64,000 nucleotides of DNA from Polytrichum commune (taxonomy: Eukaryota; Streptophyta; Polytrichopsida; Polytrichales; Polytrichaceae). This document shows positions 1 to 64,000 of this stretch, in pieces; the first letter of the stretch is position 1, and every line of letters begins with the position of its first letter. Under the pieces are notes generated by a model. It saw nothing but the letters and a program-made list of their open reading frames with translations, searched no databases and was not told the DNA's origin. The stretch covers positions 3,842,001 to 3,906,000 of the forward strand of contig OX485804.1 of the NCBI GenBank assembly GCA_950295325.1, read 5' to 3'. The position numbers were made by a program, and so were the translations under genes.

Positions 1-908
1 AAGGCTTTCATTTTATTTTTCAGGAAGTCGGACCATGAACTTACCTTGTCCATTGTACATTAGTTACCCCAATTATCATGAAGTTTCCAATGACAAGTGA
101 AGCTCTGAAGTAGTTCCCAAATGAAAATGGATGTAATGTACATGTACATAACATGGATGAAAGGAATTGTAGCATTTATTCCTTTTTTAATATGAGATAA
201 TGTAAGCTCTACATGTCGTATTATCGAGTGCCACAGACGTATGAAAGTGGGAGTGTTGAACCAAGAAGTCGGTGCCGCAAAAATGTATCGTAATATCGAG
301 GGTGTTGTAGAAACGATTGTCGTACTAACGAGGTTGGACTGTATGGGAGCTAACAGTTTGTAATAATTACAATGTATTTATTGTAACAAATACATAAATT
401 GTTACAGAACATATGCTTGAGAATGTGACAGTATATTGTGAAGACAATTATATGGAATTATACAATTGTTAGGAAAAACCTTTATGTAGTAGGTGCATTG
501 AATGAAGTGTATAGGTAATTACAAACACACGGATTTCTAGTGACACATAATGTAATTGTATTAGCAGATAATATTCATGATGTGGGTGTAATTTGGTAAG
601 AAAGCGAATACACTTGATTATGTATATTGTAGAAGTATGTCGTGCATTAACATTCACCGTATAAAAGAAGCATGTACATTTTTAGTGAAGATTGTAATTT
701 TTATTAAACATATACATATTATATGAACTCAAGGAAATGTAATAAGAAACATATATGAACTATGATATGTAAATGTATGGCAAAGAGATATTGTTATATT
801 GCATCAAAATATCAAGTACAATGAAATTGGAAACTTCCAATGACAACATTGCCATATCTACTTATTTAGATTTTACAGCACACTTGCAAAAAGACCTGCC
901 ATCCTCTC
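1..908. other. AT-rich intergenic stretch, no gene seen
   Basis: No convincing coding frame is visible. Bases 24-50 (aagtcggaccatgaac) resemble, in inverse orientation, the short repeat seen at about 45,310-45,375 and 56,625-56,690, so the window probably begins at the edge of a copy of that small repeat. The rest is AT-rich and carries only short frames without recognisable motifs. Confidence 0.5.
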
Positions 909-1177
909 CTATGATGTTTGAGTCAGTTTAAACATCTTCAACTCCAACTGCCTATTCTCTTTCTGCATTTCAACAGCCGCCTCTAATTTCAACTCCTCAA
1001 TTCTACGGGTAGACTCACAAAACCGATCCAAAGAAGCTGCCATATCATTTGACAATCTTCTCTTCTTCACTGGTTGTCCCCGGACTCAAGGTAAGTTTGC
1101 GGCTCTAGTTCGAGGAGAATCCGGTTCCTCCTCTCCACCCTCTTGTGTTGCCTCTTCTTCTTGAGATGGAACTTGTT

Positions 1178-2188
1178 CAGACCTTGGACAACTGCCAAAA
1201 TAACTAAAGTTAACTAGATTTTTTTCCAAGGCATTTAGGGAACAACTATAGTTAACTGAAAAAATTTCAAACCCATTTGAAAAACAACTAAAGTTAACTA
1301 GAAAAAATCAAGACCAAATTCAAGAACAACTATAGTTAACTAGAATTTTTTTTAACAACAATAACTATGTATCTAACTATAGTTAACTAAAAAAAACTTC
1401 AATAAAAACTTTAGTCAATTGTAGTTATGAAATATAAACATCAAGCCTCATATTCTTCATCTGCCTCAATGTTGTCCTTATCTTCATCGTTGGTGTCGTA
1501 TTCCGACATAACTGGTCGCTTAGGAATAAAATTCTCCCATTGCGAGTCAAGCTTGACTACCTCAAATACGTCAGAACAAAGTAAATGCTTGTTCATCTTT
1601 AGGAACATGTTGACTTCAATTAAACCTGCTCGCAAAGAAGATCGCTTTGGAGCAATGACATCATTCATACCACCAAGATCGCATTCCAACCCGCCAGCTG
1701 ATCTCACTGTGTTGAGTTCCTCCAAGCTTGAGCATTTAAGTAAAGATCTATTGCACTTTAACTAGTAACAAAAGATCCTAACAGTGCACATTATGCAAAC
1801 ACAAGAGTTTGAAGCCTAATCCACCACCACATCGATGACTTGAGTTAGTTGACACAATGAAGCATAGATACCTTGCTTGCTCCAGATTGTCGAGTGTGCT
1901 CTCAAGAGGCTCTAGACCAAAAGGAGGAGAAGCTTCAAGATATACTAATTATTTTGAAAACCATTAGCCTTTAGCCCCTCATTCCTCGTCATCCTACCAT
2001 AATTTCAGGCTGCACTTAATGTTAGTTAACTAGATATAATTATAGTTAACTAGATTTTTTGGTAGTTTGAATTCAAAACAACTATAGTTAACTGGATTTT
2101 TTGACCGGTCAAATCGTGAACAACTGTAGTTACGAAGGGCAACTAGTTAACTACTAGTTGATTTAGTTGGTTAGTTGTCCAAGGTCTG
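1178..2188 (-). mobile_element. hAT-type transposon, internally deleted (1,011 bp)
   Basis: The ends are a perfect 16-bp inverted repeat, CAGACCTTGGACAACT. The flanking target duplication is 8 bp (AACTTGTT at 1170-1177 and 2189-2196). A CAG start and an 8-bp duplication are hAT hallmarks. Both ends carry clustered copies of a sub-terminal motif containing AGTTAACT(A), about ten in all, a usual arrangement for transposase binding in hAT elements. A minus-strand frame at 1441-1725 retains a piece that reads like the C-terminal dimerisation region of hAT transposases (KRSSL, then a hydrophobic FLKMNKHLL). The catalytic part is absent, so the element is non-autonomous. Confidence 0.88.
1441..1725 (-). 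pseudogene. hAT transposase C-terminal remnant
   Basis: This 94-residue frame lies inside the hAT element. Residues 23-52 (DVIAPKRSSL followed by an FLKMNKHLL stretch) match the end of the hAT C-terminal dimerisation domain, where a KRSSL-type motif precedes a helix ending in FL-x-N-x-x-LL. The tail is acidic. No upstream transposase sequence with the RNase-H-like catalytic residues is visible, so this is a leftover exon. The assignment rests on motif recall and on the hAT-type ends around it. Confidence 0.6.
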
Positions 2189-2686
2189 AACTTGTTCTTC
2201 TACACCCACATGTTCGCCATTGTCCATCCCACCGGGCACACCATCCGCCTTGGCGGTACCAGAGAGTACCTCATCGATGGTGTTAAACCAAATCCACTGA
2301 GATCTTGCATTGTCACCCGTGACATTGTGGAGTTTCTTTTCCTTGTGATAGTGCCGCTTGAGCTTGTCCCATTTGTCCCTAATTTGACTCCAAGTCCTCC
2401 TAGCCTCATTAGGATGCTCCCTCAAAATTTGCTCCCTAATCCTCTCCCAATTTTGTTGCTTAAACACAGTTGTGCCAAAGCTCTCAATCCTCTCCTTCAC
2501 CAATTCTATGAGAAAGTTGGTGGCACCATGGGTCCACTCCCTAGCCGGAAGAGATGAGGAACCTAAACCCGAAATTTTGTCATTGGTAGCGAGAGATGGA
2601 GTCCCCAAAATTGGAGGGGATGCAAGTACTACTTTCCCCAAATAACCCAAGCCTTCCTCCATGATTAAAAAAAAAAAAAGGCCCAA

Positions 2687-3330
2687 CTTGAGGGTGACGT
2701 GGAAGAAAGAAAGCCCAAATGTGGGTGTGAATATGAGAGAAGAGAAATGGGTGTGAGTATGAGTGAAGAGGAAGTGAATGATGTGGATGTTTAGTGTTCA
2801 AACTTGTGCTTAAGTATGTTTTGGGGAGGGGTGGAGAGGGGTGCTAAAGTTACTTGTCTTGCTGGGCTCATTAGTTACTGACAGCTGGGGTGAGATTTTT
2901 AAAGGACCTAGTGGCGGAGGGCGGCGAAGCCTGCAACCCCGGGGCTGGGGCGGAGGTCCGCTTCGCCGCCCTCCCCGGCGGAGGGCGGAGGGGTCTGTTC
3001 CAGCCAGATGAGATTCATCCGGCCCGCCAAGCGGAGCGGCGTAGAATGGCTCATGTGCACGGGCCTAGTGAGTCCATATGTGCGGGGACAGATCTGGAGC
3101 AGCTGCGATCTAGCTAGGTGTAAGCGAGGACCACGGGTAAGTTACTCTGGGCAGTGTGAGCAGGGACTTAAGCAACATGGAGTGATGCGACGCAGTGAGG
3201 AGTGAGGTGAGCCAATCTGTGCGGATAAACTGCGTGGAAGAGCAGGAAGTGAGATGGTGAGGAGGAGACGGAGAACATATACAGGAGAGCTCTGCAGGAG
3301 TGGCAGAGGGAGGGCATACCCTAAAGAGAC
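2687..3330. repeat. GC-rich stretch containing a copy of the array-unit upstream repeat
   Basis: From about 3,075 to 3,320 this DNA is nearly identical to 44,335-44,572, and in part to 53,730-53,825 and 55,979-56,005. The shared sequence includes gatctagctaggtg and gaggaccacggg. Elsewhere this repeat lies upstream of the array genes, so this copy may be the remnant of a further unit left of copy 1. Positions 2,910-3,000 are very GC-rich with imperfect inverted repeats. No gene seen. Confidence 0.6.
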
Positions 3331-3828
3331 CCAACTATCTCTGTCCGGCGTGACATGCGCATGTGGGGCCCACTACTGCATCTGCCCTCCGAAAATGTTT
3401 GCTTCATTGCCCATGCGGTCCGGTCAAGGCTGCCCAAAGCTCTTTGCCCAACATCTCTTCTCAAACACCTCTCTTCTTTGATGCCCCCCATTTCAAAAAA
3501 TAACAATTGCAATTTAACAATATTTCTTTAATACCATGGTGTTGTCTTTCTGCAATTGTCCTTCACTGCGATTGTCCTTCACCACCGCGATTGCAGGGTT
3601 GTCTATTGTGTCGTGACGGAGGCTAATCTCGGCATAATGTCGTGCCGTCACGACATTATGCCGGATGTTGTCTTTATCCTGACGGACTTGAATTTTGTGT
3701 GTAATTACATTACCTCATTTCGGACACGTAGGATGTAAGATGTCCACGTGTGATGACATGTCAGCAAGGTAGAGGTAAAGTGGGGGGGAAATTACTAGCG
3801 CTCGTCCGCCCCCGTTCCCAACCCCTGT

Positions 3829-3867
<39 letters not shown>

Positions 3868-4421
3868 CATGTTCCCGACCCCGTCCGCCCCGTTCCCGCC
3901 CCCGTCCGCCCCACACCCTCCTTAGTCATATTTTACTACTTTGATTTTAACAGAATGATAAACATAATGGCAAAATGGTTTACCTGGCGCTAGGCATATC
4001 CACGTCCACGTCGGCCTTTTCTGCCACATAGGACGCCACCTTGGCAAGAAGGTAAGTATTTTACCCACCCTACTAGCTTCCCCCTAGGTTGACCCTACGT
4101 AGACCCTATTGTGTCGTGACGGAGGGGTCCGTCACGACACGACACGTCATGACGGCACGACACCGTCATGACGTCGGGATAGACAACCTTGCGCGATTGT
4201 CCTTCATTGCGATTGTCCTTCATGGCTTAGTTTTGTCCTTCATGCCTATTGTCCTTCACCATGATTTTCGGATTTGATCTGATCGGGTCTCTTTAGCGTC
4301 CCGCTCTCTCTTGTGTCTCTTATAGCAAAACCCGTTGGACCATGTCAGTGCATTTATTAGGCCTTGAATAGTTTATTATGGGGACCACAACCACCAATGG
4401 TCCCTCTCCCACTTTTCCTTA
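3331..4421. repeat. Composite of inverted and direct repeats around a 36-A tract
   Basis: A 14-bp perfect stem is present at 3,633-3,662 (GGCATAATGTCGTG and its complement). Related gtcgtgacgg/gtcacgac inverted blocks recur at 4,110-4,170. The phrase GCGATTGTCCTTCA is repeated directly near 3,565 and near 4,193 and 4,208. A run of 36 A lies at 3830-3865, flanked by C-rich DNA. This looks like nested non-autonomous elements; I could not fix clean ends or a target duplication. No gene seen. Confidence 0.5.
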
Positions 4422-5877
4422 GGGCCGCTTTACACTACGGTGGAGAAGTCCTCCGGTCAAGAATTCTAGGGGAATTCTAAAATTTGATTGGCCAAGAGTG
4501 ACACTCTTGTCCGGTGGTGGTTTACACTACGGCCAAGAGTCCTTTGGTGGAGAACTTTGTACATGGATGAAATAATGACATGGTTGGCAACGTGGCAACA
4601 CTTTTTCCAAGCGGAGTTCTCCGGAGGTCAAGTTTCTTGGGCAACCTCAAAGCCTTGGACAACAAACTTGGCCTCCGGAGAACTCCAACTTTAATAAAAG
4701 AAATCTTTCGGGAGGTGCACTCCATTGTCAAGTTGAACACCACGTGCGATAAATAAAATCTACTTTCTACATAAAGCTTCACCAAAATGGGTCAAAATTT
4801 TATCAATTGTTTTTCATGAGTAGATATACACGGTATCTATTACATAGTAAAAAATAATAACCAAATTTGATGATTTTTTTTTATAAATTTTATAAAACAT
4901 ACCGTTTCTAACTAGAATGACGCAAAATTGAACTAAAACAATTACTACAAAAATTAAGATGCTCACAAATTTCAAAAAAATATAAAAAAGATATTATCAA
5001 AGGTTATGCATATGTAGAAAAATATCATAATTTTCAAAATTATATATGGCATATAATAAAGGGTAGCAAACTTTTATCACACGTGGTTAAGAAATGTAAG
5101 GGGGTGTGATCGCCCCAAGAGAAATATTTGCACTATTTTTCTCCCTCTTTAGCATGACATTTTTGGGAAATACAAAAAAGTCGTATTATCGAGGTGTCAT
5201 CTTCTAATTACTATGACAAATTACATAAAGTTGTCATACTATTGAGGAAATACAAAAACATAAGTAATATGCGCTTAAAAATATATAAAACAAGTTTAAG
5301 CAATATAGATGGTATGAAATAATAACTTATAACTCCAAATAACTACAAATATTCTCATGAACTCTTAAAATAAGAGTCCAAAGATCTTTGGTGTTGCCTA
5401 CCCAAGTTAGCAGCTATCATCTTATCTAAATTCCCATCTAAGTTTTGGGAACTAATAATTTCATTAACACCAAAGATAATGTTACCTACTTATTTACCTT
5501 AATTTGGATGTATTATAAAGGTGGAACATTTTCAAATAAATTATTGTCATGAAAGAAGTTCTAAAACATTGCTATATACATTTTTTTTATCAATATAATT
5601 TTTTTAAATATCAATACAATGGTCATTGAGGGGGTAAGGTTTCTACTATGGCCGACTTTGACCGTTTTGTGAAGTAGTCCGGTGGACTTCTCCTCTTGGT
5701 GAAGTTGTCCAATACACTTCTCCTCTAGGTGGTTACACTATGGCCGGTGAAGACTTCTTAAGGCATTATTTTATTGTCTTTTCATCTTCTCCGGCATACC
5801 ATCCCTCAAACAACCATGTCTTGGGCGAAAGTTCTTGACCGACCGGTGCACTTCTCCACCGTAATGTAAAGCGGCCC
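4422..5877. mobile_element. PIF/Harbinger-type non-autonomous element (1,456 bp)
   Basis: The inverted ends begin GGGCCGCTTTACACTACGGT and extend over about 28 bp with one mismatch. The target duplication is TTA (4419-4421 and 5878-5880). GGGCC-type ends plus a TTA/TAA duplication are diagnostic of PIF/Harbinger. Extra sub-terminal blocks resembling the ends recur inside (near 4,512-4,555 and 5,640-5,760). No transposase or Myb ORF is present; the interior is AT-rich. Confidence 0.85.
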
Positions 5878-5880
5878 TTA

Positions 5881-6887
5881 CATTAGGCACAATATTCCCC
5901 AAAACCTAGTGAGTAGTACAAGAATCAAATTGAGAGAGATCCCATTCTAAGAACTTCTTAAATTAAATTTTGAATGAAGCAATTATTCCCTAATCCAAGG
6001 GTTGTACGACACTTGTAACATTGATAAGAAAGCAATAATAATATTGCTCAACTACAAGGTTAAAAACCAAATGATTCACCCCTACCAACATGCTCAAGGG
6101 AATGGATAGCAAAATCGTACGCAATTAAAAACACCTTCCGCTTTTGGGATTTGAAATGTACATTTAGGCTCATCATCTAACTCTCACATCCATTTGATGT
6201 CATCTATGCCATTTGGTTTGCAAACCACCACACCTAATATTTTGCCAACCATCTTCTGAAGCATCTTGGGAGTAGAGATTTGTAAATAATCATAGGTTTC
6301 AACTTATCAATGATTGTCATGTTTAGAGCAAGAGCAAACCAAGGTAATGTAAAGCAACAAAGGAAGAAGACATGGCCCAATTTCTCTTGCTTGAAACATG
6401 CAACAACACCATGAAATTTATAAATGGTGCTCTAAACATAGTGAGCATATATGAACAATGTCTTATAGGCATTAAAACAAAGTATCCTATATATAACAAT
6501 GAACACATTAAAGTTGTAGCTTTACATGGGACCAATAGAAAATCAAGCATATTATGAACCTTATATACTCTCAAAGACCTACACTAAACAAATTAAGTTG
6601 AGCACATACTAATAATTCTTCATAATGAATCCCTCATCCAAGAGTAGAAGGACTATCATGACTCACTGCACGTTATCACCTATGGAGGTGTCATATCATC
6701 CATACTCCTCTGATTATATCCACAAACAGATTGATTGTGTTCAATAACCAACTTGAGTCTGTAAATGATGTCTATACTCTCGAAGACCTCCACAACTTGT
6801 CATCCACTGTCCTCTCGGTGGTTGTCCGGATTCTAGTCCATAACTACAATTTTTGAAAAGTACTAAAATGGTTAGAGTTGAATGGAC
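5881..6887. repeat. Downstream flank of array copy 1
   Basis: Positions about 6,090-6,887 are highly similar to 46,790-47,566, and 6,330-6,887 also to 37,300-37,852 and 60,740-61,298. This is therefore the conserved 3' flank of the array genes. It contains a 61-codon plus-strand frame (6372-6557), also open at 47051-47236 and 60783-60968 but broken downstream of copy 2. That frame has no motif I recognise and may be chance conservation of recently duplicated DNA. Confidence 0.65.
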
Positions 6888-9449
6888 TTAGCCCCAATAA
6901 ACTTGGTCAAGAGGTCCACTACCCTTGTGTTTGGAAAATTTTCCAACTGCCTTGACTTTCATCCTTTGAATATATTGGAGGGGAACAGCTGAACATTCAC
7001 ATTTCCCATGTATGAATGTGCCATCTGTAGGTGTTAACGTGCACGTAAGTGCACCACCAGTTTTGAAGCGCGTAGCACCACAGACAATGGCTTGCATCTC
7101 TCTGGATTTCCAGAAGTAATCCTTTTCATTGTAATCAATTTGGTCACCAATGATGTGTTTCCAACAGTCGTCACTTTCGGGTAATCCTTGGAGCTCCTTG
7201 TGAAGGACCATGTCTTTCAACACATTTTGGCCTTTGCGAATAATTTTCTCGGCAAAACGGATTCGAGAGGAGTTTGACAAAAACTCATGCCCCACATTTA
7301 TCTCTGATCGATATCGTGTTACTTCTAACGAACTCCCATGCAGAGAGCTTCTGAAAATCTCTGACACTACACTTGGATCGCCTTCAATAATGTCAGTAAG
7401 GAACATAAATCTCTTGGTCCCCTGGTCATACATGAAAACCTGCATGCAATTGTCATTATAGCTGTTTTTGATAACCAAATAATTCTCTGTACAATTGCTT
7501 ATGCTGCCATTCCTTAGTTTCACCTCCACCAAACGGTGCACTTCATCTCGTGACTCCGGAGGCACAACTATTGTTCCTGCCATTGTCATATCTGACAAAA
7601 TTTTGCACATCAGATCCTCCTCCAGGCGTGTAACATGTTTGGGTCGAGTTTCCCATGCTCCACTTAGTTGGAACCCTAGAAGTCCAATTCCAACACTCCA
7701 ATTGCGTTTGAATGCCATGACCATTGCTGCATCAACTTTTTGAGTCTCTTCAGCTGTTGGATGTTCAGGTAACAAGAGTTTTCTACCCAAATCTTGGATC
7801 GATTCTCCCATTCTCTTTTCCTCAATTTTGACAGTTGATGATGTAGTTTGTTGTTGTGGTTCACTCTCCGTTAAATGGACTGGCTTAGTTTTTCTAACAA
7901 CAAGGGGTTGTTCGGACGATGAGCACCGGGATCCATCTCCTCTCCATACAACATCATGTCCAACAATTGGGGTCTTTTTTTTTAAGGAAGCTTTTTGAGT
8001 CTCTTCAACAGTTTGATGTGCAGGTAACAAGACTTTTCTACCCAATTCTTGGATCGATTCTTCCATTCTGTTTTCCTCAATTCTGACAGTTGATGATGTA
8101 GTTTGTTGTTGTGGTTCATTCTCCATTAAACGGACTCGGTTGGCCTGTCTAGCACACGGGAAGAGTTGTTTTCCTCCATTTCCCCTCCATACAACATCAT
8201 GTTCAACAATTAGGGCCTCTTTTGTAAAGAGGACATGGCATGCTTTGAGATTACATGTGCTACCACCTTCTTCAGCCTCACACTCAATATGGCCATCATC
8301 TCCCCTCCATTGTAACTTAAAATGTTGATGTCCTGCTGCAAATGCAAAAGCCACCATCTGGAGAGCATTGCATTGTAAGCTTGAATTTTCAAGAAACTTG
8401 CTGTCTGGCAAACCGCTTAATGCTCTCCTTGCACACCTCGACCCTTTCTCACATGTGCCGTGTCTTTCAAGAGCAAATTTATGGAAATGGCCATCGTAGC
8501 AGGTCCCATCCTCATGCAAACAACTCACCCTTGTAAATCCATCCGTTGTTGTAACTTGCGTTGTCCCTATGTAATCCACACGTGAATCTTCACAAAACAT
8601 CCGGTGCTTGTTATCATATGCATCATCGATGAGCCCCTTATACAAAAGTATTCCTGTGAGGTCGTGTCGAATGACACACCATGAAGTACATCTTGTTTCA
8701 TCAAAAACATAAGGATCTCCTTCCACTATACAGATGAGACCTCCAAGTCGGTAGATGCTGTCAAGATCAACAAGATCGCTCCCCCTCCATTGTAATGGGA
8801 GTGAATCCCATTCAAAAAGCGCATGGTTCATCCGGTTTTGCAAAACCGTTGTTGCTGCTGTTGATAATATGTGTAGGGGCATACCCCTTATCATCAAGTT
8901 TTCGTCAATATTTTTAGAGAAAATAGCATGAGCAATGCTCTTTTCCATACCTTCCTTAATAATCTTGGCTTCATCCCAAACAACTTTTGATGGTGGCCAC
9001 ACATCATCAGTGCCCACCACTTGGCTTGCCCATTCCTGCAACTCATTGATCGTGGTTTGAATGGAACTCAGAAGAAGTGAAACCAACACACTCGCTTCTT
9101 TAGGCACTCCACGTCGCAGTTGCTCAAGGTCTTCAACATTATACTCATGGAAATTCTCAAGGTGTGTAATTTCCGTGGCTACAGTGCATTGCAGGTTTTG
9201 CAAATGTTGTTTCCTAAACAACGAGACAGTAAGCAAGCCTGAGTTCAACAAAGTTTTTGTCTTGTGACGCGTACTGTTTGGAGCATGAGAACAAACAACT
9301 TTGGTATGATACAAGTACATTCCTTGATAAACAGCACACACTGCTGTTGGCCAACTTCCATCAAACTCTGAGCTTTTGAAAAACTGCCAAAGCCATTTGT
9401 CTTCGTGAAGAACACCTCCAACCTTCATCAGACCAAAGAGGATGAAGTC
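6888..9449 (-). CDS. Array protein copy 1, main exon (unrecognised family)
   Basis: The exon starts at a splice acceptor (TTTGTAG, exon from 9449) and ends at a TAG at 6888-6890. From the acceptor it is 853 codons plus stop, with no interruption. The protein has two halves that repeat one motif order: EGDPYVFDE, then SGLPDS, then LQMVAFAFAAG in the N-half; EGDPSVVSE, then QGLPES, then MQAIVCGATRF in the C-half. The N-half is Cys-rich. The hinge between them (7,740-8,200) has two ~80-residue blocks, each ending in a module like STVKIEEKRM...LLPEHPTAEE. No signal peptide, membrane segment or known catalytic motif was seen. Just upstream on the same strand lie a linker exon (10,348-10,489) and a TIR exon (11,087-11,681), so this may be the C-terminal part of a TIR-containing protein; that join is inference. 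Confidence 0.8.
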   Translation of the reverse strand, partial: DFILFGLMKVGGVLHEDKWLWQFFKSSEFDGSWPTAVCAVYQGMYLYHTKVVCSHAPNSTRHKTKTLLNSGLLTVSLFRKQHLQNLQCTVATEITHLENFHEYNVEDLEQLRRGVPKEASVLVSLLLSSIQTTINELQEWASQVVGTDDVWPPSKVVWDEAKIIKEGMEKSIAHAIFSKNIDENLMIRGMPLHILSTAATTVLQNRMNHALFEWDSLPLQWRGSDLVDLDSIYRLGGLICIVEGDPYVFDETRCTSWCVIRHDLTGILLYKGLIDDAYDNKHRMFCEDSRVDYIGTTQVTTTDGFTRVSCLHEDGTCYDGHFHKFALERHGTCEKGSRCARRALSGLPDSKFLENSSLQCNALQMVAFAFAAGHQHFKLQWRGDDGHIECEAEEGGSTCNLKACHVLFTKEALIVEHDVVWRGNGGKQLFPCARQANRVRLMENEPQQQTTSSTVRIEENRMEESIQELGRKVLLPAHQTVEETQKASLKKKTPIVGHDVVWRGDGSRCSSSEQPLVVRKTKPVHLTESEPQQQTTSSTVKIEEKRMGESIQDLGRKLLLPEHPTAEETQKVDAAMVMAFKRNWSVGIGLLGFQLSGAWETRPKHVTRLEEDLMCKILSDMTMAGTIVVPPESRDEVHRLVEVKLRNGSISNCTENYLVIKNSYNDNCMQVFMYDQGTKRFMFLTDIIEGDPSVVSEIFRSSLHGSSLEVTRYRSEINVGHEFLSNSSRIRFAEKIIRKGQNVLKDMVLHKELQGLPESDDCWKHIIGDQIDYNEKDYFWKSREMQAIVCGATRFKTGGALTCTLTPTDGTFIHGKCECSAVPLQYIQRMKVKAVGKFSKHKGSGPLDQVYWG

Positions 9450-10347
9450 CTACAAACACCACATGTATGGTACATATCATGTCATATTTTTCATAAGCTG
9501 TCGATTATGTAACTGTGGAAGCACAGAATAAATGTAAAATCTAGGTAATCCAAGAATGGTTCCTCTCCTTTTTAGAACAGTTTGTTCTAAATCAACTCTT
9601 ATACTTCAAATGGATCAATGATTTGTTCTTCCACTAGGAGGAGAAACATCCTTGGAAAGACTGCGGCATTGAGAGGAATCCGTTCATATAATTTGTGTTA
9701 GAATTAGAAAAGGTTTTCTTCTTCAAACATCAGTTTTTGAACTTATTAGTAGCAAAGTTTCAAGAGGATTGTAAAATCAACTACAGAGACGTGTCATGAG
9801 GTCACATGACCTGTCAAAACTAGATCACACAAGTGTAAGAAGAGCAAGCTTTGCTTCCTCTTTCTTTACATTTCAATTTACAACTAGAATTCTTTGTAAT
9901 TTTGATTGGTCATGTGACCGTGCAATGTATCTTTGTGGTTGTTTCAACTAGTGAATGGTCGATTTAACAATTCCCTTTTTCTAAACATGGATTGTCCCTA
10001 GGTGTTGAATTCATGTCTAAGAAAGAAAAGAAAAGAATAATAATCATAATAATCATTTTTTAAACAAAGTAGCTCCAATTAAAGGGTTCTTAGAGACAAT
10101 TTGTCAGCTCCAAACCAAGTTCTAAAGACAGTGACCCCTGCAAGTCCCGGGGAGTGCACTTAAAGTTAAGATTAGGAATACACGTGAGTGCATTTTAATG
10201 GCATACCCCTACAATACTTGGCCTTAAAATATTTTTTAAATTAAGAAAATTTAAGTGCCAAATCATTATGTATATATCTATCACTTGGTATATATTTCAG
10301 GACGAAAAGTTTTTAAAATTTATTAAAAAAAATGATAGAAGTTTGAA
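9450..10347 (-). other. Intron-like region upstream of copy 1
   Basis: Positions 9,450-10,140 align with the introns of copies 2 and 3 (40,319-41,040 and 50,252-50,960). Similarity stops at about 10,150, where copies 2 and 3 continue to their own N-terminal exon and copy 1 instead continues to the TIR-linked exons. The polypyrimidine tract before the acceptor at 9,450 is conserved in all four copies. No coding sequence seen. Confidence 0.6.
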
Positions 10348-10489
10348 CTAAAATGTGTTGTTTTTTTGGTGGAGCATGGTTTGAAGACCAACTTTATGGT
10401 CCAGAGTCCCTGCTTGCATTCTAAATGAATGACGTCCCAATATTCGTTCAACTTCCTCAATGATTGTTTTTTCCAGCTTGCTTTCATCC
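10348..10489 (-). CDS. TIR to NB-ARC linker exon
   Basis: The acceptor is TATGCGTAG, with the exon from 10489. The donor of the TIR exon leaves two bases (GG), and this exon supplies the third, giving MAGDESKLEKTI with no frame break. The sequence that follows (KLEKTIIEEVERIL, then HKVGL) matches the linker of plant TIR-NB receptors: a helix after the TIR domain, then the VGL motif that begins NB-ARC. The frame then runs into a TAG at 10348-10350 without a P-loop. Either there is a donor before the stop (a GTTGGT at the HKV codons would be phase 0, as the copy 1 main exon requires) or the receptor is truncated here. Confidence 0.6.
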
Positions 10490-11086
10490 CTACGCATACC
10501 AATGTGGCACACACAATTATGAATATTGTTAGCATAGAATATTTGAAAGTACAATCATATATAGGTTGATGAATAGAGAGATTAACTATTCTAGTGTGGG
10601 TCCATGTCATCTTGGCATTTCAATGCACCTGTGCATATGAATTAATGTCCTAGACCATCCTCACAACATCCGTTCCATATGTCATAATCTACATACAAGT
10701 GTCCATTTTGAAACAATGAACACATCAATGCCCATGCACCTTTGTTGTTTCAAAGTTTCAAAACATATAAGAAGCACACCAAGAAGTACTCACTATATAA
10801 GTTTGGCCCTTCAATGAACCAATTATCAAATGTTTTTGACTCAAACCTCCACACGAACTCCAAACATGCACCAAAAACTTACTAAAAATGGAAAGATTTG
10901 AATGCAAAATAATCAACTCTTGACCAAAACTAGAATAGTTGAATTAAAGGATGACTGTATTGTACCTTTGAACATGTGAACCAGTTTTGCAACAAGGGAC
11001 AATGGGCAGTTTTCAGTTAACATGTACTAATTTAAAGAGTATTTAAAATATGTCAAATGATGATCCTTTTACTCAACATTACTTAC

Positions 11087-11681
11087 CCAGCCATGGTCTT
11101 GAGTGAAATCCCAGATAGGTCTGCAGCCTCTCGCAGAGCTGCTTCCCAATCCTCAACACAATGCCCTCTGTCTTTGTGTTTTTGCAAACCTCTTCTGAAT
11201 GGCCCGAACAGTTCCGGCCGCCGAAGGTGTTCAGGCTCCACGTTATAAAAGATAGGTAGGAGGACAGGAGATCTGGGCTTGTGTTGGCATTCTATCATAT
11301 GGAGGAGCTCGTTGAGACACCACACAGACTGTGTGTATCCAGGACTAAAGATTGCCACATGAACTCGGATTTTTTCAATGGCTGTTTTGATGGAATTCCA
11401 GTTTTCCTCCCCTTTCACCAATGAATATCTAGCCACCGAAGCAGTGAGCCCGTGCCTCTTGAATTCTTCCTCAAGATGGGCATCACAGCTTAACTTCGTA
11501 TCGGGCGCTCGATGGTTTACAAAGACGTCGTACTTGGTCATATGAAGGCCATGTATGCCATAAGAAATGTGAGCCATGTCATCGTCGACATTACCATTCT
11601 TGGCTTCCTCTAGTAGGTCCTTTGAGATTCCATGCGTAGGTGGGTGATGGCTGCTCAAACTTGGAGTTGATAAAACACTCC
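11087..11681 (-). CDS. TIR-domain exon of a plant immune receptor-like gene
   Basis: The exon is bounded by a plausible acceptor (TGGCATAG after a T-rich tract, exon from 11681) and a consensus donor (GG|GTAAGT at 11087/11086). The TIR domain starts at MTKYDVFVNHRAPDTK (canonical YDVFLSFRGEDTR) and continues through VHVAIFSPGYTQSVWCLNEL, LLPIFYNVEPEHLR and EDWEAALREAADLSGISL. The WCLNEL glutamate corresponds to the catalytic Glu of plant TIR NADases, so enzymatic activity is possible. About 45 residues precede the domain. The next exon (10,489 downwards) continues in phase. No complete NB-ARC or leucine-rich repeats were found, so this is a TIR-only, truncated, or unusual fusion gene. Its true 5' end is not fixed; the open frame extends upstream to 11838. 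Confidence 0.82.
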
Positions 11682-11838
11682 CTATGCCAAATTTCAGAAA
11701 CAGAAAAGTCAACCAAACAAGTCTAGAAAGAGAGCTTACAGAGATGTGGTCAGGATCATGAATTGTGCACACTAACTTAGTGGTATGGCCAAGTGATTTT
11801 GCTAACATGTCTAATCTTAGTACCAACATATGAGTCAT

Positions 11839-14800
11839 ACGTCAATGAAAGATCAATGCAAATATGCCATTATGGTAGATTTGTAAAAAGTTTAGTGACG
11901 TAGGACAAGTTTTCAATGAAGCAAGTCAATTGATCAGAACTTTTGTACTTGTAGTGTGCAAAGATGTGGTTTAGTATGATCAATTTTGCACACTAACTTA
12001 GAGATAAGGCCAAGTGAGTTTGTTGACATGTCGATTCCCACTACGAGCATATGAGTCCTAGGCAATCTACCTATGTCGGTGAAAGGTCAATGCAAATCTA
12101 CGGTTATGGTAGATTTGCAAATTTTCCAGTGATAGAGGGCAAGTTTTCAATGCCACAAGTCAATTGTCTGGAATTCATGTGCTTGTAGTGTCATGATTGG
12201 GTATATAGAGACGCATTATCCATTCCAAACTAGGTGATCATGTATGTGTAGAGCCTTGTCATCAATTGTAGTAGGCACCCAATATCTATCCCACCGTTGT
12301 CACAGTTCCGTAGGTTGGGCGCCCACTCCAACCCATGGCTTCTACCATCCAAATGCAAAATTACAATTGAGATGCAATAGCTTTGGGAGTTTAAAGTGAA
12401 GATTATCTTTAAATTGCTAAGAAAATAGACAATAAGGACTTTGTACATTATATATGTACATCCCATACCCTACATTTCATAGCCAAGATTGGCACCATGA
12501 AATAAGTTTAATTTAGCTAGATACATATTGTGACTTGATTAAATTGTGCCAAGATTCAACTACAAGTGATAACTTCCTTGTATGGATACGAACCCTGTGC
12601 GGTAAAGGGATATTTTTAGGGGGCTATGTAGTATTGAACATATTTATGGGACATTCCATATATTTAAAGAATATTCTTGGAATGTCCCTAACATGTTCTT
12701 TGTATAAATTTCCAAAACCCTATATTGATTGTTAATTATTTCATAATTGTTTCTCCTATGGATTTTTATTCCACCCTATATGTTTTTGCACGTGACTATC
12801 AATATCTTCCAAAGAGTGGCCTCCCCGAAGCTTCAACTAAAACATACATTGCTTTTAGACCACACTACATATAGATCTAAGGGTTCAAGCATAGCGTTGC
12901 TAGAGGAGCTTGAGCATCCAAACTTAAAAGTTGAGTAGATGAACTTAACCACCTGATGGTTTTGAGGATGAATCAAGCGTCATATTATTCTGTAAGATCA
13001 AAGGTTGGTGAAACTTTCGATGAAGCAAACAATATGCACAATATTTCTCCCTTGGCGTTGTTGATGGGATGAAAGCTTCACAGGGAGAATATTCCACTTT
13101 CCCCATTGATGAAGACATCACATCTGACTCAAAACCTACACAAGAACTCAACAAAATGCACACAAAAATGACACAAAAATGAATGTCTTTGAAAATCTAC
13201 CTCATCCATAATATTGAAAGAGTTGATGAAAATTTAGCTCTCAAATCTAATTGAGTATCAAGTATATTTTGGACAAATTGAGATTATACAAAAATGGGTA
13301 TGTTAGCAAATTCTATAATAGATGATGCAAAAAAATCTCTAGATGTGGACCACATCTCATGTTATAAACACGTTTTTTTTGTATTTATGTATGTAACAAT
13401 TGCCTAACCTAGGTTCTAGACTTGTCCATATGTCCTTTTTACAAGGTGGATTGTCATCGATTATGATCTTTAGACCCCAATTTAGCTTAAGGACTTCTCT
13501 CCATCATCATGGAAGCGTCTTAATGAGAGATCTACATCACAAAACCTCATAAGATCAATTGCGGACAATATTACTTATTTACAATGATTTATAACATTTT
13601 CAAGAAAAACCCCATAATGTCATTCACAAAATGACATTGAAATACAGGCACTACATTGCCATTATAAACTTTTCGGCTTACTAGCATGATCTTATCAAAG
13701 CATTTTCACCCACACAGGGATCCTATTAATAGTATGTGATTTTCCTCATCAAACTTACCATGTGAGTCACATTGAATTTCTCAATCAAAATAAAATATAG
13801 AGGCCTTGTAAACAAACTTGAGCCAAGTTGGAGAGAGGGAGTTGTTACATACAAGCATATCTCTCATTCATCCAACATAAAAGCCCCGAAATAACATGCA
13901 ATCCCTTCAAGGTTTTTTTGTTTTGTTGACTTGACATCATAACTAGTTTTAAAGACCCAAAATTTCAAGATGAATTGGTCACAAACGTATGAGGGTCAAG
14001 TTTTATGTTAGATGAATGAGAGTTTCACTTGTATGCGATAACTCCCTCTCTGTGGCCAAGTGAATTGAAAGCCACCAAACCGAATCAAGTCCACAAGACA
14101 TCATTCCAATACACTAATCCATATTGATTGTAAGTGCATAACATTATTCAGATCCATAACACTGTTCAACGGGGCTGATAGTTTTCCAATTAATATGTAC
14201 CACATTCAAACTGAATGTGAAAAAATACAAGGAATATTCCCTAGAATGTTGTTAGTCCCATAGAACACTATTATGAATATGAATAATGTTAATGTGCATT
14301 TTCTCAATTCGTATATCTCTAAATGTAGGGTCCACCTCCAAACTCGCTCCAAAAAGGAGGCAATTTTCAATTATGAGAGGTTGTTTTATTTACGTCATAC
14401 CCAAGTTGGAGTTTCCATTCATATCATCAAGTGATAGTTAAGGAGGCAATTGCAAAATTTAGTGGTGATGTTAAGAATGTACTTATGATACTTTATATAT
14501 GGCAAACAAAGAGGTTTTGCTGGGTATCTAAGGATGAGAGGCCTAGGTGGCAACTTGAAGTTGATATTTACGACCTTCAAGATCTCTCCACAACGTGTAC
14601 CAACAAAACACACTTGAATCTTCAACCAATTGTGTTTCTTGTTTTCACTTCTAGTTATGGGTAAGATGTTTAATCAAAAGATCCTGTCAAATTAACACTT
14701 GGTGATTTCAAATATCTTTGATATCATTTAAAAGTCAAATCAACTTATAGAATCTAGAGTACAATAGAAAACAAGTAAAATTTACAAAGGCATGACAAAC

Positions 14801-14839
14801 TCCAAGTCACATATGACATGGTGCTTTAGGACCTGTATA
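11839..14839. other. Non-coding stretch with local duplications
   Basis: Positions about 11,700-11,960 and 11,985-12,190 share diverged direct repeats (gcacactaacttag, tcaatgaa/caatgcc acaagtcaattg), so a ~270-bp segment upstream of the TIR exon is tandemly duplicated. The remainder (12.2-14.8 kb) is AT-rich with only short frames (for example 12945-13163 minus and 14431-14664 plus) that show no motif. I support no gene here. Confidence 0.5.
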
Positions 14840-15217
14840 CTACACTAAATATGATATTTAGTGTCATATGATATGTAATGTCACTATGAAAAACTTTTCA
14901 GATGACACTTCTTATGAATAAGTGAACAAAATATTGTCATGGATGATGGATGAGTTCATCCTTTGGCCAAAATCCTACATTCTCTTGTCAGCAACTTGTG
15001 ATGAAATATTGTTATGGATGATTCAAATTTGAATGAAAAATCACTTGCAAAGTGACAGTAACTGCAACATTGTAAATCTATAATCCTCCAAAAAATTTAC
15101 AAGGAATGACAATTAATGTTGGGTTAACATTTAGTGTTGATAATTCTAAACCGAGATTTACAATTAGTATTGAGCAAGGCAATTACAAGTGATGATACTA
15201 AATATCATTTAGTGTAG
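14840..15217. mobile_element. Small inverted-repeat element, CTACACTAAAT family (378 bp)
   Basis: The left end is CTACACTAAATATGATATTT and the right end is its imperfect complement ending ATTTAGTGTAG. Internal sequence (GATGACACTTCTTATG, then a GGATGATGGATGA-like stretch) recurs at 42,245-42,475 and 52,010-52,165, and in inverse orientation at about 19,675-19,780. This is a multi-copy MITE-like family; I see no clear target duplication, so the superfamily is unassigned. Confidence 0.65.
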
Positions 15218-15346
15218 TTGTAGTGCAGGGAGTTATAATAATTGTTTCTAAATAATTATAATGAAAAGTGTTTGGAGGTGCTTGTTTTGCAATGTTGGTC
15301 TGACGCACTTGTAACGGCAACATAAATGATTAACTAAGGAAAATAT

Positions 15347-15462
15347 GTGGGTGTTATTCGGTTCATTTTTCATGTTCACCAATTTGTACCAATTAGATTT
15401 ACATAAGACATGCCAAACAAATATAGGTGTCCGATCAAGAAAAGTTACCGAATAACACCCAC
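15347..15462. mobile_element. 116-bp MITE-like inverted repeat
   Basis: The ends are the perfect 16-bp inverted repeat GTGGGTGTTATTCGGT, with a 116-bp total length and no coding capacity. No target-site duplication was identifiable, so the class is uncertain. Confidence 0.6.
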
Positions 15463-16600
15463 GTACCTTACAGACTCTGTCAGCTGTTACTCTGGCAAGC
15501 ACAACCCAAGTGCAGGGCAATCTGAGCTCCTGAAAATATCAACTGGCAGTGGACATCAGAATGTTTAAAACTTTGAGGTGTTGGACTCGTTCCTTACTAA
15601 TCATACCTACAAAATCTGGCTGCAGCACAATCTAGAAATCCACTACTTAGTAAAACTCTATCTCTGAAACCAACTTATTGCAGACCGGTCTCAGTTCCTG
15701 CAAAGAGATGCCCACTACAAAAATCGAACCCAGCATTTAATGACTTCACCAGTCTCACATGTTTAACACAGAACCCAGCACCGCCACAGGCTCCCAGAAA
15801 TGATAGCAATTCTCTCCCTTAGGGACATCAATGGAAGGAACAAGATCTTCACTCACCTCTAACTTACGTGCTTGATTCTGGGTTACCACACACCTTGATC
15901 ATGAAATGGATCACTTGCCCAGGACGCATAACATAGTAGATAATGCCTTGTGCAGGCCACCAGGCTCTTCTTGAAGCAGATTAAAGGAGAAACAAATGAA
16001 TGTCAGCACTCTTAGTTAGTTTAAGTGCTAGACATAAACTTACAACAAAAAACTGAGTCTGCACAATGCCACAAGCTGCTTTGAATATGGCAATTGCGGG
16101 TCAGCCACTGCAACTTGAATGTACATAAGTTGAGCTACAACAAAATCTTCTCACTCCTTGAGTCTTGTGGCTCATTGGGTCTTACTAATAGGCTTGTGCA
16201 TGTGCACTCCACAAACTACTGTGTAAAACCTTGAGCATTGACTTTCGTGGCCATTTCTAAGAATGGAGAACACTTGCATGAAATGGGCAGCGGTATTTAG
16301 TCATGGAGATATGCCCATGGTGAAAATGGCGTGGTTTACCATATAAATCCTATGGGTACCACGATCCAGTTATCAGTCAGATAATGACAGCAAGGTAGAT
16401 GATTCTAAAACTGTCGCTTCACTGAGCGCTGAGCAAATATCTTATAATGTAAATTAAAAACTATTTAATACATGTTGTTAGCACTCCACTGTAACTGCTG
16501 GGTTGTGTCCATCATTAATGGATGGAAGTTGGGACTGTAAGGTAAACAACTGGGGCAGACATGATCCAGACTTCAGTTGCATGAGCCTCTTTGTTGGTTG
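15463..16600. other. Intergenic, nothing recognised
   Basis: Mixed-composition DNA, less AT-rich than its surroundings, without a sustained reading frame or a recognisable protein fragment on either strand. Confidence 0.4.
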
Positions 16601-16601
16601 G

Positions 16602-18825
16602 GGATTCGTGGCACTCAAGTAAAGTCATCCGGTAACAAACATCGGATGAGTCCATCAAGAAGCTTGGATGGAGCTTACTTTAGTGAAACGCCTCTGAGTT
16701 GGCATGTAAGACCTATTTGCTCCTTTATAGCTATTGTGAACTACTAGCTATTTTGTAAATATCAATTAGTTTAGCAAGAGGCAACGATGTGGCATTGGAT
16801 GCTCTAAGCCTATTTTCTAACCTCCCATAAGTTGTTTCCAAGGCCATGATGTAGCTTTGAATTCCACATGGTTATTTTGATAAATATCGCAAGATATCAA
16901 CATGTGCAATATATAATAATGATGTGTTGTCATAGACATTTTTTGTTCATAATTCATTTATTTTGCGTGGGTGTGATTGTTGAAACATTTGTAATATGTC
17001 AAAATAATATATATCAACTTATGATAAATTGGTGAACTCAAAAATAAAGTCAATATGATTATTATTATTATTTGAAAATAATTAATATACACCATGTGAT
17101 TTTAAAGATAATACAATATTTGATGAGGATAAAATATTACAATATTTTAGATAGGCTATAGTCAGAAACTTATGATTTTCTGAGTATACCCCATCCATAG
17201 CGTTGTCCCACAAGTCTATTTCCAAATAACATACCATTTATTTATAGCTCATATTATATTACCTAAAAATAAGATTGATTTATATTCTTTTGTTATTCTA
17301 TGTTTATATTCTATGTTCATCATTTCATTTTGGTCATTTTATGAACACTTGCACTAATCTATCATTAGGATGACAAAGATAGTTTTAAGTCATAAAATTA
17401 TAACCTCAATGTTAATGAGGATTTTGTAATGTTTTTGACCTCCGAGTTAATTACGTGCTTCATTGATGGTTTCACTTCCGGAATGAAACCCCAATCAATT
17501 GCTTATTTACTAATTGGAAGTGCACATATATATTGAATTTTATACCTTGAAGTGAAGTGCACTCAATATGGGATTTGTAGTCAAGCGGCCTTCATGAATA
17601 CAAGGGCAATGTTTTTTTTTCAAAGTTGGGCGGGATGGGCAACAATTTTTGATTGGGTTCAGAAATTTCTTTAGAGGGTTGCCCTAGCCCAAATTTGACA
17701 CCCCCGAAAGTTCATGAGGGGGTATTTAATGTCCGCCCATATTAATTTCTTAAAAATAACCGGACTAGTAATGATAGGTTGGCAACACATGATGCACCCT
17801 CTTGTTGCAACGCATGAGGCATTTTTATTTTATCTAACCCCCTTTGTATTATTGCCTTAAGTATGGCCGGGGATTCGTGGCACTCAAGTAAAGTCATCCG
17901 GTAACAAAAATCGGATGAGTCCATCAAGAAGCTCGGATGGAGCTTACTTTAGTGAAATACCTCCGAGTTGGCATGTAAGACCTACTTTCTCCCTCATAGT
18001 TATTTTATAAATATTAATTAGTTGGCAAGGGGCAATGATGTGGCCTTGGATGCTCTAAGCCTATTTTCTAACCTCCCATGAGATGTTTCCAAGGCCATGA
18101 TGTGGCTTTGAATTTCACATGGTTATTTTGATAAATATCGTAAGATATCAATGTGTGCAATATATAATTATGAAGTGTTGTCATAGACATCTTTTTGTTC
18201 ATAATTCATTTATTTTGCACATGTGTGATTGTTCAAACATTTGTAATATGGCACAATAATATATATCACCTTATGATAAATTGGTGAACTAAAAAACTCA
18301 ATTCAATATTAGTATTAGTATTGTTATTATTAGTATTTGTATAATAGTATTAGTATTAGTATTAGTATTAGTACTAGTACTAATATTAGTATTAGTATCA
18401 TATAATTATATTTATTTTAAAGTAACGGTTATACAATATGTGATTTGAAAGATAATACAATATGTGATGAGGATAAATTATTAAATAATTCAGATAGGCT
18501 ATAGTCAGAAACTTATGATTTTCTGAGTAATATATACCCCATCCATAACGTTGTCCCACGAGTCTAATTCCAAATAACATATCATTTATTTATACCTTAT
18601 TCTCTTATAAACACTTGCACTAATCTATCATTAGAATGACAAATATAAGTTATTTATGGTAAGTCAAGCGGATTTTAGTGCACTCAATATGGGATTTGTA
18701 GTCAAGCGGCCTTCAAGAATGCAATTTTTGGTCGGGTTTAGAAATTTTCTCTACAAGATTGCCCCAACCCAAATTAGATACCTCCAAAAGTTCGTGAGGG
18801 GGTATTTAACGTCCGCCCATGTTAA
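16602..18825. repeat. Tandem duplication of a ~1-kb non-coding segment
   Basis: Segment A (about 16,602-17,745) and segment B (about 17,871-18,825) align in order. Both start at GGGGATTCGTGGCACTCAAG, share cggatgagtccatcaagaagc and the aatatcg(c/t)aagatatcaa block, and end near gggggtatttaa(t/c)gtccgcccat. They differ by indels, including an (A/T)TTAGTA microsatellite at about 18,308-18,402 present only in B. No coding frame is shared, so this is a duplicated non-coding or degenerate element. Confidence 0.75.
18308..18402. repeat. (TAGTAT)n-like microsatellite
   Basis: About 95 bp of imperfect TAGTAT/TAGTAC hexamers and related trimers, within the second segment of the 16.6-18.8 kb duplication. 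Confidence 0.75.
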
Positions 18826-19142
18826 AGCAAATATAATATGGGGTGTCAAAAATGACACTGGGCATCATTAAAGTACTATAGGGTATGGAACAAATCGATT
18901 ATTTGGATTTATAATTAATGCAAGGCCCTTTTCTACTAACCCAACTAAGAAAACTACATAATCATAGCATGTGAAGAAAAAATTTGAAAGTAATAACCCC
19001 ATATAAAATAGTGGTTGTTTGCACATGGATGCGCGATAAAAGAGAATTAGTTGTTACTAGACTCCTAATTGCATATGAATAGGACACAAATAGATGGCGA
19101 GCAACTAGTAAGGTCCAACACTAAGTGGACTACCACACTAAT

Positions 19143-19166
19143 GGGTTTAGGGTTTAGGGTTTAGGG
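19143..19166 (+). repeat. Short interstitial telomere-type motif (TTTAGGG)3
   Basis: Three tandem copies of the plant telomere heptamer in otherwise AT-rich DNA. Such short interstitial motifs are common near plant promoters and at repaired breaks; no functional conclusion is drawn. Confidence 0.7.
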
Positions 19167-21289
19167 TTATTTATTTCATTAGCATTTTCAACCTTGGGTT
19201 AATAGGAAAAGCCTTGCATTTCATATAATTCCAAATTACATATTCTTCCATACCCTATAGTACTTTAAAGATGTCCATTGCCATTTTTGATACCTTATAT
19301 TATTCTAAGTCCTGTTGTTCATTTTTAGTGTGGCCCACTGTAATATTATTGTACTTTCCTTGCCTTACATTGGATTTTCATCCAAATATTGAGATGAAAA
19401 ACCCACAGTAATGGAAACCCCTATTTTGAAGGGTATGCTATGTTATATTGTAGATTAACAACAACACCGTAAGTGTCGTCACATGACACTGGGTGTTTGA
19501 GTGCACTTATTAAAATTTTGACATGACATGCCATTAGTATGCTTAAGGATGTATTCCTCTTAAATATTAAAATGAAACACATGACACTTGCCAATAGTGA
19601 GCTTAAGTATCTTACCCTTGGGAATGTAGTGGGAATAAACAAAACAGTTTAATATGAACATGTACGTTATCACTATATCACAGTAGACAATATAGCAATC
19701 ATCCATGACAATGTTGCATCACAAGTTGCTAACATGAGAAGGTCAATGGATGAACTCATCCATCATCATGACATGGCTCTAAGTTATACAATGGGGTATG
19801 GGTTGGCATGTGAACTATGTTGAGGATCTATGATCATATGTTTACTAATTTCCAATCTCAATATGATATCCTTGTCCAATAATTCTTAAGTGAGTCAGTG
19901 CCTTTAGAATTCAAGTTGATGTTCCCTAAGACATTAATGTCAAAGCTAAGTGTTCATGCATGTAAATCATTCTCATCTCTAATAACTTATGGAGTTATTT
20001 TTATCTCTTTCATGGATTGAATGACCTACTTATTATTCTTCCTCTATTCAATTATATTTCAATATTTCAATTTGAAAGAGTCTCAAGACTTTATGTATTC
20101 CAAACCTACTCCTCGCTAAAGTATCTTTACGAGATTCCACAAACCATTCAATTCATAGAGTACACATGATTTACATGAATTCATTCATTGAAGTGTTTGA
20201 CCCATTTCCTATTCAAGTTCTCATTTCCGTAAATCTTATGCCATCATTTAGAATTCCCTTTAATCGATGAGGTATGGTTATGGAGATGCAATCTTAATAT
20301 TGCTCGAGATTCATGTGGTGCTTGATGTGGCCCACTCGTTGGCCACCTCCTTTGTCATCCTCTCAATATGATTTCGATTCCTATGTCTCCCGCAGCCTTG
20401 CATATCACCTTGTACTTCAATATGTTAGTTTCCAAAGTCCTTTCTCTTTAGTTGACCGCTAATTTTGGCTAAGTCCATATGTGTTGCATGCAAAACAACC
20501 AACCCCCACCCAAAAATTTGAGTGGGATAAATGATAACTCTAGTGCCTTTGAGAAGGTCATTCTTGAATTTGTGTTTTCGCAAGCATGTGTGTTCATATT
20601 AGATGTCGACTATGAACGTCAAAAATCTTAGCCAATGAAGAGCACATAATGAATCTAGTAATAATATAACTTAAGAGACAATTACAAGAATAAACGCTAG
20701 GAGAATGACTTTAAAGCCAAGTTATGAAGTGATTCTCAATGCATGGGGGTGAGGGCAAAGCCACAAAGAGATTTATGCTAAAATTGCTTTATTTTTTTTT
20801 TATGTTAAACGATTTATGTTCATTCCTAGTAGTATTTACCTATCCAGTAGGGTTTATTGGGTATGGGAGGTGGGCATGTACCCATTATGCGCGGCAAGTA
20901 TTATGTGTGATGATTTCTAATGGCCAGCAACTTTGATGCTTTATAAGTATCCATGGCCGCTTCTTATGTCATGCCATTATTTTCTTTGCCATAATATATG
21001 TTATATTTAAAATTTTGAATTCTTGGAACTCTAATGGTTCATAGTCCAAGAGAAAACAAGAGAACAATCGAACTTGAGTTCATGGGCTATGGTGAAAGTG
21101 GGCCTATTATGGATGCTCACGACTTCATCAATAAGGAATTGGAAATCATAGCTATGCTTGATGTCAAGCGCGATTGAACATCTTACACGCATATTATGAG
21201 AATGTGCAATTGACTTTGGTATGTTATAATAGGAATCTATGTTACAGAGTAGAATGTTAAAGTATGGAATCTATGTTATAATATGAATC

Positions 21290-21800
21290 TATTTTAAGCA
21301 TTATCAATACTATTACCATTTATCGATTGAAAGTGATTATTATTATTACTATTAATCACTACTAGTCACCCATTAGTAATTCATAATTATTAATCACTAT
21401 TAAACATTATTAATGACTATAATGACCTATGAAGCACTAGCATTCACTATTATTCACTACTAGTCAATATTAGTTACTATTAGTTACTATTACTGGTAAT
21501 TACTATTAATCACTATAAATCAATATTACTAATATTAACAATAGAGTGAATATGACAATTTACTAACAATAAAAATAATATCAATCATACTAATATGAGT
21601 TATCTTAATAAGTACTAATAATGAACTTACTAATATGAGTTATCTTACTAAGTACTGATAATTATCTTACTAATACGCAGTTATCTTACTAATTACTAAT
21701 AATTGTCTTACTAATACTTAGATATCTTACTAAGTACTAATAATTATCTCACTAATACTTAGATATCTTACTAAGTACTAATAATTATCATACCAATAGG
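21290..21800. repeat. AT-rich imperfect tandem repeat
   Basis: The left half repeats phrases such as attaatcactac and attagttact. The right half (about 21,590-21,800) repeats tatcttactaagtactaataatta(t/c)ct with intervening (c/t)actaatac(t)tagata. It ends just before the pyrimidine-rich start of the plus-strand gene at 21.9 kb. Confidence 0.7.
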
Positions 21801-21919
21801 GCGAACCTTACAAAGTACCAATAATTTTTTATCGCTACCTCCTAATACCATCATACCGCCCATCCCTCCTCAAAACGTACTTTAGCCGCCAAATCGCATA
21901 TCTCTTCGCGTCCCGAGAT

Positions 21920-22374
21920 TTCCTCCATCATGTCCCTTCGTACTAATGAGGCATTATGTGTCATGCGACTTCCATCTGCTCGTCATTATGGCAACATTTC
22001 GCACCCTCTCTCTCCCTCTCTCTCATTCTCTTCTCCCAATTCTTTCTCTTTTTCCTTCACCACTCTCCACTTTTCTGGAATGTTGTTGCAAAACTCTTCT
22101 CCCACAATTCTGAACTTGCTTTTCTTCTCTTCATTCTCTTCATTCTCTTCTCTTCATTCAATTCTTGTACTCCTTGTCTTGATTCTCTTCTCAAGAAAAC
22201 CCTGGAATAGATTCAGTGTGCATTTTCTTGGAATATGTGATAGTTTCTTGGTGAGCATAGTTGTTTCTTGCTCAATCCAGCATGTGGTAGTGGTGAGATG
22301 TGGAGAAGAGGAAGGCAACCCTGAAGCAAGTGGAGGGAAGTTCCAATCATGAAGAATTGAGAACCCACAAGCTT
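21920..22374 (+). other. Probable 5' untranslated exon of the H3-tail/ParB-like gene
   Basis: A strongly C/T-rich leader (tctctctccc and ttctcttctc tracts), typical of plant 5' untranslated regions, ends at a consensus donor (AAGCTT|GTAAGT, 22374/22375). An acceptor follows at 22,850 (TTTTGTGCAG). The 140-codon frame at 21930-22352 is low-complexity and I do not treat it as a protein. The transcription start is not determined. Confidence 0.45.
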
Positions 22375-22850
22375 GTAAGTTTCTGAACTCTTTCAATGTT
22401 TTGCACTCTCTTTCACTCTTTTGCTTTTTCTTTCAATTTCATTCTTCCTCTTGCTTGCATTGTAATGCTTGTGGCTATAAGTTGTCTGGCAGTGGTGAAT
22501 CACAGATAAATGATGAATGTCTGGAATGTCTTGACACTTGTTGCATAAGATACTAAATTTCTGGTGCATTAGGGTTTGAATTGCTTGAAGAATCTCAAAC
22601 CCAGAAATACTAGAGATTTGCATGTGAGTTGTGTGATGCTTGGGTGTGAAGAGTTGATTGAAATGTGAGAAGAATGCTCAAATCAGAATGCAAGATGAAT
22701 GACAAGAGGTTATGTTCATAAAAATGTGAGACCAGAATGCAAGAAGAATGTGAGACCATAATTTACCTGTTGAGATGTTTGAGAGTATGAATGTATTGCA
22801 CATGTAGACATAGTTTGAAACAAATGCTCTTGTGTTTTGTTTTGTGCAGG

Positions 22851-22902
22851 AAACCACATTCGTATTGAAAGAATTTTGACATGGTCCCACCAAAGAACCC
22901 TG
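22851..22902 (+). other. Short leader exon with a possible 9-codon upstream ORF
   Basis: Bounded by an acceptor (TTTTGTGCAG) and a consensus donor (CCTG|GTGAGT). It contains ATG at 22881 and eight codons (MVPPKNPG). If spliced to the next acceptor (TTTCATTCAG, exon from 24069) the frame gains one Thr codon and meets TAG, giving a tiny upstream ORF before the H3-tail ATG. Exon usage is inferred from splice signals only. Confidence 0.4.
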
Positions 22903-22977
22903 GTGAGTGTCCATTACATAAATCCCAGTTTTTTTGTTAGTGTGAAAGCGGTTATCTGAAAGTGGATATTTGAAGTG

Positions 22978-23236
22978 CCCACGGGTGAACACCCGTGGGC
23001 CTCTCCCCTCATATGGTTGAATGTGCCCACGGGTGTTCACCCGTGGGCTTTTGCACTCACCAGGTGGAGAGGCCCACGGGTGAACACCCGTGGGCCTCTC
23101 CCCCCATCTGGTTGAATGTGCCCACGGGTGTTCACCCGTAGGCCTCTCCCCCATCTGGTTGAATGTGCCCACGGGTGTTCACCCGTGGGCATTTGCACTC
23201 ACCAGGTGGAGAGTCCCACAGGTGAACACCCGTGGG
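22978..23236. repeat. Cluster of six 22-bp palindromes at ~47-bp period
   Basis: Six copies of CCCACGGGTG-TT-CACCCGTGGG, or its AA-centred complement, start at 22978, 23026, 23073, 23121, 23168 and 23215. Two copies each have one stem mismatch. The ~25-bp spacers are of two alternating kinds, one with a (t/c)tctcccc...tggttgaatgt phrase and one with a ttgcactcaccaggtggaga phrase, so the array looks like repeats of a ~95-bp unit in which the palindrome is the best-preserved part. Confidence 0.9.
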
Positions 23237-23859
23237 CAGTGGTGATTCTTCACAAGGTCCCTAACATGTCCAGGGACATGTTCATAAAGCAAAAGTTCAG
23301 TGGACGTGTTCGTAGAAAATGAACCGGTTTTTGGACGTGCCAAATTCACTGTGGACGGGTTCTAAAAATGAAAATTCTTTTGATACATTTTCCTAGAAAA
23401 ATGGTCTAAATATCAGTTACATTATGTCATATATGACATGTGAATATAAGCATAATGCAATCAAACCAGTAAAACCCAATCAAAATATCAATCTTGAAGT
23501 GCTTGATTCACCTGCATACATTAATTCTTCAACCACACAATTTAGAATGGGGTGGACTGAAAAGATGAGAATCGATAGAAAAAGACAAAAAACTGACGAA
23601 CATTGAAGGCATAATTTGTCAAGATCCTATTGTTTCCAAGTGCAACGAGTCACATGTCGATATCTTCGCTTTTTTCTGTTATTTTTTTCCTAATTTTGTA
23701 CCAACTTGTAAGAGACTTAACTTGTTTAGAAATTACCGGTTTCGGGACGGGTTGAGATTTTTTTTGCCTTTCAATTCAAGGTTTTTGGACGTGGACGAGC
23801 TAAAACTTTGTGAATAATCAGCCCTCCCGTGGGCCTCTCTCCTCACCTGGTTGAAAGTG

Positions 23860-23929
23860 CCCACGGGTGTTCACCCGTGGGCCTTTGCACTCACCTGGTT
23901 AGGAGTGCCCACGGGTGTTCACCCGTGAG
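23860..23929. repeat. Two further 22-bp palindromes
   Basis: Copies at 23860-23881 and 23908-23929 (the second with one mismatch), again spaced 48 bp and separated by the same ttgcactcacctggtt phrase as in the upstream cluster. A truncated half (cccgtgggcctctct) lies at 23,826. Confidence 0.88.
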
Positions 23930-24068
23930 CCTTTGCACTCACCTGGGTGGGAGATTTTATTTGATAAATGTCTTTTGGATTTTTTATGTAGACAAATTTG
24001 GTGTGTCTTTGTAAACATTTGAAGGTTTTAGACATAAACATGTGATAAACAGTTGGTGTTTCATTCAG

Positions 24069-24139
24069 GTACATAGAGGTGTCGAAGTGTTCTCTCATTT
24101 GAATTGAGATGGCAAGAACTAAGCAAACAGCCCGTAAAG
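24069..24139 (+). CDS. First coding exon: histone H3 N-terminal tail sequence
   Basis: An acceptor (TTTCATTCAG) precedes the exon, and ATG at 24109 opens MARTKQTARK, identical to residues 1-10 of initiator-bearing histone H3, including the Lys4 and Lys9 positions. The donor (AAAG|GTATAA at 24139/24140) leaves one base, which joins TA at 24243 to make Val. The continuation VSGGVGRR loosely follows the H3 STGGKAPRK spacing before diverging completely. No histone fold follows. Thus an H3 tail appears to be attached to an unrelated protein. The tail is the target of Lys4 and Lys9 readers and writers, so chromatin mimicry is possible; that role is inference. The match is directly visible; its expression is unknown. 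Confidence 0.7.
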
Positions 24140-24242
24140 GTATAACCACAATACCTATGTGCACGTCAATGTTATATGAGTTATAGAATTCGTGATAATA
24201 TTGGGCTATGCTGAGTACTAACACGTGCATTGTCTTCTGCAG

Positions 24243-26955
24243 TATCGGGAGGTGTGGGCAGACGGGTGAATTACGATGTTGAAGTTTTGGGCCCAGATTT
24301 GCAATGGTTCATGCAGTATAGTGGTTTCGGAGAGATAACGGTGCTCTCGCTTTACACGAGGACTGGGCCCAATTCCACATGGAGAAAGTACATGAAGGCA
24401 AAACATGTACTAGACATTCAAGCGGATGGGAGCCGGGTATTGATAATGTGCAAGTCGTCTGAACGGTAGAAGGACTTCAAGGTTGCAACACTCGTAGAGA
24501 CTTTCTCATATGCGGATGTGAATGAAGAGCTCAACAATGAGGGAGAGAACATCCGCTTATTGAACGGTGATTTCCTCACCTATTGTATAGTATATTGCGA
24601 GACCAATGTGCACACGAAGTCCGTGGAGGAGAGATCAGTAATGATCGAGCAGGACTACAAGTCTGCTCTAGCACGAGTGAAGGTTATAGTTGAGGAGGTA
24701 AAGACGGCAAGGTTGGAAGCATCTTTGAAGAAGAAGGAAATCCGTGATGGCAAGAGGAAGGATCCTGCTGATGTCCGTGCCACCTCGTCTAGGAAGAAGA
24801 CGAGACCCGATGAAGGACAACCACTGATTGTCGAAGACACTGCCGGCCAGGATGTTGTCTCCAAGAGAGCCAAGAAGAAAACATCCGAGGATAGTCAATT
24901 TCTCGAACTCGAGAAGATTCCCAAGCGATCAATGCATGGGCCTCCAGACAAATCAGTTGGAGACAGGTTGATGGATATGGAGTTGTTCAAGAACAAGTAC
25001 CAAAGGGTGTGGATATTCGGTGAAGGCGTGAATGGCTATATCAATATTGACAATATAGAGCGGGGAGATGCAGGGTATAATTGCCGACCCATATCCGAGG
25101 CGCATTTGAAGGAGATCAAGACATGGTTATTCAATTATGCCTTCATTCCGAAGATTCATTCCAACTTCTTGACAATCATTCCTTCGGATAGGCGAACTAA
25201 ACCATTCTTATTTGAGGAGGTGAAGGACAAATCGTTCCACGTGGTAAATGGACAACACACGTTAGCAGCCTGTCTGGAGTATGTGAATGACCCCAACAGC
25301 ACAGATGAGGTGAAGAGGTTTTTCTCGAAATGGCCTTGTAATGTGGTCTAGGCCCCTGAAGATGATGACGACCCTCTGTTCCACCTCTCTGGCGTTCTGA
25401 ACCTGGATAGTGAGTACAGGAAGCACTTTCCGTCATTTACGGAGTGCATTCAGCACGCTAGGAAGATTTGGATTAGGCGAGGAAGACCTTACCGAACTGT
25501 ACGCGAGAAGTCCAGCAACACGGAAGCTTTTAAGAAGTAGAAGGTATATTTCAAATCTGTGACTTTTGAATTTCTCATTTTTGTGACTCCCACGGGTGTT
25601 CACCCGTGGGCGACTATCATATTGTTGATGATTGATAGAAATACATGGAAGTTTTTTCATAGAGATTGATACATTGCCGGTGTTTGATACAGACATTCAT
25701 TACGTGCGTCATGTGGACGTTCCGCGTGGAGAAGGAGACCAACCTGATCATGAAGCACGTCTTGCCTGTATTGAGCGATGACATATGGAGGAAGTGGGAG
25801 CGGATATTCAAGGATTACGAGAGTGGTGACTATGTAGACCCGAAGACCGGAACTCTTATAAAAGAGACAAAGGGGTTTAAGTCGAAGAAGGTGGTCAAGA
25901 ACGATCTGAAACAATTTCGGGGCTTGACAGAGATGGAGCTCGACATGGCAGCGAATCAAATCCTCACCACCAGAGATGGAGAGGAGCACCCTCGACATAC
26001 CTTGAAGACTGTGCGCGATTGGGTACTGAACAGGAAAAATAAGAATGAAACTTATATCGCGATGGCACAGTGTCTAGACCCGACTCCATTGTACATTGTT
26101 CACGTCGATCAGAAAGAGACCATTGATCGTGATTGTTGGAGAGTATGGAAGTATGCGAATAAGTTTGGTAAACTCTAGCGAGAACGACTTGTAGACTTGC
26201 TTGGAGCGGAGTACCTTCTTGGCGCTATGAACCCCACAAGGAAGAGATACCTATTCCGGACCGGTTTAAAGAAGGAGTGAGGAACATATTAGGTACACAT
26301 AACACCGAGGTTACACCTGAGCATGTCGTGTTGTCTATTGACAACAACTACAAATTCAGTGGTGGGACAGTGCTTGCACCAGTCCTGCACGCGTACATGG
26401 ACACAAGGTTTCTCCCCGGAGTCCAGGCGGGAAAAGACACTGGGGGGCGTGTGAAAGAGTGTATGGATTCCACTCTGCAAGGTCTTCGTCGTGATTTCCC
26501 AGGCATTTTAAACACCCCCCAATTGTGGACTGTGATTTTGGAATATCCGGATCGGCATTTCATTCACAATGTGCTGAAGGCGCACCTGCCGAGCAACGCC
26601 AGATTTTGTGACGCCTTATACCATGGCATTAAAGAGGAGAAAATTGCATCTCGCGATTGCTTCTTCGAATCAAATGCTCTTTAGGGGTGAATCAAGTTCG
26701 GAGGTGGCTGTGCGGCTCTGTGGAGGCCGGAAGATGTTGGACGTCCATGACTCGGGGCGATATAAACGTTATTCAGTGAAAAGGGCGTATTCCAATGAGG
26801 AGGCCAAGTGTTTATTCAAGGGGGAGTTGAGGATGCAGACCTACATAGATATCATCAAGCCTTCATGTCTTGAGGGGTCTTTTTTTCTCAATATTTGTGG
26901 AGGCAATAAGGCGCACATAGTGGCACATGTAAATAATGAGCATCTTTTCCCCTAA
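24243..26955 (+). pseudogene. ParB/Srx-like domain protein joined to the H3 tail, broken by TAG codons and frameshifts
   Basis: Exon 24243-25543 continues the H3-tail exon in phase, and exon 25693 onwards continues from it in phase 0 (donor AAG|GTATAT, acceptor GATACAG). Order: an unrecognised ~130-residue part; a Lys/Arg-rich segment with likely nuclear-localisation clusters (KKKEIRDGKRK, SRKKTR, KRAKKK); then a ParB/sulfiredoxin-like region (YINIDNIERG, RPISEAHLKEIKTWL, FHVVNGQHTLAACLEY) with the xxGQHxxA signature. A ~400-residue C-terminal part is not recognised. In-frame TAG codons occur at 24467, 25349, 25538, 26176 and 26682. The frame shifts between 26,176 and 26,277 and again near 26,680; the last frame ends with TAA at 26953-26955. 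All five internal stops are TAG. Likely inactive as it stands unless exons or decoding differ. Confidence 0.6.
25589..25610. repeat. 22-bp palindrome within a predicted intron
   Basis: A perfect copy of CCCACGGGTG-TT-CACCCGTGGG, located in the intron between the ParB-like exon and the next exon. Confidence 0.9.
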
Positions 26956-27033
26956 GTGGTTCTTGAATTTCTGAGTATTATCGTTGGTTTGGATGGTGTT
27001 TTGGATAACCTAATCATAAACCAGGTTGGGAGG

Positions 27034-27055
27034 CCCACGGGTGTTCACCCGTGGG
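27034..27055. repeat. 22-bp palindrome upstream of the acidic-protein exon
   Basis: A perfect copy preceded by ccaggttgggagg, a phrase resembling the spacers of the 23-kb cluster. Confidence 0.9.
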
Positions 27056-27227
27056 CCTAGACATCCACTTGCTTTATATCCACCTGGTTGATAGCCATCT
27101 TCTCGATAGCTTTCCTGACAATTAGTTGGTTGACAAATAGTTGGGACTATTGGTTTAATTCTTTTCGCTTTTGGATGTAGACTAATTTGATTGAGAAGTT
27201 ATTTATCTTATGCCTTGGTTTTTGCAG

Positions 27228-29021
27228 GCATTGGGTATGAAGGTGTTGAATATTGTGCCGGTAGAGATGCTAGAGGTGGCGAAGACGAAAATGATTGCCG
27301 CAGTTGACTGGAGCCTACAAAGGTGGAATGTAGAAGGAAAATTCGCTGCCCAGGATTTGGAAGAGGAAGAAGGGCGTATCGATGTGGATTCCATCATTGA
27401 GCGCGAGATTGGAAGAAAGCGTGCGAATGACACAAATGAAGAGGACGTAGAAGAGGAGGAGGAGGAGGAGGAGGAAGAGGTGGAGGAGGAAGATAACCCA
27501 GTTGTTGTCCTAGGGGAGTCTGCAGAGGAAGAGGAAGAGGCCGACGAAGACGAAGAGAAAGAGGAAGAGGAAGAAGAGGAGGAGGTGGTCATGGACGAGG
27601 CACTGGCGGAGGCCATGGCTGAGGTCATGGCAGAGGTGGAGGAGGAGGCCTTCAATTTCAAGGCGTCGGCCATGGCGGAGGCCTCTTTGGAGGCCATGTC
27701 CCCGGAGCAGGTTCCCCACGGGTGTTCACCCGTGGGGGAGGGGGAGGGGGAGGGGGAGGAGGAGTGGCAAGAGGATGCTTCCAACTTAGAGGAAGTTGGT
27801 CGTCCACAAGCCGAGCACAGTGTCCATCACCCTGTGGGATCTTTCTCGTCTGGGATCCCATCTACACCCGGCCGCGGGTTTGCACAGTTTGATACATCTA
27901 GACGAAGTCAAGAACAACTAGATGTTCAACCTATGGAAGAATATGAGGAGGATGAGCGTCCGCAGTCAGCTAATCCTGCTGCAAGGTCTGCATCGAAACC
28001 GACTGCAAGAAAGAAAATGAAAGCTCCTCGAAGGGGAAGGTCATCTCTACGTCCCCCTAGAGTTGGAGATTACTCGCGGTCTTCGGAGGCAACGGAGCAT
28101 TCTGGTCTTTATCGCGAGGTTGAATCTGGCCAAGCGGATGTGGAGGATGTTCCGCGGGATGCAATCATGTCTGAAGCTGTGCATGTTGAAGGGACAAGCA
28201 CAGATTTGAACGTCAGCTCACCTGTTGAGGACGTTGCCGTTGCCGTTCTCGAGGTGCTAGGACATGGGCGATCGAATCGTGATTCACTTGGTGTTGTGGT
28301 TGCAGAAGAGCCTACTGTAGCGGCACCATCCAATGAAGCAGAGGAGGTTATTCGAACCGAAGTCATATGCTTGGATAGTGATGACGATGTGCCGGAAAGA
28401 TGCGTAGAACTAGACGTGAGGGTGAAGGTGAGAGATCGAGTTCCATATCGGGTTCGGGGGATGTTTGCTGACTACATGACGGATGATTCCGAGGATGAGG
28501 ATTATGGGAAGCCCGGGTACAACAGAGTGAAACTCAACTTTGTTGATGACCCTCACCCGGTGTTTGCTGGGAGACCTGACATGGGCAAGGAATCGGATGG
28601 GAAGGACAAGGTGCATTTTGCCCCATTTGTGGACAAATACTTGGTAGATGTGCCCGAGAACGTGCGATTGAATCTTGCGCATTTGTACAAGTCGTACGAC
28701 TATCACAAGATGTTCGCTTATCTCTCCACACCAGCGTTTTGTGAAGCAGTGAAGGTGAAACATATTCTTCATGCCGCTGCATTAAAGAAAATGAGAAAGA
28801 GATGGACAGCGTTCGAAGCTCCCAAACATCGTGAAGAACGAGGTCAATTCGCGGGGTCCTCGGCCGCTCAAGCCGGCAGTGTTGTGGACTCTACGTTGGA
28901 GATCATTGACATTAGTGGAGTGCCAGAGTCTCCAAGGAAGGAAGTCAATGTTGCAGTTGCGGAGTCCTCAAGCCCTCATGTCGAACGTGTTGCTGAGGGT
29001 CAACCGGCATCGTCCGAAATG
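27228..29021 (+). CDS. Long exon encoding an acidic, disordered protein (unrecognised)
   Basis: The acceptor is TTTTTGCAG at 27227 and the donor ATG|GTAATA at 29021/29022; the exon is exactly 598 codons, phase 0 at both ends. It begins ALGMKVLNIVPVEMLEV, then has a Glu-rich tract (about residues 75-135), a Gly/Glu low-complexity stretch that contains an in-frame 22-bp palindrome (27715-27736), and a Ser/Arg-rich basic region (KKMKAPRRGRSS). The C-terminal third is more ordered (VRDRVPYRVRGMFADYM, YDYHKMFAYLSTPAFCEAV). Acidic tracts plus basic clusters suggest a nuclear or chromatin-associated protein, but I recognise no domain. Without splicing the frame stays open to TAA at 29088-29090. It may be the 3' part of the H3-tail/ParB-like gene or a separate gene. 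Confidence 0.6.
27715..27736. repeat. 22-bp palindrome inside the open reading frame
   Basis: A perfect copy lying in frame within the acidic-protein exon and read as PHGCSPVG. Immediate flanks are Glu/Gly codons, so it seems to have been added to or arisen in a low-complexity coding tract without breaking the frame (22 bp alone would shift it, so flanking bases must compensate). Confidence 0.9.
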
Positions 29022-29107
29022 GTAATACATACTCCCTTTCCAATGCTATATTGTGTTTGGCGGTGGAAGCAAACTCGTCAAGATTTCTAAAAGTGTCTTT
29101 GCAACAG

Positions 29108-29198
29108 GTGTTGGTTGCGGCAGAACGGGATGTCATTCCACCGAGTTCTCATGACGACCCTGCACATGGTGGGGATCCCCCCCTAAGCCAAACTCAAG
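29108..29198 (+). CDS. Small exon following the acidic-protein exon
   Basis: The acceptor TTGCAACAG and donor CTCAAG|GTATCA bound 91 bp. It continues the previous exon in phase 0 (MVLVAAERDVIPP) and ends in phase 1 (PPLSQTQ). Low-complexity, no motif. Supports the intron predicted at 29022-29107. Confidence 0.5.
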
Positions 29199-29232
29199 GT
29201 ATCATATATAGTGTTATTTGAATGCAATTGGT

Positions 29233-29357
29233 CCCACGGGTGAACACCCGTGGGACCACCTGTTTATACTTTTCAATTTCCATACAAATTGTTATCTCTC
29301 GAGTAATATTTATATAAGGGATTTTTGATATTGTGCCCACGGGTGTTCACCCGTGGG
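29233..29357. repeat. Two 22-bp palindromes in a predicted intron
   Basis: Perfect copies at 29233-29254 (AA-centred) and 29336-29357 (TT-centred), both between the small exon and the FCP1-like fragment. Confidence 0.9.
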
Positions 29358-29617
29358 AGATTATGGGTTTGAGCGTGTGGATCTCATAAGTCATGTGTGC
29401 ATGTGGTCACAGGTCATACAGCCACTGCCGGAATACCACCTTCGGTACGATATTTTACTCGATCTCGCAAAACTAATCCATAAATGTGGAGGCATTCTTT
29501 TATCTTGCATACTCATGTGTACCCAACGTGTTGTTTCATTCGATAAAAATCATGTAGAATATACTTTTTCCTTAGATAGAAATCCTTTACAATGACTTTC
29601 AATTTTGTCATCGCCAG

Positions 29618-32600
29618 ATCCTCACCTCTCCAACCACTGTTGTCCATCGGAGAGAGAAGATATGGTTAGTGCTGGATGTGAACGGGATCCTGGTGAGGTC
29701 AACAAAGTGCGACAATGTCAACACCAGGAAGACTCTTGAATCACAACATAGCCCTCAGATAACTGGGGAGTTGGTTCCACTCTTTCTCCCATATAGTGCC
29801 CTCATACCTAGGAAAGGACTGGGACGCTTTGTAGTTAGCTTTTTGGTTACAAACAAACCCAGGGAAACAATCAGGGAAGACTTAAAAGGTGATTCTTGTA
29901 TCATCTAGGTGTCTTAGACAAGGTTTGTTAGGTAAAACACAAGGTTATAACACTTCATTTCCATTTAGGTGTGTCAATTAGTTTACGGGCAGGGGTGAAA
30001 ACACCTAAAAGATCACTCCATAGCAGTGCATGCAAATGTGACAGTCTTTCACCTCACTCTACTTTCCCAGTCAATGGTTTGGCAGTGAGTTCATTTTATT
30101 TGGACCAAGTGCGGTGCAAAATCATAGGCACAACCATAGTCAATAGTCTTGCAATAGTATCCCATTTTAGTCTCGGTACCAAAGCCACGGGCACTTTGGA
30201 GTAGTCAATAATCTTTCCTTAATTAATCATGTTTAATGAAACTTGAAATGCCTGTCCGTAATCCATTCAGGATAGTCCGTTTTCATTGATTAATTTGGAG
30301 TTTAATTACACAGTCCGACCATAGTCTTTTTACCTGATTCATATCAAATTAATCATGCGCTCGGTCAATGCGTCAATAAACCATCACCACATATGCGCGT
30401 CAACATATACTTACAACACTCTTAGGCTCGTTGATTCCTATTAATGTTCAAATGCATATTCTTAGATAATATCCATCTTAGTCCTCAAGGTATGTCTCTG
30501 ATTATTATTATGTCAAAGAATAATTCAACTCTCAAGATTAACCAAACGTTACATTAGTCTTCCTTGCCTTACGAAATCAAGGTATAAGTCAATTATACTT
30601 ACCACGAGAACAGCACGTCCATTGGCCTCTTTGGTATCATTTGGTGCTCCGCAGACAATGGCCTTAACAAGTTACATCTCACAGTCCATTCGGGGATAGG
30701 AACAGTTTCCCCATTTGCACTATTATGACTCTAGACTTAAGCCTCGCTCAATCAAAACAACTCAATGCAACAACAAGCTAAGTCCATTTACCTTATACTC
30801 ATGACTCCGAAAGATTAGTTTGACTGTGCTAAAGTTACTTTCCTATACTGATTTGGAATTATCTGACAGTATGTATAAACATTCTGAAACTGATGATGAA
30901 GAATGTCACACCTCCTATACTTAAAACCTTTAAATATTGGCAAACTATCACGAGGGAAACCAAACAGTGTGCTATTCCTTCAGTACTAGCCACTGTTGTT
31001 AAATTTCACTACGTGCTTTCTCTCAAGACTTATTCCAGTGATGAATTAATTACCACAGGCTAATAATCCACTCGAATAAACCTAAGACGATAATCTTCAA
31101 GGTCCAGATTCCTAGTTTCGCTCCCAGTAATGGCTAGCCGAGACTCGGATTAATTTATGCAACCACAATTTCTCACAGACCATAGCCTAGGAACCTATCT
31201 CCCCTGATCAAGACATTCTCTGCAGTTAATAAAGCGAGGGTAGAACACACAACCAGATTATCCTCTAATCCGTAGTTATTGCAGATTAACACGTCTATAA
31301 CCTTTCCATTGCTCAATCAACTCTGCCAATAAAGATGTAAAAGTCTGCAATTCAAACAAGATAGAACCAGCAAACGAACTCGACTCGAAATTGAATTAGA
31401 GTGTCGTGGAATTTGGGAATATAACCGCAGTCAAGTTAATGCAACAATTTCTGTAAGGAGCAATGCCACCATCCTCACGGCACATACAAGATCTCTCTTA
31501 TCAAACAGTTCTCATCACAAGATCCCTCACAGTTGCACAAAACAACGACACCAAATGTATTTATCTTATTCACATATCATTGGCATACCAACAGCCTATC
31601 AATTAGAATACTTCGTATGATTCTGAGAATCCGACAACATTGAAAATTTCACCAAAAGCACTCAAACACTGCCAATTACGCTCGCGACCGAAAGATAGTT
31701 CTATCTCAACCAGCCAAGCAATTGCAGTAGAAAAATAGCATCAAATAAAAGATAGTATATAACTCTGCCTTCCCCGGCTCTCTCAGCCTGCTCCTCTCGA
31801 GAGCTTTTTTCTCTTCTGCCTAGCCTATATATTCCTGTGAAACTGCCGAGCCTCCAACTGCCACAGTTACTAGTCTATAGCCCTTCCAACTGCTTACTCG
31901 GCTCTTTTTAGATTATAGCCCTTCCTAGCCACTGTTTAGTTCCTACCAGGCTATTGTCCTTTCTTCACCAGTCTAGCTAGGATGTATCTAGCTATATAAA
32001 GACAATATTCACATCAGTTCAATTTTGAGCAATAAAATCCAAAAATTAACTACCACACGCTTTCTGCGTTTTGTTCTTTCAAACTTCCATGTTGTCATCT
32101 GGTCGTCGAAGCTTATGAAGAATCTTCAGCCAATTGTCCGGCACTTCTTCAATGGTTGTAGACATCCAGAGTATGTGTTTGGGCAAGAATTGTGTCACAC
32201 TCTGAAGGATGAGAGAGGACAAGTTCTTCCTAGTCCTATGAATGCTGATTCAAGCTTCTTCATGAAAGACCTGTGCGCATTTTTTGAGTGGAGCCGGACG
32301 CATCCAGTGCCGCATACGAAGCAACCCAGTCATAGGACTACATTACTTGTTGATGATTCCCCTTACAAATGCATCCCAAACCCTCCTGGGAGCTACATTA
32401 ACCCTCCCCCATTTATGTCAACCCAAAGCTTGGATACTCTGCATAGTTACCTGCAAAGGCTCTTGAGTTCTCAACAGTATGTGCCAGATTTTGTGGGGAG
32501 CAACCCTTATCCATCAGGACAGGGACCCTTCAATCTAGAGCTGCCAAGTTCTCTGATTTATAAGCAATCATTAGCTAGACATAAAATACTGACTTCTGCC

Positions 32601-32633
32601 CGTATGGTTCCAGAGGCTCAGATGTTAATGTAG
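29618..32633 (+). pseudogene. FCP1-like (HAD/NIF) phosphatase-domain gene split by an insertion
   Basis: The left part (29618-29830, acceptor CATCGCCAG) has REKIWLVLDVNGILVRS, the FCP1-homology motif 1 in which the second Asp of DxDx(T/V) is Asn, as in many plant FCP1-like proteins of unknown activity. The right part (32057-32633) has FVLSNFHVVIWSSKLMKNL (motif 2 region, IWSS), HTLKDERG, FFMKDLCAFFE and TLLVDDSPYKC (motif 3, conserved acidic pair and Lys), then a C-terminal tail ending at TAG 32631-32633. Left and right frames join in phase at the CGC TTT codons when the 2,226-bp segment between them and one ACGCTTT copy are discounted. The part before motif 1 is missing or in unseen exons. 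Disrupted by the insertion, so probably non-functional. Confidence 0.72.
29831..32056. mobile_element. 2,226-bp insertion in the FCP1-like gene, class unassigned
   Basis: Flanked by a direct repeat ACGCTTT (29824-29830 and 32057-32063), possibly the preserved part of an 8- or 9-bp target duplication. The ends are weakly inverted: GTAGTTAGCTTTTTGG on the left and, reversed, GTAGTTAATTTTTGG near the right end. The interior has no long frame; it is moderately AT-rich and its last 250 bp is pyrimidine-rich (ctctcagcctgctcctctcg, then tatataaag). It could be a MULE or hAT derivative or part of another element. Confidence 0.6.
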
Positions 32634-32875
32634 ATTCCCTATTGGGGCCGCCTATAGTGCACATTTGCACTATCGGTACATTGTATTTGAAATGAGTGGA
32701 TCTGAAACTTTGTTGCCTTTCAACTTCATTTGAAACTTGTTTTGGTTTTGTGGATTTTCTTCATGCAAACATGTCATGGTCATGAATGTATCTCACTGGG
32801 ATTCTACTACTTTGCAACACTGCGGTGTTAGAGAATACCCGACTATTTCCAACCACAGTGAATGTCTGGCATTGT

Positions 32876-32896
32876 CCCACGGGTGTTCACCCGTGG
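32876..32896. repeat. Palindrome copy, slightly shortened
   Basis: CCCACGGGTG-TT-CACCCGTGG, lacking the last G of the full motif. Confidence 0.85.
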
Positions 32897-33156
32897 CAAT
32901 GTGGTAGTTGATTCAATGAATGTATTAGGCCACTTGGACAATGTTAGTTGTGTTTTTGGGAATTATGGTTGTCATAGCGAATTTTAATATGTAGGACTTA
33001 GTCGGCTATAATTCATATGTTTTGAACATGTTCATCTTTACTACGGGGCAACGGACGGGCTCCTCTTGCACATAATGTCCTTCTTCCATGGACTCTTATG
33101 TTATTGTATCCTAACAGCATTCCCCATTCCAAACGCGACCTAAGAACTATATTGCC

Positions 33157-33702
33157 AGTCCACCATGTCGACAACGTCCTCCGGATGCTAACGCCGACTT
33201 CGCCGAAGTGACATCTCCATGCCCTAAGGTAATTCATTTTCCACATGAATCCCAATTTTTTTAGTTGTGTTTCATCCCAGGGATTCTAATATCAATTTGT
33301 CGTTTGTTGTGGTAGACACATATGCTCCAAACACGCGATGTTGCGCTCGCGGTTGCGGTGGATGTTCCGGTCGCGGTTGAGGAGGCTGTTCCGGTCGATG
33401 TTGCGGGTCCGGTCACACGCGCTCGGGTGAAGAGACACCTTTCTCTCCAAACCACTCACCCCAGTGAGCCCACGGGCTCGGGAAATAGTTCTGGATGTTG
33501 GAGGTGTAGTTCACCCAATACCACCTCATCCATGTCTGATTACGTGGCTGCAAGGGTGAAACAACTTCGAGAAGCTACAGTTTTGATGGAGGAGAAAAAA
33601 CGGCTTGAAGAAGTCAAGCGCAAGCAATGTACTATAGCTCAAAGACAACCTCATGACAAGATGTTGAAAATGATTAAGGATTCATACTCCTCTTGTAGAT
33701 AG
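33157..33702 (+). CDS. Small two-exon gene, unrecognised product
   Basis: A proposed exon (about 33,157-33,228, donor CCTAAG|GTAATT) reads ...DANADFAEVTSPCPK and joins in phase 0 to exon 33316-33702 (acceptor GTTGTGGTAG), which begins THMLQTRDVALAV. The second exon has a Val/Ala/Pro-rich stretch, a Ser/Thr-rich middle and a basic Glu/Lys-rich helix (VKQLREATVLMEEKKRLEEV) ending SSCR and TAG. It may be the C-terminal coiled coil of a transposon accessory protein. The start codon is not fixed; the frame has internal ATGs at 33322 and later. Confidence 0.4.
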
Positions 33703-33727
33703 CCGGACCTTTATGGTGATAGATTTT

Positions 33728-34279
33728 CCACGGGTGTTCACCCGTGGATACAACAATTCATATACTTTGTTCACATTTTTTGTGCCCACTGTGGCATCTA
33801 TGATTCATTCAAATGATTTTTTGACCCTCATTTGTGTAGTCGGATATGACATGTAGACCTTCCTTCATGTGTTATGGATCTTGCATCGTGTGTTGCATGG
33901 CGTTGATTGGTCACGGGCGTTCACTCGTGGTTAAATGTATTTGTATTCTCTGAGTAGTATTAAGTGCCCATGATAGCTTTTATGATTAGACCCATTATAT
34001 TTGCATACATTTGTTGACATGCGCATGGTTGTTCCTTAGTGGTGTCGACTTATGTTGTATTATGGATATACTAGGCTCATCTGTTGCGGGGTGTTGGTTG
34101 GTCACGAGTGAACACCCGTGGTGACAACTGGGCTAAGTTTTTATGTGGGCTAGAATATGCATTATTTTAGCTTATATATATACACCAATGTGCATGAAAT
34201 AGTGTGTTAGTCTATGTTGATGACCTTCCTCTTGTTCTAAACCTTGTCAATGATGGCAATTCACGGGTATTTACTCGTG
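33728..34279. repeat. Series of progressively degenerate palindromes
   Basis: Copies at 33728-33747 (20 bp, perfect stem), 33912-33929 (CACGGGCG-TT-CACTCGTG), 34103-34120 (CACGAGTG-AA-CACCCGTG) and 34262-34279 (CACGGGTA-TT-TACTCGTG). The first is perfect; the others show C/T or G/A changes. In the last copy the changes are compensatory, so the stem is kept. Confidence 0.75.
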
Positions 34280-34361
34280 AACCACGTTCCCAATGCACGT
34301 TCCCATCGGTACGAATTGTCTCATAATGGCCCAATTGGCTCATTTTAGTTAATATCCCCAT

Positions 34362-35093
34362 ACACGCTATAATCAAACAAACACACGAGATCCTACATAC
34401 TCATCAATGCAAGAAACCAAAACTCTGGACCTCAAGACATCACAATCCCCCACTAACAACTCCAATGCACATGCCCCATTCTCCCATGTACATGCTTAGC
34501 CAAACTCAAACTGCAAATCTTATGTCCCCATTAAAAGCCACCTCCCCCCCCCACCCCCCACCCCCCCAACACCAACCCCACCAAACGTCATACAATTTAT
34601 GGAATTCACCTACTGCCATGATAGATTTCCCAACACCGTTCACAAGGGAAAGGCCACCAAATAAAATCCACTCATACAAGCACTTAAAACAACGGGATGG
34701 CAAGTCAACCCCTCATCACTATCACAGCCGGCGTTAGAGGACCCATCCATGAACAATCAAATCAAGAATTAAAACAACTCAAAATACCCAAGAACGAAGT
34801 CAGAAGACTTATAAAACAAATACACCAAATTGCCATTAAATACCTCACATAATTGATATTAAATAAAAGAAAAGTGGACAACAACAACCCCCCATAGACC
34901 TCCCTTAGACACAAGGCCCTGGACATATTGAACTAACAGGGCCCACCTTTTGAAAGGACGGAAGTACCCTTACGGTAACATTTGGTTAAACATGACCACG
35001 GTATAGATGAATGAGCTCCCATTCAGGTCGGTGTATAAACTAAACCCCGACGTTACTCTTATTTTTATTTGAATTAGAGGGCATCCAATATGA
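34362..35093. repeat. Start of array unit 2, duplicated at 57,842
   Basis: From CACGCTATAATCAAACAAAC onwards the DNA is almost identical to 57,842-58,560, except for a C-rich tract (about 34,542-34,570) that differs in length. No gene; the 90-codon frame at 34465-34737 is interrupted in the second copy. Confidence 0.8.
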
Positions 35094-36885
<1,792 letters not shown>

Positions 36886-37852
36886 TCATATTATATCATC
36901 ATTCTCTCCTATGTGCTCGAGACATTGAATGGAATCAAACTCGTCCCCCTTGTATTGATGTAAACATTTGATATTTTGGACAATTTGAAATCGTTCCTAG
37001 TCTTGGCAAAACAATTCTCGAGCAATGTAACATATTGTGGCTAACATTCCGTTCTCACTATTTCATGGAGTTCAAGAGTACCTTACATGAGCAATAACTA
37101 AATTTGTAATCATGAGGACTTACCATATCTGGTCACCCATTGATATGACATTGATGAAGAATATGAGAACTCATCTTAGCCTTCACAATTGAAACCCAAT
37201 ATACTTTCCCAAAGTGAAATTCAAGTGTTTACTTGCTAGTGTGGTCAAACCTTGCAAGGTGTATGCCATAAATACAACAACTTATGCAAAATTATCAAAC
37301 CAAGGTAAAGTAAAGCAACAAAGAAAGAAGACATGGCCCAATATCTCTTGCTTGAAACATGCAACAACACCATGAAACGTAGAAAGGGTGCTCCAAACAT
37401 AGTGAGCATATATAAACAATACATGTCTTATATGCATTAGAACAAAGTATCCTATATATGACAATCAACACATTAAAGTTGTAGCTTTACATGGGACAAA
37501 TAGAAAATCAAGGATATTTTGAACCTTATATACTCTCAAACACCTACAATAAACAAATTAAGTGGAGCACATACTAATAATTCTTCATAATGAATCCCTC
37601 ATCCAAGAGTAGAAGGACTATCATAAGTCACCGCACATTATCATCTATGGAGGTGTGATGTCATCCATAATCCTCTGATTATGTCCACAAACAGATTGAT
37701 TGTGCTCAATAACCAACTCGAGTCTGTAAATGATGTCTATACTCTCGAAGACCTCCACAACTTGTCATCCACTGTCCTCTCGGTGGTTTTCCGGATTCTA
37801 GTCCACAACTACAATTTTTGAAAAGTACTAAAATGGTTAGAGTTGAATGGAC
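36886..37852. repeat. Downstream flank of array copy 2
   Basis: Similar to 60,314-61,298 throughout, and from about 37,290 also to the flanks of copies 1 and 3. The 61-codon frame open in the other three flanks is broken here by changes near 37,379 and 37,421. No gene supported. Confidence 0.7.
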
Positions 37853-40318
37853 TTAGCCCCAATAAACTTGGTCAAGAGGTCCACTACCCTTGTGTTTGGA
37901 AAATTTTCCAACTGCCTTGACTTTCATGCTTGGAATATATTGGAGGGGACCAGCTGAACATTCACATTTCCCATGTATGAATGTGCCATTTGTAGGTGTT
38001 AGCGTGCATGTAAGTGCACCACCAGTTTTGAAGCGCGTAGCAGCACAGACAATGGCTTGCATCTCTCTGGATTTCCAGAAGTAATCCTTTTCATTGTAAT
38101 CAATTTGGTCACCAATCATGTGTTTCCAACAGTCGTCACTTTCGGGTAATCCTTGGAGCTCCTTGTGAAGGACCATGTCTTTCAACACATTTCGGCCTTT
38201 GCGAATAATTTTCTCGGCAAAACGGATTGGGGAGGAGTTTGACAAAAACTCTTGCCCTACACGTATCTCTGATCGATTTCGTGTTACTTCTAACGAGCTC
38301 CCCTGCAGAGAGCTTCTGAAAATTTCTGACACTGCACTTGGATCGCCTTCAATAATGTCAGTGACGAATATAAATCTCTTGGTCCCCTGGTCATACATGA
38401 AAACCTGCATGCGATTGTCATTATCGTCGTTTTTGATAACCAAATAATCTTCTGCACAATGGCTTATGCTGCCATTCCTTAGTTTCACCTCCACCAAACG
38501 GTGCACTTCATCTCGTGACTCCGGAGGCACAACTATTGTTCCTGGCATTGCCATACTCGACAAAACTTTGCACATCTCATCCTTCACCAGGCGTGTAAAA
38601 GCTTCGGGTCGAGTCTCCCATGCTCCACTGACTTGGAACCCTAAAAGTCCAATTCCACCACCCCAAGTGCGTTTGAAAGCCATGAGCGCTGCTGCATCAA
38701 CTTTTTGAGTCTCTTCAGCTGTTGGATGTTCAGGTAACAAGAGTTTTCTACCCAATTCTTTAATCAATTCTTCCATTCTCTTTTCCTCAATTTTGACAGT
38801 TGATGATTCGGCTGTTGGATGTTCAGGTAACAAGAGTTCTCTACCCACTTCTCGGATCACATCCTCCCTTCTCTTTCCCCCAATTTTGACAGCTGATGAT
38901 TCCGCTGTTGGATGTTTAGGTAACAGAAATTTTCTATCCAATTCTGGGATCACATTCTTTGTTCTCTTTTCCTCTGTTTTGACAGTTGATGATGTCGTTT
39001 GTTGTTGTGGTCCATTCTTCGCTTGCTTGGGCTGTACTATACTCCTGTCCATATCTCCCCATACAACATCATGTTCAACAATTATGGCCTCTTTTGTAAA
39101 GAGGACATGGCATGCTTTGAGATTACATGTGCTACCACCTTCAGCCTCACTCTCAATATGCCCATTATCTCCGCTCCATTGCAACTTAAAATGTTGATGT
39201 CCTGCTGCAAATGCAAAAGCCACCATCTGGAGAGCATTGCATTGTAACCTTGAATTTTCAAGAAACTTGCTGTCTGGCAAACCACTCAAAGCTCTCCTTG
39301 CACACGTCGGCCCTTTCTCAGATGTGCCGTGACTTTCAATAGCAAATTTATGGAAATGGCCATCGTAGCAGGTCCCATCCTCATGCAAACAACTCACCCT
39401 TGTAATTCCATCTGTTGTTGTAACTTGCGTTGTCCCTATGAAACTCACATGTGAATTTTCACAAAACATCCGGTGCTTGTTATCATATGCATCATCGATG
39501 AGCCCCTTATACAAAAGCAATCCTGTGAGGTCGTGTCGAGTGACACACCATGTAGTACATCTTCTTTCATCAAAAACATAAGGATCTCCTTCCACGATAC
39601 AGATGAGACCTCCAAGTCGGTAGATGCTGTCAAGATCAACAAGATCGCTCCCCCTCCATCGTAATGGGAGTGAATCCCATTCAAGTAGCACATTGTTCAT
39701 CCGGTTTTGCAAAACCGTAGTTGCTGCTGTTGATAATATGTGTAGGGGCATACCCCTTATCATCAAGTTTTCGTCAATATTTTTAGAGAAAATAGCATGA
39801 GCAATACTCTTCTCCATACCTTCCTTAATAATCTTGGCTTCATCCCAAACGACTTTTGATGGTGGCCACACATCATCAATGCCCACCACTTGGCTTGCCC
39901 ATTCCTGCAACTCATTGATCGTGGTTTGAATGGAAGTCACAAGAAGTGAAACCAACACACTCGCTTCTTTAGGCACTCCAAGTCGCAGTCGCTCAAGGTC
40001 CTCAACATTGTACTTCTTAAAATCCTCAAGGTGTGTCATTTCCGTGGCTACAGTGCATTGCAGATTTTGCAAATGTTGTTTCCTAAACAACGAGACAGTA
40101 AGCAAGCCTGAGTTCAACAAAGATTTTGTCTTGTGACGCGTACTGTTTGGAGCATGAGAACAAACAACTTGGGTTTGATATAAGTACATTCCTTGATAAA
40201 CAGCACACACAAGTGTTGGCCAACTTCCATCAAACTCTGAACTTTTGAAAAACTGCCGAAGCCATTTGTCTTCGTGAAGAACACCTCCAACCTTCATCAG
40301 ACCAAAGAGGATGGACAC
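37853..40318 (-). CDS. Array protein copy 2, main exon (unrecognised family)
   Basis: The exon starts at an acceptor (GTTTGCAG, exon from 40318; first residues VSILFGLMKVGG) and ends at TAG 37853: 821 codons plus stop, uninterrupted. It has the same two-half architecture as copy 1 (EGDPYVFDE, SGLPDS, LQMVAFAF; then EGDPSAVSE, QGLPES, MQAIVCAAT). The hinge (38,703-39,070) has three ~30-residue modules (TVKTEEKRT, AVKIGGKRR, TVKIEEKRM, each followed by a LLP(E/K)HPTAE end). By substitutions it groups with copy 3, not copies 1 and 4. It joins in phase 0 to the upstream exon 41606-41900. Function unknown; no membrane or secretion signal seen. Confidence 0.82.
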   Translation of the reverse strand: MSILFGLMKVGGVLHEDKWLRQFFKSSEFDGSWPTLVCAVYQGMYLYQTQVVCSHAPNSTRHKTKSLLNSGLLTVSLFRKQHLQNLQCTVATEMTHLEDFKKYNVEDLERLRLGVPKEASVLVSLLVTSIQTTINELQEWASQVVGIDDVWPPSKVVWDEAKIIKEGMEKSIAHAIFSKNIDENLMIRGMPLHILSTAATTVLQNRMNNVLLEWDSLPLRWRGSDLVDLDSIYRLGGLICIVEGDPYVFDERRCTTWCVTRHDLTGLLLYKGLIDDAYDNKHRMFCENSHVSFIGTTQVTTTDGITRVSCLHEDGTCYDGHFHKFAIESHGTSEKGPTCARRALSGLPDSKFLENSRLQCNALQMVAFAFAAGHQHFKLQWSGDNGHIESEAEGGSTCNLKACHVLFTKEAIIVEHDVVWGDMDRSIVQPKQAKNGPQQQTTSSTVKTEEKRTKNVIPELDRKFLLPKHPTAESSAVKIGGKRREDVIREVGRELLLPEHPTAESSTVKIEEKRMEELIKELGRKLLLPEHPTAEETQKVDAAALMAFKRTWGGGIGLLGFQVSGAWETRPEAFTRLVKDEMCKVLSSMAMPGTIVVPPESRDEVHRLVEVKLRNGSISHCAEDYLVIKNDDNDNRMQVFMYDQGTKRFIFVTDIIEGDPSAVSEIFRSSLQGSSLEVTRNRSEIRVGQEFLSNSSPIRFAEKIIRKGRNVLKDMVLHKELQGLPESDDCWKHMIGDQIDYNEKDYFWKSREMQAIVCAATRFKTGGALTCTLTPTNGTFIHGKCECSAGPLQYIPSMKVKAVGKFSKHKGSGPLDQVYWG

Positions 40319-41605
40319 CTGCAAACACCACATGTATGTTACAAATCATGTCATATTTTTCATAAAACTGTCGATTATGTAACGGTGGAAACACATAATA
40401 AATGTAAAATCTAGGTAATCCAAGAATAGTTCCTCTCCTTTTTAGAACAGTTCTTTCTGAATCACCTCTAATACTTCAAATGGATCAATGATTTGTTGTT
40501 TTACAAGGAGGAGAAACGTGCTTGAAAAGACTGCGGCATTGAGAGGAATCCGTTCATATAATTTGTGTTAGAATTAGAAAGGGCTTTCTTCTTCAAATAT
40601 CAATTTTTGAACTTATTAGTAGCAAAGTTTCAAGGGGGATTGTAAAATCAACCACAGAGACGTGTCATGAGGTCACATGACCTGTCAAAATTGGCTCTTT
40701 CATCACACACACGTGTAAGAAGAGCAAGCTTTGCTTCCTCTTTCTTTACATTTGAGCTTACAACTAGAATTCATCATAATTATGATTGGCCATGTGACCG
40801 TGCACCACATCTTTGTGGTTGTTTCAACTAGTGTATGGTTGATTTAACAATTCATTTCTTTCTAAACATGAACTCTTATTATCCAAATTCCCTATGTGTT
40901 GAATTCATGTATAAGAAAGAAAATATTGCTAATAATAATAATCTTTTTTTAAACAAAGTAACTCCAATTAAAGGGTTCTTATAAATGGGTTGGCAGCTCC
41001 AAACCAAGATCTAAAGACGATGACCCCCTGCAAGTGCTACCGATAGTTTCTACCCTGGGATGCCTCTAAGGGCCGGTTCACACTATGGCCAAACTTCGAG
41101 AGGAGAAGAGTTTCGACCAATGAAAATGCAAAAATGTGCAAAGTCCGTCCTCTCGGCCTTCACACTAGAGGTTGAAGTCCAAAGGATGTCGCCTCCAAAA
41201 GAGCCTAGGTGGCAGCACCTTTAGGAAGTTATGGCGCCAAGAGTTCGGCCTCTCGAGCAAAGTTTGGATTGAGCAAAATGCTCGACCCAAACTTCCGTCG
41301 AGAGGCCAAACTTTTTTTTCATTAAAATACTCAAAATCTGAATATAGCTTCTCCTCTCGACATAGTTTGGTCCAGAAAAGTGACGCTTCTCCTCTCGACT
41401 TGCGCATAGTGTGAACAGGCCCTAAGCCTGCATCTAAGACCAGAAAGTATGTTTTATTCTGAGTGAATACAATGAGTACTGAAATTGGCAATTGGTCAAT
41501 CTGTCGCTTGATAACCTAGGTTTCATATACAAAATGAAAGAGAAAAAGATTTATTTGTATTCAAGATACCATAGATTGGATCCGATGGTTTTCATGTTTA
41601 CTTAC
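40319..41605 (-). other. Intron of copy 2, carrying a MITE
   Basis: Bounded by the donor GACTTG|GTAAGT (41606/41605) and the acceptor at 40,319. It is about 930 bp without the 353-bp MITE at 41070-41422, comparable with the 946-bp intron of copy 3. No coding sequence. Confidence 0.75.
41070..41422. mobile_element. PIF/Harbinger-type MITE (353 bp) in the copy 2 intron
   Basis: The ends begin GGGCCGGTTCACACTATG and, on the other side, GGGCCTGTTCACACTATG, with a shared GAGAGGAGAAG block further in. The target duplication is TAA (41067-41069 and 41423-41425). The equivalent place in copy 3 (about 50,998-51,006, tctctaaccctgcctc) has a single TAA and no insert, which gives an empty site. The ends are related to the 4.4-5.9 kb element. 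Confidence 0.9.
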
Positions 41606-41900
41606 CAAGTCTGCATATTTTTGTGCGGCAGGGTTTTGTATGTTGAATGCAGGTTTAACACATGAGGATTTGAGGTTGTCGCATAGCCGATAAGAGACCC
41701 CGTTCCCAAGTTTACAAGGATTTGAGCTATCTGCCTTTAATCTAGGGAAGTGAAGAATCTTTTCTCGACGAGGACGCTCCGATGCAACATCCATACCAAT
41801 ATTTGAATCAGGCATGTTGATATTAGATCAACAATATCTGTTGATTCCAAGTGGGAAAAGTTGCACGTGCTTTGAACTTGATCTGTCTTGATTTATTGAA
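41606..41900 (-). CDS. Array protein copy 2, N-terminal exon (shortened, disrupted start)
   Basis: The acceptor is ATCTGTGCAG (exon from 41900) and the donor GACTTG|GTAAGT (41606). Compared with copy 3 it has a 10-nt excess near the exon start, a TGA at 41828-41830 just upstream of and in frame with MPDSN, and lacks about 60 internal residues (KLGN joins directly to VSYRLCDNLKSS). From the ATG at 41815 the frame is open to the donor (70 codons) and continues in phase 0 into the main exon. So translation would have to start at MPDSN; a longer N-terminus like that inferred for copy 3 is not possible. Confidence 0.6.
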
Positions 41901-43345
41901 CTGCACAGATAGTTGTCACATACCCATTATCACAGCAGAAAACAATGCAAAGATATGTGTATTATTAGCAAGGTACTGTCATATGAGCAATTGTCATGTT
42001 GCCCACCAAGAAATAAAAGTCATCAGGTTACAAATATCTTCTGTAAAATTTTCTATCTTTGTCTTTCCTGTCTCTGTATTTTGGTTGTTTATATATCACA
42101 GATTAAATAAGAATAATAATTTTAATAAAGATACATGAGTACAGATTCTTCATGTATTCATTGCTACCCATGTCCCGACAAATAACTCCGTGAGTTGATT
42201 TAGTTAATCATGTCTGCAGTAACTACGCATTACCACCGTTTGAGATATGTACACTAAATATGATACTAAGTGTCATATGATATTTAATGTCACGATGCTA
42301 ACTTTTCGGATGACACTTCTTATGTATAAGTTTACCAGTACTGTCATGGATGAGTACGATGGTTGAATTCATACATTGGTCAAAACCCTACATTCTCTTA
42401 TCCACTTGTGCTGAAATATTATGGATGATTGAATTTTGTATGAAAAATCGCTTGGTAGGTGACAGTAACACCCAAATAATCTTTCGATTTTGTTCCTCTT
42501 ACATTAGAGTATAATTTGTTCCTCTATAAATTCCTCTGAAATGATTGGTAATTTTCCTGAAGTTTTTAACTTCAAACGGTTATTTGCCAACTAAACAGGT
42601 TAATCTACATCTGGCAGCCGTTCTCTCCATTCATTGCAAAGAGGTGCACCCATCAATCATATCAAATGACTCATCATGCATGTTGCCACAAACCTAGCAT
42701 CCTTATTATTATCGAGATCCTTGAATCATCTCGAAAATCCATGAAATCTATGAATTATTTTTTAAAGTGATACAAAACAATTAGTAAATTTGATGTATTT
42801 GAGTAGCACTATACTGCCAACATTAAAAGCTTCACAAGTGGTATCTGGTGAGTTTCTCAAGTGCAGCTTATCCATGTTGTGGCTAGCATATTTCTGTTCA
42901 AATTTAAACTACCACAGGCCACTATTGATTAATTTTCAAACGCAAATCAAGGAGTAGATTAGATAATTTGGTATAGTAAACTTCAAAGCACAATATCATT
43001 CAAGACAACATGGAAGGCAGGGATCACGCTATGAGAGACTCTGCCACAACATATGACATGCCTGACATAACACGCTTCAAAAAGGTGATTTGCATGCTTA
43101 CCACAGATACATGAGAGGAATATTCTTCAGTCAACATCAATTTAACTTGTTGTGGTCTTCGCCTGACATTCGAGGGTCGCCAAGAAAATCCCTCAGATTC
43201 TATCAGGCAAATTCAATACTTTACATGACGGCAGAAACAAACATTTGCATGTGAATGCCAACATGTATAACATTTACTTGTCTTCGTCTTGTTCTCCTGC
43301 AATATTCAGCTAGCACTTTACAATGATCACGGAGCCCTAACTCAC
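41901..43345. other. Upstream region of copy 2, with a partial CTACACTAAAT element
   Basis: Carries a truncated copy of the small element family at 42,245-42,475 (compare 14,840). The DNA aligns with 51,708-52,729 upstream of copy 3. By splice signals it would be the first intron of copy 2 (donor at 43346/43345). No coding sequence seen. Confidence 0.5.
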
Positions 43346-43369
43346 AATTTGAGCACTGGCCGAGGCCAT
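43346..43369 (-). CDS. Possible first coding exon of copy 2
   Basis: ATG at 43369 opens MASASAQI and runs to a consensus donor ATT|GTGAGT, phase 0, compatible with the phase-0 acceptor of the next exon. Upstream DNA, read on the minus strand, is pyrimidine-rich for ~900 bp, as in a 5' untranslated region. In copy 3 the same codon is ATT (52753-52751). Because copy 2 is frame-disrupted in its second exon, this start would give a short dead-end peptide there. Confidence 0.35.
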
Positions 43370-45797
43370 GTGGCAGGGACCCAAGGCGCTGTATAAATGA
43401 TCTACAGTATGAGATACGATCTGCAATAGCCTTGACGTTTGCAAGGGCCCCAAGAGCAAGGAGGTATGAGTGGAATCATATCGGATAACCCAGATTAGAG
43501 AATAAATCAGATAAGCTTTAGAAATTAGCAACGGTATGGGGACAGGCTATGTGGGATGAGAATGAGAGAATACCCTGGGCTGAATGTCTCGAACAGAAAG
43601 GAACAAGATCCGATCGGGATCTGAAACAAAACAAAAAGAGCGAAAGTAGTGTAGGGAATGCAAGGAAATCTAGATCACAACTAGCGAAAGTAACGAAAGG
43701 GATCAGGGCACTATTCAGCAAACAGGAAGGCAAGGAGACATAGGGAGGAAAGAGGAGATTATGACAGAAGCTATGTAGAATCTCGGTAGTAGAGTAAGCC
43801 AGGTGGTTTTATCGAAGCTGTATGCGAAGCAGCAAGGTATTGGGTAAGAATAGGAAGGATCTGAAGATCAGAAGCTAGCAGAGTTACGAACTGAGCGATC
43901 GGGTCAAACAATGCTGCGTGCCAAGGGGATCCGGAAGCGAAGAAATGCAGGGAGAGGAACTAGCCCGAGCTGTTGGAGCACTAAAATGAGGCGAGACAGA
44001 TCCGAGTGAGGCAGGCGAGTCAATCTGGGTGGGAACCGACGAGATCCAGGAAGTGGAACTAGCCCGGTCTGGCGGAGCAGCAAATTAGGTAAGAGAGACC
44101 TTAGTGAGGTAGACTATGCAGGATCTGAGCAAGATCTGGGAGAGAAGAGGCGAGGCGAGGTGATCAGCGAAAGAAGTGAGGAGTGAAGTCAAGACAATCT
44201 GTGCGGACCGTGGAGCATCTGCGATCTGTGAGCGAGCAGAGGAGCAACAGGTGACAGGGAATTAATCTGCGGGCAGGGGAGAGATCTGGAGCAGCAACTG
44301 CGAACCGGGTGCGAGGACGGACGCAGTGAATCAATCTATGCGGGGACAGATCTGGAGCAGCTGCGATCTAGCTAGGTGTGAGCGAGGACCACGGGTCAGT
44401 TACTCTGGGCAGTGTGAGCAGGGAGTGAAGCACCATGAAGTGATGCGACGCACTGAGGAGTGTGGTCAGCCAATCTGTGCGGGGAAACTGCGTGGAAGAG
44501 CAGGAAGTGAGACGGTGAGGAGGAGACGGAGAACATATACAGGAGAGCTCTGCAGGAGTGGCAGAGGGAGACCCAGAGCCAGGCCTCGTCACTAAGGGCG
44601 GGCGGGACAGGCCACACGTGTCCCGCCCGGCCTCACGTGTCGCGTCCTTAGTGGCGGGGGCTTGCCGAATACATGTCACGTCCTTAGTGGCGGGGGCCTG
44701 CCGAATACATGTCACGTCCTTAGTGGCCGGGGTCAGCGGAATACACATGTGATTTTTAGTCCGGGGTTCGTTTTGGGTTTTGGAATGACCTTTCGAGGTG
44801 CTAGGTTGGTCACAATGGGTATCATTGTGTTCCTCATGAGACGTTATTGTCAATGATCATAATTCCATTCCACTATAAAAATATTGTTGTGACAATAAAA
44901 AATTTAAAGTCCAGACTGAAGTAATGTTATCCTTTGTTGATACATTACTCTATATATAATAATATACTCTTATCTTGATTGTCAATTTTCCTACCTCAAA
45001 GTGTATACTTACTATTGACATAGTCTTGAACGTTTGGACTATAAATTTATTACGTATATTTATCGCAATTTCTTGCAGCTCAATGATTGTAAATCTATCA
45101 TAAAAAAATCATGAAAATTACTCAATTTTGTTATTGTATTGATGTGATCTTGAAATCATTAACAACAACTTTTCTTTTTGGGTACAATAAAAATTGAGCT
45201 CTAGAAAGCTTACTTATTAGATGATTTGATGGAACCACAATATGCTCCAAGGAATAAAGGGTTAGAAGATTTCTCCACTATGTTACTTAGGGCCTGTTTA
45301 CAGTATGGACCATGAAGTCGGATCATGAAAGAGGGCGTTTTTAAATGGTATGAGTTCATGGTCCGACTTCTTAAAGAATTAGTTTTGAAAGCCTTGGGCC
45401 CCTCACTAAGTGTAAACCAAATGTGGACCAAGAAGAATGACCATGCACCAAAAGGTGAATGCACTGATCATGCGACATCACGGCCCGCCATGTTAAAACA
45501 TTTGGATAACAGGCTCATATTCATGCCGGTACATTGTACGGGCGTAATTTTTCTTTTCTTTTCTTTTCTGAATGCACTGATTTTTTTTAATACATGCCCA
45601 AAAAGGGTAGTTTTAAAAAAAAATCAAGTTTGACCATTCTCTTGTCTTCTATTGGGCTTCACTTGTCTTCACTTCTTGTTAAATGTGTCGAAGATGTGGC
45701 TTGCGAATCTTCTCACAACAATTTTTACAAAAGAATGAACGATTTAATTTGTACATGTTCAATGTAATTTACATGTAACATGTACCTTGTGTTGTCA
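43370..45797. repeat. Upstream region of array unit 2 (promoter-side repeat and minisatellite)
   Basis: Aligns with 52,754-53,828 plus 55,979-57,245 of unit 3. Read on the minus strand it is C/T-rich to about 44,570, which suits a leader or promoter. It contains a 10-bp-arm inverted repeat (GGGCGGGACA, 44,597-44,625) and the 36-bp minisatellite at 44,641-44,750. At about 45,292 a GGGCCTGTTTACAGTATGG end resembles Harbinger-type ends, but I could not find its partner. No gene supported. Confidence 0.55.
44641..44750. repeat. 36-bp minisatellite, three units
   Basis: The unit is tccttagtggcgggggc followed by (c/t)tgccgaatacatgtcacg. TCCTTAGTGG starts at 44645, 44681 and 44717. Because the unit is a multiple of three it creates a repetitive open frame on both strands. 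The paralogous place in unit 3 (about 56,030) has one unit only. Confidence 0.85.
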
Positions 45798-46123
45798 CTA
45801 CACTAAATAGGATATTTAGTGTTTGATTATATTTAATGTTGTTACCACCGTACCTTGCTCAACACTAATTTTCAATTCTTTGATAAACAGTGTTAGAAGA
45901 TTTGCTAGAAGATATAGATCTAGGAATCCTCCTTTTATCATTGTTATTTTTTTTCATATCCTTACTAACACTAAATTAAAACATATAACTTCCACATATT
46001 ACCGTAGTTGATATTTAGTGTTTGAGTTTACATTTAATGTTACTTAATTTCATAGGGTTATTGATATTTAGTGTATGTGTTCGTATTCAGTGTATCAAAC
46101 ATTAACTATCCTATTTAGTGTAG
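45798..46123. mobile_element. Small inverted-repeat element, CTACACTAAATAGG subtype (326 bp)
   Basis: The ends are CTACACTAAATAGGATA and its complement, with internal inverted phrases (tatttagtgtttga, gatatttagtgt). The duplicate at 57246-57568 lies at the paralogous place in unit 3, so it inserted before that duplication. Related to the element at 14,840 by its ends only. Confidence 0.7.
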
Positions 46124-47566
46124 TAGAAAATGATGCGAAAAAAAACCGCAATTGTTATCCCATTGTGGTTCTTTTGACCACCCTGATTTACAGTCGCTAG
46201 ACGACTACATATTTTTATTCTTTGTTTTGAAACCGTAAATTTCAAAACACTTGGAACGTGTAATATACCGTTGGAAAGGTATTTTCAAGACCTTTCCAAG
46301 GGTATATTACAAGCCCCCAAATTCCAAATATTTCAGTTGGTAGACCAAAAAAACAAATCTGCACTCAATTTTTTGAGTTCTAGACGTCCCACATTTGTTT
46401 ATAGAACATGTGGGAGCAAGTTTAAGGGGTAGGGTATGGAAGAAATGGTATGTCTCATGGGCTATGATATGATCTACGTACAAAGAAGGCATACTTGTTT
46501 CTCATGAGTTAATACATCATATGGATGTTGAAAAGTGAACCTTGCCTAGTGGGAAGAGTTGTATATGATACCCCAAAAAACCTTCATTAAAACTTTATCA
46601 CAACGGCATTCTTTGCCATGGGCCATTGCTTTTTCCTACCATACCATCTCTCTTGTGTCTTTTACAGCAAAACCCGTTGGACCATGTTAGTGCATTTATT
46701 AGGCCTTGAATAGTTTATTTTGGGGACCTCGACCACCAATGGTCCCTCTCCCACTTTTCCTCAGTGTAAACCAAAGTGGTTCCGGGCAAAATCCTACACA
46801 ATTAAAACCACCTTCCGCTTTTGGGATTTGAAATGTACATTTAGGCTCATCATCTAACTCTCACATCCATTTGATGCCATCTAGATGCCATTTGGTTTGC
46901 AAACCACCACACCTAATTTTTTGGCAACCATCTTTTGAAGCATCTTGGGAGTAGAGATTTGTAAATAATCATAGGTTTCAACTTGTCAATGTTTGTCATG
47001 TTTAGAGCAAGAGCAAACCAAGGTAATGTAAAGCAACAAAGGAAGAAGACATGGCCCAATTTCTCTTGCTTGAAACATGCAACAACACCATGAAATTTAT
47101 AGATGGTGCTCTAAACATAGTGAGCATATATAAACAATGTCTTATATGCATTAGAACAAAGTATCCTATATATGACAATGAACACATTAAAGTTGTAGCT
47201 TTACATGGGACAAATAGAAAATCAAGGATATTATGAACCTTATATACTCTCAAACACCTACAATAAACAAATTAAGTGGAGCACATACTAATAATTCTTC
47301 ATAATGAATCCCTCATCCAAGAGTAGAAGGACTATCATAAGTCACCGCACATTATCATCTATGGAGGTGTGATGTCATCCATAATCCTCTGATTATGTCC
47401 ACAAACAGATTGATTGTGCTCAATAACCAACTCGAGTCTGTAAATGATGTCTATACTCTCGAAGACCCCCACAACTTGTCATCCAGTGTCCTCTCGGTGG
47501 TTGTCCGGACTCTAGTCCATAACTACAATTTTTGAAAAGTACTAAAATGGTTAGAGTTGAATGGAC
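46124..47566. other. Junction of units 2 and 3, and downstream flank of copy 3
   Basis: 46,150-46,640 has no partner elsewhere in the window. From about 46,645 the DNA matches 4,305-4,420 and then 6,095-6,887, the flank of copy 1. The 61-codon frame at 47051-47236 is the counterpart of 6372-6557. No gene supported. Confidence 0.6.
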
Positions 47567-50251
47567 TTAGCCCCAATAAACTTGGTCAAGAGGTCCACTA
47601 CCCTTGTGTTTGGAAAATTTTCCAACTGCCTTGACTTTCATGCTTGGAATATATTGGAGGGGAACAGCTGAACATTTACATTTCCCATGTATGAATGTCC
47701 CATTTGTAGGTGTTAGCGTGCACGTAAATGCACCACCAGTTATGAAGAACGTAGCACCACAGACAATGGCTTGCATCTCTCTGGATTTCCAGAAGTAATC
47801 CTTTTCATTGTAATCAATTTGGTCACCAATCATGTGTTTCCAACAGTCGTCACTTTCGGGTAATCCTTGGAGCTCCTTGTGAAGGACCATGTCTTTCAAC
47901 ACATTTCGGCCTTTGCGAATAATTTTCTCGGCAAAACGGATTGGGGAGGAGTTTGACAAAAACTCTTGCCCTACACGTATCTCTGATCGATTTCGTGTTA
48001 CTTCTAACGAGCTCCCCTGCAGAGAGCTTCTGAAAATTTCTGACACTGCACCTGGTTTGCCTTCGATAATGTCAGTGAGGAATATAAATCTCTTGGTCCG
48101 CTGGTCATACATGAAAGCCTGCATGCGATTGCCATTATCGTCGTTTCTGATAAAGAAATAATCTTCTGCACAATGGCTTATGTTACCATTCTTTAGTTTC
48201 ACCTCCACCAAACGGTGCACTTCATCTCGTGACTCCGGAGGCACAACTATTGTTCCTGGCATTGCCATACCCGACAAAACTTTGCACATCTCATCCTTCA
48301 CCAGGCGTGTACAAGCTTCGGGTCGAGTCTCCCATGCTCCACTGACTTGGAACCCTAGAAGTCCAATTCCACCACCCCAAGTGCGTTTGAAAGCCATGAG
48401 CGCTGCTGCATCAACTTTTTGAGTCTCTTCAGCTGTTGGATGTTCAGGTAACAAGAGTTTTCTACCCAATTGTTTAATCAATTCTTCCATTCTCTTTTCC
48501 TCAATTTTGACAGTTGATGATGATTCACCTGTTGGATGTTCAGGTAAAAAGAGTTCTCTACCCACTTCTCGGATCACATCCTCCCTTATCTTTCCCCCAA
48601 TTTTGACAGTTGATGATTCCGCTGTTGGATGTTTAGGGAACAGAAATTTTCTATCCAATTCTGGGATCACATCCTCCGTTCTCTTTTCCTCTATTTTGAC
48701 AGTTGATAATGTAGTTTGTTGTTGTGGTCCATTCTTCGCTTGCTTGAGCTGTACTATACTCCTGTCCATATCTCCCCATACAACATCAAGTTCAACAATT
48801 AGGGCCTCTTCAGCTGTTGGATGTTCAGGTAACAAGACTTTTCTACCCAATTCTTGGATCGATTCTTCCATTTTCTTTTCCTCGATTTTGACAGCTGATG
48901 ATGTAGTTTGTTGTTGTGGTTCACTCTCCGATAAATGGACTGGCTTGGCCTGTGTAGCACACCAGAGTCCTTTACGTCCATCTCCTCTCCATACAACATC
49001 ATGTTCAACAATTAGGGCCTCTTTTGTAAAGAGGACATGGCATGCTTTGAGATTACATGTGCTACCACCTTCTTCAGCCTCACACTCAATATGCCCATCA
49101 TCTCCAGTCCATTGTAACTTAAAATGTTGATGTCCTGCTGCAAATGCAAACGCCACCATCTGGAGAGCATTGCATTGTAACCTTGAATATTCAAGAAACT
49201 TGCTGTCTGGCAAACCACTCAAAGCTCTCCTTGCACACGTCGACCCTTTCTCACATGTGCCGTGTCTTTCAAGAGCAAATTTATGGAAATGGCCATCGTA
49301 GCAGGTCCCATCCTCATGCAAACAACTCACCCTTGTAAATCCATCCGTTGTTGTAACTTGCGTTGTCCCTATGTAACTCACATGTGTATCTTCACAAAAC
49401 ATCCGGTGCTTGTTATCATATGCATCATCGATGAGCCCCTTATACAAAAGCAATCCTGTGAGGTCGTGTCGAATGACACACCATGTAGTACATCTTGTTT
49501 CATCAAAATCATAAGGATCTCCTTCCACTATACAGATGAGACCTCCAAGTCGGTAGATGCTGTCAAGATCAACAAGATCGTTCCCCCTCCATCGTAATGG
49601 GAGTGAATCCCATTCAAGTAGCACATTGTTCATCCGGTTTTGCAAAACCGTAGTTGCTGCTGTTGATAATATGTGTAGGGGCATACCCCTTATCATCAAG
49701 TTTTCGTCAATATTTTTAGAGAAAATAGCATGAGCAATGCTCTTTTCCATACCTTCCTTAATAATATTGGCTTCATCCCAAACAACTTTTGATGGTGGCC
49801 ACACATCATCAATGCCCACCACTTGGCTTGCCCATTCCTGCAACTCATTGATCGTGGTTTGAATGGAAGTCACAAGAAGTGAAACCAACACACTCGCTTC
49901 TTTAGGCACTCCAAGTCGCAGTCGCTCAAGGTCCTCAACATTGTACTCGTGAAAATTCTCAAGGTGTGTCATTTCCGTGGCTACAGTGCATTGCAGGTTT
50001 TGCAAATGTTGTTTCCTAAACAACGAGACAGTAAGCAAGCCTGAGTTCAACAAAGTTTTTGTCTTGTGACGCGTACTGTTTGGAGCATGAGAACAAACAA
50101 CTTCGGTATGATACAAGTACATTCCTTGATAAACAGCACACACTACTGTTGGCCAACTTCCATCAAACTCTGAGCTTTTGAAAAACTGCCGAAGCCATTT
50201 GTCTTCGTGAAGGACACCTCCAACCTTCATCAGACCAAAGAGGATAGAGAC
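47567..50251 (-). CDS. Array protein copy 3, main exon (longest, apparently intact)
   Basis: The exon starts at an acceptor (GTTTGCAG, exon from 50251; VSILFGLMKVGG) and ends with TAG at 47567: 894 codons plus stop, uninterrupted. It has the two-half architecture of the family (EGDPYDFDE, SGLPDS, LQMVAFAF; EGKPGAVSE, QGLPES, MQAIVCGATFF). The second EGDP has become EGKP. The hinge (48,420-49,000) is the longest, with four STVKIEEK-type modules and two HDVVW/LDVVW blocks. It joins in phase 0 to the upstream exon 51198-51707 (KNPDL|VSILF), so copy 3 is the best candidate for a working gene of about 1,000 residues. No known domain recognised. Confidence 0.85.
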   Translation of the reverse strand, partial: VSILFGLMKVGGVLHEDKWLRQFFKSSEFDGSWPTVVCAVYQGMYLYHTEVVCSHAPNSTRHKTKTLLNSGLLTVSLFRKQHLQNLQCTVATEMTHLENFHEYNVEDLERLRLGVPKEASVLVSLLVTSIQTTINELQEWASQVVGIDDVWPPSKVVWDEANIIKEGMEKSIAHAIFSKNIDENLMIRGMPLHILSTAATTVLQNRMNNVLLEWDSLPLRWRGNDLVDLDSIYRLGGLICIVEGDPYDFDETRCTTWCVIRHDLTGLLLYKGLIDDAYDNKHRMFCEDTHVSYIGTTQVTTTDGFTRVSCLHEDGTCYDGHFHKFALERHGTCEKGSTCARRALSGLPDSKFLEYSRLQCNALQMVAFAFAAGHQHFKLQWTGDDGHIECEAEEGGSTCNLKACHVLFTKEALIVEHDVVWRGDGRKGLWCATQAKPVHLSESEPQQQTTSSAVKIEEKKMEESIQELGRKVLLPEHPTAEEALIVELDVVWGDMDRSIVQLKQAKNGPQQQTTLSTVKIEEKRTEDVIPELDRKFLFPKHPTAESSTVKIGGKIREDVIREVGRELFLPEHPTGESSSTVKIEEKRMEELIKQLGRKLLLPEHPTAEETQKVDAAALMAFKRTWGGGIGLLGFQVSGAWETRPEACTRLVKDEMCKVLSGMAMPGTIVVPPESRDEVHRLVEVKLKNGNISHCAEDYFFIRNDDNGNRMQAFMYDQRTKRFIFLTDIIEGKPGAVSEIFRSSLQGSSLEVTRNRSEIRVGQEFLSNSSPIRFAEKIIRKGRNVLKDMVLHKELQGLPESDDCWKHMIGDQIDYNEKDYFWKSREMQAIVCGATFFITGGAFTCTLTPTNGTFIHGKCKCSAVPLQYIPSMKVKAVGKFSKHKGSGPLDQVYWG

Positions 50252-51197
50252 CTGCAAACACCACGTGTATGTTACATGTCATGTCATATTTATCATAAAC
50301 TGTCGATTATGTAACGGTAGGAACACATAATAAATGTAAAATCTAGGTAATCCAAGAATAGTTCCTCTCCTTTTTAGAACAGTTTCTTCTGAATCACCTC
50401 TAATACTTCAAATGGATCAATGATTTGTTGGTTTGCAAAGAGGAGAAACATGCTTGAAAAGACTGCGGCATTGAGAGGAATCCGTTCATATAATTTGTGT
50501 TAGAATTAGAAAGGGCTTCCTTCTTCAAATATTAGTTTTTGAACTTATTAGTAGCAAAGTTTCAAGGGGATTGTAAAATCAACCACAGAGACGTGTCATG
50601 AGGTCATATGACCTGTGAAAATTGGCTCTTTCATCACACACACGTATGAAGAGCAACCTTTGCTTCCTCTTTCTTTACATTTCAGCTTACAACTAGAATT
50701 CATCATAATTCTGATTGGCCATGTGACCGTGCAGCACATCTTTGTTGTTGTTTCAACTAGTGTATGGTCGATTTAACAATTCCTTTTTTTCTAAACATGA
50801 ACTCTCATTATCCAAACTCCCTATGTGTTGAATTCATGTCTAAGAAGGAAAATAATGTTAATAATAATAACCTTTTTTGAAAGAAAGTAGCTCCAATTAT
50901 AGGGTTCTTAGAAATGGGTTGGTAGGTCCAAACCAAGTTCTAAAGACGGTGACCCCTACAAGTGCTACTGTGCTACAGAGAGTTTCCACCCTGGGGTGTC
51001 TCTAACCCTGCCTCTAAGACCACATAGTATATTCTAGTGCACTATATTCTATAGTGCAATTGGTCAATGCATGAATCTGTCGCTTGATAACCTAGGCTTC
51101 ATATACAAAATGAAAAAGAGGAAATCAAGATCTGTATGTATTCAAGATAACTTAGCTTGGATCTGATATGGATGGTTGGTTTTCTATGGGGACTTAC
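50252..51197 (-). other. Intron of copy 3
   Basis: The donor TTG|GTAAGT (51198/51197) and acceptor TTTGCAG are consensus. It aligns with the copy 2 intron but lacks the MITE, providing its empty site at about 51,000. Confidence 0.8.
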
Positions 51198-51707
51198 CAA
51201 GTCTGGATTTTTTGGTGCGGCAGGGTCTTGCATGTTGAATGCAGACGAGGATTTGAGGTTGTCAGAGAGCCGATGAAAGATCACACTCGTGAATTGCAAT
51301 TCATGGGATGACGGTGATCCACTGCCAGCAGTATTTAGGTTCTCTTCATAATAGGCATCTATTATTACGTCATCAGATGCATAGCCACCACTAGACTCCA
51401 TTTCATTAGCCTTGTCATGTGTCAATTTTTCAGCATTTTCTGGACCAATCTGTGCCTGAATAGAATCATTATTGTATGGGGCGATTGAAGAGGTCTCCTT
51501 TGAACTATTCTTGCCAGCGTTCCCAAGTTTACAAGGATTTGGGCTATCTGGCTTAAATCGAGAAAAGTCATCGATCTGTTCACAACGAGCACGCTTCGAG
51601 ACAACATCCATACCAATATTTGAATCAGGCATGTTGATATTAGATCCCCAATATCTGTTGATGCCAAGTGGGAAAAGTTTCACTTTAATTTGTCTTGATT
51701 TGTTGAG
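51198..51707 (-). CDS. Array protein copy 3, N-terminal exon
   Basis: The acceptor is ATCTTTGCAG and the donor TTG|GTAAGT; the 510-bp exon is exactly 170 codons, phase 0 at both ends. It begins LNKSRQIKVKLFPLGIN and includes MPDSNIGMDVV (the first ATG is at 51632), SKRARCEQ (basic), and a long Ser/Asn/Asp-rich acidic stretch (SSGGYASDDVIIDAYYEEN). It is probably disordered. LNKSRQIKVKLFPL faintly recalls the start of plant TSL-kinase-interacting-type proteins, but nothing further supports this. If the MASASAQI exon is not used (its ATG is ATT here), translation would start at MPDSN. Confidence 0.65.
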
Positions 51708-53828
51708 CTGCAAAGATAGTTGTCACATACCTCATGTTGCCCAAGAAATAAAAATTCATCAGGTTACAAATCTCTTCTGTAAAATTTTGTAGCTTGGTCA
51801 TTGCTGTTTCTGTTTTGTTGTTGTATATATATCAAAGATCCACTCAAAAATAATTGTATTTATTGAAAATTTATTTAAAAATAAAAACCATGAGCACAGA
51901 TTCTTCATGTTTTCATTGCTACCCATGTCCTCGCAAACAACTCACGTTGGGTACTGTAGTTAATCATATCTGCAGCAACTCCCTGTTACCACCGTTTTAG
52001 ACATCTACACTAGATATGATATTTAGTGTCATATCGTATTTAATGTCACTAAGCTAACTTTTCGGATGCATTTCTTATGAATAAATTTACCAATATTGCC
52101 ATGGATGATGGATGATTTCATCCATTGGTCAAAACCCTACCTTCTCTTGTCAGCAACTTGTGCTGATATATTGTCAACAGCCCTAAACCGTAAACCCCTA
52201 ATTGCAACACTATAAATCTATAATCCCAGAAAAAATCTTTTGCTTTGTTCCTTATTAAATTGGAGTATATTCTATAAATTCCTCTAAAATTATTGGTATT
52301 TTTGAACATCAACCGGTTCATCTGTTACTAGAAGCCGGTTCTCCTCATTCATTGCAAGGAGGTGCACCCATCAATCAGATCAAATGACTGACCATGCATG
52401 TTGCCACAAACCCAGCAACCCTATTGTCATCGAGATCCTTGAATCACTTCAAAAATTCAAGACGTCTATGATTTTGTTTTTAAAGTGATACATTCAAGAC
52501 AACATGGAAGGCAGGGATGACCCTTTGAGGGACTCTGCCACAATATACAACATGCCTGACATAATATGCTTCAAAAAGGTGATTTGCATGCTTACCACAG
52601 ATACTATGAGAGGAAAATTCGTCAGTCAACAATATTTTAGCTGACTGTGGTCTTCACCTGACATTCGAGGGTCGCCAAGAAAATCCCTCAGATTCTATGA
52701 TCACCGATGATCACCGAGCCCTAACTCACAATTTGAGCACTGGCCGAGGCAATGTGGCAGGGACCCAAGGCGCTGTATAAATGATCTACAGAATGAGGTA
52801 CGATGTCCAGTAGCCTTTACGTTTGCAAGGACCCCAAAAGCAAGGAGGTTAAGTGGAATCAAATCGGATAGGCCAGATAAGAGAATAAATCAGATAACCT
52901 TAAATTAGGAATTAGCAACGGTATGGGGATAGGCAATGTGGGATGAGGATGAGAGAATACCCTGGGCTGCTTGTCTCGAACAGAAAGGAACAAGATCCGA
53001 TCGGGATCTGAAACAAAACAAAAAAGGGCGAAGGTAGTGTAGGGAATGCAAGGAAACCTAGATCACAACTAGCGAAAGTAACGAAAGGGATCAGGGTAAG
53101 ATTCGGCAAACAGGAAGGCCAGACATAGGGAGGAAAGAGGAGATTACGACAGAACCTATGTAGAATCTCGGTAGTAGAGTAAGCCAGGTGGTTTTATCGA
53201 AGCTGTATGCGAAGCAACAAGGGATTGGGTAAGAACAGGAAGGATCTGAAGATCAGAGGCTAGCAGAGTTACGAACTGAGCGATCAGGTCAAACTAAAGC
53301 TGCGTGCCAAGGGGATCCGGAAGCGAAGAGATGCAGGGAGAGGAACTTGCCCGAGCTGGTGGAGCACTAAAATGAGGCGAGACAGATCCGAGTGAGGCAG
53401 GCGATCAATCGGTGTGGGAAGCGACGAGATCCAGGAAGTGGAACTAGCCCGGGCTGGCGGAGCAGCAAATGAGGTAAGAGAGACCTTAGTGAGGTAGAAT
53501 ATGCAGGATCTGTGCAAGATCTGGGAGAGAAGAGGCGAGGCGAGGTGATCAGCGAAAGAAGTGAGGAGTGAAGTCAAGACAATCTGTGCGGACCGTGGAG
53601 GATCTGCGATCTGTGAGCGAGCAAAGGAGCAACAGGTGAGAGGAAGTTAATCTGCGGGCAGGGGACAGATCGCTAGATATGGAGCAGCAACTGCGATCCG
53701 GGTGCGATTACGGACGCAGAGAGTCAATCTGTGCGGGGACAGATCTGGAGCAGCTCGTTGGCCCGGTTGGCCTTCTGTCTCAAAAAAAAGAAAACGATCC
53801 GGAGCAGCTGCGGTCTAGCTAGGTGTGA
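51708..53828. repeat. Upstream region of copy 3
   Basis: Aligns with 41,901-44,390 upstream of copy 2. It contains a truncated CTACACTAAAT element (52,010-52,165), the MASASAQI-equivalent exon with ATT instead of ATG (52730-52753), and the pyrimidine-rich (minus strand) leader-like DNA to 53,828. No other gene seen. Confidence 0.6.
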
Positions 53829-55978
53829 TACCAGGGCCACACCAGGCCTGGCCTCGGCACTAACGGCAGTCCAGCTTGACTGCTGCCGGGCTGCCCAGAC
53901 CCCTTAAAAAACTCGTTTCCCTCCCCAGTGTCCCCACCCACCACTTTTACCAGCGACTGCTAGTAGATTGCAGCTGGGAACTTAGTAACTCCGGGAACTT
54001 CGGGAACTTGTACATTTCTTTTACTTAACACCATGTACTAACACAAATGACAAGGCAGATAGGCAATGGTCTTTGAAGTGAATGAAGTGATTTCAAATTG
54101 ACAATGCACACATGACAATTACATATTACAAATTGACAATGCAAACATAACAATTACATATAGTATTTTAAGGTCGGTAGTAAAAATGTTTAAAAAAAAA
54201 GTACACAAAATATCATTATGACATCACATTAGCATAGAGATGAAAGGACATAAATATTTATATATAAATATTTATTAAAAAAACATGATATTTACAAAAA
54301 ATAAAGTAATTCTGAAAATCTAATTCAAAGTAAACTTTTAAAAAATTCACTTAAATACAAGAAATAAGAAATAAGAAATAAATTTAATAATTAAACTAAA
54401 AATATCCTAAAAGTAAAAAAAAACTTAAACCTATAAAAACACTAGACCAATAGATAGTTACATAGTTCTTTGTTGTTGATAAGGTGTGATATACATATTC
54501 TATTTGTTTTCATTGTTATGTTATAAATTATTGAATATATTTTTTTTTTTTCAGTTCAAGTTAACATTAAAAGATCATGACTAGACCTAGAGGAGGTCAT
54601 GGGTCTCAAGAACAAAGTTCAAGTCGTAATAGGGGAGTCCTTATAAATCCAAATGTTGTACATGGAGTTTCTAGAGGTCAAGTTATCAGTAGAGGTCAAG
54701 TTATTGCTAGTCATAGAGAAGCTTTTGTTATAGCACATGACATAATTGTTGAAGACATCAATAAAGACACCGTAGTTGAAGAACTTTAAGATGAAGAAGG
54801 AAATCGTTTCGACATTGCAATTTTAACCGATGAATTGACCTCTTCCATTTTAGAAAAATATGAAAAAAATATATATATTTATAAATATAGGCGCCCTAAT
54901 TTATCCAAGAACATGTGGAATATCATAGTTGATCATATTAATGAAATTTCTACGGAATGATCATTTACAGAGAAGCAAGTGATTTTCACGATTGATACAG
55001 TGAAGAAGAAATATAAAATTATCAAAAAGAAGAAATCACAGTCCGGCACTGGAACATCTGAAGCTATTTCATGATCACATTATGATGTTTATGATGGACT
55101 TTGGGTTGTTACCCCAAAAACAAGTGGGATTCCAGGTAGTATGGATGCAGGTCAATCATGTAGACCTGTTGTGGTGTATACTACAGATTGACCTTCTTTT
55201 GCAAATCCAAGTAAAACGTCTATAGAAGTACCTCATCTGAATGTTAAAATGGAAAATGATGAACATGAAGAACTAGAAGAAAATAGAAGTCATGTTCAAA
55301 GATTTCAAGGTACCGGAACAAGTACTGAAGCTGTTGATAGAAGAACTGCAACACCTACACCAACCAATCCATCCACTAGCCACATAGTTGATGCTAATGT
55401 TACTAGTTAAATGACATCGGAGAAGCGAAAACAACCTGAACTTGATCAAGAAATTCAATATATGGCGAATGCATTGTCAGGATTTGCTGCATTATATGGT
55501 AAAAGTGAGCAGTCAAGGATGGAACAAATGCAACAATTTTAAACTTTCAGGATACAAGCTGTTGCTGAAGCTACCAAGGCCACTCTTGAATCGCAAGAGA
55601 GGGCACCAAAGGATATAATTGAAGCTGAGGAAATGATGCAACGACAAAGAATAGAACTTGAAATGTTGATTAAAAAAATGTGAAGAATTTCAAAAGCAAT
55701 TGATGGAACTAAAAGAGAATTTGAGGCGCAAGTAATGAGGACATGAAAATAAAAATAAAATATAATATGTAATTTTGTGTAGATAAAACTTTGATATATT
55801 AAAAAAACTCTAGGTTGTTTTGTGTTGTTGCGGTTGTTACAGATGTAGTTGAATATGTTTTGCACATGAGTTGTGTATGTTTTTCGCCGTCGATAAAGTG
55901 CCCTGGAGCCCCGCTTGGAAACCAGGGCTAGGTTTTTTCAGCCACTGGACCGGCTGGGGCTCAGGTGTGGCCCTGGTA
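53829..55978. mobile_element. 2,150-bp DNA transposon with decayed Myb-like ORF
   Basis: The ends are the perfect 15-bp inverted repeat TACCAGGGCCACACC, with a 3-bp target duplication TGA (53826-53828 and 55979-55981). Unit 2 has the uninterrupted site at about 44,374-44,384 (aggtgtgagcgaggac), so the insertion is confirmed by its paralogue and is younger than the unit duplication. A 3-bp duplication plus a Myb/SANT-like ORF fits PIF/Harbinger or a relative. The ends are GC-rich, the interior very AT-rich. No DDE transposase is present, so it is non-autonomous. Confidence 0.88.
54577..55683 (+). pseudogene. Myb/SANT-like protein remnant within the 2.15-kb transposon
   Basis: A single frame starting MTRPRGGHGSQEQ can be followed for over 1 kb despite stops at 54787, 54958, 55072, 55189, 55408, 55540 and 55681. 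A Myb/SANT-like region is seen (RRPNLSKNMWNIIVDHIN, SFTEKQVIFTIDTVKKKY), followed by a W-V linker (DGLWVVTPKTSGIPG), a Ser/Thr/Pro-rich part, and a coiled coil (QERAPKDIIEAEEMMQRQRI). This is the usual layout of the DNA-binding accessory protein of Harbinger-type elements and of trihelix-like plant proteins. Clearly dead. Confidence 0.7.
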
Positions 55979-55981
55979 TGA

Positions 55982-57245
55982 GCGAGGACCACGGGTCAGT
56001 TACATTGGGCAGCGAACTCATGTGTCACGTCCTTAGTGGCGGGGGCCAGCCGAATACACATGTGATTTAGTCCGGGGTTCGTTTTGGGTTTTGGAATTCA
56101 TGACCTTTCGAGGTGCTAGGTTGGTCACAATGGGTATCATTGTATTTCTCATGAGACATTATTGTCAATGATCATGATTCCATTCCACTATGAAAAGATA
56201 GTTGTGACAATAAAAATTTTAAAGTCAAGAACGAAAGTAATGTTATCCTTTGTTGATACATTATTCTTTATATAATAATAATCTCTTATCTAGATAGTTA
56301 ATTTTCCTACCTCAAAGTGTATACTTACTATTGACATAGTCTTGAACGTTTGGACTATAAATTTATTACGTATATTTATCGCAATTTCTTGCAGCTCAAT
56401 GATTGTAAAACTATCATTAAAAAATCATGAAATTTACTAAATTTGTTATTGTATTGATATGATCTTGAAATCATTAACAACAACTTTTCTTTTTGGGTAC
56501 AATAAAAATTGAGCTCTAGAAAGCTTACTTTTTAGATGATTTGATGGAATCACAATATGCTCCAAGGAATAAAAGGGTAGGAGATTTCTCCACTATGTTA
56601 CTTAGGGCGCATTTACACTATGGACCATGAAGTCGGATCATGAAAGAGGGCCTTTTTAAATGGTATGAGTTCATGGTCCGACTTCTTAAAAAATTAGTTT
56701 TGAAAGCCTTGGGCCCCCCACTAGGTGTAAACCAAATGTGGACCAAGAAGATGATCATGCACCAAAAGGTGAATGTGCTGATTTTTTTCTCATACATGCC
56801 CCAAAAGGGTAGTTTAAAAAAAAAATCCAAGTTTGACCATTCATCACTGTATTCGTTAATTTGAGACTTTCTCTTGTCTCAAATTAGTTATATGGACCAC
56901 AACAACATGGTCTAATGTTTGGGTCATCCTACCTAAACCATCTTGATATGAGTTCTTAATTGGGTCCTTGATATGAACACCCGCTTCAAAGTATTTGCAT
57001 CTTACAACATTCTCCAAAATCTGTGTGATTTTATCCATGTTCTTGTATTTGTAACTGTCTCAAAATGCCGAAAAAAGTCCCAAATTAACGAATATAGTGA
57101 TATTCTCTTGTCTTCTCTTGGGCTTCTCTTGTCTTCACTTCTTGTTAAATGTGTTGAAGATGTGGCTTGCAAATCTTCTCACAACAATTTTTACAACAGA
57201 ATGAGCGATCTAATTTGGACATGTGACATACACCTTGTGTCATCA
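55982..57245. repeat. Continuation of the unit 3 upstream region
   Basis: Resumes the similarity to unit 2 (44,387-45,797) after the transposon, with one minisatellite unit instead of three, and an extra segment at about 56,850-57,095 absent from unit 2. That segment carries inverted phrases (ttcgttaatttgagac and its complement near 57,080), so it is probably another small insertion. No gene supported. Confidence 0.6.
56848..57100. mobile_element. Possible small inverted-repeat insertion in unit 3 only
   Basis: The ends contain TATTCGTTAATTTGAGAC on the left and, complemented, TATTCGTTAATTTGGGAC on the right. The flanks match unit 2 at about 45,635-45,640 (ccattctcttgtcttc). The target duplication is unclear. 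Judged from the alignment with unit 2, where the segment is missing. Confidence 0.6.
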
Positions 57246-57568
57246 CTACACTAAATAGGATATTTAATGTTGGATTATATTTGATGTTGTTACCACCGCA
57301 CCTTGCTCAACACTAATTTTCAATTATTTGATAAACATCGTTAGAAGATTTGCTAGAAGATATGTAGGAATTCTCCTTTTATCATTGTTTATTTTTTTTC
57401 ATATCCTTACTAACACTAAATTAAAACATATAACTTCCACATATTACCATAGTTGATATTTAGTGTTTGAGTTTACATTTAATGTTACTTAATTTCATAG
57501 GGTTATTGATATTTAGTGTATGTGTTCGTATTTAGTGTATCACACATTAAATATCCTATTAATTGTAG
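57246..57568. mobile_element. Second copy of the CTACACTAAATAGG element
   Basis: Paralogue of 45798-46123 at the equivalent place in unit 3, with small differences; the right end has lost the perfect match (attaattgtag). Confidence 0.68.
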
Positions 57569-58560
57569 TAGAAAACTATGCGAAAAAAGAACCGCAATTG
57601 AAGTGAAACAACGAAGGAAACAAGTGATAAGTTGAAATGGGCAAAGCCTTGTGGATGGGCTTCCCATTCACCAAGTTTTGTCAACTTCACTACTTGTTCC
57701 CCACATGTTGTGAATTGCCCAGTCTTGTTCCTTGTGTATACCGAGGTGCCATCAAAATCTTCATGAAGAGTGAGGCCCTAGGCTATGTGTGTTGCAAGCT
57801 CTCTCAATGGTTTATTTGAATTAGAGTACACCAAATAGCACACACGCTATAATCAAACAAACACACGAGATCCTACATACTCATCAATGCAAGAAAGCAA
57901 AACTCTAGACCTCAAGACATCACAATCCCCCACTAACTACTCCAATGCACATGCCCCATGCTCCCATGTACATGCTTAGCGATACTCAAACCGCAAATCT
58001 TATGTCCCTATTAAAAGCCACCTCCCCCCCCCCCAACCCCACCAAACGTCATACAATTTATGGAATTCACCTACTGCCATGATAAATTTCCCAACACCAT
58101 TCACAACGGAAAGGCCACCAAATAAAATCCACTCATACAAGCACTTAAAACAACGGGATGGCAAGTCAACCCCTCATCACTATCACAGCCGGCGTTAGAG
58201 GACCCATCCATGAACAATCAAATCAAGAATTAAAACAACTCAAAATACCCAAGAACGAAGTCAGAAGACTTATAAAACAAATACACCAAATTGCCATTAA
58301 ATACCTCACATAATTGATATTAAATAAAAGAAAAGTGGACAACAACAACCCCCCATAGACCTCCCTTAGACACAAGGCCCTGGACATATTGAACTAACAG
58401 GGCCCACCTTATGAAAGGACGGAAGTACCCTTACGGTAACGTTTGGTTAAACATGACCACGGTATAGATGAATGAGCTCCCATTCAGGTCGGTGTATAAA
58501 CTAAACCCCGACGTTACTCTTATTTTTATTTGAATTAGAGGGCATCCAATATGAGCAGGA
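57569..58560. other. Junction of units 3 and 4
   Basis: 57,569-57,840 is unique in the window; the 60-codon frame at 57637-57819 there has no recognisable motif. From 57,842 the DNA matches 34,362 onwards. Confidence 0.55.
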
Positions 58561-60313
<1,753 letters not shown>

Positions 60314-61298
60314 TCATATTATATCATCACTCTGTCCTATGTGCTCGAGACATTGATTCAATGGTATCAAACTCGTCCCCCTTGTATTGATGTAAACATT
60401 TGATATTTTGGACGGTTTGAAATGATTCCTAGTCCTGACAAAAGTTTTCTCGAGCAATGTAACATATTGTGGCTGACATTTAGTTCTCGGCTCGCTATTT
60501 CATGGAGTTCAAGGCTACCTTACAGGAGCAATAACTACAGTTGTAATCATGAGGACTTACCATGTCTAGTTACCCTGGCATATCAATCTGACATTGATGA
60601 AGAATTTGCGAACTCATCTTAGCCTTCACAATTGAAACCCAATCTACTTTCCCAAAGTGGTCAATGAAATTCAAAATTTTAATTGCTAGTGTGGTCAAAC
60701 CTTACAAGGTGCATGCCATAAATACAACAACTTATGCAAAATTATCAAACCAAGGTAAAGTAAAGCAACAAAGAAAGAAGACATGGCCCAATTTCTCTTG
60801 CTTGAAACATGCAACAACACCATGAAACATAGAAAGGGTGCTCCAAACATAGTGAGCATATATAAACAATGTCTTATATGCATTAGAACAAAGTATCCTA
60901 TATATGACTATGAACACATTAAAGTTGTAGCTTTACATGGGACAAATAGAAAATCAAGGATATTATGAACCTTATATACTCTCAAACATCTACAATAAAC
61001 AAATTAAGTGGAGCACATACTAATAATTCTTCATAATGGATCACTCATCCAAGAGTAGAAGGACTATTATAACTCACCGCACATTATCATCTATGGAGGT
61101 GTGATGTCATCCATAATCCTCTGATTATGTCCACAAACAGATTGATTGTGTTCAATAACCAACTCGAGTTTGTAAATGATGTCTATACTCTCGAAGACCC
61201 CCACATCTTGCCATCCAGTGTCCTCTCGATGGTTGTCCGGACTCTAGTCCATAACTACAATTTTTGAAAAGTACTAAAATGGTTAGAGTTGAATGGAC
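60314..61298. repeat. Downstream flank of array copy 4
   Basis: Matches 36,886-37,852 throughout, and the part from about 60,740 also matches the flanks of copies 1 and 3. The conserved 61-codon frame is at 60783-60968. No gene supported. Confidence 0.7.
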
Positions 61299-63859
61299 TT
61301 AGCCCCAATAAACTTGGTCAAGAGGTCCACTACCCTTGTGTTTGGAAAATTTTCCAACTGCCTTGACTTTCATCCTTTGAATATATTGGAGGGGACCAGC
61401 TGAAGATTCACATTTTCCATGTATGAATGTGCCATCTGTAGGTGTTAGCGTGCACGTAAGTGCACCACCAGTTCTGAAGCGTGTAGCACCACAGACAATG
61501 GCTTGCATCTCTCTGGATTTCCAGAAGTAATCCTTTTCATTGTAATCAATTTGGTCACCAATGATGTGTTTCCAACAGTCCTCACTTTCGGGTAATCCTT
61601 GGAGCTCCTTGTGAAGGACCATGTCTTTCAACACATTTTGGCCTTTGCGAATAATTTTCTCCGCAAAACGGATTCGAGAGGAGTTTGACAATAACTCATG
61701 CCTCACATGTATCTGTGATCGATATCGTGTTACTTCTAACGAACTCCCGTGCAGAGAGCTTCTGAAAATCTCTGACACTACACCTGGATCGCCTTCAATA
61801 ATGTCAGTGAGGAATATAAATCTCTTGGTCCCCTGGTCATACATGAAAACCTGCATGCAGTTGTCATTATAGCTGTTTTTGATAACCAAGTAATTCTCTG
61901 CACAATTGCTTATGCTGCCATTCCTTAGTTTCACCTCCACCAAACGGTGCACTTCATCTCGTGACTCCGGAGGCACAACTATTGTTCCTGCCATTGCCAT
62001 ATCCGACAAAAGTTTGCACATCAGATCCTCCTCCAGGCGTGTAACATGTTTGGGTCGAGTTTCCCATGCTCCACTTAGTTGGAACCCTAAAAGTCCAATT
62101 CCAACACTCCAATTGCGTTTGAATGCCATGACCACTGCTGCATCAACTTTTTGAGTCTCTTCAGCTGTTGGATGTTCAGGTAACAAGAGTTTTCTACCCA
62201 AATCTTGGATCGATTCTTCCATTCTCTTTTCCTCAATTTTGACAGTTGATGATGTAGTTTGTTGTTGTGGTTCACTCTCCGTTAAATGGACTGGCTTGGC
62301 TTTTCTAACAACAAGGGGTTGTTCGGACGATGAGCACCGGGATCCATCTCCTCTCCATACAACATCATGTCCAACAATTGGGGTCTTTTTTTTGAAGAAA
62401 GCTTTTTGAGTCTCTTCAACAGTTTGATGTGCAGGTAACAAGACTTTTCTACCCAATTCTTGGATCGATTCTTCCAGTCTGTTTTCCTCAATTCTGACAG
62501 TTGACGATGTAGTTTGTTGTTGTGGTTCATTCTCCATTAAACGGACTCGGTTGGCCTGTCTAGCACACGGGAAGAGTTGTTTTCCTCCATTTCCCCTCCA
62601 TAAACATCATGTTCAACAATTAGGGCCTCTTTTGTAAAGAGGACATGGCATGCTTTGAGATTACATGTGCTACCACCTTCTTCAGCCTCACACTCAATAT
62701 GGCCATCATCTCCCCTCCATTGTAACTTAAAATGTTGAAGTCCTGCTGCAAATGCAAAAGCCACCATCTGGAGAGCATTGCATTGTAAGCTTGAGTTTTC
62801 AAGAAACTTGCTGTCTGGCAAACCACTCAGAGCTCTCCTTGCACACGTCGACCCTTTCTCACATGTGCCATGACTTTCAAGAGCAAATTTCTGGAAATGG
62901 CCATCGTAGCAGGTCCCATCCTCATGCAAACAACTCACCATTGTAGTTCCATCTGTTGTTGTAACTTGCGTTGTCCCTATGTAATCCACACGTGAATCTT
63001 CACAAAACATCCGGTGCTTGTTATCATATGCATCATCGATGAGCCCCTTATACAAAAGTATTCCTGTGAGGTCGTGTCGAATGACACACCATGAAGTACA
63101 TCTTGTTGCATCAAAAACATAAGGATGTCCTTCCACTATACAGATGAGACCTCCAAGTCGGTAGATGCTGTCAAGATCAATAAGATCGCTCCCCCTCCAT
63201 TGTAATGGGAGTGAATCCCATTCAAAAAGCACATGGTTCATCCGGTTTTGCAAAACCGTAGTTGCTGCTGTTGATAATATGTGTAGGGGCATACCCCTTA
63301 TCATCAAGTTTTCCTCAATATTTTTAGAGAAAATAGCATGAGCAATACTCTTCTCCATACCTTCCTTAATAATCTTGGCTTCATCCCAAACAACTTTTGA
63401 TGGTGGCCACAAATCATCAGTGCCCACCACTTGGCTTGCCCATTCCTGCAACTCATTGATCGTGGTTTGAATGGAAGTCACAAGAAGTGAAACCAACACA
63501 CTCGCTTCTTTAGGCACTCCAAATCGCAGTTGCTCAAGGTCTTCAACACTATACTCATGGAAATTCTCAAGGTGTGTAATTTCCGTGGCTACAGTGCATT
63601 GCAGGTTTTGCAAATGTTGTTTCCTAAACAACGAGACAGTAAGCAAGCCTGAGTTCAACAAAGTATTTGTCTTGTGACGCGTACTGTTTGGAGCATGAGA
63701 ACAAACAACTTCGGTATGATACAAGTACAAACCTTGATAAACAGCACACACTACTGTTGGCCAACTTCCATCAAACTCTGAGCTTTGGACAAACTGCCAA
63801 AGCCATTTGTCTTCGTGAAGAACACCTCCAACCTTCATCAGACCAAAGAGGATGGAGAC
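61299..63859 (-). pseudogene. Array protein copy 4, main exon with a 1-nt frameshift
   Basis: The exon starts at the conserved acceptor (TTTGTAG, exon from 63859) and ends with TAG at 61299. It is most similar to copy 1, with the same two hinge blocks. At about 62,601-62,605 the plus strand reads cataaacatc where copy 1 reads catacaacatc, a deletion of one base. After it the frame ends within 25 residues (PTESV, stop near 62537), while the original frame stays open for the remaining 412 codons. No other break is present, so the lesion is recent or is a sequencing/assembly error. The upstream exons lie beyond the window. Confidence 0.8.
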
Positions 63860-64000
63860 CTACAAACACCACATGTATGGTATATATCATGTCATATTTT
63901 TCATAAGCTGTCGATTATGTAACTGTGGAAGCACAGAATAAATGTAAAATCTAGGTAATCCAAGAATGGTTCCTCCCCCTTTTAGAACAGTTGTTCTAAA

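Follow-up and report, generated by a model that had tools for sequence, protein, structure and literature searches.

A histone H3-like tail exon conserved in a giant DNA transposon of the moss Polytrichum commune

Histone mimicry is documented in viruses and some host regulators, and influenza NS1 is a histone mimic that copies part of a histone sequence. To our knowledge, none of EZHIP, ORF8 and NS1 is an N-terminal copy of H3 residues 1-9 on a transposon protein, and in searches of open-licence PMC on histone mimicry none of the listed titles or abstract openings mentions a transposon-encoded H3 tail. The SNAG tails of GFI1/GFI1B and SNAI1, which are similar to H3, recruit LSD1 (PMC7649360). 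In Arabidopsis, VANDAL elements encode anti-silencing proteins, VANC, that are described as acting on short tandem-repeat motifs differing between subfamilies (PMC5735166, PMC10398659). The giant algal transposon Sola1-1_Ec32 (21.5 kb) carries a gene for a ParB-like plus methyltransferase protein, which runs opposite in strand to its transposase gene (PMC12477816), and a 4-bp target duplication is stated for the Sola superfamily (PMC10741241).

The locus considered here lies in a window of 64,000 nucleotides, the whole stretch of DNA that was analysed. A first-pass annotation had proposed that an exon encoding the H3 tail is spliced in phase to a long open reading frame (ORF), and the exons, ATG, donor and frame are all as it described.

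24069..24139, + strand: small tail exon, with acceptor AG at 24067-24068, ATG at 24109, the reading MARTKQTARK and a phase-1 donor at 24140
24243..25543, + strand: exon 2, running from VSGGVGRR to KKWK in intact copies, with three in-frame stops in the window copy

The acceptor of the tail exon reads ..TTCATTCAG and its donor, at 24140, GTATAA; joined from 24109-24139 to exon 2 at 24243, the reading is MARTKQTARK-VSGGVGRRVNYDVEV, in phase. After loss of the first Met, the predicted tail would equal residues 1-9 of H3 (ARTKQTARK). H3 Gly12-Gly13 are matched too in the tailed reading and are invariant across 20 loci, and H3 Ser10 and Lys14 have no copied counterpart. The predicted N-terminal peptide of the tailed product is ARTKQTARKVSGG. 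A Pfam search of the 444-aa product gave no match at all, and so none to a histone fold after the tail. Exon 2 has a Lys/Arg-rich centre, with GQHTLAA at 25250-25270, and in the window copy its ORF is interrupted by in-frame TAGs at 24467-24469, 25349-25351 and 25538-25540. The gene end originally placed at 25351 is thus a real stop, but the second of three, a series that had gone unmentioned. The whole exon 2 stretch is open in many other genomic copies; the one in the window has decayed and is truncated on its left side.

A 33-nt pattern covering exon and donor, allowing up to three mismatches, has 50 matches in the 408-Mb genome (17 exact) against none for the reversed pattern in the same search, so that the tail match is not a product of chance, as had been argued. 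Two tail-like pattern hits, C1:23458709 and C1:74611202, were set aside: their readings, MARTKQTTKQ and MARTKQTTRQ, are not followed by a donor and belong to another repeat, where they are out of frame. Tail readings in this genome comprise 57 exon copies, 37 of them exactly MARTKQTARK. M1, A2, T4, K5, Q6 and K10 are invariant in all 57, and T7 and R9 are unchanged in 56; Ala8 (H3 Ala7) is replaced by Thr or Ser in 18, and recognition on the K9 side is therefore not strictly kept. Over the ten tail codons of 20 aligned loci there are nine silent and six replacement changes, the latter confined to A8T/S and R3K (codons 8 and 3). The resulting dN/dS of ~0.19 (binomial p=0.0018; ~0.24 in the remaining ORF), with diverged lineages differing mainly by silent changes, indicates selection on the tail at the protein level. 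Silent change per site in these loci is ~1.35 in the tail versus ~2.47 in the rest of the ORF, and the constraint may therefore be partly on RNA or DNA. The intron and flanking DNA of the tail exon diverge between lineages.

A genome search from the ORF, in which 97 of 802 candidates were scored, gave a list of 100 rows. The 57 of these that reach the 5' part of the ORF were used; 25 distant relatives and 18 others (3' fragments and decayed pieces) were left out. By position, the tail exon lies upstream in 55 of the 57 rows, in two of them at distances of 1.4 and 2.4 kb. A further tail (L020) was read directly as MAKTKQTTRK and in one decayed row (C6:5458949) no tail exon was found, giving a tail in 56 of the 57 listed rows that keep the 5' part. 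The first-pass expectation that relatives would share the H3-like start thus holds among close relatives (62-100% identity), which keep it except for the decayed row, but not further out: C7:7910827 (L028; a decayed copy at 43% identity, among the 18 left-out rows) was read and has no tail, and no tail occurs in the DNA read for ten distant relatives forming a separate branch. These comparisons support the view that the tail is protein-coding, conserved and part of a mobile element; at the level of DNA, an H3-like sequence is conserved in a predicted non-histone protein. Genuine H3 genes sit at other places in the genome.

17863..34361, + strand: window copy of the transposon, recognised in blastn comparisons with copies C1 and C4, left-truncated or rearranged
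34339..34361, - strand: right terminal inverted repeat, the reverse complement of ATGGGGATATTAACTAAAATGAG, with the right terminus at 34361

The carrier, a DNA transposon of ~24.96 kb that occurs in dozens of copies, has terminal inverted repeats and is flanked by target duplications of 4 bp. The duplications at the two copies examined are ATCC/ATCC and CATA/CATA, 22 of the first 23 bases are identical at the ends of copy A, and two copies are 99.8% identical over 19.4 kb. An origin in a mobile element, earlier offered as a possibility, is supported by the inverted repeats, the duplications and the near-identical copies. The left ~9.9 kb of an intact copy was not found in the window copy by blastn. 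It includes a gene on the opposite strand that matches DUF7869 (2.4e-46), a domain of unknown function, and that is probably the transposase. Of 56 tail exons, 47 have an opposite-strand DUF7869 gene upstream at a distance of up to 60 kb; for 44 it is no farther than 26 kb, and for 29 it lies at 14.4-16.9 kb. The best explanation of this arrangement would be a Sola-like cut-and-paste giant (~25 kb) transposon with the tail gene as an accessory gene; 4-bp duplications can also come from other transposon superfamilies. A TIR-domain gene and a short GGGTTTA repeat were also detected, as would be expected of a land plant, and almost all of the assembly sits on seven large contigs.

25693..26928, + strand: exon 3, ends placed by splice-like signals, with a broken frame in the window copy
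27228..29021, + strand: acidic low-complexity coding exon, ends from splice-like signals, within an open frame at 27195-29090
29618..29830, + strand: first part of a NIF/FCP1-type phosphatase-like exon, running up to a nested insertion
29831..32056, no strand: insertion of ~2.2 kb splitting the phosphatase-like exon, absent from copy C1 by blastn
32057..32635, + strand: remainder of the NIF-like exon, matching Pfam NIF at 4.7e-7 in the window frame and 3.8e-11 in the C1 copy

Exons 2 and 3 are continuous, with no intron, in the L017 lineage, and the reading of the exon 2 ORF as a stand-alone gene was therefore dropped; in the L014 lineage, the acidic exon shares one reading frame with exon 3. 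The phosphatase-like exon has DVNGI where DxDxT is usual. Structure models built from alignments of 18 (exon 2) and nine (exon 3) sequences were unusable, with mean pLDDT of 37 and 39 respectively, and were for that reason kept out of fold searches. Profile searches of PDB sequences with both exons yielded nothing usable: the best match of exon 3 (whole-sequence E 0.0073), to a designed cytochrome trimer via three weak repeats, was rejected, and a TrfB/KorA match (E 0.24) is a lead only.

The protein had also been called ParB-like. The GQHxxA motif behind that name is present, with N-G-Q-H-x-x-A invariant in 18 aligned sequences from both branches (NGQHTLA in the window copy), but no ParB profile matches, and the apparent likeness is at motif level only. 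Pfam searches up to E 10 found no ParB (ParB_N) or methyltransferase domain in the tail-gene product, and neither exon 3 nor its window pieces matched the N4C/N6A methyltransferase domain. Comparison by hhalign with a single phage-type ParB-methyltransferase gave no significant match, nor did that with three such proteins plus the L067 family, including the alignment at the putative methyltransferase motif. ParB_N has four matches in the genome, on contigs C10, C12 and C23; we guess that these are contamination, since the product of L057 shares 75% identity with an IMG/VR contig and matches phage genes. A search of the phage collection yielded no relatives of the tail-gene ORF, and 23 stretches of viral contigs matched a peptide pattern, none encoding a relative. 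The same genome contains a repeated family (L067-L070) with a ParB-like motif (GNHRxxA) and a methyltransferase, Pfam PF01555, with two chromosomal matches above the cut-off. Both this family and the tail family are repeated, and L070 has its ParB-type motif upstream of the methyltransferase; unlike the tail family, L067-L070 have a methyltransferase recognised by Pfam, and kinship of the two is putative.

22978..23236, no strand: tandem array of 47-bp units in which the 22-bp palindrome CCCACGGGTGnnCACCCGTGGG occurs six times, twice with one mismatch
23860..23929, no strand: two palindromes directly upstream of the tail exon, one with one mismatch
25589..33748, no strand: seven scattered palindromes, starting at 25589, 27034, 27715, 29233, 29336, 32876 (one mismatch) and 33727 (two mismatches)
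22850..22902, + strand: upstream mini-exon U, with ATG at 22881, the reading MVPPKNP and a phase-1 donor GTGAGT

The window holds 15 palindromes, against none in 100 shuffles, and 644 exact sites occur genome-wide, against none for the reversed pattern. A short motif is thus clustered in tandem repeats of the element, as with VANC. The two palindrome arms differ together between clades: at 15 loci of clade 1 all 64 strict sites are T..A and C..G is absent, and clade-2 loci (L014-L021) have 27 C..G and three mixed sites. These counts are not independent because tandem repeats and transposition multiply the sites, so that the difference may amount to one coordinated change. On C1, 13 of the 50 sites listed are farther than 45 kb from any tail exon. 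Among the ten distant relatives, four have other palindromes and six have none by the tests applied.

By alignment, an exon related to U, in the same phase, is found in nine of ten upstream regions (window included). Since the tail exon and this conserved mini-exon share a phase, the tail exon may be alternatively spliced; skipping it would leave an in-frame tailless protein, and the tailless form may therefore be the main one. When U is joined to the tail exon, a short frame (MVPPKNPGT plus stop) precedes the tail ATG.

On balance, the sequence evidence leans towards an element protein that would bind the element's own palindromes while its H3-like N-terminus recruits or decoys chromatin factors that bind the H3 tail. 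By such imitation of a histone the element may affect how the host packages and silences it. The large protein would comprise exons 2 and 3 with the acidic region, and perhaps further parts; it carries GQHxxA and would most likely bind the 22-bp palindromes. These lie clustered upstream of the gene and scattered in the element, and would set the tails in arrays along it. With the first Met removed, the N-terminus would read ARTKQTARK as in H3 1-9, and the arrayed tails could bind readers or modifying enzymes of the H3 tail and so tilt the local balance against silencing. They might do this by diverting, as decoys, an H3K9 methyltransferase or reader; alternatively, they might recruit an activating factor on the H3K4 side. 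What the sequence shows is the tail codons and their conservation, the structure of the transposon, and the palindromes with their coordinated difference between clades; protein production, DNA binding, the chromatin partner, the effect against silencing and alternative splicing of the tail exon are all steps that we infer. Somewhat short of an even chance is the fuller proposal of a portable, sequence-addressed chromatin tool, in which a cassette exon toggles the exact H3 1-9 N-terminus of a palindrome-directed protein and the element is painted with false H3 tails, engaged by host silencers or activators instead of nucleosomes.

The palindrome arrays directly upstream of the tail exon would also suit a protein that represses its own promoter, its SNAG-like tail bringing in an LSD1-type demethylase complex as copy-number control. 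Recruitment of a repressor has a precedent in SNAG (PMC7649360), but the many near-identical copies argue for good recent spread of the element, and such self-restraint seems unlikely. A little less probable still is a short basic peptide for nuclear import or DNA/RNA contact that converged on H3 with no chromatin partner: the tail is short and basic and leads into a Lys/Arg-rich protein, and the U peptide is likewise basic and proline-rich, yet the non-basic T4 and Q6 are invariant, T7 is nearly so, and Gly12-Gly13 are matched throughout the 20 loci.

The tail gene and the putative transposase gene travel together, most commonly ~15 kb apart, which fits a tail that ties the transposition complex to H3-tail-binding proteins and so determines where the element inserts or which donor chromatin is used. 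In copy A, however, the frame read for the putative transposase has no tail, and we give this role about one chance in ten. Intron-bearing host H3 genes, two of which share 24/30 and 22/30 nucleotides with the tail exon (raw counts), and the partly constrained silent sites would accord with a captured, functionless H3 fragment, or with an exon preserved for splicing or as a signal in the DNA rather than for the protein that it encodes. Replacements, however, are below the neutral expectation and limited to two codons while intron and flanks diverge, and this account is very improbable.

If histone imitation by a palindrome-bound protein is correct, a selected exact H3 N-terminus on a protein that probably addresses its own DNA would represent a novel means by which selfish DNA confronts chromatin silencing. 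The natural variants A7T, A7S and R2K (H3 numbering) could be used for asking which H3-tail interaction matters, and the palindrome difference between clades is a built-in test of binding specificity.

In the features described for Sola1-1_Ec32, the moss element is likewise a very large DNA transposon with an accessory gene opposite a putative transposase, a ParB-type motif and a 4-bp duplication; it differs in its added H3 tail, in an exon 3 without a methyltransferase profile match and in a ParB likeness by motif only. As described for VANC, a putative element-encoded factor would act on short motifs clustered in tandem repeats and differing between subfamilies, although the transposon is different, the site is a 22-bp palindrome, the N-terminus is histone-like and the protein is probably a different one. 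EZHIP and ORF8 are described as copies of histone sequence that engage chromatin enzymes, as proposed here for the tail protein. SNAG resembles H3 more loosely. Like the SNAG factors as described, the moss protein would place an N-terminal H3-like tail on a putative DNA-binding protein; unlike them, it has residues 1-9 identical to H3, and where SNAG proteins are cellular regulators, the tail protein is encoded by a transposon.

The exon encoding the H3-like tail is followed by a splice donor at 24140 which, with the acceptor before 24243, yields the joined reading MARTKQTARK-VSGGVGRRVNYDVEV; the junction at 24139/24243 proposed in the first-pass annotation thus stands as a predicted junction in the window DNA. 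Two H3 genes of the same genome start with MARTKQTARKSTGGK and, minus its Met, the tail matches H3 residues 1-9 and Gly12-Gly13, differing at Ser10 and Lys14. The window contains the following features:

6888-9449, 37853-40345, 47567-50278 and 61299-63859, minus strand: an uncharacterised large gene, present four times
11083-11841, minus strand: TIR-domain protein (Pfam TIR, 1.3e-24)
24069-24139: tail exon, ATG at 24109, opening MARTKQTARK; donor at 24140
29618-32635, plus strand: NIF/FCP1 phosphatase-like exon (3.8e-11 in a copy on C1; also at L049:3766-4449)
29831-32056: insertion in the window copy of the element

Frames of the large gene are 853, 830 and 903 aa, the fourth being split in two, and two have 93-bp internal tandem repeats. 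The window copy is not itself a working tail gene, since exon 2 has three in-frame stops and the match to exon 3 is broken into three pieces with stops; other copies have open frames.

With up to three mismatches, exon plus donor occurs 50 times in the 408-Mb genome, 17 times exactly, with 0 matches to a reversed control, and the match to H3 is accordingly beyond chance, as first supposed. A degenerate search for the codons ATG-A-R-T-K-Q-T gave 73 matches (control 0) which, by position, comprise 54 tail exons, 17 sites at H3 matches and 2 accidental matches, out of frame in a different repeat. The downstream-ORF search (100 rows listed, 97 of 802 candidates scored) places a tail exon upstream in 55 of the 57 listed rows reaching the 5' part of the ORF (in two rows at distances of 1.4 and 2.4 kb), and one more was found by reading L020. 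The sole exception among the 57 is a decayed row, C6:5458949 (L022). The count leaves out 25 distant relatives, at 23-28% identity, together with 18 further rows; of the latter, C7:7910827 (L028; 43% identity, 13 stops) was read and has no tail. Relatives therefore keep the H3-like start in 56 of 57 listed rows, and lack it in decayed C6:5458949 and L028 and, in the DNA read, in ten distant relatives. Among the ORF matches listed, none accompanies the tail exon at C6:42679128. In another repeat (L047, L048), MARTKQTT lies outside the main frame and was therefore rejected as a tail exon; this repeat shows how likeness to H3 can arise naturally by chance.

The tail gene is a transposon gene. Comparison of C1 and C4 copies defines an element of ~24.96 kb (copy A, the intact C1 copy, C1:48452758-48477718), starting ATGGGGATATTAACTAAAATGAG, with this sequence repeated in inverted form at the opposite end, and flanked by duplications of ATCC/ATCC on C1 and CATA/CATA on C4. 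The two are 99.8% identical across the 19.4 kb compared, which argues for recent spread. Close to its left end, copy A has on the minus strand an open frame of 692 aa that matches DUF7869 (2.4e-46). Counted from part of 150 listed rows (of 1491 candidates), DUF7869 lies upstream on the opposite strand of at least 47 of 56 tail exons within 60 kb, at least 44 within 26 kb and, among the matches listed, at least 29 at 14.4-16.9 kb; three neighbours farther than 33 kb may be chance, because DUF7869 is frequent in the genome. By comparison with other copies, the left part bearing this gene is missing from the window copy. The earlier suggestion of a mobile or selfish element thus holds for the repeated gene, carried by a transposon, while the window copy is itself decayed.

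On the plus strand, exon 2 is followed by exon 3, an acidic exon and the phosphatase-like exon. The last reads DVNGI where DxDxT is expected in both lineages read, presumably abolishing phosphatase activity, and looks like a retained but inactive enzyme. Exons 2 and 3 are continuous in the L017 lineage, in a copy interrupted by a stop, while in L014 a single frame spans exon 3 and the acidic region (1171 aa in the stretch read), from which the predicted product is large. In addition, a mini-exon, U, lies ~1.2 kb upstream of the tail exon in the window, encoding MVPPKNP with a phase-1 donor. U-like exons aligned in 9 of 10 upstream regions, including the window and copy A, several regions being of the same lineage, and none was found by alignment in L076; variants are MVPPKNP, MAPPKNP, MVPPKKP, MVPTKKP, MTPPRKP and MSRPKKT. 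Since U and the tail exon end in the same phase, joining U to exon 2 is predicted to give a tailless form (MVPPKNP-VSGG..), which suggests two alternative N-termini. With U joined to the tail exon, the window reading is predicted to terminate after GT, so that use of the tail ATG would require re-initiation or leaky scanning.

Among 57 exon sequences read (50 from the exon plus donor search and 7 others), M1, A2, T4, K5, Q6 and K10 are present in all, T7 and R9 have one variant each, R3 is Lys in two, and A8 is Thr in 17 and Ser in one. Variation is underrated in the 50, because they were picked by similarity; loci reached through exon 2 are free of that bias. On a tree of 20 of the 25 exon-bearing loci (L002, L007, L021, L023 and L024 were omitted for deletions, frameshifts or decay), rough parsimony counts gave nine silent and six replacement changes in the ten tail codons, with every replacement falling in codon 3 or 8 (dN/dS ~0.19, p=0.0018 against neutrality). 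The N-terminus, read as DNA, is thus under selection, and the expectation that relatives conserve it is borne out. Nevertheless, the constraint is about equal to that on the whole protein, not exceptionally stronger, since dN/dS is ~0.24 in the remaining ORF and the tail ranks 61st of 399 ten-codon windows by replacement rate, the lowest windows lying around the GQHTLAA motif. Part of it may act on nucleotides, because the silent rate per site is also lower in the tail (~1.35 vs ~2.47). The L017 lineage (~72% identical downstream) has the same ten residues with different codons at positions 4, 6, 7, 8 and 9.

The window holds 15 copies of the palindrome CCCACGGGTGnnCACCCGTGGG (up to three mismatches), confined to 22978-33748, against 0 in 100 shuffles. 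Upstream of the tail exon the palindromes lie in tandem 47-48 bp units; others are scattered through the element, including inside the acidic coding frame. Genome-wide there are 644 exact sites and none of the reversed pattern; for 37 of the 50 sites listed, which are all on C1, a tail exon is present within 45 kb, and for the remaining 13 it is not. In the 15 loci of clade 1 (L001-L013, L026, L027), 64/64 strict sites carry T..A at position nine and the base paired with it, whereas clade 2 (L014-L021) has 27 strict C..G sites and three mixed. Outside both, a strict T..A site is present once in L024, and L022, L023 and L025 lack strict sites. A two-arm change across whole arrays is what the site of a symmetric binding protein would show, and may represent one coordinated change, not many, because tandem repeat and transposition multiply sites. 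Four of the ten distant relatives read (L031, L035, L036, L037) carry clusters of different perfect palindromes, and the same tests found none in the other six; in L035-L037, 7 to 12 (TTTCACTCGATCGAGTGAAA core) stand in tandem upstream of the ParB-type gene.

That name is taken from the N-G-Q-H-x-x-A motif, invariant across both branches; the likeness noted at first pass stands at this level, and Pfam, PDB-sequence and hhalign comparisons did not confirm ParB identity. Two structure models of protein parts were too poor for use. By eye, the end of exon 3 recalls methyltransferase motif I, but alignments to methyltransferases were not significant. A separate repeated family (L067-L070: C1:9662150, C4:44111740, C5:16865322, C4:20357736) has an N6/N4 methyltransferase-type domain, PF01555, above cut-off at C1:9662150 and C4:44111740 and below it at the other two, with the motif DIPYG in L067 and DIPDG in L068-L070; L070 has a GNHRxxA ParB-like motif upstream, and the family is likely a transposon ParB-methyltransferase. 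Contigs C10, C12 and C23 (L057-L060, L064-L066) carry phage- or bacteria-like ParB and methyltransferase genes (L057 compared), possibly assembly contamination.

In the mechanism proposed, the tailed protein would be made and would lose its initiator Met, which is removed when Ala follows, exposing an H3-like N-terminus. It would bind the element's own palindromes, as the two-arm change and precedent suggest, and the tail would engage an H3-tail-binding factor, with reduced silencing the putative outcome. In H3 numbering, invariant T3, K4 and Q5 favour K4-side readers or enzymes as candidate partners; Thr or Ser at A7 in 18/57 speaks against strict K9-side recognition, although K9 shows no variation and R8 almost none. 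Among the titles and abstract openings of the open-licence histone-mimicry papers searched, none mentions an H3 tail encoded by a transposon, and a search on DUF7869 found no papers.

Known systems offer precedents. Arabidopsis VANC provides element-encoded, motif-addressed anti-silencing in plant transposons, with tandemly repeated motifs that vary from one subfamily to another (PMC5735166), and SNAG proteins, which bind DNA, can recruit LSD1 through an N-terminus resembling that of H3 (PMC7649360). Sola elements make 4-bp duplications, may exceed 15 kb and are known from the moss Physcomitrella, among other hosts (PMC10741241). In Ectocarpus, a Sola transposon of 21.5 kb has a gene combining ParB-like and methyltransferase parts, on the other strand from its transposase, which makes the L067-L070 family relevant; the product of that gene has been suggested to bind the element that encodes it and to modify it (PMC12477816). 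Like the tail element, it is large and bears an accessory gene opposite the transposase, although the transposase of the tail element is putative and its gene's ParB likeness is at motif level.
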